Shown in pieces: positions 1-64,000 of a DNA stretch of 64,000 bases. The notes beneath the pieces are model-generated. The model was not told where the DNA came from. It made no database searches and saw only the letters and a program-made list of their open reading frames with translations. The position numbers were made by a program, and so were the translations under genes. The stretch is from positions 1 through 64,000 of the forward strand of contig NZ_JAUXOD010000137.1 in NCBI RefSeq assembly GCF_030682515.1, read 5' to 3'. This stretch comes from Hoeflea sp. GTDB lineage: Bacteria > Pseudomonadota > Alphaproteobacteria > Rhizobiales > Rhizobiaceae. Position 1 is the first letter of the stretch. Every line of letters starts with the position of its first letter.

Positions 1-118
1 CCTGCCAAACTGGACCCACATGTACAATTGGCATCGTCCGCACGGCAGTCTAAACTCAAAACCACCCATCAGTCGCCTCGGCCTGACCGAGGACAACCTG
101 TTGAGGTTCCACATCTAG
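1..118 (+). mobile_element. IS481-type transposase, C-terminal end (runs off the left edge)
   Basis: Frame 2 of the first 118 bases is open from the window edge and translates to 38 residues ending in TAG at 116-118. It contains the stretch YNWHRPHGSLNSKPPISRLG, which is typical of the C-terminus of the integrase-core transposases of the IS481 family. It is too short for the ORF track. Only the tail is visible, so whether the transposase and the element are intact cannot be judged. I could not identify a convincing terminal inverted repeat in the bases after the stop. The neighbouring DNA to about 2.5 kb is clearly richer in A+T than the rest of the window, which fits recent insertion activity. 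Confidence 0.8.
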
Positions 119-211
119 AGCATGCCGTTTAATAACCTGACAACCGAAACGGAGCCCCGATAATGAAGCTGCTCCAGTACCCAATCCCTTATGCGACGGA
201 CCCTGACAAAA

Positions 212-937
212 ATGAAACTGCTGAGCTACAACATTCAGGCTTGCATCGGGAGCCGGCACTATAGCGATTACCTTTTCGGCGTAAGAAAACAGATTGCCCA
301 CAGCCCGGCAAAAGACAGGACGTTAAGAAAGATTGGCCGCTTTATTTCCGAATTCGATATTGTCTGCCTGCAGGAACTGGATTTGGGCGGAAGGCGGGGC
401 GGCTTTTCATCGCAATACGACGCGTTGAAGAAAATATCCGGCTTCCAGTTTGGCGCATCACAGACCACAAGGGTGATCCCCGGCATCTCTCAACACGGGA
501 ATGCGATTTTTTCGCGCTATCCGATTGACGAGGTTGAAGAATACCGGTTGCCTGGAAGAATGAGAGGCCGCGGTCTGCTGGTCTGCACGATACAGGGCCA
601 TACAATTGCGAACACGCATCTGAGCCTCTATGCCAAGATGCAGGTCAGACAATTGGAACTGATCAGGGAAGTACTGCAAGGGCGGACAAAGACGATCCTG
701 GCAGGCGATTTCAATTGCCGCTCAACCCGCCCCTGGATACAGGAATTCGCCAATATGTCCGAAATGAATTTGATTACCGGGATTTCGACGAACACTTACC
801 CTTCCTGGAAACCCAATGCCGATATTGATCACATCTTTGCTTCAAGATCGATCTCCTATCGAAAGACCGAGGTTTTAAACGTTCGGCTGTCCGATCACCT
901 GCCTGTACAGACAGAGTTCGAATTTTTGGAACAGTAG
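212..937 (+). CDS. Endonuclease/exonuclease/phosphatase family protein
   Basis: This 241-residue protein carries the motif series of the DNase I-like metal-dependent phosphoesterase fold in the expected order: LLSYNIQ at the start, CLQELD with the catalytic Glu, GNAIFSRYP, NTHLSL, AGDFNC, a DIDHIF segment, and a final SDHLPV with the catalytic His. I prefer the ATG at 212 to the upstream 191 because the family normally starts just before the SYNI strand. It has no signal peptide. The gene converges with the cardiolipin synthase 23 bp away; in E. coli the related ybhP lies beside clsB (ybhO), so a phospholipid-linked role is possible. The real substrate, whether DNA, lipid headgroup or phosphoinositide-like, cannot be told. 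Base composition is low in GC for this genome. Confidence 0.85.
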   Translation: MKLLSYNIQACIGSRHYSDYLFGVRKQIAHSPAKDRTLRKIGRFISEFDIVCLQELDLGGRRGGFSSQYDALKKISGFQFGASQTTRVIPGISQHGNAIFSRYPIDEVEEYRLPGRMRGRGLLVCTIQGHTIANTHLSLYAKMQVRQLELIREVLQGRTKTILAGDFNCRSTRPWIQEFANMSEMNLITGISTNTYPSWKPNADIDHIFASRSISYRKTEVLNVRLSDHLPVQTEFEFLEQ

Positions 938-960
938 ATACATCTTTGCAGCAGGTCTGA

Positions 961-2382
961 TTACAACAGTGGCGATGCGAGACGCGCCAGATTGACCGTC
1001 AGTCTGAACAGGAGCGGGCGACCGGCAAGATGGCCAGCCGCCATCGGTTCGCTACGTTCAAAATCTCGCTCCAACATTGATTTTATTTTTTGCGCGAATT
1101 CCTTGTCCAGGACAAGCAAGCCGGCTTCAAAGTTGAGGCAAAACGAACGATTGTCCATGTTTCCGGAGCCTACGTAAGAAAACCGGTCGTCGATCAGCAT
1201 GACTTTCTGATGCATGAACCCAGGTTTGTATCGATCGACCTTCGCCCCATTGGACAGTGCGCGGTCGATCCAGGCATGAACAGCCAGTCCGACAATCCAG
1301 TGATCGCTGGTTTCCGGCACCAGCAACCGGACCTCGACCCCCCGCATCACTGCCAGGTGGAGGGCGGTTATCACCTCCTCATCCGGCACAAAATAGGGGG
1401 TCGCAATCCAGATTGAATCCTGTGCGGCATTTATCGCCTGAACAACAAACAGTTTGAACGTGTCATCCTTGTCCGCAGGTCCTGTGGCCAGAAACAGGGC
1501 GGTTTTTGCGTCATCCTGTATGGTGGGGATCGACCAATCGAGCTCAAAATGCTCGCCAGTTGCCCAATGCCAGTCTTCCAGAAAGGAGAATTGTGCGGCT
1601 TTTACAGTCGGGCCCGTAAACCGAAGACAGGTGTCTCGCCATGTTCGCTGCCCTTTTGATTTGCCAAGATACTCGTCACCAATGTTCAGCCCTCCGGTAA
1701 ACCCAATTTGAGTGTCAAACACCGCAATTTTCCGGTGGTTCCTGAAATTTATCTGGAACCGCTTCCCCATCCTGGTCGCACTTCCAAATGGCGAAACGGA
1801 TATCCCGGCGCTTCTGAGCCTCGAGAAATACGCCTCAGGCGTCCTGTTGCAACCTATCTCGTCATAAAGCAGCCTCACTTGAACGCCGCGCTGTGCGGCA
1901 GTGATCAGGTGTCGAGCAAATTCCCGGCCCACATCATCATCATTTATGATGTAGAACTGCATCAGTATGCTTCGTTTAGAGCGTTCTATTGATTGAAAAA
2001 TTGCCGCATAGGCTTCTTCGGCATCAATCAACAGATCCGTTTCATTGCCTCTGGTAAACGGAAACCGTGCAAGTTTTTCAATGACCTGCATTGCGCCCAA
2101 CTCTGTTCTTGAGAGACGCAGAGTGTTTGGAAGCAAATCCTGGTTGATTGGTGTCTTCGCCAATTGCGTTCGAAATTTCTTGACGTAACCGCTGAACCGC
2201 CATCCGCCGAAGATTATAAAAAGAGGGACAGATAGGAACGGCATCGCGACCAGGGCGACGGCCCAGGCCACGGCCCCCTGACTGCTGCGCTCTTGTGAAA
2301 TTGCAACAAGCGCCAGGACTACGCCAACGGCATAGACCAGCGGAACTGCAACCAACGAAAAGATATTCAAGCTGATCGCCAT
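961..2382 (-). CDS. cls: Cardiolipin synthase (phospholipase D superfamily)
   Basis: The 473-residue protein begins with two hydrophobic membrane segments (about residues 5-28 and 38-58) and then carries two phospholipase D catalytic motifs: HRKIAVFD near residue 215 and HQKVMLIDD near residue 390, each followed by the usual Gly/Ser-rich strand (GFTGGLNIGDEY and YVGSGNMDNRSF). That is the layout of bacterial Cls enzymes, which condense two phosphatidylglycerols into cardiolipin and glycerol at the inner membrane. Its length is normal for ClsA/ClsC-type proteins. The gene is convergent with the endonuclease/exonuclease/phosphatase gene and shares its AT-rich composition, so the pair may have been acquired together. 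Assignment to one Cls subtype is uncertain. Confidence 0.92.
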   Translation of the reverse strand: MAISLNIFSLVAVPLVYAVGVVLALVAISQERSSQGAVAWAVALVAMPFLSVPLFIIFGGWRFSGYVKKFRTQLAKTPINQDLLPNTLRLSRTELGAMQVIEKLARFPFTRGNETDLLIDAEEAYAAIFQSIERSKRSILMQFYIINDDDVGREFARHLITAAQRGVQVRLLYDEIGCNRTPEAYFSRLRSAGISVSPFGSATRMGKRFQINFRNHRKIAVFDTQIGFTGGLNIGDEYLGKSKGQRTWRDTCLRFTGPTVKAAQFSFLEDWHWATGEHFELDWSIPTIQDDAKTALFLATGPADKDDTFKLFVVQAINAAQDSIWIATPYFVPDEEVITALHLAVMRGVEVRLLVPETSDHWIVGLAVHAWIDRALSNGAKVDRYKPGFMHQKVMLIDDRFSYVGSGNMDNRSFCLNFEAGLLVLDKEFAQKIKSMLERDFERSEPMAAGHLAGRPLLFRLTVNLARLASPLL

Positions 2383-2691
2383 GCTCTTGCTCTACCAAAT
2401 CCTCTTATTGCGGCACAGCTGAATTTTAAAGAGGTTCCAGGCAAACCCCTGCGGTGCTGAGTGGAATCGCCCTTTCGCAAACGGCTGTGTGTCTGTGTTT
2501 GGAATACGCGCGCTTCTGGCTTGTGCTTATAGCGACCTTCCGCTTTCCGCCCGGTCAGGACCTACGTAGGGAGTGCGCGAATGTTCGCTTTCGCGAATTG
2601 GTCAAGTCACAAGGATGACTGAAATGGGCGCGCAGTGGAGTCGACAACTTACCTCAATGTCCGCCACGCCCAGAAATTCCGAGCCATCCCC

Positions 2692-2850
2692 CTACCCGCC
2701 CGGCCTCAACCGCCACACCCCCTCCGGATCCACCGCTCCCGTCCACGGGATCTGGATCGAGTTCACGTCGGCCCAGAGCCCCGCGAAATCATTGGAGTGG
2801 CCGGACAAGACGTTGCCGGATTGGCCCGTGGTCTGGATGGAGGTGGCCTG
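2692..2850 (-). pseudogene. Remnant of penicillin acylase 3' end (partial duplicate of 4431-4590)
   Basis: On the minus strand, 52 codons plus a TAG stop (2692-2694) read as a copy of the last 51 residues of the intact penicillin acylase encoded at 4431-6893. About 46 of 51 aligned residues are identical, including IQTTGQSGNV and GLWADVNSIQIP. The similarity stops abruptly at the QAT codons, and no start codon or catalytic region is present, so this is a dead fragment. Several substitutions (Tyr to Ser twice, Ser to Trp) indicate drift since duplication. The rest of the 2383-3159 gap holds no gene I can support; ORFs listed there are frames across this remnant. Confidence 0.88.
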
Positions 2851-3159
2851 CTTGAAGTGTGTGGACACATAATTGCCACACCGCGTCCTTCACCCCGCTC
2901 GGCTTTTCCCAGCCGCCGCTTGTGTCTTGCAAGCCAGGCCCATGGAGTGAGGCAGTCGGTCGACATCAGCCGAAATTGGTCTTCTTGATTTCTCATAATG
3001 GATATGACGCCGAGACCAATCCCCTCCTACGCTTGCCTCTTGAATGAACGCGGGTTCTCGACCCGGGCGGACTGAACGACGGATCATCGCGGTCCGGGCG
3101 ACGTCATCGGCGTGGACATTTGCCCGGTGGGGCTGTCTGATTTTTTCAGGGAAACAACA

Positions 3160-4359
3160 ATGCAAGTTATTGATCAAATAGAACTTTATCATGTGACGTC
3201 GCCGCTTCCGGCACCGTTCGCGCCCTCCTGGATGCCCGGCACCATCCGCACCAGCGTGACCTTCTATCTTGTCCGTTTCATCACCGATGACGGCGTCGAG
3301 GGCTGGAGTGCCTTTACCGGTGCCGGGCGCGAGCGTGTCGGGCTTGGCCACATGCTGGCCGACCTGTTCCTGGGCCAGGACCCCGAGGACATCGACAGGC
3401 TCGCCGAGCGGATCCACATCATGGCCGTGGGCGGCAATTTCAACTGGTGGATCGAACCCGCCTTCTGGGACATCAAGGCCAAGAACGCCGGCCTGCCGCT
3501 CTACAAATTGCTTGGCGGCACCGATGACCGCCTGAGGCTCTACGCCTCGTCGGGCGAATTGCGCGAGCCGCCGGCCCGTCGCGACGAGGCGGAAAAGCGG
3601 TTCGCCGAAGGCTTCGACACGATGAAGATCCGCGTCCATGACTGGGACGAAAAGGTCGATATCCAGCACATCACCGATGTGGCCACCCATATGCAGGGCC
3701 GCATGAAGATCGCGGTGGACTGCAATCAGGCATTCCGCCTGACGGCTAAAGGCGACGCGCCAATGTGGTCACTCGACCGGGCCAAGCGCTTCGCCGATGC
3801 CGCGGCCGATGTGGGGCTCGCCTGGGTGGAGGAGCCACTGTTTGGCGAGTGGCACGAGGACATCGCCAGGCTCACGGCCTATGCGCGGGTGCCCATTGCC
3901 GGCGGCGAACTGCATCTGATGGGTTATCACGAACTCGCCCGCATGATCAAAATGCGGTGCTACAACATCTACCAGCCCGATGCGATGTGGACCGGCGGCG
4001 TCAAACAGAGCCTGGACATTGCCAGACTGTGCCGCGCGGAGGGCGTCAAGTTCTCATCCCACACCTGGACCAACGGGTTCGGCTTCATCATCAATGCCCA
4101 TGTCTTCGCGGCCAGCGGTTTTGCCGGTGAGATGACGTTCGAATATCCGTTGAACGAGCCGGGTTGGCTACCTGAAGCGCGCGATGCGATCATGAAGGAG
4201 CCGCTCATGCACGACAAGGGCTGGTTCAACATGCCCCAGACCCCCGGCCTTGGCTTCGAGATCGACCATGAGAAGCTCGCGAAATACGGAAAGTGCTTCT
4301 TCAAGGCGAGCCGGCGCGAGGTTCACTGGATGCCCGAAACCATGGCGACCATGGCCTGA
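3160..4359 (+). CDS. Mandelate racemase/muconate lactonizing enzyme family protein (enolase superfamily)
   Basis: I place the start at ATG 3160, preceded by CAGGGAAAC, giving 399 residues; the track start at 3112 lacks a ribosome binding site. The protein has the N-terminal capping domain and a C-terminal barrel with the enolase-superfamily signatures: MKIRVHDW (barrel lysine), IAVDCNQ, WVEEPLF and AGGELHL (the three acidic Mg2+ ligands, near residues 187, 223 and 250) and SSHTWTNG (general-base His, near 301). A His at this place points to the mandelate racemase subgroup, which racemises or dehydrates sugar acids or aromatic hydroxy acids. The substrate is unknown. It lies between a decayed and an intact copy of a penicillin acylase 3' end and converges with the intact gene across a strong hairpin. 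Confidence 0.88.
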   Translation: MQVIDQIELYHVTSPLPAPFAPSWMPGTIRTSVTFYLVRFITDDGVEGWSAFTGAGRERVGLGHMLADLFLGQDPEDIDRLAERIHIMAVGGNFNWWIEPAFWDIKAKNAGLPLYKLLGGTDDRLRLYASSGELREPPARRDEAEKRFAEGFDTMKIRVHDWDEKVDIQHITDVATHMQGRMKIAVDCNQAFRLTAKGDAPMWSLDRAKRFADAAADVGLAWVEEPLFGEWHEDIARLTAYARVPIAGGELHLMGYHELARMIKMRCYNIYQPDAMWTGGVKQSLDIARLCRAEGVKFSSHTWTNGFGFIINAHVFAASGFAGEMTFEYPLNEPGWLPEARDAIMKEPLMHDKGWFNMPQTPGLGFEIDHEKLAKYGKCFFKASRREVHWMPETMATMA

Positions 4360-4370
4360 TCCATGAACTC

Positions 4371-4407
4371 CGGGATTGCCTTCCCGCGCGCAGGGAAGGC
4401 AATCCCG
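4371..4407. terminator. Bidirectional hairpin terminator
   Basis: A perfect 15-bp stem (CGGGATTGCCTTCCC pairing with its complement) with a 7-base loop lies between the convergent enolase-superfamily gene and the penicillin acylase gene. It is followed on the plus strand by TCTCTTTC. The position and the stability suggest it ends both transcripts. Confidence 0.8.
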
Positions 4408-4430
4408 TCTCTTTCACTCTTCAGGTCCCC

Positions 4431-6893
4431 TCACCCCGGGTTCAACCGCCACACCCCCTCCGGATCCACCGCCCCCGTCGACGGGATCTGGATCGAGTTC
4501 ACGTCGGCCCAGAGGCCGGCGAAATCGTTGTAGTGGCCGGAGAAGACGTTGCCGGATTGGCCCGTGGTCTGGATGTAGGTGGCCTGGTCGAGGTCGGCCA
4601 TGTCGAAAATGCCGCGGTAGCTCGAGGCGTTGGTGTTGGCATAGGGGTCGGCGTCGTTGTGAAGCTGGGTGTAGCCGCGGTCGAGCGTGAACGGTCCGCC
4701 GCCGCTTTCGACCTCGACATTGAAGAAGCGCCGGAGCGCGCCCACTTCGCCGAAGGGGCGGTGCGCGCCCCTGGCGTAATGCGCGGTCCCCCAGCGCCAT
4801 TTGCCTGGCTCGGCGCCGTAGCGCGTCGAGAGATCCTCGATTGCCGTCTCGAAGGCTCCCGCCACGATCTCCTCGCAGCTCTCATCGGTATCCGTCCCCT
4901 TGACGTCGCACCAGTTGCGCGCGGTCTCTCCGTCGAGAAGGCGTTCGAGCACCCTGCCGCGCGCCTTGAACCAGTCCTTGAACAGGAAGCCGAGGTCGTC
5001 CTCGAAGGTCGCGATCATGGTGGCGCGGACCCAGGCCATCATCAAGAGCGGCTCCATCCGGTCGCGCGCCATCTGCCCGTCCCATGTGGCGAGCGCATCG
5101 GCGAGCCCGCGCTGGGCCTCGCTCAGATCCCTACCCTCAAGCTTGGCGAGCAGGCGCGGGGCGAGGCCGGCAAACGCCGGCGAGAAGATGTCGGCCTGCA
5201 TCTGCCGCGACATCTGTGACGTGTGCTTCCCGTCGGCGCCGTCGAACAGCGTCTCGATCCGGGTCTGCCGATAAGGCTCCTCCCAGTCGAAGGTGAGGTG
5301 GATCGGATAGTCGGGGCCGACGATCTTGGTGTTGGCGGTGGCGATCAGGCCGTCTTCCGGATTGGTCTCCCGCGGCAGATCGCGATAGGGCGCATAGCCG
5401 CGCCAGTCATAGATCGCGTTCCAGCCCGGCGCCGGCGCCCGGCCCATCAGCTGGTTGGCGGGATCGCGCCGCGGCACCCGGCCGGCGGCGACAAAGCCGA
5501 TATTGCCCGTAGTGTCGGCCACCACCATCGACTGCATCGGCGTCAGGAACGCCTCGAAGCCCGCCTGGAAGTCCTCGACCGTGCGCATGGTGTAGAGCCG
5601 CGTGCCGGCGATCGCCGTGGTGTCGTCATGAGCGAGCGCCACCCATTGCAGCGCCGCCACATGGTTCTCCGGCAGCAGCCGGTCGAAATGCTTGTAGCCC
5701 ACCGGCAGCACCGGCCCGTGCCGGGTCCAGCGCCGGGTAAAGCTTCTCTCCGTCCCGCCCTTGACCCTGATGATCTCGTCCTTCTGCCCGAACGGCGCCC
5801 AGCCGGTGGGCGTCAGGTACTGGTCGGGGTTCTCGGGATTGATCCGCTCGACGAACACGTCCTGGGCGTCGGTGGCGGTGTTGGTGAAGCCCCAGGCGAT
5901 GTCGTTGCCGCGGCCGAGCAGCACGAAGGGCGTGCCCGGCAGCGAAACGCCGATCAGCCGCCGCGGCGTGTCGAACTCCTCCGTGACCTCGAGATGGGCG
6001 AGATACCAGATCGACGGCGCCATCAGCCCCAGATGCGGATCGTTGGCGAGCACCGGCAGGCCCGATTGGGTGCGCGCGCCAGAGACCACCCAGTTGTTGG
6101 AGGCGCCCGAGGACAGCATCGCCCCGATCCCGTCAAAGACCGAGGATGCATCCGCCGTGGTCACGGCCTCGCCGAGCGGCGTTGCGTCGAGGCCCAAGAG
6201 CGCGGTCAGGTCCGGCATCGGCGGCGGCGTGTCGGCGTCGAGATAGGGCATCAGGTCGCCGATCTCCGCCTCGCTCAGCCCGAGCCGGTGGAAGCCCAGC
6301 CTCAGCGCCTCATCGCCCATGTTCTCGGCAAGCGAGACCGACATCATCTTGATCGCCGTCAGCGTGTGCGCCGGCGTCCAGGGTTCGGGCGTCACGCCCA
6401 GGATCACATATTCGGGCGGCAGACGCGACGAGAACGCCCTCGGATCGCGCTCGATCCAGGCGTTGATGCCGCGCGCATAGCCCTCGAGCATCGCCATCGT
6501 GTCGGCGTGCATGACCGCGAGCGAGGCTTCCGCCGCCTCGTAGATCCCCATGGTCCTGAGCCAGATGTCGGTGTCGACCGTGGCCTCGCCGAACAGCTCC
6601 GACAGCCGCCCCTGGCCTGCCATGCGGCTCACTTCCATCTGCCACAGCCGGTCCTGCGCGTGGGCAAATCCGAGCCCCGCGGCCACGTCGGCGCGCGTCG
6701 CGCCGACGATGTGCGGCACGCCGTTGCGGTCGCGGGTGATCGTCACCTCGGCGCCGAGGCCCGCGATCCGCTCAGCCCCGTCGAGCGGCGCTTGCGACCG
6801 CGACAGCCACAGCATTCCGGCGCCCGCAGCCATCACCACGACAGGCACCAGGATGAGAATGAGCTTGATAAGCCCTTTGACGATGCGCATCAT
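4431..6893 (-). CDS. Penicillin acylase family protein (Ntn hydrolase)
   Basis: The 820-residue protein starts with a hydrophobic segment (KLILILVPVVVMAAGAGMLW) that serves as signal or membrane anchor, so it acts outside the cytoplasm. The alpha-chain region carries RDRNGVPHI and GFAHAQDRLWQME, as in penicillin G acylases and acyl-homoserine lactone acylases. The SNNWVVSG motif near residue 265 supplies the N-terminal serine of the beta chain that appears after self-cleavage and is the nucleophile. Such enzymes hydrolyse amide bonds of penicillin-like side chains, acyl-homoserine lactones or other N-acyl compounds; the substrate here is not evident. Length matches the family. A fragment of the same 3' end occurs at 2692-2850. 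Confidence 0.93.
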   Translation of the reverse strand: MMRIVKGLIKLILILVPVVVMAAGAGMLWLSRSQAPLDGAERIAGLGAEVTITRDRNGVPHIVGATRADVAAGLGFAHAQDRLWQMEVSRMAGQGRLSELFGEATVDTDIWLRTMGIYEAAEASLAVMHADTMAMLEGYARGINAWIERDPRAFSSRLPPEYVILGVTPEPWTPAHTLTAIKMMSVSLAENMGDEALRLGFHRLGLSEAEIGDLMPYLDADTPPPMPDLTALLGLDATPLGEAVTTADASSVFDGIGAMLSSGASNNWVVSGARTQSGLPVLANDPHLGLMAPSIWYLAHLEVTEEFDTPRRLIGVSLPGTPFVLLGRGNDIAWGFTNTATDAQDVFVERINPENPDQYLTPTGWAPFGQKDEIIRVKGGTERSFTRRWTRHGPVLPVGYKHFDRLLPENHVAALQWVALAHDDTTAIAGTRLYTMRTVEDFQAGFEAFLTPMQSMVVADTTGNIGFVAAGRVPRRDPANQLMGRAPAPGWNAIYDWRGYAPYRDLPRETNPEDGLIATANTKIVGPDYPIHLTFDWEEPYRQTRIETLFDGADGKHTSQMSRQMQADIFSPAFAGLAPRLLAKLEGRDLSEAQRGLADALATWDGQMARDRMEPLLMMAWVRATMIATFEDDLGFLFKDWFKARGRVLERLLDGETARNWCDVKGTDTDESCEEIVAGAFETAIEDLSTRYGAEPGKWRWGTAHYARGAHRPFGEVGALRRFFNVEVESGGGPFTLDRGYTQLHNDADPYANTNASSYRGIFDMADLDQATYIQTTGQSGNVFSGHYNDFAGLWADVNSIQIPSTGAVDPEGVWRLNPG

Positions 6894-7057
6894 TGGTTTA
6901 TGTCCCTCCCCGTGGCCTGACCGGAACAGCTGGGTCCCATCTGTTTGGAAAGTCAGCCCACAACCAATCTGTTCGGCCCGGCAGGCCGGCGAACTGCTTT
7001 ACGTAACTTGCCGGCGGGTCATGCGTAAAGCGTCTTTGTGACAGAAGGATAGACGAT

Positions 7058-7927
7058 ATGGCAACTGTAGCATTCATTGGTCTGGGCGTGATGGGCTATC
7101 CCATGGCCGGGCATCTGAGGACCAAGGGCGGCCACGAGCTGCGCGTCTACAACCGCACCACGGCGAAGGCCCGAAAATGGGCCGAGGAATTCGGCGGCAC
7201 CGCCTGCGACACGCCCGCCGAGGCCGCCACCGGCGCCGATTTCGTCTTCACCTGCGTCGGCAATGACGACGATTTGCGCGCCGTGACGCTGGCCTCCGGT
7301 GGCGTCATCCACGGCATGAGCACGAGCGCGATCCTGATCGACAACACCACCGCGTCGGCCGAAGTGGCGCGCCAGCTTGCTGCCGCTTGCGCCGACAAGG
7401 GCATGGGTTTCCTCGACGCGCCTGTTTCGGGCGGCCAGGCGGGCGCGGAGAACGGCGCGCTCACCGTCATGGTCGGCGGCGACGAGGCCACGTTCGAGAA
7501 GGCCTATCCGGTGATCGACGCCTATGCCCGCATGGTGGGCCTGATGGGTCCGGTGGGCAGCGGGCAGCTGACCAAGATGATCAACCAGATCTGCATCGCC
7601 GGTCTGGTCCAGGGCCTCGCCGAAGGCATCCATTTCGGCAAGAAGGCCGGCCTCGACATCGAGAAGGTGGTCGAGGTGATCTCCAAGGGCGCTGCCGGGT
7701 CCTGGCAGATGGAAAACCGCCACAAGACCATGAATGCCGGCAAGTATGATTACGGCTTCGCCGTCGACTGGATGCGCAAGGACCTCGACATCGTGCTCAA
7801 CGAAGCCAAGCGCAATGGCGCGACGCTGCCGGTGACCGCACTCGTCGACCAGTTCTACGCCGACGTGCAGGCCATGGGCGGCAAGCGCTGGGACACGTCG
7901 TCGTTGCTGGCGCGCCTGGAAAGATAA
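7058..7927 (+). CDS. NAD(P)-dependent beta-hydroxyacid dehydrogenase (3-hydroxyisobutyrate dehydrogenase-like)
   Basis: This 289-residue protein has an N-terminal Rossmann motif (FIGLGVMGYPMAGHL), the substrate-binding signature DAPVSGG near residue 123 and the catalytic lysine in QLTKMINQI near residue 171, followed by the all-alpha C-terminal domain. These are the marks of the family containing 3-hydroxyisobutyrate dehydrogenase, tartronate semialdehyde reductase and glyoxylate/succinic semialdehyde reductases. Start ATG 7058 follows AGAAGGATAG. The next gene starts one base after the stop, so the two are cotranscribed. No valine-degradation genes lie nearby, so the exact substrate is left open. 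Confidence 0.88.
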   Translation: MATVAFIGLGVMGYPMAGHLRTKGGHELRVYNRTTAKARKWAEEFGGTACDTPAEAATGADFVFTCVGNDDDLRAVTLASGGVIHGMSTSAILIDNTTASAEVARQLAAACADKGMGFLDAPVSGGQAGAENGALTVMVGGDEATFEKAYPVIDAYARMVGLMGPVGSGQLTKMINQICIAGLVQGLAEGIHFGKKAGLDIEKVVEVISKGAAGSWQMENRHKTMNAGKYDYGFAVDWMRKDLDIVLNEAKRNGATLPVTALVDQFYADVQAMGGKRWDTSSLLARLER

Positions 7928-7928
7928 C

Positions 7929-8675
7929 ATGGCCCCGCGGCGCCCACCCGAGAACGCCGCCTACGCCGTGCCGGACATCCTGGCATGGCTCGAAGCGCAC
8001 GGGTCTGCGGACAACATCGCCGGCATGGCGCGGTTCGGCATCGGCACGGAGCGGGCCTTGGGCGTCGGCAATGCGGCGCTCAGGCCCTTCGCCAGAACGC
8101 TGGGCCACGACCATGAACGCGCCCTTGCGCTCTGGCGCACGGGCATCCGCGAGGCAAGGCTGCTGGCGCTGTTCACCGACGAGCCCGGGCGCGTGAGCCC
8201 GGCTGAGGCGCGCGACATGGCTAAGGATTTCGACAGCTGGGAGATCGTCGATGCGGCGGCCGACCTGTTCGTCGAAGCCGGTCTTGACGGGCTGATTGAG
8301 TTTTTTGCCACCGACGAGCGGGAGTACGTCAGGCGTACCGCCTTTGCGATGATTGCGGCGGCCTCGGTGCATCGCAAGACCGACCCGGATGCGACGCTGC
8401 TGGCCTACCTGCCGCTCATCGAGGCGCACGCGACCGATCCGCGCAATTTCGTCCGCAAGGCGGTCAACTGGGCGCTGCGCAATATTGGCAAGCGCTCGCT
8501 CGCCCTGCACGGGCCGGCGCTGGCGCTTGCCCAAAAACTCGCCGGCTCGGACGACAAGACAGCCCGCTGGATCGGCCGCGACGCGGTCCGGGAACTGGCA
8601 GACCCCGACCGGATCGCCATGATCGGCCAGAAGAAGACACCCGCCAAACGGCAGCGGTTTCTGGGAAGGCCATAG
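7929..8675 (+). CDS. DNA alkylation repair protein (AlkD-like HEAT-repeat family)
   Basis: The 248-residue protein is made of helical repeats like those of the DNA alkylation repair family, with ARFGIGTERALGV near the N-terminus, the segment EARLLALF, a KDFDSWEIVDA segment and NFVRKAVNWALRNIGKRS towards the end. AlkD-type proteins excise positively charged alkylated bases such as N3-methyladenine and N7-methylguanine by wrapping DNA with HEAT repeats. The start lies one base after the upstream dehydrogenase stop, giving translational coupling although no functional link between them is obvious. The C-terminus is basic (KKTPAKRQR), as expected for DNA binding. Confidence 0.88.
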   Translation: MAPRRPPENAAYAVPDILAWLEAHGSADNIAGMARFGIGTERALGVGNAALRPFARTLGHDHERALALWRTGIREARLLALFTDEPGRVSPAEARDMAKDFDSWEIVDAAADLFVEAGLDGLIEFFATDEREYVRRTAFAMIAAASVHRKTDPDATLLAYLPLIEAHATDPRNFVRKAVNWALRNIGKRSLALHGPALALAQKLAGSDDKTARWIGRDAVRELADPDRIAMIGQKKTPAKRQRFLGRP

Positions 8676-8709
8676 ACCCGGACGTTACGCAGGCGGGCGG
8701 TCCGGCCGG

Positions 8710-9168
8710 TCAGAATCCGTCGGCCGCCGTCCTGACGATGTCGTGGAGGATGTCATTGACCTGGCCGCGCTCGCCGCCCTCGGGCAGGGTGCGATGGCCG
8801 ATGGTCACCTTGCCGGGCGTGGCGGCGTCCTCGTAGACAAAGACCACATAGGGGCAGTAGGCGATATCGCCGATGTCGGCCTCCATCACCGTGCGCGACA
8901 CCACGGCGGAGCAGAAGGTGAAGAATTCGGCGTCCTTGTAGAGCTCTTTCGTCGCGCCCACATCGCCCGCCGTGCGCTTGAGCATGTCGCCCAGGAACCC
9001 GTGATAGTCCACCTTGAAGCCCTTGTTGACGATGGCTTCGTTGACCCCCTGGGCGGCGTCGGCAAAGGGGATCTCGGCAACAACCGCGAACACGTCGTCG
9101 CCCGCGGCCTGCGCCGGAACCCCGGCAAGGCCCAACAGCCCCAGTCCGGCAATCACACTCTTCATCAT
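8710..9168 (-). CDS. DUF302 domain-containing secreted protein
   Basis: This 152-residue protein begins with a signal peptide (MMKSVIAGLGLLGLAGVPAQA) with likely cleavage after AQA, so it is periplasmic. The mature part matches the DUF302 fold in its pattern: a region predicting reduction to a hydrophobic strand (AEFFTFCSAVVSRTVMEAD) and the YCPYVVFVYE strand that is typical of the family. The biochemical role of DUF302 proteins is not established. The gene is downstream of the Lrp-type regulator on the same strand, but a hairpin lies between them (9190-9214) and the 107-bp gap suggests its own promoter. Confidence 0.75.
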   Translation of the reverse strand: MMKSVIAGLGLLGLAGVPAQAAGDDVFAVVAEIPFADAAQGVNEAIVNKGFKVDYHGFLGDMLKRTAGDVGATKELYKDAEFFTFCSAVVSRTVMEADIGDIAYCPYVVFVYEDAATPGKVTIGHRTLPEGGERGQVNDILHDIVRTAADGF

Positions 9169-9189
9169 GGCAATCCTCCCGATCGGTTC

Positions 9190-9214
9190 ATCCCGCCCTC
9201 GACCAGGGCGGGAT
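9190..9214. terminator. Candidate hairpin between the Lrp-type regulator and DUF302 gene
   Basis: A 10-bp perfect stem (ATCCCGCCCT with its complement, 5-base loop) lies in the 107-bp gap. It would lie just after the regulator on the minus strand, but no T-run follows in that direction, so it may be a weak terminator or only a structured leader. Confidence 0.4.
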
Positions 9215-9275
9215 TTGTCATATCTGAATTATTGCATGTTTCAGCGCCGATGAACAGACGCGGCGTCGCGATGCC

Positions 9276-9755
9276 TCAGGTGTTTTCCTTGGCAAGCGGA
9301 ATGTAGTCGAGCGGCAGCTGCGTGGTGTATTTGATCTGCTCCATGGCAAACGAAGAGGACACGTCGCGGATCTCGATCTTGGCGATCAGCCGCTTGTAGA
9401 AGGCGTCATAGGCGGCAATGTCGGGCACCACCACGCGTATGAGGTAATCGACGTCGCCGCTCATCCGGTAGAATTCGACGACCTCGGGAAATTCGGAGAT
9501 GACTTCGGAAAAGCGCTTGAGCCACTCGTTGGAGTGGGAATTGGTGCGGATCGACACGAACACCGTCACCTTGGCGTTGATCGCCGCCGGATCAAGCAGC
9601 GCCACGCGCCGCGTGATCACCCCGTCTTCCTCGAGCTTCTGGATGCGCCGCCAGCACGGCGTGGTCGACAGGCCCACCTTCTTGGCGATTTCCGCCACGG
9701 CCAAAGTGGCGTCTTCCTGCAGCAGGCGAAGGATCTTGCGGTCGAGGCGGTCCAT
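9276..9755 (-). CDS. Lrp/AsnC family transcriptional regulator
   Basis: The 159-residue protein has an N-terminal winged helix-turn-helix (LDRKILRLLQEDATLAVAEI followed by VGLSTTPCWRRIQKLEEDGVI) and a C-terminal RAM/AsnC ligand-binding domain (KVTVFVSIRTNSH, MSGDVDYLIRVVVPD). Such proteins form octameric or dimeric feast/famine regulators that sense amino acids. No metabolic target lies directly beside it. It starts with MDRLDRKIL, the usual beginning of the family, so the start is secure. Length is normal. It could equally act on genes elsewhere. Confidence 0.93.
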   Translation of the reverse strand: MDRLDRKILRLLQEDATLAVAEIAKKVGLSTTPCWRRIQKLEEDGVITRRVALLDPAAINAKVTVFVSIRTNSHSNEWLKRFSEVISEFPEVVEFYRMSGDVDYLIRVVVPDIAAYDAFYKRLIAKIEIRDVSSSFAMEQIKYTTQLPLDYIPLAKENT

Positions 9756-9839
9756 GATGATCTCCGGAAACGGGATTATCGTCCCTGATATCGCGCGCGA
9801 ACCCGCTTCACAAAGTATTTTTTGCTCCCAGACAGCCTA

Positions 9840-10502
9840 TCACGAGGAATTCGTTCCAACGCCCGGTGAAATCAGCGTCGCCACGCGCTGCCTGAGCTCG
9901 GGCAGCAGCTCGGCCTCGAACCAGGGGTTCTTGCGGATCCAGCCGCTGTTGCGCCAGGAGGGATGCGGCAGCGGCAGCACCGGGCGCTCCGGCCCGGTCG
10001 CCTTGAGGATGGCGCGCCAGTTGCGCACCGTCTCGGTCAGCGATTTCTGCCGCAAGGAACCCAGGTGCCAGGCCTGCGCATACTGGCCGATGGCCAGCAT
10101 CAGGCGCACCTGTGGCATCCTGTCCATCACGAGGCCGCGCCAGGCTGGCGCGCATTCGCGCCGCGGCGGCAGGTCGCCGCCGTTGGCGTCATTGCCGGGG
10201 AAACAGAAGCCCATGGGCACAATGGCGAAGTTGTCCGGATCGTAGAACTGCTCCGCCTCGACGCCGAGCCAGGTCCTGAGCCGGTCTCCGGAGGGATCGG
10301 TGAACGGCTTGCCGCTCGCTTGCACACGCGTCCCCGGCGCCTGGCCGGCGATCAGGATCGGCGCGCGGGCCGAAGCGAAGCACACCGGCCGCGGCTCGTG
10401 CGGAAGCCGCCGCTCCGGCCCGCCGTAGGGCCGGTCGCGGCAGATGCGGCAGGCGGAGATCTCCGCCAGCAACAATGCCAGCGCGTCCTCGCGATCCTTC
10501 AT
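9840..10502 (-). CDS. Uracil-DNA glycosylase family protein (probable Fe-S type)
   Basis: The 220-residue protein carries GQAPGTRV near residue 54 (motif I, water-activating loop) and HPSWRN near residue 180 (motif II, DNA intercalation loop), the two signatures of the uracil-DNA glycosylase superfamily. It also has CRIC near residue 18 and the paired cysteines in MGFCFPG and RRECAPAW, an arrangement like the four cysteines that hold a 4Fe-4S cluster in family 4 enzymes. It should remove uracil or damaged bases from DNA. It is followed on the same strand by no close gene, and the GST gene ends 16 bp upstream, so the two may be cotranscribed. Confidence 0.85.
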   Translation of the reverse strand: MKDREDALALLLAEISACRICRDRPYGGPERRLPHEPRPVCFASARAPILIAGQAPGTRVQASGKPFTDPSGDRLRTWLGVEAEQFYDPDNFAIVPMGFCFPGNDANGGDLPPRRECAPAWRGLVMDRMPQVRLMLAIGQYAQAWHLGSLRQKSLTETVRNWRAILKATGPERPVLPLPHPSWRNSGWIRKNPWFEAELLPELRQRVATLISPGVGTNSS

Positions 10503-10518
10503 GCGGTCCCTGCCCGGC

Positions 10519-11130
10519 TCATGCCAGCGCGCTCGGCCTTGATGAAACAGTCCCGTACCAGCGCATGACGTTTGTCAGATGCGCGGGCCGCTCGATCCGC
10601 GCGGGCTTCATGAAGTCGAAGGCGATCAGGCCGGTGATGTCGGCAATCGTGTAGCGGTCGCCGGCAATGAATTCCCGGTCGGCAAGCTCCCGGTCGAGCA
10701 GGTCGAGGAAGCTGAGCGCCTTGGGCCGGTTGGCCTCGCCCCATTCGGCCAGCTGCGGCACTTCCCACTCCTTCATCGCCGGATGGGTGTGGCGAAATGC
10801 GGCGGCGACGGAGGCCAGGAAATTGAGCTCCATCCGGCGGTTCCACATCTCCACGATCGCCTTGTCGCGGGCGTCAGTCCCCATCAGCGGCGGCTCCGGG
10901 TGAAGTTCCTCGAAATAGCGGCAGATCGCCACGGATTCGGTGATCACCGTGTCGTCGTCGAGAACCAGCACCGGCAACCGCTGCAGCGGATTGAGCGCGG
11001 TCACCTCGCTGGATTTGTGGCCCATCTGGCCCATGTCGACCGGCACCGTCTCGATCTCGATCGCTTTTTCGGCCAGAAACACCCGGACGCGCCGCGGGTT
11101 TGGCGCCTTGCCCCCATCATAAAGCTTCAT
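10519..11130 (-). CDS. Glutathione S-transferase family protein
   Basis: The 203-residue protein has the two GST domains: a thioredoxin-like N-terminal domain with MKLYDGGKAPNPRRVRVFL, NPLQRLPVL containing the cis-proline, and the glutathione gamma-glutamyl contact ESVAICRYFE near residue 65, and a helical C-terminal domain with the AGDRYTIADI capping box near residue 160. Asn in the PNPRR segment may replace the usual Ser or Cys. The substrate is unknown. I considered maleylacetoacetate isomerase because hmgA is in the window, but the characteristic SSxxSxRVR sequence is absent and the genes are 12 kb apart. Confidence 0.9.
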   Translation of the reverse strand: MKLYDGGKAPNPRRVRVFLAEKAIEIETVPVDMGQMGHKSSEVTALNPLQRLPVLVLDDDTVITESVAICRYFEELHPEPPLMGTDARDKAIVEMWNRRMELNFLASVAAAFRHTHPAMKEWEVPQLAEWGEANRPKALSFLDLLDRELADREFIAGDRYTIADITGLIAFDFMKPARIERPAHLTNVMRWYGTVSSRPSALA

Positions 11131-11157
11131 GGTCTTCTCCCTCGTTTTCGATCCCGA

Positions 11158-11754
11158 TCAGACACCAAACAGCCGCCGCAGGAAAGCCAGCACCGTGAAC
11201 CATCCCGTGTGAAGTTCCTCGCTCAACCCGCCATGGACCGCGCGCCACTGCTTCGGCGTCTCGAACTCTCCTGCCCAGATCCCGGCCAATTCGGACCGCG
11301 CCAGGCTTTCGGCAAGCTCGTAATCGCCGAAGGCGACCGCATGGCCTGATCGTACCATGGTCTCGTTGAGATCGACGCCGTCCGCCACGCAGCGCACCAG
11401 GTCGCGGCCGTAGCGGTCTATCCCCTCTCCCTTGCAACTGACCTCGTGCCGGCCGATCAGGCCGCGCAGATGCGACGCCGCGTCGGCGCCGCAGCCATAG
11501 TCGAAACCGTCCCTGCGGCAGCGTTGCCCAAGCTCGGGCGCATCGATCCCCTTGAGACGCAGGCGGCGATCGCCCAGCGCCAGGCTGTCGCCGTCCACCA
11601 CCCGCATCACCCCCGAGATATCGGCTCCGGCAAGATGCTGGAGACGTGCGGCCAGAAAGGCCACGCCGGCGAAGACCAGCGCCGCGAGGAAGGCGTCGGC
11701 ATATCTGCGCCAGCGGGGACGCCGGCGGGAAGGAGAACGCGTGCTTCTTCTCAT
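11158..11754 (-). CDS. Membrane-anchored thermonuclease (SNase-like) family protein
   Basis: The track ORF opens at a TTG (11817), but the ATG at 11754 gives a more likely 198-residue protein: a very basic N-terminus (RRSTRSPSRRRPRWRR), one transmembrane segment (FLAALVFAGVAFLAARL) and an SNase domain. The SNase core shows VVDGDSLAL, RLRLKGIDAPEL with the calcium and arginine ligands, and RYGRDLVR, then the HAVAFGDY segment. The protein probably sits in the inner membrane with the nuclease domain in the periplasm. Four cysteines in the core (CRRDGFDYGC and others) are compatible with disulfides. It lies 27 bp upstream of the GST gene on the same strand. Confidence 0.82.
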   Translation of the reverse strand: MRRSTRSPSRRRPRWRRYADAFLAALVFAGVAFLAARLQHLAGADISGVMRVVDGDSLALGDRRLRLKGIDAPELGQRCRRDGFDYGCGADAASHLRGLIGRHEVSCKGEGIDRYGRDLVRCVADGVDLNETMVRSGHAVAFGDYELAESLARSELAGIWAGEFETPKQWRAVHGGLSEELHTGWFTVLAFLRRLFGV

Positions 11755-11905
11755 CGGTGCAGGTGATCCTATTCGGCCTGCGGGCTCAAGCCCTGTCGAG
11801 GCGCGTTTCACGCCCAACGGCCCTCAGTTGCGATCAAATGCAAACAGGTTCTTAAACTTTGACCGCTAGATTTTTCTCGGAGAACCGGAAAAATCGGAAG
11901 ACAAG

Positions 11906-13441
<1,536 letters not shown>

Positions 13442-13472
13442 AGCCCCGCCCCTTGTTTTAGCCCTGTGAGCC

Positions 13473-14489
13473 TCACGCCTTGCCCGACACCCCGGCCTGG
13501 GCGAAGGTCGCCATTCCGGAATGGCACAGTGCCGCGGCCTTGACGATGCCTGCGGCCAGAGCCGCGCCCGTGCCCTCGCCCAGACGCATGCCCAGCGCGA
13601 GCAGCGGCGTCTTGCCGAGCTTCTCGATGGCAGCCATATGGCCAGGCTCGGCGGAGACATGGCCGATCAGGCAATGGTCGAGGGCCTGCGGATTGGCGGC
13701 ATGCAGCACCGCGGCCGCCGCCGTGGCCACGTAGCCGTCGATCAGCACCGGGATCCGCTGCATCCGCGCCGCCAGGATCGCGCCCGCCATCGCCGCCAGT
13801 TCCCGTCCGCCCAGGCGCCGCATCAGCTCGAGCGGATCACCCAGATGCGGCTTGTGCAGGGCAACGGCCGCTTCCACCGCGGCGATCTTGCGCTGGAGCG
13901 TCTCGCCCTCCGAGCCGGTGCCCGGGCCGACCCAGTCGGCCGCCGTCCCGCCATAGAGGCCGTAGAATATGGCGGCTGCGATGGTGGTGTTGCCGATGCC
14001 CATTTCGCCGATGCACAAGAGATCGGTGCCGCCGGCGACCGCTTCCATGCCGAAGGCCATCGTGGCGGCGCAGCCGCGCTCGTCCATCGCCGCCTCCACC
14101 GTGATGTCTCCGGTCGGCACCTCGAGCGCCAGATCGAAGATCTTGAGGCCCAGGTCATGGGCGACGCAGATCTGGTTGATGGCGGCGCCGCCGGCGGCGA
14201 AATTCTCCACCATCTGCGCCGTGACCGAGGACGGGAACGGCGACACGCCCTGCGCGGTGACGCCGTGATTGCCCGCGAAGATCGCCACCAGCGGCCGCGT
14301 GACCTGCGGGCTGCGCCCGGTCCAGGCCGCGAGCCAGAATGCGATCTCTTCGAGCCGGCCGAGCGAGCCTGCCGGCTTGGTCAATTGCGCGTCGCGTTCC
14401 CGCGCCGCTGCCAGCGCTGCGGTGTCGGGTCCCGGCAGGGAGCGCAGGAGTTCGCGAAAATCGTCGAAAGGCAAACCGCTGGCACTCAT
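13473..14489 (-). CDS. cobT: Nicotinate-nucleotide--dimethylbenzimidazole phosphoribosyltransferase
   Basis: The track merges this gene with an upstream open frame to 656 residues; the true start is ATG 14487-14489, preceded by AGGAGAG, giving 338 residues as expected for CobT/CobU. The protein carries KPAGSLGRLE near the N-terminus, FAGNHGVTAQGVSPFPSSVT, GEMGIGNTTIAAA and, near the C-terminus, the SAEPGH loop and LGMRLGEGTGAALA with the catalytic Glu. It activates 5,6-dimethylbenzimidazole to alpha-ribazole phosphate for the lower axial ligand of cobalamin. It is divergent from cobS across 117 bp. The other cob genes lie outside the window. Confidence 0.96.
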   Translation of the reverse strand: MSASGLPFDDFRELLRSLPGPDTAALAAARERDAQLTKPAGSLGRLEEIAFWLAAWTGRSPQVTRPLVAIFAGNHGVTAQGVSPFPSSVTAQMVENFAAGGAAINQICVAHDLGLKIFDLALEVPTGDITVEAAMDERGCAATMAFGMEAVAGGTDLLCIGEMGIGNTTIAAAIFYGLYGGTAADWVGPGTGSEGETLQRKIAAVEAAVALHKPHLGDPLELMRRLGGRELAAMAGAILAARMQRIPVLIDGYVATAAAAVLHAANPQALDHCLIGHVSAEPGHMAAIEKLGKTPLLALGMRLGEGTGAALAAGIVKAAALCHSGMATFAQAGVSGKA

Positions 14490-14606
14490 TTTTCTCTCCT
14501 GGAACTCTGTGGCGCATGACGCACGGGCTGGCCCGGTGTAATTGTCGAATCGCCCAAGGACAATAAATTTCGCGCCCCCTTGTGTCGCAGCCAGCAGGAG
14601 ACACCG

Positions 14607-15389
14607 ATGCAGATCAGCGACCATGTCGACGACATCGCCCGTGCCACGGGATTCCTGAGCCGCCTGCCGGTGCCCTCGCGCTATTTCGAGGGCCACGACG
14701 GCTCGCTGTCGCGGGCGTCGGGCATGTTTCCCGCGGCGGGCGTGGTCATCGCGCTCCTTCCGGGGCTGGCGATGCTGCTTCTGACCCTGCTTGGTGCCAA
14801 TCCGGCGCTCACGGCGCTGATCGCGCTTGCGGTGTTCATCGGGGTCACCGGCGCCTTGCACGAGGACGGACTGGCCGATTCCGCCGACGCCTTCGGCGCG
14901 CGCCGCGGCCGCGACCACATGCTGGAGATCATGAAGGACAGCCGCAGCGGGACCTATGGCGTGCTGGCGCTGGTGATCAGTCTTGCACTTCGCGCCACGG
15001 CGCTCACGATCCTTCTGTCGGTTCTGGGAGGCTGGAGCGCCTTCCTGGTGCTGCTCGCGGTCGCCGCCGCCTCCCGCGCGGCGATCAGCTGGCACTGGAA
15101 CGCGCTGCCCCCGGCCCGCCAGGATGGCGTGGCGGCCTCCGTCGGCGCACCGGAGGAGAGCGATGCGACAAGGTCGCTGTTCCTGGGCGGGATCCTGTTC
15201 CTGGTCCTCGCCACGCCCTCGGCCGGCCTGGTGCCGGCGCTCCTTGCCCTGGGCATCCTGGCGGCCTGTGTCAGCCAGTGGACCCGAGTTGTCCGCAACA
15301 AACTCAACGGCCACACCGGCGACACGCTGGGCGCGAGCCAGCAGATCGCCGAGACGGCCTGCCTCGTCACCCTTGCCCTTTTGATCTGA
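14607..15389 (+). CDS. cobS: Adenosylcobinamide-GDP ribazoletransferase (cobalamin synthase)
   Basis: The start ATG 14607 follows CAGGAG and yields 260 residues. The protein is a polytopic membrane enzyme with FLSRLPVPSRYF at the N-terminus, the metal-binding motif LHEDGLADSADAFG near residue 70, and a long series of hydrophobic helices ending in GQIAETACLVTLALLI-like sequence (SQQIAETACL). It joins adenosylcobinamide-GDP and alpha-ribazole in the last step of cobalamin assembly at the inner membrane. Its neighbour cobT makes the ribazole precursor, so the divergent pair covers the nucleotide-loop steps. I saw no room for a cobalamin riboswitch in the shared 117-bp region. Confidence 0.95.
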   Translation: MQISDHVDDIARATGFLSRLPVPSRYFEGHDGSLSRASGMFPAAGVVIALLPGLAMLLLTLLGANPALTALIALAVFIGVTGALHEDGLADSADAFGARRGRDHMLEIMKDSRSGTYGVLALVISLALRATALTILLSVLGGWSAFLVLLAVAAASRAAISWHWNALPPARQDGVAASVGAPEESDATRSLFLGGILFLVLATPSAGLVPALLALGILAACVSQWTRVVRNKLNGHTGDTLGASQQIAETACLVTLALLI

Positions 15390-15446
15390 ACACCCGATAT
15401 AATCCCCGAAAAGATCATCGGATTTCACGAACGGCCCGCTCAACCC

Positions 15447-15683
15447 ATGAACATTGAATCGCCGTGCATTCTCATCTGCTCGATCGACATGACCACCGGC
15501 TATTGCTTCGGGTGCGGGCGCACGCGGGACGAAATCGCCGGCTGGGTCGGCTATTCGCCCGAGATCCGGCGCGACCTGATGGCCGAACTGCCGGCGCGGC
15601 TCGAAACCATGGAACGCAGGCCGCGCCGGGAAACCCGACGGCAGCGCATGGCCCGCGAACGCTCGGACGCTCAGCCGGAATGA
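15447..15683 (+). CDS. DUF1289 domain-containing small protein
   Basis: The 78-residue protein begins [20 protein letters not shown] and continues with [10 protein letters not shown], the full Cys-rich signature of DUF1289 (four cysteines likely binding a metal such as zinc or iron). The C-terminus is rich in arginine ([16 protein letters not shown]), which suggests nucleic acid or acidic partner binding. No biochemical function is established for the family. Its stop codon overlaps the ATG of the next gene (ATGA), so the two are translationally coupled, and it lies 57 bp after cobS and may belong to the same transcript. Confidence 0.9.
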
Positions 15684-16369
15684 TCGTCATTCTCGCCCTG
15701 ATCGGGGCCGCCCTGGCCTTGTTGATCTTCAACCACGAGACCGGAATGAGCTTCGGCCTGCCCAATGACGACTTCGCGAGCCTGGTCTATCTCGGCCTGC
15801 TGGCGGCGGTCATCGGCGCGGGCATCGTCGGCGCCCATCGCAATCTGGGCGAGATGGTCAAGAACCTGCTGATCTGGACCGTCATCATCCTGGGCTTCGT
15901 CTCCGCGTTTCTCTACCAGGACCAGGCCAAGGAGATGGTCATGCGGATTGCCGGCGGACTGGCGCCGGGAACCCCGGTGATGATTTCGGACGACCGCGGC
16001 GCGGCCGTCTCGATCCGCAAGTCGATCAACGGTCATTTCCAGGCCAAGGGCCTGGTCAATGGCCAACCGGTGGACTTTCTCATCGACACCGGCGCCACGG
16101 CGATCGCGCTCTCCCATGCCGATGCCATCCGAATCGGGTTCTCCGACGCGGATCTGAGCTACACGCTGGTCATCAGCACCGCCAATGGCCGGGCGCGGGC
16201 CGCCCAGGTGCGGCTCGACAGTGTCGATGTCGGATCGATCGGGCGAACCGGGCTGCGCGCCCTGGTGGCCGAGCCCGGACAGCTCGACCAGAGCCTGCTC
16301 GGCATGAACTTCATCTCGTCGCTCACGGCCTTCGAGATGCGCCGGGACGAGGTGATCCTGCGCGACTGA
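15680..16369 (+). CDS. Membrane-anchored retropepsin-like aspartic protease (TIGR02281-type)
   Basis: I take the ATG at 15680 that overlaps the DUF1289 stop; the track ORF from 15464 is an artefact of open upstream frame. The 229-residue protein has three hydrophobic segments in its first 90 residues and then a clan AA protease domain with [15 protein letters not shown] near residue 130, where DTGA holds the single catalytic aspartate, and a downstream [12 protein letters not shown] that resembles the hydrophobic flap/dimer part. Single-lobe enzymes of this type work as homodimers. The substrate and role are unknown. The family is widespread in Alphaproteobacteria, often beside DUF1289 genes. 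Confidence 0.87.
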
Positions 16370-16497
16370 GCCCGCGACATCGGCAGGAACGCCCGACAGG
16401 TTCAGACAAGCAACCACGGCTAGGGTCGCGTCAGATTGATCTGACTGCTCGCATCTTCCAGGCAGCCTTGCCCGGAACCGCAACCTGTGGCCGCGCC

Positions 16498-18801
16498 ATG
16501 ATATCCAGCTACCAGACCTATACTTTCTACACCAAGGACATCAACGAGACCTTGAGTCGCGCCGCGTCGAATTCCATCGTCAGCCGGGAGCAGAAATATT
16601 ACCGCGACACGATCGGATCGATCACGAGTATCGATGAATTCCTGGCCAATGACCGGATCTACGCCTATGCGATGAAGGCCTACGGGCTTGAGGAAATGTC
16701 CTATGCGAAGGCTTTCGTCCGCAAGGTGCTGGAAAGCGACCTGACAGACACATCCAGCTTCGCCAATCTTCTGACGGACACCAGATACAAGGCGCTCGCC
16801 GCGGCCTTTGATTTTGGCGGAACGATCACGAGCGAGATCGTCCAGACAAGCAGCCAGATGGACGCTCTGATCGGCACCTACGAACAGACCATCGCCGACA
16901 ATGATGCGGTCCTGAGGCAGGAAACGGCCTATTTCACCGCCGTGTCGGGAAGCTTTGCCGAGGTCGATGACCTGTTCAGGAACACGCGCGCGCGCGACTA
17001 CGTCTTCACGACCTTCGGCATTGATCCCAAGACCTTCGACTATGCCACGATCAGGAGCGTCATCACCAGCAACGTCGCCGATCCGAACAGTTATGTGAAC
17101 GCCGTCCTCGCCCCGCAGGTCAATGACTGGCTGACGCAGATCGACGATCTCAACGCGCAACTCGCCAACCCGAGCAATACCGCGGCCCAGAAAGAGAAGC
17201 TCAACTACCTGATCACGCAGTATACCAAGGCTGTGGACAAGGCCGACAGTTTCTTCAACCTGGCAGCCTCGTTCAATTTCAATGCCGATGGCACGCTCGA
17301 TCCGGGCGTGGAGGCCATGAATACGGCGCAACGCAAACTGGTGACCGAAACCTATGTCCTGTCGCAGCCGCGGCTGACCTCCACCGGAGCACTGCTCAAC
17401 AAGCAGTATTACGAGGAGACGATTTCCACCATCACCAACCTGGAAGACTTGCTCAATGACAGCCGTCTGAGCAGGATGATATTGACAGCGTATAATGTGC
17501 CGCTGACCACCAGTCGCGCCGACGTCCGCTGGGCGCTGCAGCAGGACACCTCGGACCTGTCAGGCGAACTCTATACGAAGAGCAAGGAGATCATCGCGCT
17601 TGCCAAGGCTTTCAACTTCGAAAGCGACGGCAGCATCACGCCTGGAATGGACATTCAGAATGCCGACCAGCTGTTCACCACCACCGCGCTTTACATCGAT
17701 CGATACAACGACGCCGACGAGAAGGCCGATGCAGATGCGGTGGCCAAATACAAGCTCTACATCGGCCTGACCAGCAGTCTCGACGATTTCCTGTCGCGGG
17801 AACCGGCCGCGGTCACCATCCGGCAATTTGCGTTGAAAGCCTTCAACATCTCGCCGGACGAGGTTTCCCTTTTCAAGCTGAAACAGGTCTTCACCAGCGA
17901 TCCCTATGATCCGCAAAGCTATGTCAACAAGATGAAGGATGACCGCTTCGTCCAGATGGCCAAGGCCTTCAACTTCGCCGAGGACGGCAGCATCAGCGCC
18001 CCGCGCTACGCCCAGTCCGAAAGTGAGATCACGCGGATCGGCACCGCCTACTATGCGGCCGCGACCAGGCTGGACAAGAGCGATTCGAACAAGGAAGCGG
18101 CTGAAAAGGAAGTCTCCTATTACCGGACCCAACTGCAGACGCTCGAAACCGTCGACGATATCCTGTCCGACAAGCGCCTGATCAACGTGCTGCTCAAGGC
18201 CGAAGGACTGGATCCGAAGGAAATGACAACGGAGACGCTGCGGGCGATCCTGGTCTCCGACCTCGATGATCCGGAGAGTTTTGCGAACCTTCAGAACAAC
18301 GTCAATTTCCGAAAGCTGGCCGGCTCGTTCAATTTCGACGCCAACGGGATCATTCAGTCCACCGCCAGCAAGAGCGTTCAGAATGAACGCGGCATGGTGG
18401 AGACACAGCACCTGTACCTGACCCAGACTGTCGAACAGACGGCCGGTGAGGAAAGTGTCGGCGCCCGTCTTGCGCTGTATTTCGAGCGCATGGCGCCCAC
18501 TCTGACCAGCACCTTCGACATCCTCGGCGATGACGCCCTCGCCCAGTTCATTCGCACGACATTCTCCATCCCTGAAGAAACTGCGAATGCCGACATCGAC
18601 GCCCAGAAAGCCATGATAGAACGGTTTCTGGACATCGACGACCTGATCGATCCGGAAAAGGTCGACACGCTGGTGCGACGCTTCCTTGCCCTATATGATG
18701 TCGAGAATGGTATCCAGGATCCGCTCCTGTCGGTCTTCAGCGGCAACAGCTCCATCAACTTTGAAACCGTGGCCACCCTGATGCAGCTGCGCAGCGCGTA
18801 A
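16498..18801 (+). CDS. DUF1217 repeat protein (six repeats)
   Basis: The likely start is ATG 16498 (MISSYQTYTFY), giving 767 residues. The protein contains about six copies of a module of 100-130 residues: a segment like SIDEFLANDRIYAYAMKAYG, then a pattern LESDLTDTSSFAN, then LAAAFDF or KAFNFxxDG. DUF1217 proteins in rhizobia are usually encoded in flagellar gene clusters and have been linked with flagellar assembly, but no flagellar gene is present here, so this copy is detached from that context. There is no signal peptide. The content is acidic and helical. It converges with the TauE gene across 42 bp, which contain a short hairpin (TGACC, 18815-18829). Confidence 0.82.
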   Translation: MISSYQTYTFYTKDINETLSRAASNSIVSREQKYYRDTIGSITSIDEFLANDRIYAYAMKAYGLEEMSYAKAFVRKVLESDLTDTSSFANLLTDTRYKALAAAFDFGGTITSEIVQTSSQMDALIGTYEQTIADNDAVLRQETAYFTAVSGSFAEVDDLFRNTRARDYVFTTFGIDPKTFDYATIRSVITSNVADPNSYVNAVLAPQVNDWLTQIDDLNAQLANPSNTAAQKEKLNYLITQYTKAVDKADSFFNLAASFNFNADGTLDPGVEAMNTAQRKLVTETYVLSQPRLTSTGALLNKQYYEETISTITNLEDLLNDSRLSRMILTAYNVPLTTSRADVRWALQQDTSDLSGELYTKSKEIIALAKAFNFESDGSITPGMDIQNADQLFTTTALYIDRYNDADEKADADAVAKYKLYIGLTSSLDDFLSREPAAVTIRQFALKAFNISPDEVSLFKLKQVFTSDPYDPQSYVNKMKDDRFVQMAKAFNFAEDGSISAPRYAQSESEITRIGTAYYAAATRLDKSDSNKEAAEKEVSYYRTQLQTLETVDDILSDKRLINVLLKAEGLDPKEMTTETLRAILVSDLDDPESFANLQNNVNFRKLAGSFNFDANGIIQSTASKSVQNERGMVETQHLYLTQTVEQTAGEESVGARLALYFERMAPTLTSTFDILGDDALAQFIRTTFSIPEETANADIDAQKAMIERFLDIDDLIDPEKVDTLVRRFLALYDVENGIQDPLLSVFSGNSSINFETVATLMQLRSA

Positions 18802-18843
18802 GGAAAAACCACTGTGACCCTTCGGGTCATGGCGCGATCGCGC

Positions 18844-19662
18844 TCAGATCAGGCTGTAGAAGAACCGCGCCGCGATCAGCAGCATGAACAGGCCGAAGCC
18901 GATCTCGAGCTGGCGCTTGTCGAGCGCATGGGCGAGCCTGACGCCGAGCGGCGCCACCAGGAGCGTGATCGGGATGATCAGCGCCACCGCCACCCAGTTG
19001 ATGTAGCCGGTGGAGAACGGCGGCAGGCCAGGAGCGCCCCAGCCGGCCCAGAGATAGCCGAACAGGCCGGGGATCGAGATCAGCACGCCGACCCCGGACG
19101 ATGTCGCCACCGCCTGGTGCACCGGCCGACCGTAGAGCGTCATGAAGGTGTTGTTGAGAACGCCGCCGCCGATGCCCATCAGCGCCGACAGGAGCCCGAT
19201 CACGCCGCCGACGGCGGCCCGCGCGGGGTTTGGCGGCAGATCGGCGCCCAGCCGCCAGGTGACCCTGTTGAACAGCATGCGCAGGCCCACCAGGATGGCG
19301 ATGACGGCAAAGATCGCCCGCAATCCGGCGCTCGAGACATGGGCCGCGATCAGCGAGGCGGCGACCACGCCCAGGGGCACGGCGAAGATCCAGCTGCGCA
19401 GCAGATCGAGATCCACCACGCCGCGCTTCTTGTGCGCCATGAAGGACCTGAGCGACGTCGGCACGATGATGGCAAGCGATGTTCCCACCGACAGATGCAT
19501 CCGCACCGCTTCATCGACCTGCAGCAGCCCGAAAACCTGGTAGAACACCGGCACCAGGATGGCCCCGCCGCCAATGCCGAACAGGCCCGCGAGCACGCCC
19601 GCCACAACACCCGCGCCGGCCAGGGCTGCGGCGAACCCCATCAATTCTCCCAGAGGCGGCAT
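18844..19662 (-). CDS. Sulfite exporter TauE/SafE family membrane protein
   Basis: The 272-residue protein is hydrophobic throughout, with about eight membrane helices in two homologous halves, each opened by a glycine-rich segment: AGLFGIGGGAILVPVFYQ near residue 24 and LLSALMGIGGGVLNNTFM near residue 159. This is the signature of the TauE/SafE family of anion exporters, which move sulfite, sulfoacetate or other organic sulfur or carbon anions. Substrate cannot be told. A 16-bp perfect dyad (TTGCCGC-TG-GCGGCAA, 19726-19741) lies about 65 bp upstream of its start and might be an operator. Confidence 0.9.
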   Translation of the reverse strand: MPPLGELMGFAAALAGAGVVAGVLAGLFGIGGGAILVPVFYQVFGLLQVDEAVRMHLSVGTSLAIIVPTSLRSFMAHKKRGVVDLDLLRSWIFAVPLGVVAASLIAAHVSSAGLRAIFAVIAILVGLRMLFNRVTWRLGADLPPNPARAAVGGVIGLLSALMGIGGGVLNNTFMTLYGRPVHQAVATSSGVGVLISIPGLFGYLWAGWGAPGLPPFSTGYINWVAVALIIPITLLVAPLGVRLAHALDKRQLEIGFGLFMLLIAARFFYSLI

Positions 19663-19933
19663 GCGTTCATTCCCTCGTTCGGTTTTCCGGCCAGCATCGG
19701 GTCAGGCGGATGTGCTGAGCCTCGATTGCCGCTGGCGGCAAACGTCATCAAACCGAGACAATATTCAAGCATTGTTTTTATCGATGCGGCAGTCAGTTCA
19801 CCCGCATCGTCTCCACCGCGCCGTCACCAGTTCCTTCTCCGCGCGGCAGATGATCTTCCCGGACCCGTTCGGCTCCCCCATCCGCCGGGATCCGGCTTGA
19901 AGGCCGGCGCGTCCGGCCTTCTTTTTTGACCGG
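19663..19933. other. Gap with a dyad and a plus-strand terminator lacking an annotated gene
   Basis: This gap between two minus-strand genes contains no protein gene I can support. It holds a perfect dyad TTGCCGC-TG-GCGGCAA at 19726-19741, a weaker inverted repeat ACAAT-N8-ATTGT at 19758-19775 in an AT-rich stretch, and an intrinsic terminator at 19899-19927 that is oriented for a plus-strand transcript although no plus-strand gene precedes it. A small RNA of 100-150 nt is possible. Confidence 0.45.
19899..19927 (+). terminator. Intrinsic terminator on the plus strand
   Basis: GAAGGCCGG pairs perfectly with CCGGCCTTC over a 5-base loop and is followed directly by TTTTTT. The orientation is plus. 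The nearest annotated plus-strand gene upstream ends at 18801 beyond an opposing gene, so this terminator has no obvious client; in the other direction it follows the extensin-family gene but lacks a T-run. Confidence 0.75.
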
Positions 19934-21007
19934 TCAGTCGCAGTGACGATAGCCGGCCTTGCGGGTTCTCAGATCGAAGTGGAAATGATCCTTGTGGTGC
20001 ACGTCGCTGCCCGGTCCAAGCACGGTCGTGAAATACCTGCAGCTGTCGGCCCGGATATTGTTGAGCAGGCTCTTTTCCCGGAAGGCGAACAGTCCCGGCT
20101 GCCGGACCAGGATTTCGCGGCCACTGTTCAGCGTGATCTTGCCCACGTCGATGGCATTGCCCCTGGCATGCTCCGACATCGCCGCGCCTGGACGGGAATT
20201 CATGGTGCGGCAGGAGTAGGAGGAAAGCTGGTTGATCGAGCGGACGCCCGACAGATAGCGCTTGCGCGCAGCCGGGGCGAGTTCATTCTTGACCCATTGG
20301 GCGAAAGCCTCGGTGATCTGACAATTGAGCTTTGCCGCGGGCTTGATCTCGATCCCGCCCGAAAGCTTCGTCAACTCCACCGGATACGGAATGGCGCAGC
20401 CCTTGCCGCTGCTGATTGCCGGGATGTCCCGGAACGTGACGCCGAGCCTTTTGAGGCGCTGACGGCAGGCCTTCTCCACCGCCGGCATGCCGCCCGCCCA
20501 TTGCGGCTGGTTCATCGGATTTGTGAACCTGGGCATCTGAGCGGCAAGCTGGACAGGGGACTCCTCGACTGCGACGGGCCTGTCCTCCAGATCGACCGTC
20601 CTGGGGTCCGTCGCCGGCACATTGGATCTCGAGGCAAGGCTCGGATTGTCGGTACCGATGCCGGTGACGACCGGCTGGTCGACATTGCCTTCGGGCAGCG
20701 CCGACGTCCTCTGCATCGAATCCACGCCATCGCCGACCGGATAGGCCAGCACGTTCTGCATCGGCGCATCCGGTCCGTCGGGAATGGGAAATGACTGCGT
20801 TTCGCCGAACATCGCCGTGTCGACAGGTGCGCTCATCATCGGCTGGACGGGCTCGGCGAGAATGACCGGATTGGAAGGCTCGATCGCCAGCAGGTCTCCC
20901 GGAGGCGTCATGTCGCCCGAACACCCTGCGGCCACGAGCGCCGCCGCCAGCGCCAATCCCAAGGGAACCGACCTGACGCGACCGTGTCGAGCTACGCAAA
21001 ACAACAT
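19934..21007 (-). CDS. Extensin-family putative lipoprotein
   Basis: The 357-residue protein begins with a basic, hydrophobic leader ending in a lipobox-like LVAAGCSGD, so it is likely lipid-anchored, then has a proline-rich low-complexity region to about residue 165. The C-terminal half is an extensin-like domain with CRQRLKRLGVTF, SYSCRTMN, SEHARGNAIDVG and HKDHFHFDLR. The SEHARGNAID and HFHFD motifs resemble the metal ligands of VanY/MepA-type peptidoglycan peptidases, so the protein may act on cell wall. Four conserved cysteines in the domain could form disulfides in the periplasm. It stands alone between gaps. Confidence 0.87.
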   Translation of the reverse strand: MLFCVARHGRVRSVPLGLALAAALVAAGCSGDMTPPGDLLAIEPSNPVILAEPVQPMMSAPVDTAMFGETQSFPIPDGPDAPMQNVLAYPVGDGVDSMQRTSALPEGNVDQPVVTGIGTDNPSLASRSNVPATDPRTVDLEDRPVAVEESPVQLAAQMPRFTNPMNQPQWAGGMPAVEKACRQRLKRLGVTFRDIPAISSGKGCAIPYPVELTKLSGGIEIKPAAKLNCQITEAFAQWVKNELAPAARKRYLSGVRSINQLSSYSCRTMNSRPGAAMSEHARGNAIDVGKITLNSGREILVRQPGLFAFREKSLLNNIRADSCRYFTTVLGPGSDVHHKDHFHFDLRTRKAGYRHCD

Positions 21008-21270
21008 GGACTCTTCCGATCAACCGCAAAAACAATGCTCACTATCGCAAGGAATGGTAAAGGAAGCCTGAGGACGCGCGTTTACCCCTGCGGCAAGAGT
21101 GTGGAATTGGCAGCGGCAGACAGCCTTCCCGCAGGACACTGAACGCCCGTCGGAACGACGGCGGACTGCCGCCCCTGGAGCGCGACCGGAATTTACGATG
21201 TTTCTGCGCAGAGCGGGCTTCAAAACACCGCCCCGCCCCGGTACATCTACCCTCCAACAAGGAGCAGACC

Positions 21271-21648
21271 ATGGTCAAACCGACGGGTGAACTGACATTG
21301 CGCACGCTGGCCATGCCCGCCGACGCCAATGCGGCGGGCGATATTTTCGGCGGATGGGTGATGGCGCAGATGGATCTGGCCTGCGGCATCCGCGCCGCCG
21401 AACGGGCACGGGGCCGCGTCGTCACCGCCGCCGTCAACGAAATGTCCTTCGCCATGCCGGTCAAGATCGGCGACACGCTGTGCATCTACACCGACATCGT
21501 CAAGGTCGGCCGCACCTCGATGACGCTTCTGGTCGAGGCCTGGGCGCAGCGCTATCTGTCGCCGCGGATGGACAAGGTGACCAACGCGCTGTTCGTCATG
21601 GTGGCGCTGGACGCGAGCAGCAAGCCGACGCCGCTGCCGCCCGAGTAA
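21271..21648 (+). CDS. Acyl-CoA thioesterase (YciA-like hotdog)
   Basis: The 125-residue protein shows the N-terminal hotdog signature of acyl-CoA hydrolases: LAMPADANAAGDIFGGWVMA followed by QMDLACG, then AVNEMSFAMPVKIGDTL and the strand VKVGRTSMTLLVEAW. YciA-type enzymes hydrolyse a wide range of acyl-CoAs. The start ATG is preceded by AAGGAGCAG, a good ribosome binding site. The gene stands alone and converges with the methyltransferase gene two bases away. The upstream 263 bp hold no other gene I can support. Confidence 0.93.
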   Translation: MVKPTGELTLRTLAMPADANAAGDIFGGWVMAQMDLACGIRAAERARGRVVTAAVNEMSFAMPVKIGDTLCIYTDIVKVGRTSMTLLVEAWAQRYLSPRMDKVTNALFVMVALDASSKPTPLPPE

Positions 21649-21650
21649 GG

Positions 21651-22430
21651 TCAGGCCGGGGCGGCCCCGCCCTTCATCTCATAGAGGAAGAGCCTCGTCT
21701 TGCGCCGGTCCGGCAGTTCCCAGATCTCGTCGGCCTCGACATCGGGGACGGCGAAACTGTTGGACACGAGCAGGCTGCCGGGCTTCATCTCGCCCATGGC
21801 TTTCCTGTACAGCGCGGGCATCGGTTCGGGCGACAGAAACACATAGACAATATCCTCGCCGGAAATGTCGGCCGCCCAGATGTCCTGCCGAGCGATCCGT
21901 CCGCGACCCGTGAGCTTCGACATCAGGGCCGACACCAGCCAGACCATCGGCGCCGATTCGACGCCGCAGGCGATCCGGCCTTCGCCGTCAAGCCGCCGCA
22001 CAACGCCGCCAAGGCCGGAGCCGAGATCGGTGAAGCGGGTGCCGCCGCGTTGCCGCATCAGCGACAGCAGCGCCTCGGTGGTCTGGCTGTTGGAGAGATA
22101 GAGCGGCACCCGCTCGCGCGCCGTATTGGAAAAGACAAGGTAGAGCAGCAGAAAGGCCACGCCGAACGGCCAGGCGGGCAGTTCGCCGGCATGCAGGGCG
22201 AGCGCCATGGCGGGCGGAAACCCGAGACTGATCCACACCCACCACACCGGCAGCCCGATGAGCTTCGTCACCAGGGCCGCGCCGGCGCTTTGCAGCGCCA
22301 GCGAGACCCAGAACAGCGTGCCGGCATCGATGACGCCGTGGAGCGCCAGACGCAGGGCGATCACGACCACGCCGGCGACGAGCTGGGCGATGGCCGCGCC
22401 GAGGATCGGATAGGTACGAAGTGCGCGCAT
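21651..22430 (-). CDS. Membrane-anchored class I SAM-dependent methyltransferase (FAM173-like)
   Basis: I prefer the ATG at 22430 (MRALRTYPIL), giving 259 residues. The first 110 residues form four hydrophobic segments, and the C-terminal half is a Rossmann methyltransferase with FTDLGSGLGGVVRRL (SAM motif I, near residue 140) followed by an acidic strand end (GVESAP) and VSNSFAVPD. The combination of an N-terminal membrane region with a compact methyltransferase recalls the FAM173/ATPSCKMT family of protein-lysine methyltransferases, but the resemblance is by pattern only. The target could be a membrane protein or a lipid. It converges with the thioesterase gene. Confidence 0.72.
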   Translation of the reverse strand: MRALRTYPILGAAIAQLVAGVVVIALRLALHGVIDAGTLFWVSLALQSAGAALVTKLIGLPVWWVWISLGFPPAMALALHAGELPAWPFGVAFLLLYLVFSNTARERVPLYLSNSQTTEALLSLMRQRGGTRFTDLGSGLGGVVRRLDGEGRIACGVESAPMVWLVSALMSKLTGRGRIARQDIWAADISGEDIVYVFLSPEPMPALYRKAMGEMKPGSLLVSNSFAVPDVEADEIWELPDRRKTRLFLYEMKGGAAPA

Positions 22431-22470
22431 GGCCCGTCCTGGTGGGTGAGTTTGTGGCTGCATGAAGGGC

Positions 22471-23466
22471 TCAGGCGGCCGCGGTCAAGTCTCTCGAATC
22501 GATCTCGGCGAAGGCTGCCGCGATCACCTCCGGCCCCGCCCCCGGCCGGGCCGCGTCCGTCGACAGGATCTGCCGGAACCGGCGCGCGCCGCGCACGCCC
22601 TGGAACAGCCCGACCATGTGCCGCGTGACATGGCCAAGCCGTCCGCCGGATGCCAGGTGACGGGCCGCGTAGTCCATCATCGTGTCCCGGACAAGGGTCC
22701 AGTCGGTCTCCGGCACATCCATGCCGTAAATCGTCCGGTCAACCTCGGCCAACAGCGACGCATTGTGATAGGCGGCGCGGCCCAGCATGACGCCGTCCAC
22801 ATGATTCAAATGCTCAAGGGCTTGATTCAGATCGGCAATTCCGCCATTTATCCCGATGAAAACATTGGGATATTCCTGCTTCAACCGGTACACGAGCCCA
22901 TAGTCGAGGGGCGGAATGTCGCGGTTTTCCTTGGGTGAGAGACCTTCGAGCCAGGCCTTGCGGGCATGCACCCAGACGGCGTCGGCGCCCGCCTCGACGA
23001 CCGCGCGGACGAGGTCCCGGAGCGCGACCTCGGGGTCCTGTTCGTCCACTCCGATGCGGCACTTGACCGTGACGGGAACATAGGAAGCCGCCTTCATCGC
23101 CGCCACGCAGGAGGCAACCAGCCCGGGCTCGCGCATCAGGCAGGCGCCGAACGCGCCCGATTGCACCCGGTCGGAGGGACAGCCGACATTGAGGTTGATC
23201 TCGTCATAAAAGAAGGGGACTGCAAGCCGCACCGCCTCTGCGAGCTTCTCGGGCTCCGAGCCGCCCAGCTGCAGCGCCACCGGATGCTCGGCCGCGTCAA
23301 AACCCAGCAGCCGCTCGGTATCGCCATGGATGATCCCGTCGGCCACCACCATCTCGGTGTAGAGCAGCGCCTGCCGCGACAGCTGCCGGTGAAAGAACCG
23401 GCAATGCCTGTCCGTCCAGTCGATCATCGGCGCAACGGCGAATATCTTGTCCTGCGTGCTCACCAT
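22471..23466 (-). CDS. dusA: tRNA-dihydrouridine(20/20a) synthase
   Basis: I place the start at ATG 23466 (MVSTQDKIFAVAPMIDWTD), giving 331 residues; the longer 436-residue ORF begins with sequence unlike the family. Dus motifs are all present: APMIDWTDRHCRFF for FMN binding, EMVVADGIIHGD, INLNVGCPSDRVQSGAFGAC with the catalytic cysteine near residue 105, VTVKCRIGVD and GINGGI, then GVMLGRAAYHNP-like (VMLGRAAYHNAS). DusA reduces U20/U20a in the tRNA D-loop with NADPH. Its promoter region is shared with the divergent hmgA gene over 259 bp. Confidence 0.95.
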   Translation of the reverse strand: MVSTQDKIFAVAPMIDWTDRHCRFFHRQLSRQALLYTEMVVADGIIHGDTERLLGFDAAEHPVALQLGGSEPEKLAEAVRLAVPFFYDEINLNVGCPSDRVQSGAFGACLMREPGLVASCVAAMKAASYVPVTVKCRIGVDEQDPEVALRDLVRAVVEAGADAVWVHARKAWLEGLSPKENRDIPPLDYGLVYRLKQEYPNVFIGINGGIADLNQALEHLNHVDGVMLGRAAYHNASLLAEVDRTIYGMDVPETDWTLVRDTMMDYAARHLASGGRLGHVTRHMVGLFQGVRGARRFRQILSTDAARPGAGPEVIAAAFAEIDSRDLTAAA

Positions 23467-23648
23467 GTCCTGACACATTTGACGAGGGCGTCCGACCGAC
23501 ACCATGATAGGCCATGGGGATCGGACAGAGCGGCTGTTTAGCCCATTTGCGCCTTCCATGCACCGGTTTTTACGCGGAATCAGAAGATCGGCGCGCAGGC
23601 GGGCGCTACAACTATCCCCATGAACTAGTAACATATGCAACAAATGCC

Positions 23649-23677
23649 TTGACATCGTTGCGAATGCAACAAATTCT
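23649..23677 (+). promoter_or_regulatory. hmgA promoter with operator dyad
   Basis: A perfect TTGACA -35 box (23649-23654) is followed after 17 bases by AATTCT (23672-23677). The spacer contains the dyad GTTGC-GAAT-GCAAC (23657-23670), and the sequence ATGCAACAAAT occurs twice (23635-23645 and 23664-23674). This is the classical layout for repression between -35 and -10. It lies about 50 bp before the hmgA start. Confidence 0.75.
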
Positions 23678-23725
23678 ACGAAGGCCAGACCGCGCCGGTG
23701 CGCCGGATCTAGAGGAGACCCCGCC

Positions 23726-25096
23726 ATGACCAGCCCTGCCCTGCCCCAAGGATTGATCCGCGCCGTGGACACCACGGGCACGATGCCGGGCTACATGCCC
23801 GGCTTCGGCAATGATTTCGAGACCGAGGCGCTGCCCGGCGCGCTGCCGCAGGGCCGGAACTCGCCGCAAAAATGCAATTACGGGCTCTACGGCGAACAGC
23901 TCTCCGGCACAGCCTTCACTGCACCCAGCCACCAGAACGAGCGGACCTGGTGCTACCGCATCCGCCCCTCGGTCAAGCATTCCGGCCGCTACGAGAAGAT
24001 CGCGCTGCCCTACTGGAAGTCGGCGCCCAATGTCGATCCCGACGTCATTTCGCTCGGCCAGTACCGCTGGGATCCGGTCCCCCATTCCGACGCACCGCTC
24101 ACCTGGCTCACCGGCATGCGCACCATGACGACGGCGGGCGACGTCAACACCCAGGTCGGCATGGCGAGCCACATCTATCTGGTCACGAAATCTATGGTGG
24201 ACGCGTATTTCTATTCCGCCGACAGCGAGCTGCTGATCGTGCCCCAGGAAGGCCGGCTGCGTTTCTGCACCGAGCTCGGCGTGATCGATCTGGAACCCAG
24301 CGAGATCGCCATCATCCCGCGCGGTCTGGTCTACCGGGTCGAACTCCTCGACGGTCCGGCGCGCGGCTTTGTCTGCGAGAATTACGGCCAGAAGTTCGAA
24401 TTGCCCGGGCGCGGGCCGATCGGCGCCAACTGCATGGCCAACCGCCGCGATTTCAAGACGCCGGTCGCGGCCTACGAGGACCGCGAGGTCCCCTCGGTCC
24501 TCACCATCAAGTGGTGCGGTCAGTTCCATGAGACCCGCATCGGCCATTCACCGCTCGACGTCGTCGCCTGGCACGGCAATTACGCGCCGGTCAAATACGA
24601 CATGCGCAATTACTGCCCGATCGGGGCGATCCTGTTCGACCATCCCGATCCGTCGATCTTCACCGTGCTCACCGCCCCTTCCGGCGTCCCCGGCACCGCC
24701 AACATCGATTTCGTGCTGTTCCGCGAGCGCTGGATGACCATGGAGAACACCTTCCGCCCGCCCTGGTATCACAAGAACATCATGTCCGAGCTGATGGGCA
24801 ACATCTATGGCGAATACGACGCCAAGCCGCAGGGCTTTATCCCGGGCGGGATCAGCCTGCACAACATGATGCTGCCGCACGGGCCCGACAACGAGGCCTT
24901 CGAGAAGGCCACCCACAGCGAGCTCAAGCCGCACAAGCTCGACAACACCATGTCCTTCATGTTCGAAACCCGGTTCCCGCAGCATTTGACCGCCTTCGCC
25001 GCCAACGAAGCGCCGCTGCAGGATGACTATATCGAATGCTGGGACAGTCTGGAGAAGCATTTCGACGGAACCATCGAAGGCAACTGGGGCAAGTAG
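23726..25096 (+). CDS. hmgA: Homogentisate 1,2-dioxygenase
   Basis: The 456-residue protein begins with the family hallmark [20 protein letters not shown] and continues with [30 protein letters not shown]-like ([10 protein letters not shown]), and the iron-ligand region with [20 protein letters not shown] near residue 343 and [18 protein letters not shown] near residue 377. It cleaves homogentisate to maleylacetoacetate with Fe2+ and O2 in tyrosine and phenylalanine catabolism. Start ATG 23726 is preceded by AGAGGAGACC. It heads an operon with a metallo-beta-lactamase-fold protein and an FAD monooxygenase; maleylacetoacetate isomerase and fumarylacetoacetase are not in the window. Confidence 0.97.
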
Positions 25097-25100
25097 CCCA

Positions 25101-25197
25101 GCCGCCATCGGCGGCGGTCGCTCGGATCCGCCATGGATCCGGCGCGAGGTGCCAGACAGCATGTGACGGCCGCAGCGGCAGCATCCCGCCTGCGGCC
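25101..25197 (+). repeat. Three consecutive hairpins in the hmgA intercistronic gap
   Basis: The 142-bp gap after hmgA contains three inverted repeats in a row: GCCGCC-N3-GGCGGC (25101-25115), CGGATCC-N5-GGATCCG (25123-25141) and GGCCGCAG-N14-CTGCGGCC (25168-25197). None is followed by a T-run. They may set relative mRNA stability of hmgA and the downstream genes rather than stop transcription. Confidence 0.6.
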
Positions 25198-25238
25198 GAT
25201 CTGCCCGAACGGGCGAGACAACATCGAGGAACACCAAA

Positions 25239-26189
25239 ATGGCCAAGGCATTCGCGTCGCAAGGCGACATGGCAGACAAGAAGATCAGCTTCACGAAGAT
25301 CGGCGAAGGCCTCTACGCCTTCACCGCCGAGGGCGACCCGAACACCGGCGTCATCATCGGCGACGACAGCGTCATGATCGTCGAGGCGCAGGCGACGCCA
25401 CGGCTCGCGCGCAAGGTGATCGACTGCGTCCGCTCGGTCACCGACAAGCCGATCAGCCATGTGGTGCTGACCCATTACCATGCCGTGCGCGTGCTCGGCG
25501 CCTCGGCCTATGGCGCGCGCGAGATCATCATGTCCGACACCGCGGCCGCCATGGTCGAGGAGCGCGGACAGGAGGACTGGGACAGCGAATTCGGCCGCTT
25601 CCCGCGCCTGTTCCAGGGCCATGAGGAAATCCCGGGCCTGACCCGCCCGACCACCACCTTCTCGGACCAGATGACGGTCTATCTCGGCAAGCGCCGCGTC
25701 GACATCATGAAGCTCGGACGCGCCCACACCGCCGGCGACGCGGTCATCTGGGTTCCGGATGAAGAGGTGATGTTCACCGGCGACATCGTCGAATACCATT
25801 CCGCCTGCTATTGCGGCGACGGCCATTTTGCCGACTGGCCCGAAACGCTGGCCAACATCGCCGCCTTCGAGCCCAAAAGCATCGCGCCCGGACGCGGCGA
25901 CGCGCTGGTGGGCGAGGAGATGGTGGCGAGAGCGCTGGCCGCCACCGCCGATTTCGTCGAGAGCACGTACCGCCCGGTGGCGCGGATCGTGGCGCGCGGC
26001 GGCACACTCAAGGAAGCCTGGGACGCCGTGCGCGCCGCCTGCGATCCAAAATTCGCCGACTACGCCATCTACGAGCACTGCCTGCCCTTCAACGTTGCCC
26101 GCGCCTATGACGAGGCCCGCGGCATCGACACGCCCCGGATCTGGACCGCCGAGCGCGACAAGGCCATGTGGGAGGCCCTTCAGGGCTGA
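25239..26189 (+). CDS. Metallo-beta-lactamase-fold protein with an altered metal site
   Basis: The 316-residue protein has the MBL fold pattern: GLYAFTAEGDPNTGVIIGDD, VVLTHYHAVRVLGASAYG near residue 82, GRAHTAGDAVIWVP near residue 160 and MFTGDIVEYHSACY near residue 178. The usual HxHxDH motif reads HYHAVR, so the aspartate and last histidine that bind the second metal are replaced by Val and Arg, and the C-terminal PGHG reads PGRG. The first-site histidines and the bridging aspartate of TGD remain. It may therefore bind one metal only. Start ATG 25239 follows GAGGAACACC. Being between hmgA and an FAD monooxygenase, it probably acts in aromatic ring catabolism. Confidence 0.85.
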   Translation: MAKAFASQGDMADKKISFTKIGEGLYAFTAEGDPNTGVIIGDDSVMIVEAQATPRLARKVIDCVRSVTDKPISHVVLTHYHAVRVLGASAYGAREIIMSDTAAAMVEERGQEDWDSEFGRFPRLFQGHEEIPGLTRPTTTFSDQMTVYLGKRRVDIMKLGRAHTAGDAVIWVPDEEVMFTGDIVEYHSACYCGDGHFADWPETLANIAAFEPKSIAPGRGDALVGEEMVARALAATADFVESTYRPVARIVARGGTLKEAWDAVRAACDPKFADYAIYEHCLPFNVARAYDEARGIDTPRIWTAERDKAMWEALQG

Positions 26190-26220
26190 CCGGAAACAGT
26201 CCCCTGGGAGGAGGACATAT

Positions 26221-27846
26221 ATGCTGCAGGATCGCTACTCGCTGGCCTTCAGGCTCTACCCCTATCAGCGCGCCGCCGATCAGGACGCGCCCGCCCCCGT
26301 CCGCCATCAGGTGGTGGTGGGCGGCGCGGGGCCGATCGGCTTGGCCATGGCGCTCGATCTCGGCCGCCAGGGCATTCCCGTGCTGGTTCTCGACGACCAC
26401 GAGGGGATCGGCCAGGGCAGCCGCGCCATCTGCTTTTCCAAGCGGTCGCTCGAGATCGCCGACCGCTATGGCTGCGGCGACGCCATGCTCGAGAAGGGCG
26501 TCATCTGGAACGTGGGCAAGGTCTTCCACGACGACCGGCAGGTGTTCGAATTCAATCTGCTGCCCGAAGAGGGCCACAAATACCCGGCCTTCATCAACCT
26601 CCAGCAGCCCTATTTCGAGCGCTTCCTCTACGAGCAGATCGAGGCCGAGCGCGCCCGTGGCGCGCCGATCGAGATCCGCGGCAGAAACCGCATCGATGCG
26701 GTCGAGGACAGGGGCGATCACGTCGAACTGAGCGTGATGACGTCGGACGGCCCCTATGCGCTTGAAGCCCAATGGCTGATCGCCTGCGACGGCGCCAATT
26801 CGCCGATCCGCGGCATGCTTGGCCTCGACTTCGAAGGCCGCGTGTTCCAGGACAGCTTTCTGATTGCCGACATCAGGATGACATCGGCGAGTTTTCCGAC
26901 CGAACGCTGGTTCTGGTTCGAACCCTGGTTCAAGTCAGGGGCTTCGACGCTGCTGCACAAGCAGCCCGACGACATCTGGCGCGTGGATTTCCAGATCGGC
27001 TGGGATGTCGACCGCAAGGAGGAGATGAAGCCCGAGAACATCCGCCGCCGGCTCGACGCCATGCTCGGCGCGGACGTGGAGTACGACATCGTCTGGTCCT
27101 CGATCTACACTTTCCAGTGCCGGCGCATGCGCAAGTTCCACCATGGGCGGGTGGTCTTCGCCGGCGATTCGGCGCACCAGGTCTCCCCCTTCGGCGCGCG
27201 CGGCGCCAATTCCGGCATGCAGGACGTCGACAATCTCGGCTGGAAGCTCGGCCTGGTGATCAGGGGCGAGGCTCCCGAAACGCTGATCGACAGCTACAAC
27301 GAGGAGCGGATCCACGGCGCCGACGAGAACATCCTCAACTCGACGCGCGCAACCGACTTCATCACACCCAAGTCGAAGATCAGCCACATTTTCCGCAACG
27401 CGGTGCTCGATCTCGCCGAGACCCTCCCCTTCGCCCGCAGCCTCGTCAATTCGGGCCGCCTGTCGGTGCCCTGCACCTATGACGGGCTATGCCTCAACGG
27501 CCCGGACGAGCTTCCCGGCGGCCCCGCCCGCACACGCACCGGCAGCGCCTGCCCCGATGTCCCGCTGGAGGACGGCTTTCTCCTCAACCGCCTGGGCACC
27601 GGCTTCATGATCCTGACCATCGACGCCGACGCGCCCGACAGCATTGAGGAAGACGGGATCACCGCCCTCCGCCTCCCGCTTGCCCTAAAGGATGACCCGA
27701 CCGGCGCGCTCACGGACCGCTATCTCGGCAGTTCGCGGTCCGCCGTCTACCTCATCCGGCCCGACCAGCATGTCGCCGCGCGCTGGCAGCGATATGATGA
27801 GGGCGCCCTGCGCAAGGCCCTGCGCACAGCCTGCGGAAAGGACTGA
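26221..27846 (+). CDS. FAD-dependent aromatic monooxygenase (MhpA/PheA-TfdB-like)
   Basis: The start ATG 26221 follows GGGAGGAGGACATAT, an excellent ribosome binding site, and gives 541 residues; the longer track ORF overlaps the upstream gene and is wrong. Residues 30-60 hold the FAD dinucleotide motif VVVGGAGPIGLAMALDL, then a DGANSPIR segment near residue 195 and the second FAD motif VVFAGDSAHQVSPFGARGAN near residue 312. The C-terminus (from about 430) forms the thioredoxin-like domain of phenol-hydroxylase-type flavoproteins. It should hydroxylate an aromatic ring using NAD(P)H and O2. Its place after hmgA suggests it makes homogentisate or a related hydroquinone from an unknown phenol. 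Confidence 0.88.
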   Translation: MLQDRYSLAFRLYPYQRAADQDAPAPVRHQVVVGGAGPIGLAMALDLGRQGIPVLVLDDHEGIGQGSRAICFSKRSLEIADRYGCGDAMLEKGVIWNVGKVFHDDRQVFEFNLLPEEGHKYPAFINLQQPYFERFLYEQIEAERARGAPIEIRGRNRIDAVEDRGDHVELSVMTSDGPYALEAQWLIACDGANSPIRGMLGLDFEGRVFQDSFLIADIRMTSASFPTERWFWFEPWFKSGASTLLHKQPDDIWRVDFQIGWDVDRKEEMKPENIRRRLDAMLGADVEYDIVWSSIYTFQCRRMRKFHHGRVVFAGDSAHQVSPFGARGANSGMQDVDNLGWKLGLVIRGEAPETLIDSYNEERIHGADENILNSTRATDFITPKSKISHIFRNAVLDLAETLPFARSLVNSGRLSVPCTYDGLCLNGPDELPGGPARTRTGSACPDVPLEDGFLLNRLGTGFMILTIDADAPDSIEEDGITALRLPLALKDDPTGALTDRYLGSSRSAVYLIRPDQHVAARWQRYDEGALRKALRTACGKD

Positions 27847-27849
27847 ACC

Positions 27850-28047
27850 ATGGCCAAGCTCCTGACCTCGCTCAACATCGCCGCCCCGGACGAATTCTAC
27901 GAGCGGCTGATCCGCGCCCATGAGGGCCTGTCAGAGGAGGAAAGCGCTTCCTTCAACGCCCGGCTGATCCTGATCCTCGCCAATCACGTCGGCGACGCAG
28001 AGGTGTTGGCCGAGGCGTTGCAGACCGCCCGCAAGCCCGCGCCCTGA
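27850..28047 (+). CDS. DUF2783 domain-containing small protein
   Basis: This 65-residue acidic protein starts three bases after the monooxygenase stop, so it is surely cotranscribed. Its sequence (LNIAAPDEFYERLIRAHEGL, then SFNARLILILANHVGD) is the DUF2783 pattern, a family of 60-70 residues found almost only beside this type of FAD monooxygenase in Alpha- and Betaproteobacteria. It is helical and soluble without a signal peptide. An accessory or stabilising role for the monooxygenase is a reasonable guess but no function is known. Confidence 0.85.
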   Translation: MAKLLTSLNIAAPDEFYERLIRAHEGLSEEESASFNARLILILANHVGDAEVLAEALQTARKPAP

Positions 28048-28185
28048 CTGGCCGACTAAACCTCCATCCACGCCTGATCCCTCCGGCAGCGCCCGCGCGC
28101 CAGCCTCGCCTGCGTGCGGACCCACGGTGCAACCGCGACCCCCGAACGCGGGACCAGTGTTTGTCCGCACGGCCCGCTTTGCCGG

Positions 28186-28210
28186 GGAACCAGTTTCGCC
28201 AGCAGGCGTT
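28186..28210 (+). promoter_or_regulatory. EcfG-type general stress promoter (first)
   Basis: GGAAC at 28186-28190 and CGTT at 28207-28210 are separated by exactly 16 bases. This is the consensus of promoters read by the alphaproteobacterial general stress sigma factor EcfG. It ends 26 bp before the start of the small gene at 28237. Confidence 0.82.
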
Positions 28211-28236
28211 GATCCCGCAAACCAGTGGAGAGAGTC

Positions 28237-28506
28237 ATGCCCTTGATGAAAAACGGTTCCATCATCGATCCTGTCGACGCTGAGGTCGGTGGCGACGACG
28301 ATATTGGCGGCATTGCCCAGACCATCACGTCGGACGACATCGACGCGATCCTGATGTCGCCATCGCCTGTCGACGAGCGGCTCGAGGCGTTGCGCGCGAT
28401 GCGCAGTGAACTCGAGGCAAGATCGCATGCCGACCGAGGCAATGACATCGCGCCGCTCATCAACCAGATCGATGCGGCCATAGCCCTGCTGTCGATGCGG
28501 GCTTGA
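28237..28506 (+). CDS. Small hypothetical protein, stress-promoter controlled
   Basis: The start ATG 28237 follows GGAGAGAGTC and gives 89 residues. The protein is acidic in its first half (DPVDAEVGGDDDIGG) and helical afterwards, with an MRSELEARSHAD helix and a hydrophobic end (INQIDAAIALLSMRA). I recognise no known domain. A perfect EcfG-type promoter lies just upstream, and the next small gene follows after 29 bp, so the pair probably forms an operon induced by general stress. It could be a small regulatory or stress-protective protein; nothing in the sequence decides this. Confidence 0.7.
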   Translation: MPLMKNGSIIDPVDAEVGGDDDIGGIAQTITSDDIDAILMSPSPVDERLEALRAMRSELEARSHADRGNDIAPLINQIDAAIALLSMRA

Positions 28507-28535
28507 CACCAGGCACACCGAGAGGAGGACGACGC

Positions 28536-28817
28536 ATGGCCAGGAACAATCCCATAGAATCCACCGAGGAGACCGGTGCCTATCAAGCACCGCGCGACGG
28601 GGCCGCCTCCAGGCGGATGGCGGCGCACTTCAACAATGCCCAGGCCGTCAACGGCCGGGCCGATCGCAGCCGGCCGCCGTCAGCCAAGGGCGGTTCGATG
28701 CCCGCCTACGAGGAATGGACAAGGGACGCGCTCTACCAGCGCGCCCAGGATCTCGGCATCGAAGGCCGGTCGGCCATGTCCAAGGACGAACTGGTCGACG
28801 TCCTGCGCCGCACCTGA
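28536..28817 (+). CDS. Small protein with Rho N-terminal/HeH-like motif
   Basis: I choose ATG 28536 (MARNNPIESTEE) behind GAGAGGAGGACGACGC, giving 93 residues. The N-terminal half is polar and looks disordered. The C-terminal 35 residues (WTRDALYQRAQDLGIEGRSA followed by MSKDELVDVLRRT) match the helix-extended-loop-helix pattern of Rho_N/SAP-type motifs, in which short helices bind nucleic acid and where MSKDELV is the typical second helix. Together with the EcfG promoter upstream of its operon partner, this suggests a stress-induced DNA- or RNA-associated protein. The identification is by pattern only. Confidence 0.72.
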   Translation: MARNNPIESTEETGAYQAPRDGAASRRMAAHFNNAQAVNGRADRSRPPSAKGGSMPAYEEWTRDALYQRAQDLGIEGRSAMSKDELVDVLRRT

Positions 28818-28888
28818 AGCCCGGGTCGATCGCCCGCCCGTACGGCCGGGGTGAACCGGTCTCCGGCCGGGTCATTTTGAACGACTAC

Positions 28889-28913
28889 GGAACTCAACCG
28901 TATTGCCTGCGTT
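28889..28913 (+). promoter_or_regulatory. EcfG-type general stress promoter (second)
   Basis: GGAAC at 28889-28893 and CGTT at 28910-28913 are separated by exactly 16 bases, identical in spacing to the site at 28186-28210. It lies 37 bp upstream of the PfpI-family gene start at 28951. Confidence 0.82.
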
Positions 28914-28950
28914 GGTGACCCGTAAGTTCAAGAGATAAAGGAGCTGATCC

Positions 28951-29520
28951 ATGCCCACGATGGACAACGCGAAAATTCTGATCATGTCGACCCACGGCTT
29001 TGAACAGTCAGAACTCGAATACCCGCTCGAGCACCTCAAGAAGGCGGGCGCCACCGTTCACGTGGCCACGCCCGACGGCAAGCCGATCAGGGGCTGGGAC
29101 GAGAAGGACTGGGGCAAGTCGGTCGACGCCGACCTCAAGATTTCCGAGGTCAAGGTCGATGAGTACAACGCGCTGGTGCTGCCCGGCGGCCAGATCAACC
29201 CCGATGTGCTGCGCGTTGAGGAAAACGCCATCCAACTGGTTCGCAATTTCGTGTCGAGCGGCAAGATCGTGGCGGCTATCTGCCACGCACCATGGCTGTT
29301 GATTGAAGCCGGCGTCATCAAGGGACGTGAGGCGACCTCGTATCATTCGATCCGCACGGACATGGAAAATGCCGGCGCCAAATGGATCGACGCCGAGATC
29401 GCCATCGACAACGGCATCATCACCAGCCGTTCGCCCAAGGATCTGAAGGCCTTTGTCGCCAAGATCATCGAGGAAGTGCGTGAAGGCGACCATCAACGCA
29501 AGTCATTGAGCGCCGCCTGA
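28951..29520 (+). CDS. DJ-1/PfpI family protein (general stress protein 18 type)
   Basis: The 189-residue protein shows the PfpI signature: ILIMSTHGFEQSELEYPLE at the start with the acidic residue at Glu, VLPGGQINPDVLR in the middle and AAICHAPWLLIEAG near residue 111, where the Cys-His pair forms the nucleophile elbow. Members such as YhbO and YajL-type proteins act in protection from oxidative and carbonyl stress, as glyoxalases or deglycases according to some reports. The start ATG follows AAAGGAGCTGATCC. A perfect EcfG promoter lies 37 bp upstream, which supports a stress role. Confidence 0.93.
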   Translation: MPTMDNAKILIMSTHGFEQSELEYPLEHLKKAGATVHVATPDGKPIRGWDEKDWGKSVDADLKISEVKVDEYNALVLPGGQINPDVLRVEENAIQLVRNFVSSGKIVAAICHAPWLLIEAGVIKGREATSYHSIRTDMENAGAKWIDAEIAIDNGIITSRSPKDLKAFVAKIIEEVREGDHQRKSLSAA

Positions 29521-29636
29521 TCCAGCGCTGCCTGTTCCGGAATACAGGGGGCCAGCCGTCCAGGCGGCGCCCCCCACACCCATTATGGGCCGTTACGTCA
29601 CGAAGATTTTTCATAACTCATTCAGCCGGAGCCTTC

Positions 29637-30047
29637 ATGTCAAACCAATCTGTTGCGCACAAAACACTCATCGTCGTCGGCACCGGAGAAGGCGCCAAAT
29701 TCTACCGGAATTCCGCCAAGGGCGGCGAGCTCAAGCTGCAGCACGAGCATGACCTCGAGCCCGGCGATCTGGCTGATGAGGGTCCGGCGGGCAAGCAGCC
29801 CGCCGACACATCGCCGAAGGAATCGATGGAAGCGACCTTCGCGAAGATCCTCGCCCATCACCTCTACGACCTCGCCCAGGCGCACAAGTTCGACGACCTC
29901 ATCCTCGTGCTTGATCCCGATACGCTCGGCGAAACCCGGCCAAGCCTGCATGTGAGCGTGACCGACAAGATCCGGCTGGAACTGCCCAAGACACTGACCA
30001 ACAGCAAGATCGAGGATATCGAGCGCTCGATCTTGGCCGCGATGTAA
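29637..30047 (+). CDS. Host attachment protein-like (baeRF12-type) protein
   Basis: This 136-residue soluble protein starts with TLIVVGTGEGAKFYRNSAKG and contains ATFAKILAHHLYDLAQAHKFD followed by LVLDPDTLGETRP and ends with ELPKTLTNSKIEDIERSI. This is the pattern of the family named for proteins needed for host attachment in Agrobacterium, now grouped with the bacterial archaeo-eukaryotic release factor (baeRF) families. The name rests on one phenotype; a ribosome-rescue or stress role is as likely. It follows the PfpI gene by 116 bp and may belong to the same stress region. A hairpin (30061-30085) closes its transcript. Confidence 0.82.
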   Translation: MSNQSVAHKTLIVVGTGEGAKFYRNSAKGGELKLQHEHDLEPGDLADEGPAGKQPADTSPKESMEATFAKILAHHLYDLAQAHKFDDLILVLDPDTLGETRPSLHVSVTDKIRLELPKTLTNSKIEDIERSILAAM

Positions 30048-30060
30048 GGCTATTGCCAGA

Positions 30061-30085
30061 CAGGCCGGGGCCCGTACCCGGCCTG
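30061..30085 (+). terminator. Candidate terminator after the attachment-type gene
   Basis: CAGGCCGGG pairs with CCCGGCCTG over a 7-base loop 14 bp after the stop codon, followed by CCTTCTCTCC. The T-run is poor, so termination may be partial. Confidence 0.55.
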
Positions 30086-30199
30086 CCTTCTCTCCCGCCC
30101 GTTCTCGGGAGCCGGTCTGACTCGCGCCTGCGCCGGTGGTTGCCTGATCGCGCCGCCCGTGCGAAATGTCGCTGCGAGGACGACAATCAGGGGGGATCA

Positions 30200-30625
30200 A
30201 TGACCGTCAGCTTCACGACCACGCGCATGCTTCATTTTGGCGACTGCGACATATCCGGCACCGCCTATTATCCGTCTTACCTTAACCTGCTCAACGGCGT
30301 GAACGAGGAGTTCTGGTCGGCGATCGGCTTTCCCTGGCACGAGATCATCTGGAAGGAGCGCTGGGGAACGCCCACGGTGCACCTGACCTGCGATTTCTCC
30401 AAGCCGTCCTTCTTTGGCGACACCCTGACCTTCGAGCTGACCGTCACCAAGGTCGGCCGTTCATCGATGACGGTCGAGCACACCGTGCTCTGCGACGGCG
30501 AGAAGCGCTGGACCAGCAAGCAGGTCCTGGCCGCGAGCCAGCTTGACGAGCACACGTCCATTCCCTGGCCCGACGCGGTGCGCGCCAAGCTGCGAACGTT
30601 CCTGCCCCAGGATCCGGCTGAATAA
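30200..30625 (+). CDS. 4-hydroxybenzoyl-CoA thioesterase-like hotdog protein
   Basis: The start ATG 30200 follows AGGGGGGATCA and gives 141 residues; the track start at 30053 has no support. The protein opens with MLHFGDCDISGTAYYPSYLN, the active-site pattern of the 4-hydroxybenzoyl-CoA thioesterase family, where the Asp is catalytic, and continues with KVGRSSMTVEHTVL. It should hydrolyse an aromatic or short acyl-CoA. It converges with the LIV-type permease gene at the start of the anthranilate region, so release of free acid from stalled aminobenzoyl-CoA-type thioesters is one possible role. Confidence 0.85.
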   Translation: MTVSFTTTRMLHFGDCDISGTAYYPSYLNLLNGVNEEFWSAIGFPWHEIIWKERWGTPTVHLTCDFSKPSFFGDTLTFELTVTKVGRSSMTVEHTVLCDGEKRWTSKQVLAASQLDEHTSIPWPDAVRAKLRTFLPQDPAE

Positions 30626-30645
30626 GCTGGCGCTTAACCCCGCCG

Positions 30646-31590
30646 TCAGTCGGACCGGATCTTCGGCGATTTCTCGGGCATCAGGCCGGAGCGGAATTTC
30701 TGCAGCACGAACTGCAGCAGCAGTCCCACCAGCAGCATGCGGATGTAGGACGACCGCGTGATCCATTCCGGCGGCAGGCGGCTGGTGAGGATTTCGGTCG
30801 CCGACCAGATGAACCAGATGGCGAGCGCGCCGATGATGGCGCCGCGGTTGTTGCCGGAGCCTCCGGCCATCAACATCACCCAGACCAGGAACGTGACCAG
30901 CAGCGGCTCGGTCGCCGACGGCGACAGGAACTTGAAGTAATGCGCCGACAGCCCGCCGGCGAGCCCCATGATGGCGCAACCGATGACGAAGGTCTGCACC
31001 CGGAACCAGTCGACATCCTTGCCTGCCGCGCGCGCCGAATCCTCGTTGTCGCGGATTGCCCGGAGCGTGCGCCCCCAGGGGCTCACATAAAGCCGCTGGC
31101 AGAGAATGTAGACACAGAGCACGCAGAACCAGACCACCGCGAGATAGACGAGATCGGCGGACCTGCCCTGCACCAGGTCAGCGAACGGGCGCGGCACGCC
31201 GGAAATACCGAGGCTGCCATTGGTGAGCCAGGCCTCGTTGACGATCACCAGCCTGAGGATCTCGGCGATGCCGACCGAGGCCATCGCCAGGTAATCGCTC
31301 TTCAATCGCACGCAGATCTTGGCGACGATCCAGCCGGTGACGCCGGCCAGGATCATGGCCGCGATGAGTCCCAGCGGGATGGGAAGGCCAAAGCCGCCCA
31401 GGTGCTTGTCCGACGCCGCCGTGGTGACGATCGCCGAGGCATAGGCACCGACCGCGAAGAACCCGGCGATGCCCGCGTTGAACAGGCCGCCCATGCCCCA
31501 TTGCACATTCAGGGCCAGGCAGAGCACGGCATAGATTCCGCCGGCGATCAGCACGCTGACGAGGTAGAAGAACAGGCCGGTCATTTCCAT
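30646..31590 (-). CDS. Branched-chain amino acid-type ABC transporter permease (LivM)
   Basis: The true start is ATG 31590, which overlaps the stop of the upstream permease; the 655-residue track ORF is an artefact. The 314-residue protein is polytopic with about eight to ten helices and contains the LivM motif ALNVQWGMGGLFNAGIAGF near residue 27 and the EAA-like loop YVSPWGRTLRAIRDNEDSAR near residue 185, where permease meets ATPase. It forms a heterodimer with the LivH-like protein. It is last in the livGFHM-like operon. The substrate is probably an aromatic or amino-acid-like compound used by the catabolic operon next door. Confidence 0.93.
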   Translation of the reverse strand: MEMTGLFFYLVSVLIAGGIYAVLCLALNVQWGMGGLFNAGIAGFFAVGAYASAIVTTAASDKHLGGFGLPIPLGLIAAMILAGVTGWIVAKICVRLKSDYLAMASVGIAEILRLVIVNEAWLTNGSLGISGVPRPFADLVQGRSADLVYLAVVWFCVLCVYILCQRLYVSPWGRTLRAIRDNEDSARAAGKDVDWFRVQTFVIGCAIMGLAGGLSAHYFKFLSPSATEPLLVTFLVWVMLMAGGSGNNRGAIIGALAIWFIWSATEILTSRLPPEWITRSSYIRMLLVGLLLQFVLQKFRSGLMPEKSPKIRSD

Positions 31591-32480
31591 TACAGAAGCC
31601 TCCCCTTGAACAGGCCCTGCGGCCGGAACAGCAGCAGCGCCACCATGATGAAGAAGGCCACGGCGGATTTGTAGGACGGCGAGATGAACGCCTCGTCGGA
31701 GAACCAGGTGTAGGTCACGGTTTCCTCGGCGATGCCGATGATGAAGCCGCCGGCTATCGCGCCCATCGGCTTGCCGATGCCGCCGAGCACAGCCGCGGCG
31801 AACATGGCGAGCAGCAGGTTCCAGCCGAGATTGGGATGCATCGAGGTGTCCATGCCGGCAAACACCCCGGCGATGGCCGCGAGCGATGCGCCGATCACCC
31901 ATGTCCAGCGCACCACCCGTTCGGTGTCCAGCCCGGCGACTGCGGCCAGTTCCGGCTCGTCCGAGACCGCCCGCATCGCCCGGCCGAGCTTCGAGCGGGT
32001 CAGGAAATAGTGAAGTGCCACGGCAATGATGATCGTCAGACTGATCACCTGCATGTGCAATTCGGAAATCCGGAAAGTGTCGAACAGCACCACCGGCATG
32101 CGCACGCCCGAGATGAACACCTGGTTGCCCGAACTCCAGAACAATTGCGCCAGCGACCGGAAGATCAGCGCCACGCCGAAGGAGGCGATCACGGTGTAGA
32201 TCGTCGGCAGCTTTCTGAGCGGCTTGTAGAAGAACTGGTCCACAGCCAGCGCCGACACGATGGCGAGCGCGATGCCGAACGGCAGCAGCAGCAGCGGATG
32301 CGCCGGGATGAACCAGACTGCGGTCAAGACGCCGTAGCCGCCGATGGTCATCAGGTCGCCATGGGCGAAATGCGCGAACCTCAGGATGCCGAAGATCATC
32401 GAGATCCCCACCGCCCCCAGCGCATAGACGCTGCCGATCGCCAGTCCCGGCACAAGATACAGATTGATGAAGTCGATCAT
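31590..32480 (-). CDS. Branched-chain amino acid-type ABC transporter permease (LivH)
   Basis: The 296-residue hydrophobic protein has the LivH pattern: GLAIGSVYALGAVGISMIFG followed by FAHFAHGDLMTIGGY near the N-terminus, LTRSKLGRAMRAVSDEPELA in the cytoplasmic loop that contacts the ATPase near residue 145, and AMFAAAVLGGIGKPMGAI near residue 225. It is translationally coupled to the ATPase gene upstream (4-bp overlap) and to the LivM gene downstream. With these it forms the membrane channel of a LIV-1-type importer. Confidence 0.94.
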   Translation of the reverse strand: MIDFINLYLVPGLAIGSVYALGAVGISMIFGILRFAHFAHGDLMTIGGYGVLTAVWFIPAHPLLLLPFGIALAIVSALAVDQFFYKPLRKLPTIYTVIASFGVALIFRSLAQLFWSSGNQVFISGVRMPVVLFDTFRISELHMQVISLTIIIAVALHYFLTRSKLGRAMRAVSDEPELAAVAGLDTERVVRWTWVIGASLAAIAGVFAGMDTSMHPNLGWNLLLAMFAAAVLGGIGKPMGAIAGGFIIGIAEETVTYTWFSDEAFISPSYKSAVAFFIMVALLLFRPQGLFKGRLL

Positions 32481-33196
32481 GCCGAAGCACCCCCGAGGAA
32501 GGAGCGACGCACCGCATCGTCATTGAGCAGCGCCTCTCCCGTCCCTGATACGAAATTCCTGCCGCTGACCAGTACATGGCCGTTGTCGGCGATGCGAAGC
32601 GCCTGCTTGGCATTCTGCTCCACCATCAGGATGGTCACGCCGCGCTTGCGGATGTCGAGCAGCAGGTCGAAAATGATTTCGAGATAGGCCGGCGACAGGC
32701 CGGCGGTCGGCTCGTCCAGCAGCAGGAGCTTGGGCTCGCTCATTAGCGCCCGGCCCATCGCCACCATCTGCCGCTGGCCGCCCGAGAGTTCCCCCGCCGC
32801 CTGTCCGAGCTTGTCCCTCAGGTCAGGAAACAGCGACAGCACAGTTTCGCGCACCGCAGCCTTGTCCTTGGGCGGAGCGGCATAGGTGCCTACATCGAGG
32901 TTCTCGTCGACCGTGAGCGTCGGAAACACATTGCGGCTCTGCGGCACCATGGAAATGCCGAGCGGCACCAACTGCGCGGTCTTGAGCCCGGTGATGTCCT
33001 TGCCCGAGAAGGCGATGCTGCCCTCCGAGCGCGCGGTGAGCGCGAAGATGGTCTTGAGCAGGGTCGACTTGCCCGCCCCGTTGGGGCCGATGATGACGGC
33101 GATCTCGTGCTCGGCGACATCGAGATTGATGGCCTCAATGATCGGCACGCCGCCATAGCCGGCGGTGAGCCCCTTGACCGACAGAAGCGCGCTCAT
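32477..33196 (-). CDS. ABC transporter ATP-binding protein (LivF)
   Basis: The 239-residue ATPase has Walker A (GPNGAGKSTLLKTIF), the Q-loop region (GISMVPQSRNVFPTLTV), the signature LSGGQRQMVAMGRALMSEPK and Walker B (LLLLDEPTAGLSP). Length and the short C-terminus identify the LivF type. It overlaps the LivG gene by 4 bp upstream and the permease gene by 4 bp downstream, so all four are made from one transcript. It powers uptake together with the LivG-like ATPase. Confidence 0.95.
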   Translation of the reverse strand: MSALLSVKGLTAGYGGVPIIEAINLDVAEHEIAVIIGPNGAGKSTLLKTIFALTARSEGSIAFSGKDITGLKTAQLVPLGISMVPQSRNVFPTLTVDENLDVGTYAAPPKDKAAVRETVLSLFPDLRDKLGQAAGELSGGQRQMVAMGRALMSEPKLLLLDEPTAGLSPAYLEIIFDLLLDIRKRGVTILMVEQNAKQALRIADNGHVLVSGRNFVSGTGEALLNDDAVRRSFLGGASA

Positions 33197-33966
33197 GGCC
33201 GGGCCTCGTATTTTCCGCCGCCGAAATAGGCTTCGATGACACGCGCGTCCTGGCGCACTGCGTCCACCGTGCCCTCCATCAGAAGCTGGCCCTGGGCCAT
33301 CACGATCACCTCGTCACAGAGCTTGGAGACATAGTCGAGATCGTGCTCGATCAGGCAGAAGGTGAGCCCCTGCTCCTTGTTCAGATGCAGGATCTTGTCG
33401 GAGATCTTGGCGAGCAGCGTCCGGTTGATGCCCGCGCCGATCTCGTCGAGCAGGATGATCTTGGGCTTGCGCATCAAGGCCCGGCCGAGCTCCAGAAGCT
33501 TTTTCTGGCCCCCCGAGAGATTGCCGGCCTTCTCGTCCTTGACCTGGTCGATCTCCAGGAAGGTCACCATGTCGCGCGCGGCGCGATAGGTCTTCTCTTC
33601 TTCCTCGGCGAAGCGGCCGCGGCGGAAGATGACGTTGAACACGTTCTCGCCGATCGGCGTGGCGGCGGCGGCCATGAAATTCTCGATCACGGTCAACTGC
33701 GAAAATTCGTGCGGGATCTGGAAGGTGCGCGCCAGTCCGCGCTCGGCGCGCTGGTGCGGCTGAAGCCCGGTGATGTCCTTGTCCTCGAGCAGGATCCGGC
33801 CGCCCGCAAGGGCGACATGGCCGGCAATGGCGTTGAACATCGTCGTCTTGCCTGCGCCATTGGGGCCGATCAGCCCGGTGATCCGCCCGGCAGGAATGAC
33901 GAAGCTGACATCATCGACGACATTGGGGCCGCCATAGGTCACCTTCACATGTTCGACTGAAATCAT
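33193..33966 (-). CDS. ABC transporter ATP-binding protein (LivG)
   Basis: The 257-residue ATPase has Walker A (GPNGAGKTTMFNAIAG), the LivG-typical GLARTFQIPHEFSQLTVIEN insertion, the signature LSGGQKKLLELGRALMRKPK and Walker B with an unusual IILLDEIGAGINRT in which the usual DEP reads DEI. The C-terminal tail (RQDARVIEAYFGGGKYEARP) is typical for LivG. It is the first gene of the transporter operon and lies 135 bp after the binding-protein gene with a strong terminator in between. Confidence 0.94.
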   Translation of the reverse strand: MISVEHVKVTYGGPNVVDDVSFVIPAGRITGLIGPNGAGKTTMFNAIAGHVALAGGRILLEDKDITGLQPHQRAERGLARTFQIPHEFSQLTVIENFMAAAATPIGENVFNVIFRRGRFAEEEEKTYRAARDMVTFLEIDQVKDEKAGNLSGGQKKLLELGRALMRKPKIILLDEIGAGINRTLLAKISDKILHLNKEQGLTFCLIEHDLDYVSKLCDEVIVMAQGQLLMEGTVDAVRQDARVIEAYFGGGKYEARP

Positions 33967-34045
33967 CTGCGCCCCTTGTCGCGGCCCGGTTCGACCGCTG
34001 GCGATGCCTTGCGTGACCGGTCAGGGTCCGATGGCTCGCGCTTTG

Positions 34046-34077
34046 AAAAAGCCCCTCCCCGGCAACCGGGGAGGGGC
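34046..34077 (-). terminator. Intrinsic terminator after the LIV-type binding-protein gene
   Basis: On the minus strand a perfect 12-bp stem (GCCCCTCCCCGG with its complement, 3-base loop, 34051-34077) is followed by TTTTT (34050-34046). It sits 25 bp after the binding-protein stop and before livG. It probably ends most transcripts so that binding protein is made in excess over the membrane parts. Confidence 0.9.
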
Positions 34078-34101
34078 GGATGTTTGCTCACGCAGACAGG
34101 A

Positions 34102-35304
34102 TCACTCGACGATGGCGATCTGCTTGAAGACCGTGCCGTCAACCACGAACTTGCCGATGAAGCCGGCGACGTCGCCGTTCTCGTCGAAGTCGTAGCTGCC
34201 GCCGGCGCCATCATAATCGATGTCCTTGCCTTCGGCGATCAGGGCCTTGGCCTTTTCCCATTCGCCGGGACCGACCTTCTCGCCCGGAGCGGATGCGACG
34301 GCGCGGAGCGCCTCGGCCATCTTTGTCCGGTCTGCCGAACCGGCCTTCTCGACAGCCAGCAGTGCCAGGAAAGTGGCGTCATAGGTCTGGTCGACGAACG
34401 GCTTGTCGGCAGGCTCGTTGTAGGCTGCGGTGTAGAGTTCATGCAGCTTGGCCTGGTTCGGGTTGTCAGCCGGCGAGGTCGGCGCCGAGAAGAACGAGGT
34501 GGCGAGCGCTTCCGCACCGATATCGGAGATCAGCGCTTCGTCGCGCAGACCGTCGGTGCCGACGAACTTGGTGAACAGGCCGCCCTCGATTGCCTGCTTG
34601 ACGATCTTGCCGCCGGAATCGCCGGCATAGGCGATGACCACGAGCGCGTCGCCGCCGGCCTTTGAAAGGGTCGCCAGTTCAGAGCGGTAGGAGTTCTTCT
34701 TCTCTTCATGCTTGACTTCGGCCACGACTTCGCCGCCGAGCGCCTTGTAGGCCTCGACGAAGGTGCCGCCGATGCCGACGCCGTAGTCATTGTTGACGAA
34801 GGTCACGGCGACCTTGGTCAGGCCTTCGTCCATCACCATCTTGGCGAGCACCTTGCCCTGGAAATTGTCCGACGGCACGATGCGGTAAAGCAGGTCGTTG
34901 TCCTTGATGTCGGTCATCGCCGGCGAGGTCGCCGTGGGCGAGATCTGCACGACGCCGGCCGGGATTGCGGCTGCTTCGGCCGAGGAGATCGTCGTCCCCG
35001 ACATCAGCGCGCCCATGATGATCGGCACGTTCTCGATGTTGATCAGCTTGCCCGCGGCGTCGACCGCGCCCTGCGAGGAGCCGGTGGTGTCGCCAAAGAC
35101 CGCGACGGCCTGGCCGTCGAGCAGACCGCCCTGTTCATTGACGTGGCTGAAGGCCAGATTGGCGGCGTTCTGCAGCGGCGGAATGAAACTTGCGATCGGA
35201 CCGGTGATGTCCATCAGGATGCCAACCTTGGTGTCGGCGGCCAGTGTTGACGCGCCGGACGCGAGCAATGCCGCGACAGCCAATGCATAAGTTGTTGTTT
35301 TCAT
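34102..35304 (-). CDS. Branched-chain amino acid-type ABC transporter substrate-binding protein
   Basis: The 400-residue protein starts with a signal peptide (MKTTTYALAVAALLASGAST, cleavage after LA-A) and continues with the Leu/Ile/Val-binding fold: KVGILMDITGPIAS, NEQGGLLDGQAV, IMGALMSGTTISSAEAAAIP and YGVGIGGTFVEAYKALGGEV. It is the periplasmic receptor for the adjacent LivGFHM-type importer. LIV-type receptors in catabolic clusters often bind aromatic acids, aromatic amino acids or amides. Given the neighbours, kynurenine, anthranilate or tryptophan are good candidates, but ligand residues cannot be read from the sequence. Confidence 0.93.
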   Translation of the reverse strand: MKTTTYALAVAALLASGASTLAADTKVGILMDITGPIASFIPPLQNAANLAFSHVNEQGGLLDGQAVAVFGDTTGSSQGAVDAAGKLINIENVPIIMGALMSGTTISSAEAAAIPAGVVQISPTATSPAMTDIKDNDLLYRIVPSDNFQGKVLAKMVMDEGLTKVAVTFVNNDYGVGIGGTFVEAYKALGGEVVAEVKHEEKKNSYRSELATLSKAGGDALVVIAYAGDSGGKIVKQAIEGGLFTKFVGTDGLRDEALISDIGAEALATSFFSAPTSPADNPNQAKLHELYTAAYNEPADKPFVDQTYDATFLALLAVEKAGSADRTKMAEALRAVASAPGEKVGPGEWEKAKALIAEGKDIDYDGAGGSYDFDENGDVAGFIGKFVVDGTVFKQIAIVE

Positions 35305-35375
35305 TTTACTGCTCCCATTGTTTTACAAGGCCCTATGTTGCGTGAGCGCCCCCGCGGGCTGCCTACAAAAAGCGC

Positions 35376-36467
35376 TCAGATCGTCTCCACGACCTCGGTT
35401 TTGAACGAACCGGGAAGGGACACCTCCAGAAGCTGGAGGTCTTCGGTCGGCTCACTGTAGCGCGTCGCCATCCGCGGAGGAATGACGAATGCGTCACCTT
35501 TTTCAAGACGGTAGGGCTCCTTGCCCTCGCCTTCCAGAACCATGCTGCCCGACATCACGAAGTTGAACAGGATGTCGCTGTCATGGCGCGTCCACACCGG
35601 GGCCGCGATGCCGGTTGGCCGTGCCACCATCACCGAGGCCACGCCCTTGGTGTTGGCGTTGATCGTCGTGTCGCGCGCCTCGAAGCCGGGCACGCGGAAC
35701 GGCATGAACACGCCGTCGCAGCCCACGCTGTGGACGAAGCGCTGGCCGTCCCATTCGCGATCGGGACGGCTGTCCGGCGTCGGCAGCGTCATCATGTGAT
35801 CGATCTCGGTCACATGTTCGGCCGGCACGCCGATCTCGATGACCTCGATGCCCTCGGCGGCGTGCAGCACCTTGTGCCGGATCTGCGGCGGCTGGATGAA
35901 GCAGTCGCCCGCATGCAGGCGCCGCGGCCCGCCCTGGTCCTCGTAGAGCACGTCGACCCAGCCGTGGATGCAGAAGATCAACTGGAAGCCGACCTTGTGG
36001 AAATGCACCATGTCGGGCACCGGCCCGTCGGGCACGCGGATATGCGAGGCGATCATCGCGCCGCCAAGCCGCGAGGGCACCAGGTCGCGGTACTCCATGC
36101 CGGCACGGCCGATCACCCACGGCGCCTGGTCGGCGAGCCGCCGGACCACGAAGGCGTGCTGGGTCTGAGGCATCACCAGCGGCGGGTTCAACTCGTCGAT
36201 CTCGATGCGCGTACCATTGGGCGCGATCAGCTCGCGCTGTCCATCCGCGAACCCGTCGGGGTCCTCGGTCAGGATGCGCAGGGTGCCGGGCGCCTCGGGG
36301 GCCCCCTTCTGGATGCGGATGCGTAAGCCATGGCCGGACAGGACCGCCACTTCGGGATCGTCGGCGGGATAGATCATGTCGAGGCGCATTTTCAGCGTCT
36401 TGGTGTAGAACGGCAGGTCATCCCTGAGTTCGCTCGTCGGCAATCTGATTTCCGCGCGTGTGTCCAA
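35376..36467 (-). CDS. VOC (glyoxalase-like) and double-cupin fusion protein
   Basis: The first 110 residues look like a VOC/glyoxalase module (LPTSELRDDLPFYTKTLKMR, then a PNGTRIEIDEL strand). Two cupin domains follow, one around residues 130-225 (DMVHFHKVGFQLIFCIHGWV, with PPQIRHKVLHA) and one around residues 250-355 (VWTRHDSDILFNFVMSGSMV, then DAFVIPPRM). The metal residues are kept only in part in the second cupin. The fold arrangement recalls gentisate- or hydroxyanthranilate-type ring dioxygenases with an extra domain, but the reaction is not known. It has its own promoter region with a motif shared with the anthranilate operon, and lies between that operon and its importer. Confidence 0.75.
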   Translation of the reverse strand: MDTRAEIRLPTSELRDDLPFYTKTLKMRLDMIYPADDPEVAVLSGHGLRIRIQKGAPEAPGTLRILTEDPDGFADGQRELIAPNGTRIEIDELNPPLVMPQTQHAFVVRRLADQAPWVIGRAGMEYRDLVPSRLGGAMIASHIRVPDGPVPDMVHFHKVGFQLIFCIHGWVDVLYEDQGGPRRLHAGDCFIQPPQIRHKVLHAAEGIEVIEIGVPAEHVTEIDHMMTLPTPDSRPDREWDGQRFVHSVGCDGVFMPFRVPGFEARDTTINANTKGVASVMVARPTGIAAPVWTRHDSDILFNFVMSGSMVLEGEGKEPYRLEKGDAFVIPPRMATRYSEPTEDLQLLEVSLPGSFKTEVVETI

Positions 36468-36574
36468 CCTGATCTCCCAACATCCAGCCGCCGTTGCCCT
36501 GTCCGGTTCAGCCCCCGCGAAAGGTGCGAACCCCTAAGTTTCAACGGCGCTTCAAGACTATCCAACCGCATAGA

Positions 36575-36598
36575 TATTTCAAGGATAAAATATTATCC
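36575..36598. promoter_or_regulatory. Candidate operator upstream of the VOC-cupin gene
   Basis: The gap 36468-36616 contains TATTTCAAGGATAAAATA (36575-36592) with TATTT/AAATA ends, overlapping a second dyad GGATAA-AATA-TTATCC (36583-36598). A nearly identical sequence occurs in front of the anthranilate operon (46330-46347). The site lies about 110 bp before the cupin start. Confidence 0.6.
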
Positions 36599-36616
36599 GG
36601 GAACGCGCCGAACCGC

Positions 36617-37459
36617 CTAAAGTTCGGTGCGCACCCGCCACAGTTCCGGAAACAGTTCAACGTCGAGCATGCGCCTCAAATAGCTGGTGCCGCCGGTGCC
36701 GCCGGTGCCGCGCTTGAGCCCGATCACCCGCTCCACCGTGGTCACGTGATTGAACCGCCAGCGCCGGAAATAATCCTCGAGATCCACCAGTTTCTCGGCC
36801 ACCTCATAGAGCGCCCAATGCTTCTCGGGAGCTTCATAGACGATCTTCCAGCCGGCGATCACCTCGTCATGGACCTGGTGCGTGACGCTCACATCGCGCG
36901 TGAGCACCGCGTCCGGCATGGCGATGCCCCGCCGCGCCGCAAGCCGCAGCACCTCGTCATAGAGGCTAGGCACGGCGATCTCGGCCTCAAGCCTGGCCAG
37001 GACATCCGGCACATGGGCGTGCGGGCGCATCATCGCGTGGTTGCGGTTGCCCAGCGCATATTCGATCATGCGGTACTGATAGGACTGGAAGCCGGAGGAC
37101 TGGCCAAGCTTGGCTCTGAAATGGGTGTAGTCCGAAGGCGTCATGGTTCGGAGCACATCCCAGGCGGAATTCAGCTGTTCGAAGATCCGCGACACCCGCG
37201 CCAGCGTCTTCATCGCCGGCTGCAACGCATCCTCGCGGATGGCGGCGCGCGCGGCTGTGATCTCGTGGATTGCCAGCTTCATCCACAGTTCCGAGGTCTG
37301 GTGCTGGATGATGAACAGCATCTCGTCATGGGCGTCGGTCCGCGTCTTCTGGGCGCCGAGCACGCTGTCCAGGCCCAAATAATCGCCATAGGACATGCGC
37401 CCGTCGAAATTCATCGTCGCACCTTCCTTGGAAGGATCGTAGTCCGTGCCCGCGCTCAT
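36617..37459 (-). CDS. kynA: Tryptophan 2,3-dioxygenase
   Basis: The start ATG 37457-37459 overlaps the kynU stop and follows AAGGCTGTC, giving 280 residues. The protein has the TDO hallmarks [35 protein letters not shown] near residue 50, [17 protein letters not shown] near residue 115 and [20 protein letters not shown] near residue 245 with the proximal heme histidine and the substrate loop. It opens the indole ring of L-tryptophan to N-formylkynurenine. It is the last gene of the nine-gene anthranilate operon. Confidence 0.97.
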
Positions 37460-38649
37460 GTGACAGCCTTCCGGGTCCGGAATTCGGGCCGGTCCCATTC
37501 GCCGGTGGCGATGATGTCGATGAGGGCTGCGGCGGCGAAGCTCACCTCGTCTTCGGTGTTGTAGAGCGGGCAGAAGCCGAAGCGCATGATGTCGGGTGCG
37601 CGGAAATCGCCGATGATGCCGCGGGCGATCAGCGCCTGCATGGCGGCATAGCCTTCCGTGAACCGAAACGAGACCTGGCTGCCGCGCTGGTGCGGGTCGC
37701 GCGGGCTCGCGAGCGTCACCGCCTTGCAGCCGGCCTCGACCTCGGCGATGAACCGTTCGGACAGCACGATCGATCGCGCGCGCAGTTCAGTCATGTCGAT
37801 GCCGTCGAAGGCGTCGAGGGCTGCGTCGAGCACCGCCATCTGGATCACCGGCGGCGTGCCGACCCGCATCCGGCTGATCCCCTCGCCAGGACGGTAGTCG
37901 AGATCGAAGGCAAAGGGTGCGGCGTGGCCGAGCCAGCCCGACAGCGCCGGGCGGACCTGATCGATCAGATCCGGGCGGACATGGATGAAGCCCGGCGCGC
38001 CCGGGCCGCCATTGAGATATTTGTAGGTGCAGCCGACCGCAATGTCGGCGTTGCAGGCGGTCAGATCGACCGGCAGCGCGCCGGCCGAGTGCGCCAGATC
38101 CCAGATCATGAGCGCGCCATGGGCATGGGCCTTGTCGGTGATCGCCTTCATGTCATGCAGCCGTCCGGTGCGGTAATCGACATGGGTCAGCATCACGGCC
38201 GCGACCTCGTCTGTGATGTGGTCGGAAACGGCTTGCGGATCGACGATCCTGAGCTCATGGCCCTGCCCCAGGCTCTTGAGCAGTCCGTCCGCCATGTAGA
38301 GATCGGATGGGAAGTTGCCGTTGTCCGACAGCACGACTTTGCGCCCGGGCCGCATTTCGACCGCGGAAGCCACCGCCTGGTAGACCTTGATTGACAGCGT
38401 GTCGCCCACCACCGTGCTGCCCGCAGGCGCGCCGATCAGCCGGCCGATCCGGTCGCCCAGGCGGCCCGGCAGATCCATCCAGTGGGCCTTGTTCCAGCCG
38501 GTGATCAGCATCGGCCCCCATTCCTCGGTGATGGTCGCGCGCGCGCGTTCGGCCGCGGCCTTGGGCAGCGGCCCGAGCGAATTGCCGTCGAGATAGGTGA
38601 TCCCGTCGGGCAGGACGAACAGCTCCCGCCGTGTGGTGAATGTGCTCAT
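37456..38649 (-). CDS. kynU: Kynureninase
   Basis: The 397-residue PLP enzyme carries [20 protein letters not shown] near the N-terminus, the [14 protein letters not shown] segment ([14 protein letters not shown]) near residue 187, the Schiff-base lysine in [17 protein letters not shown] near residue 206 and PALSGWLGH further on. Length is normal. It hydrolyses kynurenine to anthranilate and alanine. It is placed three bases after ridA and overlaps kynA, so all are cotranscribed with the anthranilate-CoA genes. A second, more distant kynureninase-like gene lies at 46421-47581. Confidence 0.97.
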
Positions 38650-38652
38650 GGC

Positions 38653-39069
38653 TTAGCCATCCTTCCGGGATTTGCCAATTTCCGCCGTCGCCTCGATCTC
38701 GACCATCGCCGCGTCCTCGATCAGGCCCGCCACCACGATCACCGACATCGAGGGAAAGTGCCGGCCCATCACCTTGCGATAGGCGGCGCCCACTTCGCGC
38801 TGGCGGGCGAGATACTCGGCCTTGTCGGTGATGAACCAGGTCAGCCGGACAATGTCGGTGACCTCGCCGCCTGCGGCATGGACGATCGCCGCGATATTGG
38901 CGAGCGTTTGCTCGAGCTGACCCACGAAATCATGGTGTTCGAACACCTGATCCTTGTTCCAGCCGATCTGGCCGCCGGTGTAGAGCCGCTCGCCATCGAC
39001 AAGCATCCCGTTCGCGTAGCCCTTGGGCTTCTCCCAATCCGGCGGATTGACTGCTTCAATCATGGTCAT
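38653..39069 (-). CDS. RidA/YjgF family enamine/imine deaminase
   Basis: The 138-residue protein shows the RidA trimer pattern: YANGMLVDGERLYTGGQIGW near the start, QLEQTLANIAAIVHAAGGEV in the centre and MSVIVVAGLIEDAAMVEIEA at the end, near where the conserved acidic residue binds the imine. The usual central Arg of housekeeping RidA is not evident, so it belongs to a specialised subgroup. RidA homologues deaminate enamines and imines, including 2-aminomuconate. In this operon it may release ammonia from the enamine CoA ester formed from 2-aminobenzoyl-CoA. It is 44 bp after the CoA-ligase gene and 3 bp before kynU. Confidence 0.87.
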   Translation of the reverse strand: MTMIEAVNPPDWEKPKGYANGMLVDGERLYTGGQIGWNKDQVFEHHDFVGQLEQTLANIAAIVHAAGGEVTDIVRLTWFITDKAEYLARQREVGAAYRKVMGRHFPSMSVIVVAGLIEDAAMVEIEATAEIGKSRKDG

Positions 39070-39113
39070 GTGTCCTTGAACCTAATTTCAATGTGCATTC
39101 GGCTTTGGCATCA

Positions 39114-40742
39114 CTAGCCGGCGTCCTCGGAACGCAGCCGGAACCGCTGGATCTTGCCGGTCTGGGTCTTGGGCAATGTCTGGGTGAAGACAATGGAGCG
39201 AGGGTACTTGTAGGGCGCGATCACCTGCTTGACGTGGTCCTGCAGGAGCTTGGTCATCAGCGCGTCACCCGTCTTCCCGGGCCTGAGCACGACATGGGCC
39301 TGCACGATCTGCCCGCGCGCCTCGTCTGCCACGCCGATGACGGCGCATTCGGCCACGTCCTCATGGGCAAGCAGCGCCGCTTCGACCTCGGGGCCTGCGA
39401 TGTTGTAGCCGGCGGAAATGATCATGTCGTCGCTGCGAGCGGCAAAATGGAAATACCCGTCCTCGCCCTGCGTGAAGGAATCGCCGGTCAGGTTCCAGCC
39501 GCCCCGGACATATTTCTGCTGCTGTTCCGGATCGGCGAGATAGCGGCAGCCGGTGGGCCCGCGCACCGCCAACCGCCCGATCTTGCCGCGCGGCAGCTCG
39601 TTCATGCTTTCATCGACAATCCGCGCCTCGTAGCCGCTGACCGGCAGGCCGGTGCAGGCCGGTCGCGAGGTGCCGAAGCGGTTGGAGATGAAGATGTGCA
39701 GCATCTCGGTGGCGCCGATGCCGTCGAGCATCGGCTTGCCGGTCTTCTCCATCCACTGATCATAGACCGGACCCGGCAAGGTCTCGCCGGCGGACACGGC
39801 TGCCCGCAGCGAGGACAGGTCCGCCCCCTCCTCCATTGCCGCGAGCATCGCGCGGTAGGCGGTGGGCGCGGTGAAGCACACCGTCGCCTTGTGGGCTTGG
39901 ATGATCTCGACCATGTTGGCGGGCGTCGCCTGCTCGAGCAGCGCCGCGGCCGCGCCGAACCGGAGCGGAAACACCGCAAGCCCGCCAAGCCCGAAGGTAA
40001 AGGCCAGCGGCGGCGAGCCGATGAACACATCCTCGGGCGTCACGTTCAGCACTTCCTTCGCGTAGCCGTCGGCGATGATCAGCATGTCGCGGTGGAAATG
40101 CATCGTGGCCTTCGGCATGCCCGTGGTGCCCGAGGTGAAGCCCAAGAGCGCCACGTCGTCGCGTCCGGTCTTCACCGTCTCGAACTTGACCGATTTCGAC
40201 AGCGCCAGCCGGTCGAGTTCGGCGTCGTGGTTGGCGGTGCCGTCAAAGCCGATCACCGTGTCGAGGAAATCGTTGCCCTTGGCGCAGGTCACCATCTCGT
40301 CCATCAGCCGCGTGTCGCAGAGCGCGAGCCTGATTTCGGCCTTGTCGACGATCTTTGAAAGCTCGGAGGCGCGCAGCATCGGCATGGTGTTGACCACCAC
40401 CGCGCCCGCTTTCGTCGCCGCGAGCCAGACTGCGACCATCGCCGGGTTGTTGGCCGAGCGCACCAGGATCCGGTTGCCGGGCTTCACGCCATAATCCTCG
40501 ACCAGCACATGAGCGATGCGGTTGGTCCAGTCGGTGAGTTCCTTGTAGGTCCGAATCCGGCCGTTGCCGATCAGCGCCGTGTGGTCGCCGAAGCCGCGTG
40601 CGACCATTGCGTCGGTCAGCTCGTAGCCGCAATTGAGCCATTCGGGGTATTGGAACCCCTCGAGCAGCAGGTCGGGCCACTGCTCGGGCGGCGGCAGATT
40701 GTCCCGCGTGAATGTGTCGATATGGCCCGATGGTCCCAGCAC
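39114..40742 (-). CDS. 2-aminobenzoate-CoA ligase-like acyl-CoA synthetase
   Basis: The start is most likely GTG 40740-40742, preceded by CAGGAGGGTGAC and one base after the acyl-CoA dehydrogenase stop; this gives 542 residues. AMP-binding motifs are LLGFTSGTTGMPKATMHFHR (P-loop-like, near residue 190), GIGATEMLHIF near residue 325, GRLAVRGPTGCRYL, and the adenylating-lysine motif LPKTQTGKIQRFRLR at the C-terminus. Close relatives are benzoate- and aminobenzoate-CoA ligases. With kynureninase and the aminobenzoyl-CoA monooxygenase/reductase in the same operon, anthranilate is the expected substrate. Confidence 0.9.
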   Translation of the reverse strand: MLGPSGHIDTFTRDNLPPPEQWPDLLLEGFQYPEWLNCGYELTDAMVARGFGDHTALIGNGRIRTYKELTDWTNRIAHVLVEDYGVKPGNRILVRSANNPAMVAVWLAATKAGAVVVNTMPMLRASELSKIVDKAEIRLALCDTRLMDEMVTCAKGNDFLDTVIGFDGTANHDAELDRLALSKSVKFETVKTGRDDVALLGFTSGTTGMPKATMHFHRDMLIIADGYAKEVLNVTPEDVFIGSPPLAFTFGLGGLAVFPLRFGAAAALLEQATPANMVEIIQAHKATVCFTAPTAYRAMLAAMEEGADLSSLRAAVSAGETLPGPVYDQWMEKTGKPMLDGIGATEMLHIFISNRFGTSRPACTGLPVSGYEARIVDESMNELPRGKIGRLAVRGPTGCRYLADPEQQQKYVRGGWNLTGDSFTQGEDGYFHFAARSDDMIISAGYNIAGPEVEAALLAHEDVAECAVIGVADEARGQIVQAHVVLRPGKTGDALMTKLLQDHVKQVIAPYKYPRSIVFTQTLPKTQTGKIQRFRLRSEDAG

Positions 40743-40743
40743 G

Positions 40744-41910
40744 TCACCCTCCTGTGGAGTTCGCCAATGTCTGCCGTGCAATGACGACCTTCTGAACGTC
40801 CGATGCGCCCTCGTAGATCCTCAATGCCCGGATCTCGCGATAGAGGCTCTCAACGATGTGGCCCTTGCGCACGCCGTCGCCGCCATGCAGCTGCACCGCC
40901 TTGTCGATCACGTCCTGGGCGCGGTCGGTGGCGTAGAGCTTCGCCATCGCCGCCTCGCGGCTGACACGGGCCGCGCCCTGGTCCTTGAGCCAGGCCGCCC
41001 GGTAGACGAGCAGCGCCGAGGCGTCGACATCGAGCGCCATGTCGGCGATGTGGCCCTGCACCATCTGCAATTCGCTCATCGGCGCGCCGAACAGCTCGCG
41101 CTCGCGAACGCGGCTGAGGCTCTCGTCAAGCGCCCGGCGGGCAAAGCCGAGTGCTGCGGCGGCGACCGTCGAGCGGAACACGTCGAGCACCGACATGGCG
41201 ATGCGGAAGCCCTCGCCGGGCTTGCCGATCATCGCCGAAGCCGGGATCCGGCAGTCAGAGAACTTGAGCCGCGCCAGCGGATGCGGCGCCACCACTTCCA
41301 GCCGCTCGGCGATCTCGAGGCCGGGCGTGTCGGCGGGCACGATGAACACCGACAGGCCCTTGGCGCCCGGCGCTTCGCCGGTGCGGGCGAAGACCGTGTA
41401 GACATCGGCGATGCCGCCATTGGAAATCCAGGTCTTCTCGCCGTCGAGCACGTAGGCCTGGCCGTCGCGTGTCGCCGTCATCGCCATGTTGGCCACGTCC
41501 GAGCCCGAGGCCGGTTCGGACAGCGCGAAGGCCGACAGCGCCTTGCCCGCGCGGGTGAGCGTCAGCCAGCGGGATTTCTGCTCTTGCGTGCCGAACAGCG
41601 AGATCGCGCCGGTGCCGAGCCCCTGCATGGCGAAGGCGAAATCGGCAAGCCCGTCATGGCGCGCCAGCGTCTCGCGCAGGATGCACAGGCTGCGCACATC
41701 GATGCGGGACGCGGGGTCGGCCGGATCGACGGCGGTGAGCCGCAGCCAGCCCGCCTCGCCCAGCGCCGCGACCAGCGCCTTGCAGGTCTCGTCGACATTG
41801 GAATGGTCGACGTCGGCGAGCTCGGCAGCGGCCCAGCGATCGGCGCGATCGGCGAGCGCGCGGTGCGCGTCGTCGAAAAACGGCCAGTCCAGAAAACTGC
41901 GGTCAGCCAT
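40744..41910 (-). CDS. Acyl-CoA dehydrogenase
   Basis: The track ORF merges with the upstream gene; the start is ATG 41908-41910, overlapping the enoyl-CoA hydratase stop, giving 388 residues. Family signatures are [20 protein letters not shown] near residue 135, [11 protein letters not shown] for FAD/substrate contact, and [20 protein letters not shown] near residue 345 followed by [11 protein letters not shown] where Glu is the likely catalytic base. Flavin-dependent alpha,beta-dehydrogenation of a CoA ester is the expected reaction, here on cyclic intermediates from 2-aminobenzoyl-CoA. Confidence 0.94.
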
Positions 41911-42713
41911 CAATTGCCCTCGAACACGGGTTTCTGCTTGGCCGCGAAGGCCTCGTAGGCGCGGCGGAAATCCTGCGTCTGCATGCAGATCGCCTGGGCC
42001 TGCGCCTCGGCCTCGATCGCCTGCTCGATGCCCATGTTCCATTCCTGCGCCAGCATGGTCTTGGTCATCATGTTGGCGAAGACCGGGCCTTCGGCGATGC
42101 GCCGGGCGAGCTTGCGCGCCTCGTCCTCGATCTCGGACGCCGCGACCACGCGATTGTAGAAGCCCCAGCGTTCGCCTTCCTCCGCGCTCATCGACCGGCC
42201 GGTGTAGAGCAGGTCCGCCGCCCGTCCCTGGCCGATGATCCGGGGCAGGATGGCGCAGGCGCCCATGTCGCAGCCGGCAAGGCCCACGCGGTTGAACAGG
42301 AACGCGGTCTTGGCCTCGGGCGTGGCCAGACGCAGATCCGAGCACATGGCGATGATCGCGCCGGCCCCGGCGCAGACGCCGTCGACGGCCGCGATCACCG
42401 GTTTGCCGCAGCCGATGATCGCCTTGACGAGGTCGCCGGTCATCCGGGTGAACTGCAGCAGGCCCTTCATGTCCTTGTCTATGAGCGGTCCGATGATCTC
42501 GAACACATCCCCGCCCGAGCAGAAATTTCCGCCATTGGAGCCGAAGATCACCACGTGCACGTCATCGCGGTAGACCAGCCCGCGGAACCAGTCGCGCAGC
42601 TCGGCATAGCTTTCGAAGGTCAGTGGGTTCTTCTTTTCGGGCCGGTCGAGCGAGACTTCGGCGACACCGTCGGTGAGGGTCAGGCGAAAGGTCCTGGGCG
42701 TGTCGGTCGGCAT
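41910..42713 (-). CDS. Enoyl-CoA hydratase/isomerase family protein
   Basis: The 267-residue crotonase-fold protein has [20 protein letters not shown] near the start, the oxyanion-hole segments [20 protein letters not shown] near residue 55 and [20 protein letters not shown] near residue 110, and [20 protein letters not shown] near residue 139. It resembles the crotonase-type proteins of aminobenzoyl-CoA clusters, which add water to unsaturated CoA esters or open rings. It lies two bases after the MarR gene and overlaps the acyl-CoA dehydrogenase start by one base. Confidence 0.93.
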
Positions 42714-42715
42714 GG

Positions 42716-43216
42716 TCAGGCGCCTTTCCTGTTGCTCTTGCGGGCAATGCGTTCGAGCTGGTCGGTCATCTGCTGGGCCTCGCCCGCGTCGACGCCGTCG
42801 AGCAGGCTGTTGATCCAGGCTTCGTGGCGGGCCGCCATCTCGGCGAACTGCTCGCGCCCCGCCTTGGTCAGCCGCACGGTGGTGGCGCGGCGGTCGTTGT
42901 CGACAGGGATCCGCACCAGGATTCCGTCGATCACCAGCCGGTCGACAATGCCGGTGACATTGCCGTTCGAGACCCGGAGCACGCTCGACAATTCACTCAT
43001 CTTCAGGCCGGCTTCGGCGCGGTAGAGGGCGGCCATCACGTCAAAGCGCGGCAGCGTCGTGTCGAATGTCACGCGAAGGTTCTCGCGCAGTTCGGATTCG
43101 ACATGCTTGGTGGCCTTCAGGAGTTTCAGCCACAGCCGCAGCCGCGCCTTGGATGCTGCGGGATCCTTGGCGTCCGCTCCCGCCTCCACCAGATGTGCTG
43201 CTCCGCTTTCGCTCAT
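42716..43216 (-). CDS. MarR family transcriptional regulator of the anthranilate operon
   Basis: The start is ATG 43214-43216, overlapping the SDR stop (ATGA), giving 166 residues; the 268-residue track ORF is wrong. The winged helix is seen in [40 protein letters not shown] and [16 protein letters not shown] (wing). MarR proteins inside aromatic-CoA operons are commonly released from DNA by the first CoA thioester of the route (CouR and FerR types), so 2-aminobenzoyl-CoA is a likely effector. Its target may be the TATTTCAAG-type sites upstream of the operon and of the cupin gene. Confidence 0.92.
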
Positions 43217-43974
43217 GTTTCCCCTCCCGACAATGCGATCGCCTGCCCGGTCACCGAAGCGGCTGCATCGCTGCACAGCCAGATCACGGTTTCCGCGATT
43301 TCCTCTGGTTGAATGAACCGCCCCTGCGGATTGACATCCCGGAGCGAGGCCTCCGCCTCCGCCCGCGACCGTCCCGTCTTCTCGACGATGGTATCGATGG
43401 ACCGGTGCAGCATCGGCGTGTCCGTGAAGCCCGGACATATAGCATTGACCGTGACCCCTGTCTTGGCCAGCTCCTGCGCCAGGCTGCGCACCAGGCCGAT
43501 GACCCCGTGCTTGGCCGCGCAATAGGCGCTGACATAGCCGTAGCCCTTGAGCCCCGCCGTCGAGGCAATCGCGATCAGGCGCCCGGGCTGCTTTTGATTC
43601 ATTTTCGAAAGCCCGGCCTGGAACGTGTTGAAAACACCGATTAAATTGACATCGATCGTCGCCCGGAACATCTCCGCGTCGGTCCTGAGAAACGGCGCGC
43701 TCTCGGCCGACCCGGCATTGGCGATGACCAGCGTCGGCGTGCCGTGCGTCTCGATCGCCTGGGCGAGCGCCGCATCGAGCTGGGCCCGGTCGGTCACGTC
43801 GGCAGCCACCGCCATGATCCGGTCGTCACGCGCTGCAAGCGCCTGCAACGGCTCGAGACGCCGGCCGAGTGCGGTGACCCGGGCGCCCCTGGAAGCAAGC
43901 GCCAGCGCGATCGCCTCGCCTGCGCCGGACCCGGCGCCGGTGACGATCGCGTGATGCCCCATCAGCTCGCTCAT
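43213..43974 (-). CDS. Short-chain dehydrogenase/reductase
   Basis: The start ATG 43972-43974 follows AAGGTGTGACC and gives 253 residues. The NAD(P) motif is AIVTGAGSGAGEAIALALAS, the structural motif IANAGS, and the active site is IAIASTAGLKGYGYVSAYCA continuing to AKHGV (Ser, Tyr and Lys). It ends with [11 protein letters not shown] as usual. In this operon it is expected to oxidise the hydroxyacyl-CoA intermediate of the beta-oxidation-like part. It is placed two bases after the aminobenzoyl-CoA monooxygenase/reductase gene and overlaps the MarR gene. Confidence 0.95.
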   Translation of the reverse strand: MSELMGHHAIVTGAGSGAGEAIALALASRGARVTALGRRLEPLQALAARDDRIMAVAADVTDRAQLDAALAQAIETHGTPTLVIANAGSAESAPFLRTDAEMFRATIDVNLIGVFNTFQAGLSKMNQKQPGRLIAIASTAGLKGYGYVSAYCAAKHGVIGLVRSLAQELAKTGVTVNAICPGFTDTPMLHRSIDTIVEKTGRSRAEAEASLRDVNPQGRFIQPEEIAETVIWLCSDAAASVTGQAIALSGGET

Positions 43975-43976
43975 GG

Positions 43977-46274
43977 TCACACCTTGCCGAGCGTGGTGTC
44001 GGCCCGTTCGGCCAGGCGCCACATCTGGTCGCGGCCGGGCAGATAGGGATCGGGCCATGTCTCGTCGTGATCGCCGAGCGCTGCGGCCGCATGCAGGGTC
44101 CAGTAGGGATTGGACAGATGCGGACGGCCAAGGCAGACCAGGTCGGCGCGGCCGGCCATCAGGATCGAATTGACGTGATCGGGCTCGTAGATATTGCCGA
44201 CCGCCATCGTCGCCATGTGCGCCTCGTTGCGGATCCGGTCGGCGAACGGCGTCTGGAACATGCGGCCATAGACCGGCTTCGCGAGCTTGGATGTCTGCCC
44301 CGCCGAGACATCGCAGATGTCGACGCCGGTCTCCTTGAGCATGCGGGCGATCTCCACCGCCTCCTCCGGCGTCACGCCCTCTTCGCCCACCCAGTCATTG
44401 GCCGAGATTCGGACCGAGACCGGCTTGTGCGCGGGCCAGGCTTCGCGCACGGCGCGGTAGACTTCGAGCGGATAGCGCATGCGGTTTTCGAGGCTGCCGC
44501 CATATTCATCCTGGCGCCTGTTGGTCAGCGGCGTCAGGAACGAGGACAGAAGATAGCCGTGGGCGAAATGCAGCTCGATCATGTCGAAGCCGGCGCGGTC
44601 GGCCATTTCGGCGGAGGCGACAAACTGGTCGCGCACCCGGTCCATCTCGGCACGGTCCATCGCCTTGGGCGTCTGGTTGTCCTTCGACCAGGCGACATCC
44701 GAGGCCGACACGAGCGGCCAGTTTCCCTCCTTGAGCGGCGCGTCCATGATCTCCCAGCCGAGCTGGGTCGAGCCCTTGGCGCCGGAATGGCCGATCTGCA
44801 TGCACAGTTTCGCGCTGCTCTCGGCATGGACGAAATCGGCGATCCGCTTCCACGCCGCCTCGTGCTCGGGCGCATAAAGCCCCGTGCAGCCCGGCGTGAT
44901 CCGGCCTTCGGGCGACACGCAGGTCATCTCGGTGTAGACAAGGCCGGCGCCGCCCTTGGCGCGCTCGGCGTAATGGACGAGATGCCAGTCCGTCGGGCAG
45001 CCGTCGACGGCCTTGTACTGCGCCATCGGCGAGACGACGATGCGGTTCTTGAGCTCCATGTCGCGTAATTTGTAGGGCGCAAACATCGGCCGCCGCACCG
45101 GCGCGCCCTCGGGCACGCCGGCCTGGGTCTGGAACCAGCGCTCGGCGCCCTCCAGCCATTCCGGATCGCGCAGCCTCAAGTTCTCGTGGCTGATGCGCTG
45201 CGAGCGGGTGAGCAGCGAATAGTTGAACTGCACAGGATCGAGATCGAGATAGCGCTCGACCTCCTCGAACCATTCCAGGCTGTTGCGCGCCGCCGACTGC
45301 AGCCGCAGCACCTCGACCCGGCGCTCGTCCTGGTAACGCTCGAAGGCGCGCTCGAGCGTGGGCTCGGAATGCAGGTAGTCGGCCAGCGCAATGGCGCTGT
45401 CAAAGGCGAGCCGCGAGCCCGAGCCGATGGAGAAATGCCCGGTCGCCGCCGAGTCGCCCATCAGCACGACATTCTCGTGATACCATTTCTCGCAGATCAC
45501 CCGCGGAAACTGCATCCAGACCGCCGAGCCCCTGAGATGCGCGGCGTTGGACATCAGCTCATGGCCGCCCAGATGCGTCTCGAAGATCTTGCGGCAGGTC
45601 TCGACGGTTTCCTCCTTCGACATGTCCGCGAAGCCCCAGCGGTCCCAGGTCTCGGGCAGGCATTCGACGATGAAGGTCGCGGTGTTGTCGTCGAACTGGT
45701 AGACATGCGCCCAGACCCAGCCATGCTCGGTCTTCTCGAAAATGAAGGTGAAGGCGTCGTCGAAGCGCTGATGCGTGCCGAGCCAGACAAATTTGCACTT
45801 TCGGATGTCGATGTCGGGCTTGAAAACGTCCTCGTATTCCTTGCGCACCAGCGAATTGATGCCGTCTGCGGCCACGACCAGATCATACTCCTTGCGGTAT
45901 TCCTCCGCCGTCTTGAAATCGGTCTCGAACCGCATGTCCACGCCCAGTTCGCGGGCGCGCTCCTGCAGCAGGATCAGCATCTGCTTGCGGCCGATGCCGG
46001 CAAAGCCGTGCCCGCCCGAGACGGTGCGATGCCCTTGCTGAACCACCGCGATGTCGTCCCAGTAGGCGAAATGGCTGCGGATCGCCTCGGTGCTCTTGGG
46101 GTCGTTGTGCTGCATCCGGCCCAGCGCGTCATCCGACAGCACCACGCCCCAGCCGAAGGTGTCGTTGGCCTTGTTGCGCTCGATCACCACGACCTCGTGG
46201 GAGGGATCGCGCAACTTCATCGAGATGCCGAAATAAAGACCCGCCGGGCCGCCCCCAAGACAAGCTACCTTCAT
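43977..46274 (-). CDS. 2-aminobenzoyl-CoA monooxygenase/reductase-like bifunctional flavoenzyme
   Basis: The 765-residue protein is a fusion. Residues 1-390 form a flavoprotein monooxygenase ([51 protein letters not shown]). Residues 400-765 form an Old Yellow Enzyme-type reductase ([51 protein letters not shown], then [14 protein letters not shown]). This architecture is that of the Azoarcus evansii enzyme that hydroxylates and reduces 2-aminobenzoyl-CoA to a non-aromatic product; databases also name it salicylyl-CoA 5-hydroxylase/oxidoreductase. It is the first gene of the anthranilate operon. CoA ligase and kynureninase in the same operon support the aminobenzoyl-CoA reading. Confidence 0.92.
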
Positions 46275-46329
46275 GTTCCGCGCCTCCAGTCCGATTGCCG
46301 TTGGAGAGGATCATATGCCTGCGAGAAGT

Positions 46330-46347
46330 TATTTCAAGCCTAAAATG
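46330..46347. promoter_or_regulatory. Candidate operator upstream of the anthranilate operon
   Basis: TATTTCAAGCCTAAAATG, about 56-73 bp upstream of the first gene of the operon, matches the site before the VOC-cupin gene (36575-36592) at 15 of 18 positions. Both have ATTT/AAAT ends eight bases apart. The surrounding 146-bp gap has no gene. Confidence 0.6.
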
Positions 46348-46420
46348 TTTATGTCACAAGAAATTACCGGCGCCGTTTTGGATGCCCCGGCGCACCGCCT
46401 TGAAGGCGCCGGACCGAGGG

Positions 46421-47581
46421 TCAGGCGCTGCGACGGCGGATCGTGCGAAGCGCCTCGGTCAGCCGGTCGACACCGTCTCGCGTGGTCATGAACCCCGGCG
46501 AACAGCGCAGCAGCGATCCCCGCGCGTCGGCAAACACCGAGCGGGCGCGCAGGCCGGCGAGAACCGCCTGCGGATCGACGCTCACGGGCAGCCGCATCAT
46601 CACGCTGCCGCCCCGCTCCGCCGGATCGCGCGGCGAGACCAGGGTCAGGCCCGCCTGGTCAGCGGCCGCGATGATAACCTCGCACAGCTCGCGGTTCTTC
46701 TTGAGCTCGGCGTTCCAGTCCTGCCGCGCATGCCATTCGAGCGCCGGCACCGAAGCTGCCGCGGCCATCACCGAGGGCGTGCCATTGTCGAAGCGACGGA
46801 TATCAGGCGCATAGGAAAACGCATTGATGTCCCAGGAGAAGATGTTGTCCTGGCTGAACCAGCCTCGAAGGCTCGGCTGGCAGCGGGCAATCACGTCCGG
46901 CATCACCTGCAGGATGCCGCCGCCAGGCGAGCCGCACATCCATTTGAGGCTGGTCGACACGGCGAAATCCGCGCCCACGGCGAGACAGTCATAATCGATC
47001 AGCCCCGCCGCCTGGGTGATGTCGACGCCGATCACCGAACCCTGGCTGCGGCCATGGGCCATCAGCCGCGCCAGGTCGCAGCGGTGCGACGAGGTGGAAC
47101 TCACCCATGTGAGAAGCGCAAGCCCGACTTCGGGTCCCCACGCGGAGATCACGTCCTGATCCTCGACCCAGGATGCGCCGTCGCGCAGCGGCACGGTGCG
47201 CAGCTCGAAGCCGTAGCGCTCTTCCATCCCGCTGAGCAGGAAATGCAGGCTCGGGAAGCAGTCCCCCGCCACCAGCACCACCCTGCCCTCGAGTTCGTCC
47301 CTCGGCAGCGCCATGATGATGGCCGCAAGCGATGTCGTCACGTTTTCCGTCGTCGTCAGCGATGCCGCCGGCGCCTTGAGAAGCTGGCTCCACAGCTCGA
47401 TGAAGCGCTGCCGCTGGCCCAGCGCATAGCCCCACTGCTCGTCATTGGGCGCGCCCCAGCATTCGGCGAAGGCGGTCAGCGCCCGGGCCATGTCCTGAGC
47501 CTTGCCGGGATATTGCCCGATCGAATGGTAGAGCATGTAACCCGAACCGTCGGTGTCCGGGTGGGTGGTCGTGTCGGCCAT
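46421..47581 (-). CDS. Kynureninase-like PLP-dependent enzyme (aminotransferase class V fold)
   Basis: The 386-residue protein follows the kynureninase plan: MLYHSIGQYPGKAQDMARAL at the start, TTTENVTTSLAAIIMALPRD near residue 78, the aspartate region SVIGVDITQAAGLIDYDCLA near residue 185 and the Schiff-base lysine in FAVSTSLKWMCGSPGGGI near residue 212, then RRFDNGTPSVMAAAAS. It differs strongly from KynU at 37456-38649, so it probably acts on another beta-keto or beta-hydroxy alpha-amino acid. It is last in the leftward operon of FAD oxidoreductase and peptide-type importer genes. Confidence 0.83.
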   Translation of the reverse strand: MADTTTHPDTDGSGYMLYHSIGQYPGKAQDMARALTAFAECWGAPNDEQWGYALGQRQRFIELWSQLLKAPAASLTTTENVTTSLAAIIMALPRDELEGRVVLVAGDCFPSLHFLLSGMEERYGFELRTVPLRDGASWVEDQDVISAWGPEVGLALLTWVSSTSSHRCDLARLMAHGRSQGSVIGVDITQAAGLIDYDCLAVGADFAVSTSLKWMCGSPGGGILQVMPDVIARCQPSLRGWFSQDNIFSWDINAFSYAPDIRRFDNGTPSVMAAAASVPALEWHARQDWNAELKKNRELCEVIIAAADQAGLTLVSPRDPAERGGSVMMRLPVSVDPQAVLAGLRARSVFADARGSLLRCSPGFMTTRDGVDRLTEALRTIRRRSA

Positions 47582-47643
47582 GTCCGTCTCCCTGGCGTGA
47601 GCCCCTTAGAAGGCGCCCCGCCAATTGCAGTGAGTGTATGCGG

Positions 47644-48462
47644 TCACCAGTTCGCCTGTCGCGGATCGGGCAGCGGAATGGCGTCGAGCAGTTCGCGTGT
47701 GTAGGCCGACTGCGGCGCTTCGAACAAGCGGTCGGCATCGGCGTATTCGACGATGTTCCCCCGCTGCAGCACCATCACACGATCGCACAACCGGCGGATC
47801 ACCGACAGGTCGTGGCTGATGAAGGCGAGCGTCAGGCCCAGTTCCTTGACGAGTCCGGCGAGCACATTGAGCACCTGCGCCTGCGAGGAGACGTCGAGGC
47901 CTGAAACGATCTCGTCGGCCAGGATGAATTCGGGCTTGAGCGCGATTGCCCGGGCGATGCCCACGCGCTGCCGCTGGCCGCCGGAGAGTTCATGCGGATA
48001 GCGCGTTCGGAACCCGCGCGGCAGGCCGACATGGTCGAGCGCGTCGTCGATGCGGCCGTCGATGCCGTCGAAGCCGTGCATCTGCATCGGGTCGGCGATG
48101 ATCGCGCCAACGCGCCGGCGCGGGTTGAGCGAGGACATCGGGTCCTGGAAGATCATCTGCATCCGCCGCCGGATCGGCCTGAGCGCGTCCTCGTTCAGAT
48201 GGGTGATGTCGCGGCCGTCGAACAGGATGGTTCCGGCCGTGGGCTCGATCAGCCTGAGCAGCGCGCGGCCCAGCGTCGACTTGCCCGAGCCAGAACCGCC
48301 GACGATGCCGAGCACCGAGCCGCGGGTGATGTCGAGATCGATGCCGTCGAGGATCGGAATCAGCGGCGCGCGGCCGAAGACCGGTTTTGCCGCCATGTCC
48401 GGCAGCGCCACTTCAAGAGCGCGCGCGGAGAACAGGATGTCCTTGCCCGGATTATCCGCCAT
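47644..48462 (-). CDS. Peptide/opine-type ABC transporter ATP-binding protein (DppF-like)
   Basis: The 272-residue ATPase contains Walker A (GIVGGSGSGKSTLGRALLRL), MQMIFQDPMSSLNPRRRVG (Q loop), the signature HELSGGQRQRVGIARAIALK and Walker B (PEFILADEIVSGLDVSSQAQ), in which the usual DEP reads DEI. It follows the first ATPase with an 11-bp overlap. It couples ATP hydrolysis to the two permeases of the operon. Oligopeptide-type systems of this class import dipeptides, opines, nickel or aromatic conjugates. Confidence 0.94.
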   Translation of the reverse strand: MADNPGKDILFSARALEVALPDMAAKPVFGRAPLIPILDGIDLDITRGSVLGIVGGSGSGKSTLGRALLRLIEPTAGTILFDGRDITHLNEDALRPIRRRMQMIFQDPMSSLNPRRRVGAIIADPMQMHGFDGIDGRIDDALDHVGLPRGFRTRYPHELSGGQRQRVGIARAIALKPEFILADEIVSGLDVSSQAQVLNVLAGLVKELGLTLAFISHDLSVIRRLCDRVMVLQRGNIVEYADADRLFEAPQSAYTRELLDAIPLPDPRQANW

Positions 48463-49330
48463 GACGCCACTCCCGGTCCGCCGCCAGAACTTCCGCCGCG
48501 ACGGCCTCGATCACCGCCTCGTCGACCGGCAGCAGCGATGCCTCCGGGTCGGTGTATTTCGGCGTCGCCGCGAGCAGCGCCCGCGAATAGGCATGTTTCG
48601 GCCCGTCGAAGAAATCGGCGACGGAGGAATTCTCGACGATCTTGCCGCCATAGAGCACCGAGAGCCGCTGGCAGACCTTCGAGACCACGCCGAGATCGTG
48701 GGTCACGAACACCATCGCGGTCGAATGCCGCGCCTGCAGTTCCCGGATAAGCCTCAGGATCTGCTTCTGCACGGTGACATCGAGCGCCGTGGTCGGTTCG
48801 TCGGCGACAACAAGCTTCGGATTGGCGGCAAACGCCGAGGCGATCAGCACGCGCTGGCGCATGCCGCCCGACAATTCATGCGGATAGCTCGCCATCACCC
48901 GTTCGGGATTGTCGATATGGACCTCGTTGAGCAGTTCGAGCGCGCGGACCCGGGCAGCGGACTTTGTCCAGCCGAGGATGTCGACCAGCCGGTTGGTGAT
49001 CTGCGGCTCGATCCGCCGCGACGGATTGAGCGCGGTCAGCGGGTCCTGCGGGATCAGCGCCGCCGTGGCCCCGATCAGCCGGCGCCGGTCGGCGGGCTTC
49101 ATCTTCTCGAGGTCCTGCCCGTCGAGCAGGATCTCGCCCTCGATGATGTCGACGGCCGAGGGAAGGATGCCGAGGATCGCCTTGCCGATCATGCTCTTGC
49201 CGGCGCCGCTCTCGCCCACCAGCCCCAGCACCTCGCCGGTGTCGATGGAAAACGACACCGAGCGCAGCACCCGCTGCTCGTAACCGTGCAAAGCGGCCGA
49301 GAGATTGTTGACGGTCAGGAACGCGGTCAT
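48452..49330 (-). CDS. Peptide/opine-type ABC transporter ATP-binding protein (DppD-like)
   Basis: The start ATG 49328-49330 overlaps the permease stop (ATGA) and gives 292 residues; the 384-residue track ORF extends into the permease gene. It has Walker A (GLVGESGAGKSMIGKAILGI), AALIPQDPLTALNPSRRIEP, the signature HELSGGMRQRVLIASAFAAN, Walker B (PKLVVADEPTTALDVTVQKQ) and the C-terminal DppD extension with KHAYSRALLAATPKY. It is the partner of the DppF-like ATPase. Confidence 0.94.
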   Translation of the reverse strand: MTAFLTVNNLSAALHGYEQRVLRSVSFSIDTGEVLGLVGESGAGKSMIGKAILGILPSAVDIIEGEILLDGQDLEKMKPADRRRLIGATAALIPQDPLTALNPSRRIEPQITNRLVDILGWTKSAARVRALELLNEVHIDNPERVMASYPHELSGGMRQRVLIASAFAANPKLVVADEPTTALDVTVQKQILRLIRELQARHSTAMVFVTHDLGVVSKVCQRLSVLYGGKIVENSSVADFFDGPKHAYSRALLAATPKYTDPEASLLPVDEAVIEAVAAEVLAADREWRHGG

Positions 49331-50178
49331 CTGAGCACCGGGTCGAAGCGGTCCTTGAGCCCTTCGCCGAACTGGCTGAAGGACAGGACGGTGAGGAACA
49401 GGACGCCCAATGGAAACGCCAGTACCCACCAGGCCTGGTGGATCGAGGTCCGGCCCTCGGCGATCATGCCGCCCCAGGTCGGCGCGTCGGTGGAGATCGA
49501 CAGGTTTACAAACGAAAGGATCGCCTCGACGATGACGGCGATGCCCATTTCGAGCGTCAAGAGTGCCACGATGGTGGGCAGCACGTTGGGCAGGATCTCC
49601 CGCCACAGGATATCGCGCCGCGGCCGTCCGGCGACGATGGCGCTTGAGACATAATCCATCGCCGATTGGTTCATCGCCTCGGCGCGCACCACCCGGCAGA
49701 ACCGTGTCCAGTCGATCACCACAATGGCGATGATGATCGAAGTGAGCCCGGTGCCCAGCACCGCGATCAGCAGGATGGCGAACAGAACGGGAGGAAACGC
49801 CATCCAGATCTCGACCAGCCGGGAAATCACCACGTCGACCCAGCCGCGCATGTAGCCCGCAAGCAATCCCAGCAGCGAGCCCACAAAGGCGGTCGCGAGC
49901 CCCGCGATGAGCGCCACGGAGAAGGCGATCCGCGCGCCATGCAGGATGCGCGTCAGCACGTCCCGGCCCAGGCTGTCGGTGCCGAGCAGAAAAGCGGGAT
50001 CGGCCCCGTCGAGCCAGAACGGCGGCAGCCGACCTGCGAACAGGTCCTGCGCCAGCGGATCATGCGGGCTGATCCAGGGCGCGAGCAGCGCCAGCACCGC
50101 CATGAGGCCGAGCCATGTGCCCGACAGCCACAGCCGCGCGCCGAGCTTCCGTTTCACGCTTCCGCGGCCATCAAGCAT
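49327..50178 (-). CDS. Peptide/opine-type ABC transporter permease (DppC-like)
   Basis: The 283-residue protein has about six membrane helices and the DppC motifs APWISPHDPLAQDLFAGRLP near the start, LLGTDSLGRDVLTRILHGAR near residue 64 and the EAA loop VVRAEAMNQSAMDYVSSAIV near residue 163 followed by GRPRRDILWREILPNVLPTI. It overlaps the DppB-like gene by 8 bp and the DppD-like gene by 4 bp. It forms the channel together with the DppB-like permease. Confidence 0.94.
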   Translation of the reverse strand: MLDGRGSVKRKLGARLWLSGTWLGLMAVLALLAPWISPHDPLAQDLFAGRLPPFWLDGADPAFLLGTDSLGRDVLTRILHGARIAFSVALIAGLATAFVGSLLGLLAGYMRGWVDVVISRLVEIWMAFPPVLFAILLIAVLGTGLTSIIIAIVVIDWTRFCRVVRAEAMNQSAMDYVSSAIVAGRPRRDILWREILPNVLPTIVALLTLEMGIAVIVEAILSFVNLSISTDAPTWGGMIAEGRTSIHQAWWVLAFPLGVLFLTVLSFSQFGEGLKDRFDPVLR

Positions 50179-51181
50179 GACGCAGCCTCGGGTTCAAAAG
50201 CGCGTACATCATGTCGACGGCCAGGTTGATGAGCGTGAACAGCAGCGCGAAGACGATGACGATCCCCTGGATCAGCGGCAGGTCACGGTTGATCACCGCG
50301 TCGATCGCCATGTTGCCCAAGCCTTCATAGGAGAACAGCCGCTCGATGATCACCGTGCCGCCGATCAGGAAGGTGAACTGCACGCCGATCAGCGTCAGCG
50401 TCGGCAGCACCGCATTGGGCAGCGCTTCCGACAGGATCACATGGTTCTCGCCATAGCCCTTGGTGCGCGACAGCGTCACGTAATCGAGATGCATGGTTTC
50501 CTTGAGCGACTGCTTGAGCAACTGGCTGATGATGGCGGCAAGCGGAATGGCAAGTGCCAACGCCGGCATGAACATGTGCTTGAGCAGGTCCCACCAGAGA
50601 TCGAACCTCAGCCGCGCGACGCTTTCGAACACGTAGAACTGGGTGACGAACGGCAGGTCGAGCGAGGGCGAGATGCGGCCGGAGATGTGGAACACCGGCA
50701 TCAGCACGCCAAACAGCACGATCAGGATCAGCGCCCAGAGGAAATCCGGGATCGACAGGCCGACGCCATTGGCGACGTCGACGGCGGTCTCGGTGCGGGT
50801 CTCGCGGTGCCGGACCCCGGTCAGCGCCAGCGCGCCGCCGAGCACGACCGCAATCACCAGGGCGAAAATGGCGAGCTCCAGCGTCGCCGGAAGGCGTCCC
50901 AGCACCAGCGGCATCACCGGTTGGCGCAGCGAGATCGAAGTGCCGAAATCTCCCTGCACGACACCGGTGAGCCAGATCCAGAACTGCTCGATGATCGACT
51001 TGTCGAGCCCGTAGAGCGCGGTCAGACGCGCGACATCGTCCTCGGTGGCGCCGGGCGGCAGCATCATGGCGATGGGGTTGCCCGGCACCACGCGGATGAC
51101 AAAGAACACCACCACCGCCGCCCCGATCAGGGTGACGGACATGGTCATCAGGCGGACAAGGATCGCGCGCAGCAGTTTCAA
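50171..51181 (-). CDS. Peptide/opine-type ABC transporter permease (DppB-like)
   Basis: I place the start at TTG 51179-51181, preceded by GCAGGAAATGATCA, giving 336 residues (TTG-KLLRAILVRLM); the track start at 51232 would lie in the intergenic hairpin. The DppB pattern is clear: IRVVPGNPIAMMLPPGATED near residue 35, a long periplasmic loop, and the EAA region YVTLSRTKGYGENHVILSEA near residue 230 followed by LPNAVLPTLTLIGVQ. About six helices are predicted. A hairpin lies directly before it. Confidence 0.92.
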   Translation of the reverse strand: MKLLRAILVRLMTMSVTLIGAAVVVFFVIRVVPGNPIAMMLPPGATEDDVARLTALYGLDKSIIEQFWIWLTGVVQGDFGTSISLRQPVMPLVLGRLPATLELAIFALVIAVVLGGALALTGVRHRETRTETAVDVANGVGLSIPDFLWALILIVLFGVLMPVFHISGRISPSLDLPFVTQFYVFESVARLRFDLWWDLLKHMFMPALALAIPLAAIISQLLKQSLKETMHLDYVTLSRTKGYGENHVILSEALPNAVLPTLTLIGVQFTFLIGGTVIIERLFSYEGLGNMAIDAVINRDLPLIQGIVIVFALLFTLINLAVDMMYALLNPRLRHA

Positions 51182-51197
51182 ATGATCATTTCCTGCA

Positions 51198-51227
51198 AAA
51201 GGGGCCGCCGCCCGAAGGCAGCGGCCC
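51198..51227 (-). terminator. Attenuator-like hairpin between binding-protein and permease genes
   Basis: On the minus strand GGGCCGCTGCC pairs with GGCGGCGGCCC over a TTCG-type loop (11 bp, one G-U pair) and is followed by CTTTTG. It lies within the 64-bp gap after the binding-protein stop. It may stop part of the transcripts, raising binding-protein levels over the permeases, or protect the upstream mRNA. Confidence 0.75.
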
Positions 51228-51245
51228 GTCAAGTCAGCCTGAGGC

Positions 51246-52778
51246 TTACGAAGCCCGCTTCATCAGATGCGGAAGCAGGGCGCCCGACGCATGCGGCGTC
51301 ACCGTCACGCCGGACGCATGCAGGATCGGCTGCACATATTGCAGCAGCGGGATCACCAGAGCGTTCTCGGCGATATACTTGTCCACCGCCTTCCAGCCGG
51401 CGATCCGCTTGTCCTCGTCCGCCTCGCCCCAGAGCGGGCCGATCATGTCGATGAGGTCCTGGCCGTCCCAGACCGAGTGCGGCGACGGGCCGAACATGGC
51501 GAAGCCGGTCGAGGTCGTCGGATCGCCCACGGAATTGCCCCAGTTGTAGAAGGCGGCGGGTGCCAACTGGTCGGCGCCGCGCAGTTCGAAATGCTTGGCG
51601 ATTTCGTAGACCTCGATTTCCGCCTCGATGCCGACATTGCGCCACAGGCCGACGATGGCCTGGATCATTTCATAATCCTTGGGCTTGAAGCCGCGCGTCG
51701 TCTGGATCTTGAACTTGACCGGGTTTTCCGGCGAGAAGCCCGAAGCCGCCAGCAGTTCCTTGGCCTTTTCCGGATCGTAGGGCACCGTGATCGAGGCGTC
51801 ATAGGCCGAGTATTCCGGCGTCTGCAGCGTGTCGATCGGGACGCCGTAACCCGACAGCAGCCGGTCGATGATCAGCTTCTTGTCGATCGACATCGCCGCC
51901 GCCATCCGCACGTTGGGATCGAGCATCACATCGATGTCGTTCAAGAAGATCATGCCGATGTCGGAGATCGGCGCGTCGGTGCCCATCACCTTGCCGCCGG
52001 CCTTGAGGCGGTCATATTCCTCATAGGGCATTTCGAGCGTGACATGCGAATTGCCGGATTCGATTTCGGCGACCCGGCTTGCCGCGTCGGTCACGAACTT
52101 GATGGTGACGGACTCGAAGTCCGGCTTGCCGCCCCAGTAGTTCGGGTTGGCCTTGAGCCGGACGAAGGCGTTGCGCTCGAACTTGTCGACCATGTAGGGG
52201 CCGGTGCCGATGGGCGCGGCCTCGAAGCCTTCGGCTCCGACCTTCTCGTAGTAGGCCTTGGGCAGCACGTAACCGGTGAGGAAGTACATCCATTTGAAGA
52301 TGGTCGGCTCGAAGCGGGCGACATCGGCGGTGACCGTGTTGCCTTCGGCCTTGATGTTGGCGAGCGTCGACCAGACGAACTGGATCGGGTTGCCGGTGGC
52401 CTCGTCGGCTGCGCGCGTCAGCGACCAGGCGACATCCTCGGCGGTAAACGGCGAGCCGTCATGCCAGGTCACGCCCTCGCGCACGGTCATCATCACCTTG
52501 GTCTTGTCGTCGTTCCAGCCCCATTCGGTGAGTAGGCCCGGCGCAGGCGACAGATCCGGCTGCTGCAGGATGAACTGGTCGAACACCGACTGGTAGATCC
52601 CCTGGATCGTCGGGTTGACGGCGGACGGGCCCACGGTCGGGTCCCAGGACGGCAGATTGACGTTGTAGGCGATGACGAGTTCGTCGATCGCCTGGGCAAA
52701 GGACGGCCCGGCAAAGGCGGCGAGCGCGAGAGCCGCCGTCGTGCCCTTGAGCACTGTGCGACGCGAAATATGTGTCAT
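51246..52778 (-). CDS. Peptide/opine-type ABC transporter substrate-binding protein (Tat-exported)
   Basis: The start is ATG 52776-52778 after GGGAGAACAGC, giving 510 residues. The leader has the twin-arginine motif SRRTVLKG followed by a hydrophobic stretch and AFAGPSFAQA, so export by the Tat system is likely. The mature part is an SBP_bac_5 protein: VREGVTWHDGSPFTAEDVAW near residue 100, GTGPYMVDKFERNAFVRLKA near residue 195, and PEKAKELLAASGFSPENPVK near residue 345. It is the receptor of the DppBCDF-like importer. The ligand is not known, but a catabolic context suggests an aromatic amino-acid derivative. Confidence 0.93.
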   Translation of the reverse strand: MTHISRRTVLKGTTAALALAAFAGPSFAQAIDELVIAYNVNLPSWDPTVGPSAVNPTIQGIYQSVFDQFILQQPDLSPAPGLLTEWGWNDDKTKVMMTVREGVTWHDGSPFTAEDVAWSLTRAADEATGNPIQFVWSTLANIKAEGNTVTADVARFEPTIFKWMYFLTGYVLPKAYYEKVGAEGFEAAPIGTGPYMVDKFERNAFVRLKANPNYWGGKPDFESVTIKFVTDAASRVAEIESGNSHVTLEMPYEEYDRLKAGGKVMGTDAPISDIGMIFLNDIDVMLDPNVRMAAAMSIDKKLIIDRLLSGYGVPIDTLQTPEYSAYDASITVPYDPEKAKELLAASGFSPENPVKFKIQTTRGFKPKDYEMIQAIVGLWRNVGIEAEIEVYEIAKHFELRGADQLAPAAFYNWGNSVGDPTTSTGFAMFGPSPHSVWDGQDLIDMIGPLWGEADEDKRIAGWKAVDKYIAENALVIPLLQYVQPILHASGVTVTPHASGALLPHLMKRAS

Positions 52779-52815
52779 GCTGTTCTCCCTGAGTTTAACT
52801 TCGTTGAGCTGAACT

Positions 52816-54390
52816 TCATTTGCCGCCCAGTTTCTGGGCAAGCATGTATCCCGCCCCCGCCCCGGTGCCCGCGCCGGGCCAGACGCTGGCGCCGGTGATG
52901 TGCAGGCCCTCGACAGGGGTCTTTCCCGTGGCGTGGCCGAGCGCCGGCCGGAACAGGAAATTCTGTGAAAGATGATGGCTTCCGGCCACCTGGTCGCCGC
53001 CGACGAGGTTCGGGTTGTCGGCCTCGAGATCGAGCGGAGACACCACCGCCCGGCCGAGGATCCTGGCTCTGAGGCCCGGGGCGTGGCGTTCGATCATGGC
53101 GATCGCCCGGTCGGCATAGATCTCCTTGACACTCGCCCAGTCGGTCCCGCTGATCGTGCCCGCGGCGTCGCCCTTGATCTCGCCCGGCACCATCCGCACC
53201 TGCACCCACAGCACATGCTTGCCCTCGGGCGCGCGGCTCGGGTCGATCGCCGTCGGCTGGCCCACAACCAGCACCGGCTCGTCGGGCAGAAGCCCCGCGA
53301 CCGCCTGCTGGTAGGTGCGCGCCATCTGCTCGAGCGAGGGGGCGATATGGACATAGGCGAAGCTCTTGAGCTCCTCGCCCGCGCTCCAGTCCGGCAGGCC
53401 GTCGAGCGCCAGGTGGATCATCATCGTGCCTGGCGCATGCGCAAATTTCGTCATCCTGGCGTCGAAGGCCGCGTCGCCAGAGGCGTTATCGAGCAGCTTC
53501 ATCAGGCCGCTGGGCGCAACATTGGCGATCACCGCGCGGCTTGCCTTGATCTTCGTGCCATCGGCGAGTTCGACGCCAGTCGCCTTGCCGCCCTTACGAA
53601 TGACACGCGCCACCCGCTTGCCGCAATGGACCTCGCCGCCGGAGGCCTTGATCTTAGACAGAAGCGCGGTAACCGCGGTGTCGGCGCCGCCCTTGCCGAT
53701 GACCATGCCGAAATTCTGGTTGGCCATGGATTCGAGATAGGGAAACACCGCGCCGCCGGCCATGTCGGGCGCGAAATCGAGATGCATGCCCCAGGCGGCG
53801 AGCGTCGCGCGCACATGATGGGACTCGAAGGTCTCCGTGAGCCATGTGCGCGGCGAGGACAAAAGCAGACGCACGAGATCCGCGGTCCAGGCAAAGCCCT
53901 TGCGCCACAGCGCCTTGGCCAGAAGCCGGCCCTGTATATGCATTTGCATGGGATTTCCGAGAAGCGCGAAGACATATTCGGCGGTGCCCGGAAACTCCGC
54001 GCAGAGCCGGTCCCACGCCTTGGCGTCGGCTTCGGAGAACTTTGCGATGCGGGCGCGGGTCTCCCCCGGCCCGGTGCTGACGCCGAGCCATGCTCCATCG
54101 TCGAAGACGCTGGCAAAGCAGTTCAAGGCCGGCGCAAAGTCGAGGCCGCGGCCGGCCAGATCTGCGCCATGGGCCTTGAAAAACCCGGAGCCGGCGAACA
54201 GGCTAAGGTTCATCGCCGCCCAGTCGTGGCGAAAGCCGGGCTCGGTCAGTTCGAGTGTCTTGACCGCGCCGCCAGGGGTTTCCGCCTGCTCGAAAATGCC
54301 GACGCGCCAGCCCTTCGCGCCCAGATGGACCGCGCAGGCCAGGCTGTTGATCCCAGCGCCGACAATGATCGCGTCATACTCGTCCTGCAC
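52816..54390 (-). CDS. FAD-dependent oxidoreductase of the phytoene desaturase/PYROXD2 type (paralogue A)
   Basis: The 524-residue protein starts with GTG (54390) and opens with DAIIVGAGINSLACAVHLGA followed by IFEQAETPGGAVKT, the FAD-binding pattern of the amine-oxidase/phytoene-desaturase fold, and closes with LHITGASVWPGAGTGAGAGY (C-terminal FAD contact). Central motifs include MVIGKGGADTAVTALLSKIK. It is first in the leftward operon, divergent from the cyclase-family gene, and shares its plan with the rightward gene at 55349-56926. It should oxidise C-C or C-N bonds; despite the family name, no carotenoid genes are present. Confidence 0.88.
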   Translation of the reverse strand: MQDEYDAIIVGAGINSLACAVHLGAKGWRVGIFEQAETPGGAVKTLELTEPGFRHDWAAMNLSLFAGSGFFKAHGADLAGRGLDFAPALNCFASVFDDGAWLGVSTGPGETRARIAKFSEADAKAWDRLCAEFPGTAEYVFALLGNPMQMHIQGRLLAKALWRKGFAWTADLVRLLLSSPRTWLTETFESHHVRATLAAWGMHLDFAPDMAGGAVFPYLESMANQNFGMVIGKGGADTAVTALLSKIKASGGEVHCGKRVARVIRKGGKATGVELADGTKIKASRAVIANVAPSGLMKLLDNASGDAAFDARMTKFAHAPGTMMIHLALDGLPDWSAGEELKSFAYVHIAPSLEQMARTYQQAVAGLLPDEPVLVVGQPTAIDPSRAPEGKHVLWVQVRMVPGEIKGDAAGTISGTDWASVKEIYADRAIAMIERHAPGLRARILGRAVVSPLDLEADNPNLVGGDQVAGSHHLSQNFLFRPALGHATGKTPVEGLHITGASVWPGAGTGAGAGYMLAQKLGGK

Positions 54391-54529
54391 CGCGCACAGT
54401 CCCCCGTTCGAGATTTATAATTGCAAATGCATATTATTCTGTCTAGCATCTATTTATCGCATTCACACAACCCGGAAACCGGGGCCACAACCCAGGTCGC
54501 GAACACGCCCGTCAGAGGAGGATCACTGC
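54391..54529. promoter_or_regulatory. Divergent promoter region of the two catabolic operons
   Basis: These 139 bp separate the leftward FAD oxidoreductase operon from the rightward cyclase operon. The centre (54411-54445) is strongly AT-rich for this genome and contains TATAAT (54416-54421) and overlapping dyads TTGCAA and ATGCAT, with TATTATT just after. A MarR regulator is encoded in the rightward operon, so this is the most likely operator region for joint control of all 13 genes. Confidence 0.6.
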
Positions 54530-55321
54530 ATGAACGCCACAGAAACTCTTGGTCATCTCGCTTCAATGCTGCTTGCAGGCAAGGTCGAGGTTGTCGACCT
54601 GTCGGGCTCGCTCGGCCCCGATACGCCGCTGCTCAAGCTGCCGCCGGACTTCGCCAAGGACACGCCCAAGATCGAGGTCCACAAGATTTCCGAATATGAC
54701 AGTGACGGTCCGTTCTGGGCCTGGAACTGGCTCAAGATCGGCGAGCATTCCGGCACCCATTTCGATGCGCCGCACCACTGGATCACCGGCAAGGACTATT
54801 CCGACGGCTACACGGACACGATCCCGCCGCAGAATTTCGTGGCGCCGGTCAATGTCATCGACTGCTCGGCCGAAGTCGCCAAGAACCCCGACTTCCTGCT
54901 CGACGCCGCCGGCGTCAAGGCCTGGGAAGCCAAGCACGGCGAGATCGAGCCGGGCGAATGGGTGGTGATGCGCACCGACTGGGACGCCCGCGCCACCGAC
55001 GAGGACGCCTATCTCAACGCCGATGAAACCGGCCCGCACTCGCCCGGACCGACCGTCGACTGCATCCAGTACATCCTGTCCAAGGGCGCCATCGGCTGGG
55101 GCACGCAGTGCATCGGCACCGATGCCGGCCAGGCCGGCGGCATGCAGCCGCCCTTCCCGGCGCACAATCTCCTGCACGCCGCCAACAAATACGGCCTCGC
55201 CTCGCTCGCCAATCTGAGCAAGCTGCCGCCCAAGGGCGCGGTCCTGATCGCCGCTCCGCTGAAACTGGTGAATGGCACGGGAAGCCCGATCCGCGCCATG
55301 GCCCTGGTCGCCCGCGGCTGA
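54530..55321 (+). CDS. Cyclase family metal-dependent hydrolase (kynurenine formamidase/isatin hydrolase fold)
   Basis: The start ATG 54530 follows AGAGGAGGATCACTGC and gives 263 residues. The metal motif is GEHSGTHFDAPHHWITGKDY near residue 70, the HxGTHxDxPxH signature of PF04199, and VMRTDWDARATDE and GTDAGQAGG further on complete the pattern. The family includes KynB formamidase, isatin hydrolase and other Mn/Zn amidohydrolases. At 263 residues it is longer than typical KynB (about 210). As no other formamidase is visible, it could fill the missing kynB step, or open a lactam or cyclic imide. It heads the rightward operon. Confidence 0.85.
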   Translation: MNATETLGHLASMLLAGKVEVVDLSGSLGPDTPLLKLPPDFAKDTPKIEVHKISEYDSDGPFWAWNWLKIGEHSGTHFDAPHHWITGKDYSDGYTDTIPPQNFVAPVNVIDCSAEVAKNPDFLLDAAGVKAWEAKHGEIEPGEWVVMRTDWDARATDEDAYLNADETGPHSPGPTVDCIQYILSKGAIGWGTQCIGTDAGQAGGMQPPFPAHNLLHAANKYGLASLANLSKLPPKGAVLIAAPLKLVNGTGSPIRAMALVARG

Positions 55322-55348
55322 GGCGGCTTCAAGCCGGGGACCGGAACT

Positions 55349-56926
55349 ATGGCGGATTATGACCACATCATTGTGGGCAGCGGGATCAATGCGCTCGTTG
55401 CCGCTGCAACGCTTTCCAGGAAGGGAAAGCGCGTGCTGGTGCTCGAGCGCGAGGACCGGTTCGGCGGCTGCATGCGCACCGACGACATCACGCTTCCGGG
55501 CTTTCATCACGACGTGATGGCGGCGACCTTCGTTCTGTTCCTCACCTCCCCTGCCCATGCCGCGCTCGGAGCCGATCTGGCGCGGCATGGGCTCGAATTC
55601 TGCCACACGCCGCATCCGACCGCGGTGCTGAGGCCCGACGGCTCGTCGCTGGTGCTGACCACCGACCGGGCGGTCAACATCAAGGCTTTCAATGCCGCGG
55701 CCCCGGGCGACGGCGACCGCCACGGCGCCGATGTGGGCGCGATCGAGGCCGATGCGCCTTTCCTGTTCGCGCTGCTGGGCGGCGAACTCTGGAGCTGGTC
55801 GACCGCCAAACTGCTTGCTGGCCAGGCCTGGAAGCGCGGGGCCCGCGGGCTTGCCGCCTGGATGGGAGAGGCCCTGCGCCCGACCCGCGCCTGGCTCGAA
55901 AGCTCCTATTCCTCCGGTCTCGTCCAGGCGCTGTGGGCGCCCTGGGCGCTGCACACCGGCCTGACCGTCGAATCCGCCTATGGCGCGCAGATGGGCAAGG
56001 TCATCGCCTTTGCGCTCGAGGCCGCCGGCGCGCCGGTGATCAAGGGCGGCGCAAGCCGGGCAGTCGACGCCTTCAGGGCGCTGATCGAGGAGAACGGCGG
56101 CGAGTTGCGCGCGGGCGCCGATGTCGACCGGATCCTCCTTGCCAATGGCCGCGCCTCGGGCGTGCGCCTTGCCGACGGAACCGAGATCAAGGCCGCCCAT
56201 GTCATCTGTTCGGTCGCTCCGGGCCAGCTCCACGGCCGCCTGCTCCGTGACCACCAGAATCCCGCTTCGAGTACCCAGGCCGAAGATCTGCGCCAGTTCC
56301 GCCACGGCCGCGGCAATTTCCAGCTGCACTACGCGATTGACGGCCCGATCCGCTGGAAGACCGCGGGCCTCGAGGACGTGGCGTTGATCCACCTGGCCGA
56401 CAGCATCGATTCCGTCTCGAAGTCCTCGAACGAAGCCGAGCGCGGCCTGCTGCCCGAGACCCCCACCATCTGCGTGGGCCAGCCGCACCGGCTTGACCCG
56501 ACCCGCTGCCCGGACGGCAAGTCGATCCTCTGGCTGCAGATCCCCGATGCGCCGCGCCGGCTCAAGGGTGACGCGGCGGGCGCGATCGAGACAGACGGCG
56601 CCTGGACCGAAGCCGTCCGCGAAGCCTTCGCCGACCGCATCGAGGCGATCCTCGCGCGCCACATCGAGGGCTTCGCCGACAGCGTTCTGGCGCGAAAAGC
56701 CTATTCGCCCGCGGATCTCGAAACCATGAACATCAACCTGGTTGGCGGCGATCCCTATGGCGGATCCTGCGCGCTCGACCAGTTCTTCATCTGGCGTCCG
56801 TTTTCGGGCAGCAGGAACCACGCGACCCAGATCGAGAACCTGCACCACATCGGCGCCTCGACCCATCCCGGCCCGGGCCTGGGCGGCGGGTCGGGCTTCC
56901 TGCTGGCCAGGAGGCTGGGCGGATGA
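55349..56926 (+). CDS. FAD-dependent oxidoreductase of the phytoene desaturase/PYROXD2 type (paralogue B)
   Basis: The 525-residue protein begins with DHIIVGSGINALVAAATLSR followed by VLEREDRFGGCMRTDD and ends with LHHIGASTHPGPGLGGGSGF, the same N- and C-terminal FAD contacts as the paralogue at 52816-54390, and has AAGAPVIKGGASRAVDAFRA in the centre. It lies 27 bp after the cyclase gene and overlaps the MarR gene by 4 bp. Two related flavoproteins flanking one promoter region suggest successive oxidations of one substrate, or the two halves of a heteromeric enzyme. Confidence 0.88.
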   Translation: MADYDHIIVGSGINALVAAATLSRKGKRVLVLEREDRFGGCMRTDDITLPGFHHDVMAATFVLFLTSPAHAALGADLARHGLEFCHTPHPTAVLRPDGSSLVLTTDRAVNIKAFNAAAPGDGDRHGADVGAIEADAPFLFALLGGELWSWSTAKLLAGQAWKRGARGLAAWMGEALRPTRAWLESSYSSGLVQALWAPWALHTGLTVESAYGAQMGKVIAFALEAAGAPVIKGGASRAVDAFRALIEENGGELRAGADVDRILLANGRASGVRLADGTEIKAAHVICSVAPGQLHGRLLRDHQNPASSTQAEDLRQFRHGRGNFQLHYAIDGPIRWKTAGLEDVALIHLADSIDSVSKSSNEAERGLLPETPTICVGQPHRLDPTRCPDGKSILWLQIPDAPRRLKGDAAGAIETDGAWTEAVREAFADRIEAILARHIEGFADSVLARKAYSPADLETMNINLVGGDPYGGSCALDQFFIWRPFSGSRNHATQIENLHHIGASTHPGPGLGGGSGFLLARRLGG

Positions 56927-57414
56927 ACGACATCAAGCCGCCCGCCACGGACCGATCGGAGCCCTTCCAGCGGCTGGGCGAGATCGGCCTGTCGAACTTC
57001 GCCCCCTATCTCATGAACCGGCTGATGGGCCGCTACAACGCCGATCTCAGGCAGGAGATGGCCGGCCTCGGCCTCACCACGCCGAAGATGCGCACGCTCG
57101 CGGTGCTGTCGGTGATCGACGCGCTGCCGATCTCCGAACTGGCCGTCTACGCAGTGGTCGAGCAGTCGACACTCAGCCGTGCGCTCGAACAGCTCGCGAC
57201 CGACGGCCTCGTCCGTCGCGAGCCCGACGCCAATGACAGCCGCGTCACCCGCGTCGTCATCACCGATACCGGCCGCGCGGCCTTCGACCAGTTGTGGCCG
57301 ACCATGGCGCGGATCTATTCGCAGATGTTCAACGGCATCCCGGATGAGGAACGCGCCGCCTTCGTCGAGACGCTCAGGAAAATGCTCCACAACATCCGCA
57401 AGCACGACTTCTAA
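56923..57414 (+). CDS. MarR family transcriptional regulator of the divergent catabolic locus
   Basis: The 163-residue protein overlaps the FAD oxidoreductase stop (ATGA). Its winged helix-turn-helix is seen in GLTTPKMRTLAVLSVIDALP, LAVYAVVEQSTLSRALEQLA (recognition helix) and REPDANDSRVTRVVITDTG (wing). It probably binds the 54391-54529 region and perhaps the AT-rich gap after its own gene. The effector is likely the substrate or first intermediate of the pathway. Confidence 0.93.
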   Translation: MNDIKPPATDRSEPFQRLGEIGLSNFAPYLMNRLMGRYNADLRQEMAGLGLTTPKMRTLAVLSVIDALPISELAVYAVVEQSTLSRALEQLATDGLVRREPDANDSRVTRVVITDTGRAAFDQLWPTMARIYSQMFNGIPDEERAAFVETLRKMLHNIRKHDF

Positions 57415-57475
57415 GCCTCTGATTAAATGAAAAATAATACACGTGAACCCCGAATTTCAACCTGAGGACAAGACC

Positions 57476-58072
57476 ATGAAGCATCTCCTTCTCGCCGCAA
57501 CCGCATGTGCCATGGCCCTCGGGGTCGCGGGCGTTCACGCCGACACGCTTCCGGGCGTCAAGGGCATCAATCACATCGGGCTCACGGTTCCCGACATCGC
57601 CGAGGCCGAGGCCTTCTTCACCGATGTCCTGGGGTGCGAGAAGGCAACCTCGTTCGGTCCCTTCCGCGACGACACGGGCACCTTCATGCAGGACCTGCTC
57701 GACGTCGATCCGCGCGCGGTGGTCAACCAGATCACGCTGATGCGCTGCGGCTTCGGCAGCAACATCGAGCTGTTCTCCTACGACGCGCCTGGCCAGGAAA
57801 CCGTCCGGCCGAAGAACAGCGATATCGGCGGCCACCACATCGCCTTCTATGTCGAAGACATCGACGCGGCTGCCACCTATTTCAAGGACAAGGGCATCCG
57901 CACGCTGATGGGCCCCTTCCCGGTCAATGAAGGGCCGGCCGCGGGCCAGGCGATCATCTATTTCTTCGCGCCCTGGGGCCTGCAGATGGAGGCCATCTCC
58001 TTCCCCACCGGCATGGCTTACGAGAAAGACGGCGGACCGGTTCTCTGGTCCAACACCGACCCGGCCAAGTAG
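57476..58072 (+). CDS. Secreted VOC-family (glyoxalase-like) protein
   Basis: I start at ATG 57476 after TGAGGACAAGACC, giving 198 residues. The first 22 residues (MKHLLLAATACAMALGVAGV plus HA) are a signal peptide cleaved before DTLPG, so the protein is periplasmic, unusual for the VOC superfamily. The mature part has two beta-alpha-beta modules: INHIGLTVPDIAEAEAFFTD and HHIAFYVEDIDAAATYFKDK, with His in each and Glu (QMEAI) as likely metal ligands. A periplasmic dioxygenase, hydrolase or isomerase acting before uptake, or a binding protein, is possible. It lies 61 bp after the MarR gene and 32 bp before the iorA-like gene. Confidence 0.87.
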   Translation: MKHLLLAATACAMALGVAGVHADTLPGVKGINHIGLTVPDIAEAEAFFTDVLGCEKATSFGPFRDDTGTFMQDLLDVDPRAVVNQITLMRCGFGSNIELFSYDAPGQETVRPKNSDIGGHHIAFYVEDIDAAATYFKDKGIRTLMGPFPVNEGPAAGQAIIYFFAPWGLQMEAISFPTGMAYEKDGGPVLWSNTDPAK

Positions 58073-58104
58073 GACCGGATCAAGGCAAGCAACAGAGGTG
58101 CACC

Positions 58105-60252
58105 ATGGCTGAACGCTCATTCGCCAAGGAAGTCCGGAAGCTCAAGCTCGGTGAAGGCGACACCTTCACCGGCGAGGGCATTCTGGCATTGACGAAGGCG
58201 CTTCTGGAAGCGGGCGTCGGCTATGTCGGCGGCTACCAGGGCGCACCCATCAGCCATCTGATGGACGTACTCGCCGACGCCGAGGAGATCCTGACCGAAC
58301 TTGGCGTGCGCTACGAGGCCAATGCGTCCGAAGCCGCCGCGGCAGCGATGCTCGCGGCCTCGGTGCATTACCCGATCCGCGGTGCGGTCACCTTCAAGGG
58401 ACCGGTCGGCGTCAACGTGGCCTCCGACGCGCTTGCCAACCTGTCGTCCTCGGGCGTCACCGGCGGCGCGCTCGTGATCATCGGCGAGGATTACGGCGAA
58501 GGCTCCTCGATCATGCAGGAGCGCAGCCATGCCTTTGCGATGAAGTCGCAGATGTGGCTGCTCGATCCCCGGCCCAACCTGCCCTCCATCGTCAAGTCCG
58601 TGCACCAGGGTTTTGAGCTCTCGGAAGCCAGCAACACGCCGGTGATGCTGATGGTCCGGATCCGCTCCTGTCACGTCACCGGCAGCTTCGCGGCGAAGGA
58701 CAACAAGCGCCCGCCGTTTACCGTCAGGGACGCACTCGCCAATCCGCGCAGCGACTACGCGCGCGTCGTGCTGCCGCCGATGTCCTATCTGCAGGAACAC
58801 GACAAGATCAACAACCGCTGGCCGGCGGCGCTTACCTACATTCGCGAGCACAAGCTCAACGAGGTCTTCGGGCCGAGCGAGGCCCCGGTCGGCATCGTGC
58901 TTCAGGGCGGCATGTACAATGGCGTGATCCGGGCGCTGCAGCGATTGGGCCTCGCCGACATCCACGGCGACACCGAGATCCCGCTCTACGTGCTCAACGT
59001 CACCTACCCGCTTGTCCCCGACGAGTTCTTCGCGTTCTGCGAAGGCAAGTCTGCGGTGCTGGTGGTCGAGGAAGGCCAGCCGGAATTCATCGAGCAGTCG
59101 CTCGGACTGGCGCTCTACAAGGCCGGAAGCTCGATTGCGCTTCACGGCAAGGACATGCTGCCGATGGCGGGCGAATACACCGGCCAGGTCATGCTCGACG
59201 GCCTCGAGGCGTTCCTGAAGAAGGCCGCGCCCGAGCTGCTGCCTGCCCGGCTGCGCGCCCCCAATTCCGATCACAAGCCGGCGCTGCCGGACCTGTCCAG
59301 GACCGTGCCGATGCGCCCGCCGGGCTTCTGCACCGGCTGTCCGGAGCGGCCGATTTTTGCCGCCATCAAACTGACCGAGATGGAACGCGGCAGGCACCAG
59401 ATCGCGGGCGACATCGGCTGCCACCTGTTTGCCACCCTGCCCCCATTCGAGATCGGCGGCTCGACCATGGGCTACGGCCTGGGGCCGGCATCGAACGCCG
59501 CCTTCGACGGCGGCGGCGACAAGCGCTCGATCTCGATCCTGGGCGATGGCGGCTTCTGGCACAACGGCCTGTCGTCCTCGATCGGCAACGCGGTCTACAA
59601 CAAGTCCGACGGCGTCATCGTCATCGTCGACAATTTCTATTCCGCCGCCACCGGCGGCCAGGACATCCTCTCCTCGCGCGCCGACAATGCGTCCAAGGCC
59701 ACCGGCCACCCGATCGCCGACGCGGTCAAGGGCGTGGGCGTCAAGTGGGTCCGCCAGCTCGACCGCACCTATGATGTGCCGAAGATGCGCGAGATCCTGA
59801 ACGAGGCGCTGACCACCGATCATGTCGGCCCCAAGGTCATCATCGCCTCGTCGGAATGCATGCTCAACAAGCAGCGCCGCGAGAAGCCGCTGATGGCCAA
59901 GGCGATCAAGGAAGGCAGGCGGGTCGAAAAGCCGCGCTTCGGCGTCGACGAGGACATCTGCACCGGCGACCACGCCTGCATCCGCCTTTCGGGGTGCCCG
60001 TCGCTTTCCTTGAAGAAGCTCGACGATCCGCTCCGCGACGATCCGGTCGCCAGCATCGACCAGAGCTGCGTCGGCTGCGGCAATTGCGGCGAGGTGGCCG
60101 ACGCGGCCGTACTCTGCCCGTCCTTCTACCGCGCCGACGTGGTGCACAATCCCGGCTGGGCCGAGCGCAAGTTCGGCGCGCTGAGGCACCGCATCATCAC
60201 CTGGTTGCAGACCCGCCGCTCCAGCGGCCGCCTTGAATTCGTCCGGACCTGA
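58105..60252 (+). CDS. Indolepyruvate ferredoxin oxidoreductase alpha-like subunit
   Basis: The 715-residue protein has an N-terminal pyrimidine-binding region (ITEGILALTKALLEAG-like start, YVGGYQGAPISHLMDVLADA, YEANASEAAAAAMLAASVHY), the IorA marker PGFCTGCPERPIFAAIK near residue 407, and a ThDP motif (SILGDGGFWHNGLSSSIGNA with VIVDN) near residue 480. The C-terminus carries iron-sulfur ligands CTGDHACIRLSGCPS and CVGCGNCGEVADAAVLCP near residues 618 and 654. Such enzymes convert aryl-pyruvates to aryl-acetyl-CoA and CO2, passing electrons to ferredoxin. It forms the complex with the following gene. Confidence 0.92.
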   Translation: MAERSFAKEVRKLKLGEGDTFTGEGILALTKALLEAGVGYVGGYQGAPISHLMDVLADAEEILTELGVRYEANASEAAAAAMLAASVHYPIRGAVTFKGPVGVNVASDALANLSSSGVTGGALVIIGEDYGEGSSIMQERSHAFAMKSQMWLLDPRPNLPSIVKSVHQGFELSEASNTPVMLMVRIRSCHVTGSFAAKDNKRPPFTVRDALANPRSDYARVVLPPMSYLQEHDKINNRWPAALTYIREHKLNEVFGPSEAPVGIVLQGGMYNGVIRALQRLGLADIHGDTEIPLYVLNVTYPLVPDEFFAFCEGKSAVLVVEEGQPEFIEQSLGLALYKAGSSIALHGKDMLPMAGEYTGQVMLDGLEAFLKKAAPELLPARLRAPNSDHKPALPDLSRTVPMRPPGFCTGCPERPIFAAIKLTEMERGRHQIAGDIGCHLFATLPPFEIGGSTMGYGLGPASNAAFDGGGDKRSISILGDGGFWHNGLSSSIGNAVYNKSDGVIVIVDNFYSAATGGQDILSSRADNASKATGHPIADAVKGVGVKWVRQLDRTYDVPKMREILNEALTTDHVGPKVIIASSECMLNKQRREKPLMAKAIKEGRRVEKPRFGVDEDICTGDHACIRLSGCPSLSLKKLDDPLRDDPVASIDQSCVGCGNCGEVADAAVLCPSFYRADVVHNPGWAERKFGALRHRIITWLQTRRSSGRLEFVRT

Positions 60253-60255
60253 AGA

Positions 60256-61836
60256 ATGGCAAGCATGACCCACTCCGCCTTCACCCCCAAGCCTCAGGAT
60301 CCGGCGCTTGACCAGATCATCAAGCTCGCCATCATGGCAGTCGGCGGCCAGGGCGGCGGCGTGCTCACCAACTGGGTCGAGGACTGCGCCCGTTCCAACG
60401 GCTACGCCGTGCAGGCCACCTCCGTGGCCGGCGTCGCCCAGCGCACCGGCGCCACGATCTACTACATGGAAATGGCGCCCCTGCGGGATCGCGCGCCGGT
60501 GTTCTCGCTGCTGCCGGCGGCGGGCGATGTCGACATCCTGGTGGCGGCCGAGATGATGGAGGCCGGACGCGCCATCATGCGCGGCTTCGTCACCCCCGAC
60601 CGCACCACGCTGATCGCCTCCTCCCACCGGGCGCTGGCGGTGTCCGAAAAGATGGTCCCCGGAGATGGCATCGCCGATTCCCAGGAAGTCATCGCGGCCG
60701 CCGAAATCGCCGCCCGGCGCTTCATCGCCTTCGACATGGAGAAGATGGCGATCGATGCCGGCTCGATGATCTCGGCAAGCCTGTTCGGCGCGCTCGCCGG
60801 CTCCGGCGCGCTGCCCTTCGACCGGTCGAGTTTCGAGGCCGCCATCAAGGCCTCGGGGCGCGGCGTCGAGGCAAGCCTCAGGGCCTTTGCCGCGGGCTTC
60901 GAGGCCGCGGCCAACGGCACGGTCGAAACGCCGCGCTCAGGGCGGATCAAAACCGTGGCCGGCGCGCCCTCGGGCCCCAAACCGCTTGTCGACCGCTGGA
61001 ATGCCCTTGCCGCGCGCGCGACGGCCCTGCCCGACCCCGTGCGCGACATGGCGCTCACAGGCTTGCGCGCGGTGGTCGATTTCCAGGACCTTGACTACGG
61101 CCGCGACTACCTCGACCGGGTCGAAAAGGTGCTGGCGGAAGACGATCCGGCCAAGGGCCATGAACTGACGCTCGAGGCCGCCAAATACATCGCCAAGGCG
61201 ATGGCCTATGACGATGTCTTCCGCGTGGCCGACCTCAAGACCCGCGGCAGCCGCTTTGCCCGCGTGCGCGGCGAGATTGCCCCGGCCAAGGGCGCGCAGA
61301 TGAAACTCACCGAATTCATGCACCCGCGCGCCGAAGAGGTGGTCGGCATGATGCCAGCGCGTCTCGGCCGCAGGCTTTCGGCGAGCGAACGCGCCATGCG
61401 GCTGATCGACCGGCTGGTCAACAAGGGCCGCCGGTTGCGCACCGACCGGCTTTTGCCTTTCGCCCAGCTCTACGTGCTGGGCGGCCTGCGCAAGTATCGG
61501 CGCGGCACGCTACGCCATGCCATCGAGACGCAGCATCTGGAAGACTGGCTTGCCCAGGCGCTTGCCTATCGCCGGATCGACTACGCGCTGGGCGTCGAAA
61601 CCCTGCGCAACCGCCGCCTGGTCAAGGGCTACTCCGATACCCATGCGCGCGGCCTGTCCAAGTTCGACCGCGTGATGGACGGCGTGGCGCTTCTGGCCGG
61701 CCGCGACGACGCCGCCCACTGGTGCCGGCTGTTGCGCGAGGCGGCGCTTGCCGACGAGAAGGGCGAGCAGCTGGAAGGCGCGCTCAAGACCGTCCGCTCC
61801 TTTGCGAGCCAGGCCGAGACAGCCCTTCCGAACTGA
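60256..61836 (+). CDS. Indolepyruvate oxidoreductase beta-like subunit with C-terminal extension
   Basis: The 526-residue protein starts three bases after the alpha subunit stop. Residues 15-220 are the gamma/beta-type domain of 2-oxoacid oxidoreductases (LAIMAVGGQGGGVLTNWVED, VQATSVAGVAQRTGATIYYM). The remaining 300 residues form a helical extension (region of DUF6537 type) with RGEIAPAKGAQMKLTEFMHP, found in the proteobacterial version and absent from the archaeal IorB of about 200 residues. The extension may handle electron transfer or assembly. It ends the rightward operon. Confidence 0.92.
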   Translation: MASMTHSAFTPKPQDPALDQIIKLAIMAVGGQGGGVLTNWVEDCARSNGYAVQATSVAGVAQRTGATIYYMEMAPLRDRAPVFSLLPAAGDVDILVAAEMMEAGRAIMRGFVTPDRTTLIASSHRALAVSEKMVPGDGIADSQEVIAAAEIAARRFIAFDMEKMAIDAGSMISASLFGALAGSGALPFDRSSFEAAIKASGRGVEASLRAFAAGFEAAANGTVETPRSGRIKTVAGAPSGPKPLVDRWNALAARATALPDPVRDMALTGLRAVVDFQDLDYGRDYLDRVEKVLAEDDPAKGHELTLEAAKYIAKAMAYDDVFRVADLKTRGSRFARVRGEIAPAKGAQMKLTEFMHPRAEEVVGMMPARLGRRLSASERAMRLIDRLVNKGRRLRTDRLLPFAQLYVLGGLRKYRRGTLRHAIETQHLEDWLAQALAYRRIDYALGVETLRNRRLVKGYSDTHARGLSKFDRVMDGVALLAGRDDAAHWCRLLREAALADEKGEQLEGALKTVRSFASQAETALPN

Positions 61837-61954
61837 GATCTCCGTCCTGAAATGGTCGTGATCTGAACAGGCGTGCCCCGGCATCCGTGGTAGGGAACGG
61901 TCCTTCGGCGGGTTTGCCGTCTGTGACATCATGATTTTGGAGAAGAGATCCTGC

Positions 61955-62869
61955 ATGAGCCGCAAATTGCCCCCGCTGAACTGGCTTCGCGCCTTCGAGG
62001 CGTCGGCCAGGAGCCAGAGCTTCACCCAGGCCGCCGCCGAGCTCAACCTGACCCAGGCGGCGGTTTCCAAACAGGTCAAGCTACTGGAGCACTACCTGAG
62101 CGAACAGCTGTTCATCCGCAACCCGCGTAGCCTCGAGCTGACCAAGACCGGCGAGGCCTATCTGCCGAAGGTCCGCGATTGCTTTGACCGGCTTGCCGCG
62201 GGAACGAATGAAGTATTCGGCCGCCGTCGCAGCGAGATGCTGACGATCCGCTGCATGGTCGGATTTTCGATCAACTGGCTGGCGCCCCGCCTGCCCCGCT
62301 TCATGGCGCGCCATCCTGGAGTGGCTATAAGGATCATTTCCAGCGTCTGGGGCGATGAATTCGACAAGGAGAATTTCGATTTCGACATCCGCTACGGCGC
62401 CGGCAGATGGCCGGGCCTGACCGCGCAGCGCCTGACCTGGGAAACGATCACGCCGGTCTGCAGCCCCGCGCTCCTGCACGGCGAGAACGCCATTCGCAAA
62501 CCCGAGGACCTGGTGAACCACGCGCTCCTGCACGTGCTCGGCTACGAGGAAGGCTGGGGGCTCTGGCTCAGGGCCGCCGGGGTCAGCGCCGACGTCGACC
62601 GGGGTCGCGGCCTGCACTTCGACACCTCGCTGATTGCCTTCGAGGTGGCCGCCAAGGGCGGAGGCATCGCGCTCGGCCGCTCGTCCATGACCGGCGAGGA
62701 CATTGCGTCTGGCCGCCTTGTCATGCCATTCGATCTGTCGGTGCCGAACGATGAAGCCTTCCACCTGATCACGCCGCCCGCGGACGACGTCCATCCCGAT
62801 GCGCGGCACTTCCGCGATTGGCTGCTCGAGGAATCCGACCTTGCATTCGGGGCTCTCCGGCATACATAG
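61955..62869 (+). CDS. LysR family transcriptional regulator (GcvA-like)
   Basis: The start ATG 61955 follows GGAGAAGAGATCCTGC, giving 304 residues. The N-terminal helix-turn-helix is LNWLRAFEASARSQSFTQAA with AELNLTQAAVSKQVKLLE, typical of the GcvA/AmpR branch, and the effector domain starts with LTIRCMVGFSINWLAPRLPR. It follows the oxidoreductase beta gene by 118 bp on the same strand. It may control the rightward operon, its own gene or the following PACE-type gene; unlike most LysR genes it is not divergent from a target. Confidence 0.94.
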   Translation: MSRKLPPLNWLRAFEASARSQSFTQAAAELNLTQAAVSKQVKLLEHYLSEQLFIRNPRSLELTKTGEAYLPKVRDCFDRLAAGTNEVFGRRRSEMLTIRCMVGFSINWLAPRLPRFMARHPGVAIRIISSVWGDEFDKENFDFDIRYGAGRWPGLTAQRLTWETITPVCSPALLHGENAIRKPEDLVNHALLHVLGYEEGWGLWLRAAGVSADVDRGRGLHFDTSLIAFEVAAKGGGIALGRSSMTGEDIASGRLVMPFDLSVPNDEAFHLITPPADDVHPDARHFRDWLLEESDLAFGALRHT

Positions 62870-62943
62870 ACGGATCTAGCGAGGACGACCTCCCCATATG
62901 GGACGAACAGCCGGGACGGCCCGGCATCTATCTGGGGACCTCC

Positions 62944-63378
62944 ATGCGAGACACCAAAGACAGAATCCGCCACGCGCTGAGCTTTGAAATCATTGCGCTT
63001 GCCCTTGTCACGCCGCTCGGCGCCTGGGCTTTCGACATGCCCGCCGGCCATGTCGGCGTTGTCGCCGTGGTCGGCGCCACGATCGCCACCGGCTGGAACT
63101 ATCTCTACAATCTGATCTTCGACCATGCCATGCTGAGGATCGCCGGGCATGTCCGCAAAACGATTCCGCTCCGGATCCTCCATGCGTGCCTTTTCGAAGG
63201 CGGACTGCTTGTGATCCTGCTGCCGTTCATCGCCTGGTATCTCGGCGTGAGCCTCGTCGAGGCTTTCGTGATGGACCTGGCCTTTGCGGCCTTCTACCTG
63301 GTCTACGCCTTCGTCTTCAACTGGGCCTACGACCTGGTCTTTCCCGTGCCGGAAGCGCCGGCTGCCCAGACCCGGTAG
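62944..63378 (+). CDS. PACE-family efflux protein (AceI-like)
   Basis: I choose ATG 62944 (MRDTKDRIRHALSFE), giving 144 residues. It has four membrane helices arranged as two repeats of the bacterial transmembrane pair: FEIIALALVTPLGAWAFDMP with TIATGWNYLYNLIFDHAML, and FEGGLLVILLPFIAWYLGVS with VMDLAFAAFYLVYAFVFNW. The conserved Glu in the first helix and the WNxxYNxxFD motif are those of the proteobacterial antimicrobial compound efflux family, which exports chlorhexidine, acriflavine and short diamines. It lies 74 bp after the LysR gene. A strong terminator follows. Confidence 0.9.
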   Translation: MRDTKDRIRHALSFEIIALALVTPLGAWAFDMPAGHVGVVAVVGATIATGWNYLYNLIFDHAMLRIAGHVRKTIPLRILHACLFEGGLLVILLPFIAWYLGVSLVEAFVMDLAFAAFYLVYAFVFNWAYDLVFPVPEAPAAQTR

Positions 63379-63400
63379 CCCTTCGCTGGAGTTAGAAAGC

Positions 63401-63432
63401 GGAAAGGCCGCGGATCGCTCCGCGGCCTTTCC
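63401..63432. terminator. Bidirectional hairpin terminator
   Basis: A perfect 14-bp stem (GGAAAGGCCGCGGA with its complement) with a TCGC loop lies between the convergent PACE-type and binding-protein genes. The arms provide AAAGG and CCTTT ends, and each side has short T-rich flanks, so it probably serves both genes. Confidence 0.85.
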
Positions 63433-63452
63433 TGTTCCGGTCAATCCTCAGA

Positions 63453-64000
63453 TCAGGCGAACCACCAGCGCTCGGGGATCTTGTTGCCGTCGCTCTGCCA
63501 GTTGGCGGCAACCTTCTCGTCATGCACAAGGTTCTTGGTGTGGGCATGGATGAAGTTGGCCCACATGCCGACAACGGCGCCGCCGTCGTCCTGGAGCAGC
63601 CGCTGGGCTTCCCAGTACTGGTCCTTGCGCTTGCCTTCGTCGGTTTCGGACCGCGCCATAACCACCAGCTCGTTGAACTTGGTGGCGGCTTCGCCGTCCT
63701 TCCAGGCGGTGTCGTTCCATTCGGTGTCGTTGGTGTAGGCCGAGGAATACATCCAGTCCTGGGTCGGACGACCGCCCCAGTAGCAGGCCGACCAGGCCTT
63801 CTTGTTCCATACGTTCGACCAGTAGCCGTCGCTGGGCTCGCGCACGATCTCGATGTCGATGCCGACTTCCTTGGCCGAAGCCGCGATCAGCTGGGCTGCG
63901 TCCATGGCGCCGGCGAAGGCGGCATCGGAAGCCGAAAGCTGGATGGTGCCGGAATGACCCGACTTCTTGTAGTGCTCGGCCGCCTTTTCGGGGTTGAACT
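63453..64000 (-). CDS. Peptide-type ABC transporter substrate-binding protein, C-terminal part (cut by the window)
   Basis: The track shows 150 residues from an internal Met, but the frame stays open to the window edge, so the real start lies beyond 64000. The visible part (about 182 residues) begins FNPEKAAEHYKKSG and includes AKEVGIDIEIVREPSDGYWS, YWGGRPTQDWMYSSAYTNDT and WEAQRLLQDDGGAVVGMWAN, all typical for the C-terminal lobe of SBP_bac_5 receptors. It ends with IPERWWFA. This is a second peptide/opine-type receptor 10 kb from the first and distinct in sequence. Its permeases presumably lie on the left of the operon outside the window or are encoded elsewhere. Confidence 0.9.
   Translation of the reverse strand, partial: FNPEKAAEHYKKSGHSGTIQLSASDAAFAGAMDAAQLIAASAKEVGIDIEIVREPSDGYWSNVWNKKAWSACYWGGRPTQDWMYSSAYTNDTEWNDTAWKDGEAATKFNELVVMARSETDEGKRKDQYWEAQRLLQDDGGAVVGMWANFIHAHTKNLVHDEKVAANWQSDGNKIPERWWFA

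Follow-up and report, generated by a model that had tools for sequence, protein, structure and literature searches.

The question raised by this locus is what a metallo-beta-lactamase (MBL)-fold protein without a complete metal site does beside the gene for homogentisate 1,2-dioxygenase. The window, i.e., the whole stretch of 64,000 nucleotides from a Hoeflea sp. contig that was analysed, carries hmgA, the MBL gene, a gene for an FAD-dependent aromatic hydroxylase that starts 31 bases on, and a gene for a small DUF2783 protein 3 bases further (Table 1). An earlier note on this DNA had read HYHAVR in place of the HxHxDH motif, and PGRG in place of PGHG, in an MBL-fold protein, and the open reading frame, its Pfam match, and the motif residues themselves bear this out.

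Table 1. Coordinates of the module genes and of the diagnostic residues of the MBL-fold protein (window numbering).
Feature	Position	Strand	Remarks
hmgA, homogentisate 1,2-dioxygenase, 5' of the MBL gene	23726..25096	+	Would receive the product; non-obligate partner
MBL-fold protein with half-lost metal site, orthologue of 8d2z	25239..26189	+	316-aa ORF, Pfam, phmmer, model
HYHAVR motif, residues 79-84	25473..25490	+	H79 and H81 kept; V83 and R84 replace metal-2 ligands D120 and H121
H163, third metal-1 histidine (H196 in MBL numbering)	25725..25727	+	Invariant; within AHTAGD
D182, bridging acid (position 221)	25782..25784	+	Kept in 32/33 representatives; within GD181-182
PGRG motif, residues 217-220	25887..25898	+	R219 replaces metal-2 ligand H263; invariant in this orthologue family
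H280-C281 conserved pair	26076..26081	+	Present in this orthologue family, absent from outgroup MBL proteins
MhaA-like FAD-dependent aromatic hydroxylase, 541 aa	26221..27846	+	FAD_binding_3; NCBIfam NF006002; functional partner
DUF2783 protein, 65 aa, candidate MhaB-type coupling protein	27850..28047	+	Functional partner

The fold of the 316-aa product is that of an MBL protein by three measures: it matches Pfam Lactamase_B (PF00753, E=1.7e-10), its AlphaFold2 model has a pLDDT of 93.7, and a PDB fold search with that model returned 539 chains at E<=0.001, the best 50 of which are all MBL-fold. The nearest of them is 8d2z, a "metallo-beta-lactamase superfamily protein" of Burkholderia cenocepacia whose crystal structure was released in 2023 (phmmer E=5e-112, 54% identity, rmsd 1.3 Å to the AlphaFold2 model). 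It also has both HYHAVR and PGRG, and belongs to the same orthologue group as the window protein. The 8d2z entry gives no function, and a literature search with 8d2z, HYHAVR, and DUF2783 found none for this MBL family, for 8d2z, or for DUF2783. Among the matches listed, the closest fold after 8d2z is the chlorothalonil hydrolytic dehalogenase 6uxu (TM 0.74-0.77), although it shares only 22% identity over the fold and has no known link to the homogentisate pathway; mono-zinc B2 lactamases are also among the best fold matches listed after these two. It is worth noting that one orthologue, in Sphingobium sp. TomMM15 (L175:9001-9960), carries the annotation "ampC", which misleadingly suggests antibiotic resistance.

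In standard MBL numbering, the metal-2 ligands D120, H121, and H263 are replaced by V83, R84, and R219, while the three histidines H116, H118, and H196 are still in place, as is the bridging acid (position 221). The three substitutions counted in the earlier note are therefore real, although they do not weigh equally: the B1 enzyme BcII already has an arginine at position 121 (an "Arg121Cys mutant" of BcII is among the PDB matches listed), so the residues that set the protein apart from all MBL subclasses are V120 and R263 only. Subclass B2 (CphA, Sfh-I) shares the fold and offers a precedent for a single metal. B2 enzymes keep D120, C221, and H263 and lose H116, whereas the present family keeps H116, H118, and H196 and loses D120 and H263; B2 thus retains the complementary half-site, and the family is not B2. 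Consistent with this, the B2 signature N116/D120/C221/H263 is absent from the window protein (H79, V83, D182, R219), which reaches 64.5 bits with the B2 model against a cut-off of 240. Other assignments failed as well. Subclass B1 is rejected by cut-off or motif; the SoxH-related quinoprotein relay metallohydrolases (TIGR04558/TIGR04559) give 82.6 and 104.2 bits against cut-offs of 300 and 280; and an ETHE1-type persulfide dioxygenase is rejected since the motif is HYHAVR, not HxHxDH, and no ETHE1 match appeared in the Pfam, curated-model, or PDB searches.

Is the altered site a peculiarity of this copy? Of the 178 loci that we fetched, 164 carry an orthologue (46-100% identity); the products of the other 14 are more distant MBL proteins, which served as the nearest outgroup. 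HYHAVR is present in 163 of the 164 orthologues, and PGRG or GGRG in all 164, whereas all 14 outgroup proteins have HxHxDH and PGHG and so retain the D, H, and H of a complete metal-2 site that the family lacks. After dereplication of the orthologues at 82% identity, the metal-site signature residues, including the metal-1 histidines H79, H81, and H163 and the bridging D182, are kept in 32-33 of the 33 representatives, and R84, R109, R120, R123, R219, R288, and H280 are invariant or nearly so in the orthologues. In the tree, the orthologues form one clade, set apart by a branch whose support is 100/98, a pattern compatible with a metal-site change that arose once and was then fixed. The loss of two or three ligands is what a degenerate, functionless copy would show; nevertheless, no fewer than 43 genera, whose sequences diverge by about 50%, share these substitutions as fixed changes, so this explanation was rejected and we give it practically no chance of being right. 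The alignment thus upholds the earlier proposal that the loss is conserved, the homologues not having restored the ligands. A changed mechanism, single-metal or non-hydrolytic, is the natural reading of such a loss, and the half-site that remains would probably bind one metal.

The neighbourhood of the gene points to the partners of the protein. Among the 108 loci with enough flanking sequence (near relatives included), the hydroxylase gene lies on the same strand as the MBL gene in 90, the DUF2783 gene in 88, and hmgA in 68; hmgA is found nearby on either strand in 72. In two loci of one family (L198, L199) the order is hydroxylase, MBL gene, and then directly DUF2783, and in some genomes the MBL gene is unlinked to the hydroxylase. 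In the window, the operon is followed downstream by genes for a DJ-1/PfpI protein (28951-29520) and a baeRF family 12/Host_attach protein (29637-30047).

Co-occurrence across genomes is stricter than linkage. We surveyed 399 Pseudomonadota genomes with cut-offs of E<=1e-90 for the MBL orthologue and E<=1e-60 for the hydroxylase, and found the MBL protein in 61, DUF2783 in 60, and the MhaA-like hydroxylase in 60, with all three in the same 60 genomes, which span 43 genera (Fisher p=5e-71, a value that ignores relatedness). In three of the 60 (G019, G338, G366), the hydroxylase beside DUF2783 is a diverged form with 36-38% identity. Not one of the 399 genomes has the hydroxylase or DUF2783 without the MBL protein. 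A single genome (G139, locus L122) has the MBL protein without the two partners, and in its copy H79 is changed to N and D182 to A, a ligand loss that is expected, as far as a single case goes, if the partnership is what holds the site. An extra sample of Gammaproteobacteria added nine DUF2783 genomes over the cut-off, eight of them with the MBL protein; the exception is an assembly that is only 58% complete. Because the three proteins co-occur in this way, we regard the MBL protein as very probably an obligate partner of the MhaA-like hydroxylase. A paralogous hydroxylase subfamily (35-39% identity) was also observed in five loci (L192, L193, L194, L195, L207), several of which have a weak DUF2783-like match and no nearby MBL gene; this subfamily may catalyse a reaction that needs no third component.

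The association with hmgA is looser, and it is here that the earlier note fares least well. It had tied the protein to homogentisate ring cleavage, with maleylacetoacetate or fumarylacetoacetate as candidate substrates. In a sample of 200 genomes, 44 have HmgA, and 26 of these 44 lack an MBL orthologue, nine of the 26 being Rhizobiaceae, the family of the window genome; conversely, HmgA is missing from 8 of the 17 module-bearing genomes that were checked for it, most of which carry the module apart from hmgA. A role in ring cleavage was rejected, since the protein is missing from most hmgA genomes and HmgA from about half of the module genomes tested, while the hydroxylase and DUF2783 accompany the MBL protein in 60 of 60.

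A VOC (glyoxalase)-fold protein adjoins the hydroxylase-DUF2783 module in a number of loci (L210:8257-8811; L174:10077-10622; L142:12996-13523; L141:9430-9966; L129:6266-6796; L200-L203), is also found beside the module in the HmgA-free genomes G246, G204, G327, G019, G366, and G231, and adjoins fumarylacetoacetase in several loci. A close relative is PDB 9u42, "Glyoxalase". This protein is a candidate for a non-orthologous homogentisate ring-cleaving dioxygenase.

The window genome itself encodes HppD (G000:C41:7219-8241) and, on contig C94, a fah-type hydrolase and MaiA that complete the downstream path. Tyrosine can thus reach homogentisate without the module, and the three genes probably serve another substrate in this genome. 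The genome combines HppD with the hydroxylase module (25239-28047); the two routes to homogentisate have been described as never reported together in one organism (PMC9338888). On contig C94, the fah-type hydrolase and maiA genes are directly preceded by a gene for a canonical MBL protein with HLHSDH (L214, 409-1137).

Two described hydroxylase systems bear on what that substrate may be. The relative of the hydroxylase pair that has been studied best is MhaAB of Pseudomonas putida U, described as a 3-hydroxyphenylacetate 6-hydroxylase of two components for which 4-hydroxyphenylacetate (4-HPA) is no substrate (PMC10983741; PMC3053370). In Burkholderia xenovorans LB400, a pair named MhaAB, from 47% and 35% identity with the P. 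putida U proteins, adjoins hmgABC (PMC3053370). The neighbours of the MBL gene, an FAD_binding_3 flavoprotein of 541 aa and a 65-aa protein, are a pair of the MhaAB type, which likewise consists of a large FAD hydroxylase and a protein of about 60 aa in a homogentisate cluster. The gene order in loci L124 and L126 agrees with the LB400 arrangement, with the MBL gene placed first. By contrast with the present module, MhaAB is described as two-component and specific for 3-hydroxyphenylacetate, and an MBL protein does not figure in the descriptions cited.

The second system is 4-HPA 1-hydroxylase, an FAD- and Mg2+-dependent activity that forms homogentisate and whose last step is an NIH shift moving the acetic group (PMC9338888). 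In Delftia acidovorans, the flavoprotein HpaH is reported to yield an unidentified metabolite "Z", which HpaC, a "1,4-dihydroxyphenylacetate mutase" termed "a peptide", turns into homogentisate; hpaH plus hpaC clones of Ruegeria pomeroyi and H. olivaria showed no activity, and in the authors' view another gene might be involved (PMC9338888). A three-gene module would explain that inactivity. Like the module, the Delftia system combines a flavoprotein with a second protein, which in Delftia leads to homogentisate, and both Ruegeria and Halomonas, the sources of the clones, have module-bearing loci. The two differ in that two genes are described for Delftia rather than three, and the MBL protein is likened to HpaC by description, not by sequence; the reported hpaC could correspond to DUF2783 rather than to the MBL protein. 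Conversion of 4-HPA to homogentisate is known from some species of Halomonas (PMC8058095), and in Halomonas sp. PA16-9 the gene order is MBL-hydroxylase-DUF2783-hmgA-fah-maiA. In locus L142, the module lies beside genes for both TTQ amine dehydrogenase chains and MauE, and for an aldehyde dehydrogenase and a ThDP decarboxylase; with these neighbours, tyramine or 4-hydroxyphenylpyruvate would be turned into a hydroxyphenylacetate. Such a context speaks for the para substrate, whose conversion to homogentisate calls for a rearrangement. We also considered whether the protein might be the bacterial equivalent of HmgX, a fungal accessory protein for HppD, and rejected this, as HmgX is reported to be without conserved domains and to have homologues among Ascomycota.

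We propose that the MBL protein is a third component that acts with the MhaA-like hydroxylase and DUF2783 in feeding a hydroxyphenylacetate into homogentisate. The hydroxylase and DUF2783 would hydroxylate 4-hydroxyphenylacetate, the putative substrate, at the ring carbon to which the side chain is attached (C1), giving a non-aromatic quinol. The MBL protein would then bind the carboxylate of this quinol through its family-specific arginines, with one metal on H79, H81, and H163 acting as a Lewis acid, and would shift the carboxymethyl group to the next carbon (an NIH shift), whereupon the ring would re-aromatize to homogentisate. That the protein is the single-metal mutase of this "HpaC" step, and so the rearrangement enzyme, is a proposition that we hold with about even confidence, given that an NIH shift can also proceed without an enzyme, and that the P. 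putida U MhaAB reaction, which needs no rearrangement, counts against it.

That same reaction underlies the most serious competing explanation, which takes the hydroxylase for a 3-hydroxyphenylacetate 6-hydroxylase (MhaAB) and the MBL protein for an accessory hydrolase, for example one that opens homogentisate lactone or releases the substrate from an ester or thioester. The naming of the B. xenovorans pair beside hmgABC speaks for it, as do the facts that MBL-fold proteins are usually hydrolases and that mono-metal MBL hydrolases such as CphA exist. We nevertheless consider it unlikely, because the protein strictly co-occurs with the hydroxylase and its small partner and not with HmgA, which points to the hydroxylation step, and because P. 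putida U MhaAB, by its description, needs no MBL protein to be complete (PMC3053370). Co-occurrence of this kind is also what a protein complex would give, and with half of the metal site gone, the protein might have no catalytic role and instead bind the hydroxylase or the coupling protein as a scaffold or regulator, with a metal site that is now structural. For such a role, the invariance or near-invariance of the three histidines, the bridging acid, and many residues of pocket type (R84, R109, R120, R123, R219, R288, and H280) appears excessive, and the gene is unlinked to the hydroxylase in some genomes; we therefore consider it improbable.

The three-histidine site might also serve an oxygenase-like function with mononuclear iron, or a redox function, such as the handling of hydroxylase by-products (peroxide, benzoquinone acetate). 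The MBL-fold mono-iron dioxygenase ETHE1 sets a precedent, and flavin hydroxylases leak reactive oxygen, as has been discussed for MhaA (PMC10983741). Our searches gave no relation to ETHE1, and a role of this kind would not demand strict co-occurrence with one type of hydroxylase, leaving it very improbable. We therefore retain the proposed mutase as the working explanation for the conserved half-site and the obligate three-gene partnership.

Overall, the family may represent a two-metal MBL hydrolase turned into a single-metal carboxymethyl mutase, within a three-part enzyme of which one part was left out of the two-gene clones, a view of its origin that we put forward tentatively. Its current annotation, "MBL fold metallo-hydrolase" and once "ampC", is likely wrong. 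If the proposal is true, a large fold that is chiefly associated with hydrolysis would here carry out an unusual reaction, the rearrangement of a carbon skeleton, and the module would supply the gene set for 4-hydroxyphenylacetate 1-hydroxylase. That activity was described in 1975, and the two-gene clones reported for it were inactive.

Follow-up and report, generated by a model that had tools for sequence, protein, structure and literature searches.

Several described proteins can be compared with the VOC protein encoded at 57476-58072 in the window, which is the whole 64,000-nucleotide stretch of Hoeflea sp. DNA analysed here. E. coli GlxI (1f9z) and SMU.1112c/YaeR (3l7t) have the same two-module fold, with H/E/H/E on strands 1, 4, 1' and 4', but the window protein is apparently exported, shows only about 19-24% identity to them, and is found in an indole-catabolism context instead of one concerned with methylglyoxal. 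Methylmalonyl-CoA epimerase has a Gln as its second ligand. This enzyme (3rmu, 6qh4) is the best PDB match by sequence profile, with an E value of 1.3e-10, but the window protein has a Glu as second ligand and is apparently exported, so that a CoA substrate is unlikely. The VOC aryl dioxygenases (9u42, 6on3) have the fold and the aromatic-catabolism context in common with it, but the identity is 17-23% and the window protein has a four-ligand set. Cytoplasmic VOC relatives, for example L073-L087 and L022 from Arthrobacter, share the mature domain with 41-53% identity and all four ligand positions, but have no signal peptide and lie in other neighbourhoods. Some cytoplasmic relatives (L022, L023, L029 and L030) are located at or near genes for 2-oxoacid dehydrogenase complexes, which may hint at the type of substrate. 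In the distant relatives L060 and L061 (genome G404) the VOC domain is fused behind an N-terminal domain resembling quinol monooxygenase (ABM), and at L032 a quinol monooxygenase gene is found just upstream of the VOC gene.

The gene neighbourhood resembles the iad auxin-degradation loci of Variovorax, Bradyrhizobium and Ruegeria, which also contain a MarR gene, an isatin hydrolase/kynurenine-formamidase-like gene and iorAB (iadAB), and for which an isatin-to-anthranilate route is described (PMC9613470, PMC12633357). No VOC protein is mentioned in the main text of these two papers. The window differs by having no IadDE Rieske pair, the only Ring_hydroxyl_A match of the genome being on another contig (C43), and its MarR protein is closer to 3cjn than to 7kfo, the IadR of V. 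paradoxus that binds IAA.

Gene organisation around the VOC gene

The VOC gene belongs to an operon with the order isatin hydrolase B-like, CrtI-like FAD oxidoreductase, MarR, VOC, IorA, IorB, and its position between the MarR gene and the IOR genes is thus as an earlier note on this DNA had placed it. The features of the locus are:

36617-46274, minus strand: tryptophan/kynurenine and 2-aminobenzoyl-CoA pathway genes (NCBIfam/Pfam and reading of the sequence)
47644-51232, minus strand: Opp/Dpp-type importer, two permeases and two ATPases
51246-52841, minus strand: family 5 solute-binding protein (SBP) with the Tat-like signal MTHISRRTVLK (Pfam SBP_bac_5; sequence)
52816-54390, minus strand: CrtI/CrtO-like FAD oxidoreductase (FADox1), heading the divergent importer operon (Pfam, NCBIfam)
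54417-54446, plus strand: operator/promoter-like element ATAATTGCAAATGCATATTATTCTGTCTAG, conserved across orthologous loci and across families
54530-55321, plus strand: isatin hydrolase B orthologue (4j0n_A, 460.6 bits over 262/263 residues; Pfam Cyclase)
55349-56926, plus strand: CrtI/CrtO-like FAD oxidoreductase (FADox2; Pfam, NCBIfam)
56923-57414, plus strand: MarR regulator (solved relatives: 3cjn nearest, 7kym next)
57476-58072, plus strand: VOC protein precursor, 198 aa (ORF; Pfam Glyoxalase_4/Glyoxalase; orthologues)
58105-60252, plus strand: IorA-like 2-oxoacid:ferredoxin oxidoreductase subunit (TIGR03336, 271 bits, below the 650.9 cut-off; Pfam TPP_enzyme_C)
60256-61836, plus strand: IorB-like subunit with DUF6537 (NF006179, over cut-off)

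The isatin hydrolase is homologous to 4j0n over its full length (1-262), and the HxxxDxxxH-type motif GTHFDAPHH is present in its translation. Since the IorA-like subunit scores so far under the canonical TIGR03336 cut-off, its substrate need not be indolepyruvate. Among the pathway genes, TDO, kynureninase, a benzoate-CoA-ligase-like protein, enoyl-CoA hydratase and an aryl-CoA hydroxylase/reductase were assigned by NCBIfam/Pfam, and an acyl-CoA dehydrogenase, a MarR protein and an SDR by reading of the sequence. By their predicted functions the isatin hydrolase, IorAB and the 2-aminobenzoyl-CoA genes point to isatin/indole catabolism, a pathway to which the earlier note gave no name. A second, divergent kynureninase-like class V aminotransferase with no NCBIfam match is encoded at 46421-47581, flanked by the importer genes and the aryl-CoA hydroxylase gene. 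The SBP orthologue of L020 also has a Tat-like signal (SRRQTLG, corresponding to SRRTVLK in the window).

The VOC operon has the same gene order in Rhizobiaceae, Paracoccaceae, Roseobacteraceae and others, and there is a second architecture, found at several loci, in which the VOC gene directly follows an importer ATPase gene and precedes the aryl-CoA hydroxylase. The conserved element is located in the divergent promoter region between FADox1 and the isatin hydrolase gene, with the layout ATAATTGCAAATGCAT-N8-GTCTAG-like, that is the palindrome-like TTGCAAATGCAT plus GTCTAG, and it is the sole match in the genome at up to 2 mismatches. It is probably a MarR operator with a promoter. A promoter belonging to the VOC gene itself was rejected, since the gap between marR and the VOC gene differs in length and sequence among the orthologues and has no common element.

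The export signal and its evolution

The reading frame of the VOC gene starts with ATG at 57476 and ends with a stop codon at 58070-58072, in exact agreement with the positions in the earlier note. Two features at its 5' end are of importance for the location of the product:

57464-57468, plus strand: GAGGA as ribosome-binding site, seven bases 5' of the ATG of the VOC gene (sequence)
57476-57541, plus strand: Sec signal peptide (residues 1-22), with cleavage predicted between VHA and DT (22/23) (sequence; orthologues; rule test)

In the N-terminus, MKHLLLAATACAMALGVAGVHA followed by DT, a basic n-region precedes a hydrophobic core and an A-x-A-like site, and this arrangement is conserved in the orthologues. 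The protein was also considered as a lipoprotein, which was rejected as C11 is without a proper lipobox and is not conserved.

A scan of the genome collection for VOC orthologues gave 24 loci, and a signal peptide is found at the start of all 19 alphaproteobacterial orthologues among them, which have an overall identity of 57-97%. Their N-termini are hardly alike and the mature domain is strongly conserved, indicating that selection maintains the signal and that it is no artefact of the start codon. Our own signal rule, which asks for a basic n-region, an uncharged hydrophobic core and a small-x-small site, was passed by 30 of the 32 Sec-exported members and by none of the 23 cytoplasmic relatives; the background, in 775 ORFs of neighbouring loci, is 12%. 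It is highly improbable that the start is misannotated and the protein cytoplasmic. An internal M13 exists, and within the clade L072 and L074 are cytoplasmic, but the ribosome-binding site precedes the first ATG, neither M13 nor the in-frame GTG at 57443 has a site comparable to GAGGA, and signals are kept in about 30 orthologues with differing N-termini; a start at M13 was therefore rejected. The clear signal peptide described in the earlier note is thus borne out, and the periplasmic location that it proposed is strongly supported by the comparison of orthologues, the tree and the rule test.

A maximum-likelihood tree with midpoint rooting was made from 59 VOC domains, 32 with Sec signals, two with Tat signals, two signal-less and 23 cytoplasmic. 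The exported domains (Sec and Tat) and the two signal-less ones make up one side of a branch with a support of 100/100, with the 23 cytoplasmic domains outside. The direction of change follows from the cytoplasmic relatives being on both sides of the midpoint root; the exported clade appears to be nested within a cytoplasmic VOC family, and the simplest history would be that export was gained once and afterwards lost once. The loss concerns L072 and L074, which are found in the same kind of cluster with the gene still directly after the importer ATPase, and where no signal peptide displaced by a frameshift was seen in the three frames upstream. Their branch is long (0.53), indicating that the protein changed once it stayed inside. 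The actinobacterial relative L021 (9341-10528) has two fused VOC domains and a Tat-type signal, SRRDFLAK, in place of the Sec signal. Judged from these comparisons, Sec export of the VOC protein as an evolved trait is strongly supported.

That VOC proteins are nearly always cytoplasmic, as had been stated earlier, is broadly right but not absolute, since the same genome encodes a second VOC protein (L113, G000 C48:113764) in a 354-residue frame of CatE-like length, with the Tat-like signal MTRRAALNFLAAAPVLASA. Exported VOC proteins are rare, not unique; full-text literature searches on exported VOC proteins gave nothing relevant. There is no new superfamily here, and what is new is a VOC clade that is exported and has a constant partner in catabolism. 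Such a stable clade, with intact metal-ligand positions and its partner importer fixed, represents a change of compartment, and the natural Sec, Tat and secondarily cytoplasmic members make it possible to test what location contributes.

Fold and metal-ligand positions

Two Pfam families match the protein above their cut-offs, Glyoxalase_4 (E 9e-14) and Glyoxalase (E 2.4e-11), and the Glyoxalase match extends from residue 30 to 172. AlphaFold models of medium confidence (pLDDT 73-75) have the topology beta-alpha-beta-beta-beta twice, with strand 2 of module 2 not assigned in the second model. The two modules and the Pfam Glyoxalase match place the protein in the VOC superfamily, and the two-module domain of the earlier note is thereby upheld. 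Foldseek matches of the model include E. coli Ni-glyoxalase I (1f9z, E 1.9e-8), SMU.1112c, 9u42, 6on3, TnmS1 (5umq) and FosX. Two narrower assignments were rejected by score, a YaeR-type glyoxalase I (NF050075, 40 bits with a cut-off of 140) and methylmalonyl-CoA epimerase (TIGR03081, 41 bits with a cut-off of 114.95).

Four codons, each for a residue invariant in 59/59 domains, correspond to metal-ligand positions:

57572-57574, plus strand: H33, position 1, strand 1 of module 1
57767-57769, plus strand: E98, position 2, strand 4 of module 1
57836-57838, plus strand: H121, position 3, edge of strand 1 of module 2
57989-57991, plus strand: E172, position 4, strand 4 of module 2

In the model the four residues are predicted to be located on strands 1, 4, 1' and 4' or at their edges, and we take their positions to be the metal-ligand positions of glyoxalase I (GlxI). 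Their invariance favours a metalloenzyme over a binder. G153 and Q158 do not vary within the exported clade or in the two members of it that were internalised, and Q158 is present in only 7 of the 23 cytoplasmic relatives; the pattern of Q158 suggests, as a hint, a clade-specific pocket or a shared substrate.

An oxygen-using function can be imagined, in which a periplasmic ring-cleaving enzyme of extradiol type removes indoxyl- or dihydroxyindole-like compounds before indigoid dyes are formed. The homogentisate dioxygenase 9u42 and the L-DOPA dioxygenase 6on3 are among the top fold matches, and an indole monooxygenase gene adjoins the VOC gene in some clusters (L020, L069). However, the fourth ligand position is always occupied by E98, a position that type I extradiol enzymes are not known to use, and among the 39 genomes with an IorA orthologue (see below) the VOC gene is not significantly associated with indole monooxygenase (4/13 vs 4/26, p 0.40, relatedness ignored). 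We regard such an enzyme as unlikely.

Co-occurrence with the importer and a possible function

Among 101 Rhizobiaceae genomes, nearly all of different genera, 39 have an IorA orthologue, 31 an isatin hydrolase of the IHb type, 24 the SBP and 13 the cluster VOC, in 11 genomes exported and in two cytoplasmic. The sets are nested, with the IorA genomes containing the SBP genomes and these in turn containing the VOC genomes, and all IHb genomes have IorA. Within the IorA genomes the VOC gene is found in 13/24 with the SBP and in 0/15 without it (Fisher p 3.6e-4, relatedness ignored). In the remaining 26/39 the operon is otherwise the same, with nothing in the place of the VOC gene. The nesting and the VOC-less operons indicate that the protein is an accessory tied to the importer; an obligatory core step was rejected, as two thirds of the related loci have neither the gene nor a replacement.

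The earlier suggestion that the protein may bind the substrate, or act on it ahead of import, agrees with its restriction to genomes with the importer SBP and with the gene following the importer ATPase directly in several loci, and of its two alternatives the ligand positions favour the metalloenzyme. A periplasmic binding or escort protein would hold an indole-type ligand, with a metal or none, and pass it to the importer or buffer a toxic compound with no catalysis, as TnmS1 does with an antibiotic. TnmS1 is among the top fold matches, and presence only with the importer, together with dispensability, is what a helper would show, but the four ligand positions are invariant also in the cytoplasmic members, and for binding alone there would be no need to retain both Glu residues; a role as binder is somewhat unlikely. 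The protein could also be a periplasmic detoxifier of a reactive dicarbonyl or an off-pathway compound that is merely co-regulated with the cluster. The glyoxalase I fold and ligand set and the accessory distribution would fit this, but the gene is tightly linked to the cluster in distant families, and the periplasm is not known to have glutathione, the usual thiol partner; a detoxifier is quite improbable.

The preferred reading, to which we give almost an even chance, is a periplasmic, Sec-exported and metal-dependent VOC enzyme acting on the vicinal-dioxygen indole-type substrate of the importer; the metal, catalysis, substrate and reaction are what we infer. A protein outside the inner membrane that is present only with one importer most likely meets the ligand of that importer, and from the pathway genes this ligand would be converted to isatin. 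Isatin, dioxindole and 2-hydroxyindolin-3-one have neighbouring oxygens, the pattern held by VOC metal sites, and dioxindole and hydroxyindolinone interconvert via an enediol; for these reasons a proton-transfer enzyme is proposed. Beside the family-5 SBP/ABC importer the enzyme would convert or pre-process an extracellular isatin/dioxindole-type indole with vicinal oxygens, most likely by proton transfer via a metal-bound enediolate, as in glyoxalase I and methylmalonyl-CoA epimerase, for example by racemisation of dioxindole or by conversion of 2-hydroxyindolin-3-one to dioxindole. This particular reaction, as racemase or ketol isomerase on a dioxindole/hydroxyindolinone-type compound, is considerably more doubtful than the general reading. 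The product would be imported and oxidised to isatin by the CrtI-like FAD enzymes or other oxidases, isatin would be hydrolysed to isatinate by the isatin hydrolase, and IorAB would carry out an oxidative decarboxylation of isatinate, of which 2-aminobenzoyl-CoA may be the direct product.

Two results count against this preferred explanation. The VOC gene is missing from most IorA operons, so the step is dispensable or spontaneous, and loss of the signal in L072 and L074, at the same position in the cluster, means that the reaction need not be periplasmic; either the step is also possible inside the cell, or the substrate has changed there. A fuller history, that the clade left the cytoplasm once, that isomerisation or racemisation of oxidised indoles of the dioxindole/isatin type in the periplasm feeds a dedicated ABC importer, and that one lineage later returned to the cytoplasm, is a tentative proposal that we hold to be rather less than probable. 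If true, a step of indole catabolism is carried out beyond the inner membrane.

Phenylglyoxylate oxidoreductase offers an analogy for IorAB (58105-61836), which may be an isatinate (2-aminophenylglyoxylate, a 2-oxoacid):ferredoxin oxidoreductase giving 2-aminobenzoyl-CoA. A review from 2018 left open whether indole is in fact degraded via isatin (PMC6221969). The cluster bears on this question, as an isatin hydrolase, an IorAB-type oxidoreductase and a 2-aminobenzoyl-CoA route are combined in it, and outside the cluster the genome has an indole monooxygenase. The latter is encoded on another contig (L124, G000 C66:1899-5618) together with an SDR, a flavin reductase and an AraC regulator, likely an indole-oxidation set, and is 70% identical to the L069 enzyme, for which the nearest PDB entry is 7z4x.
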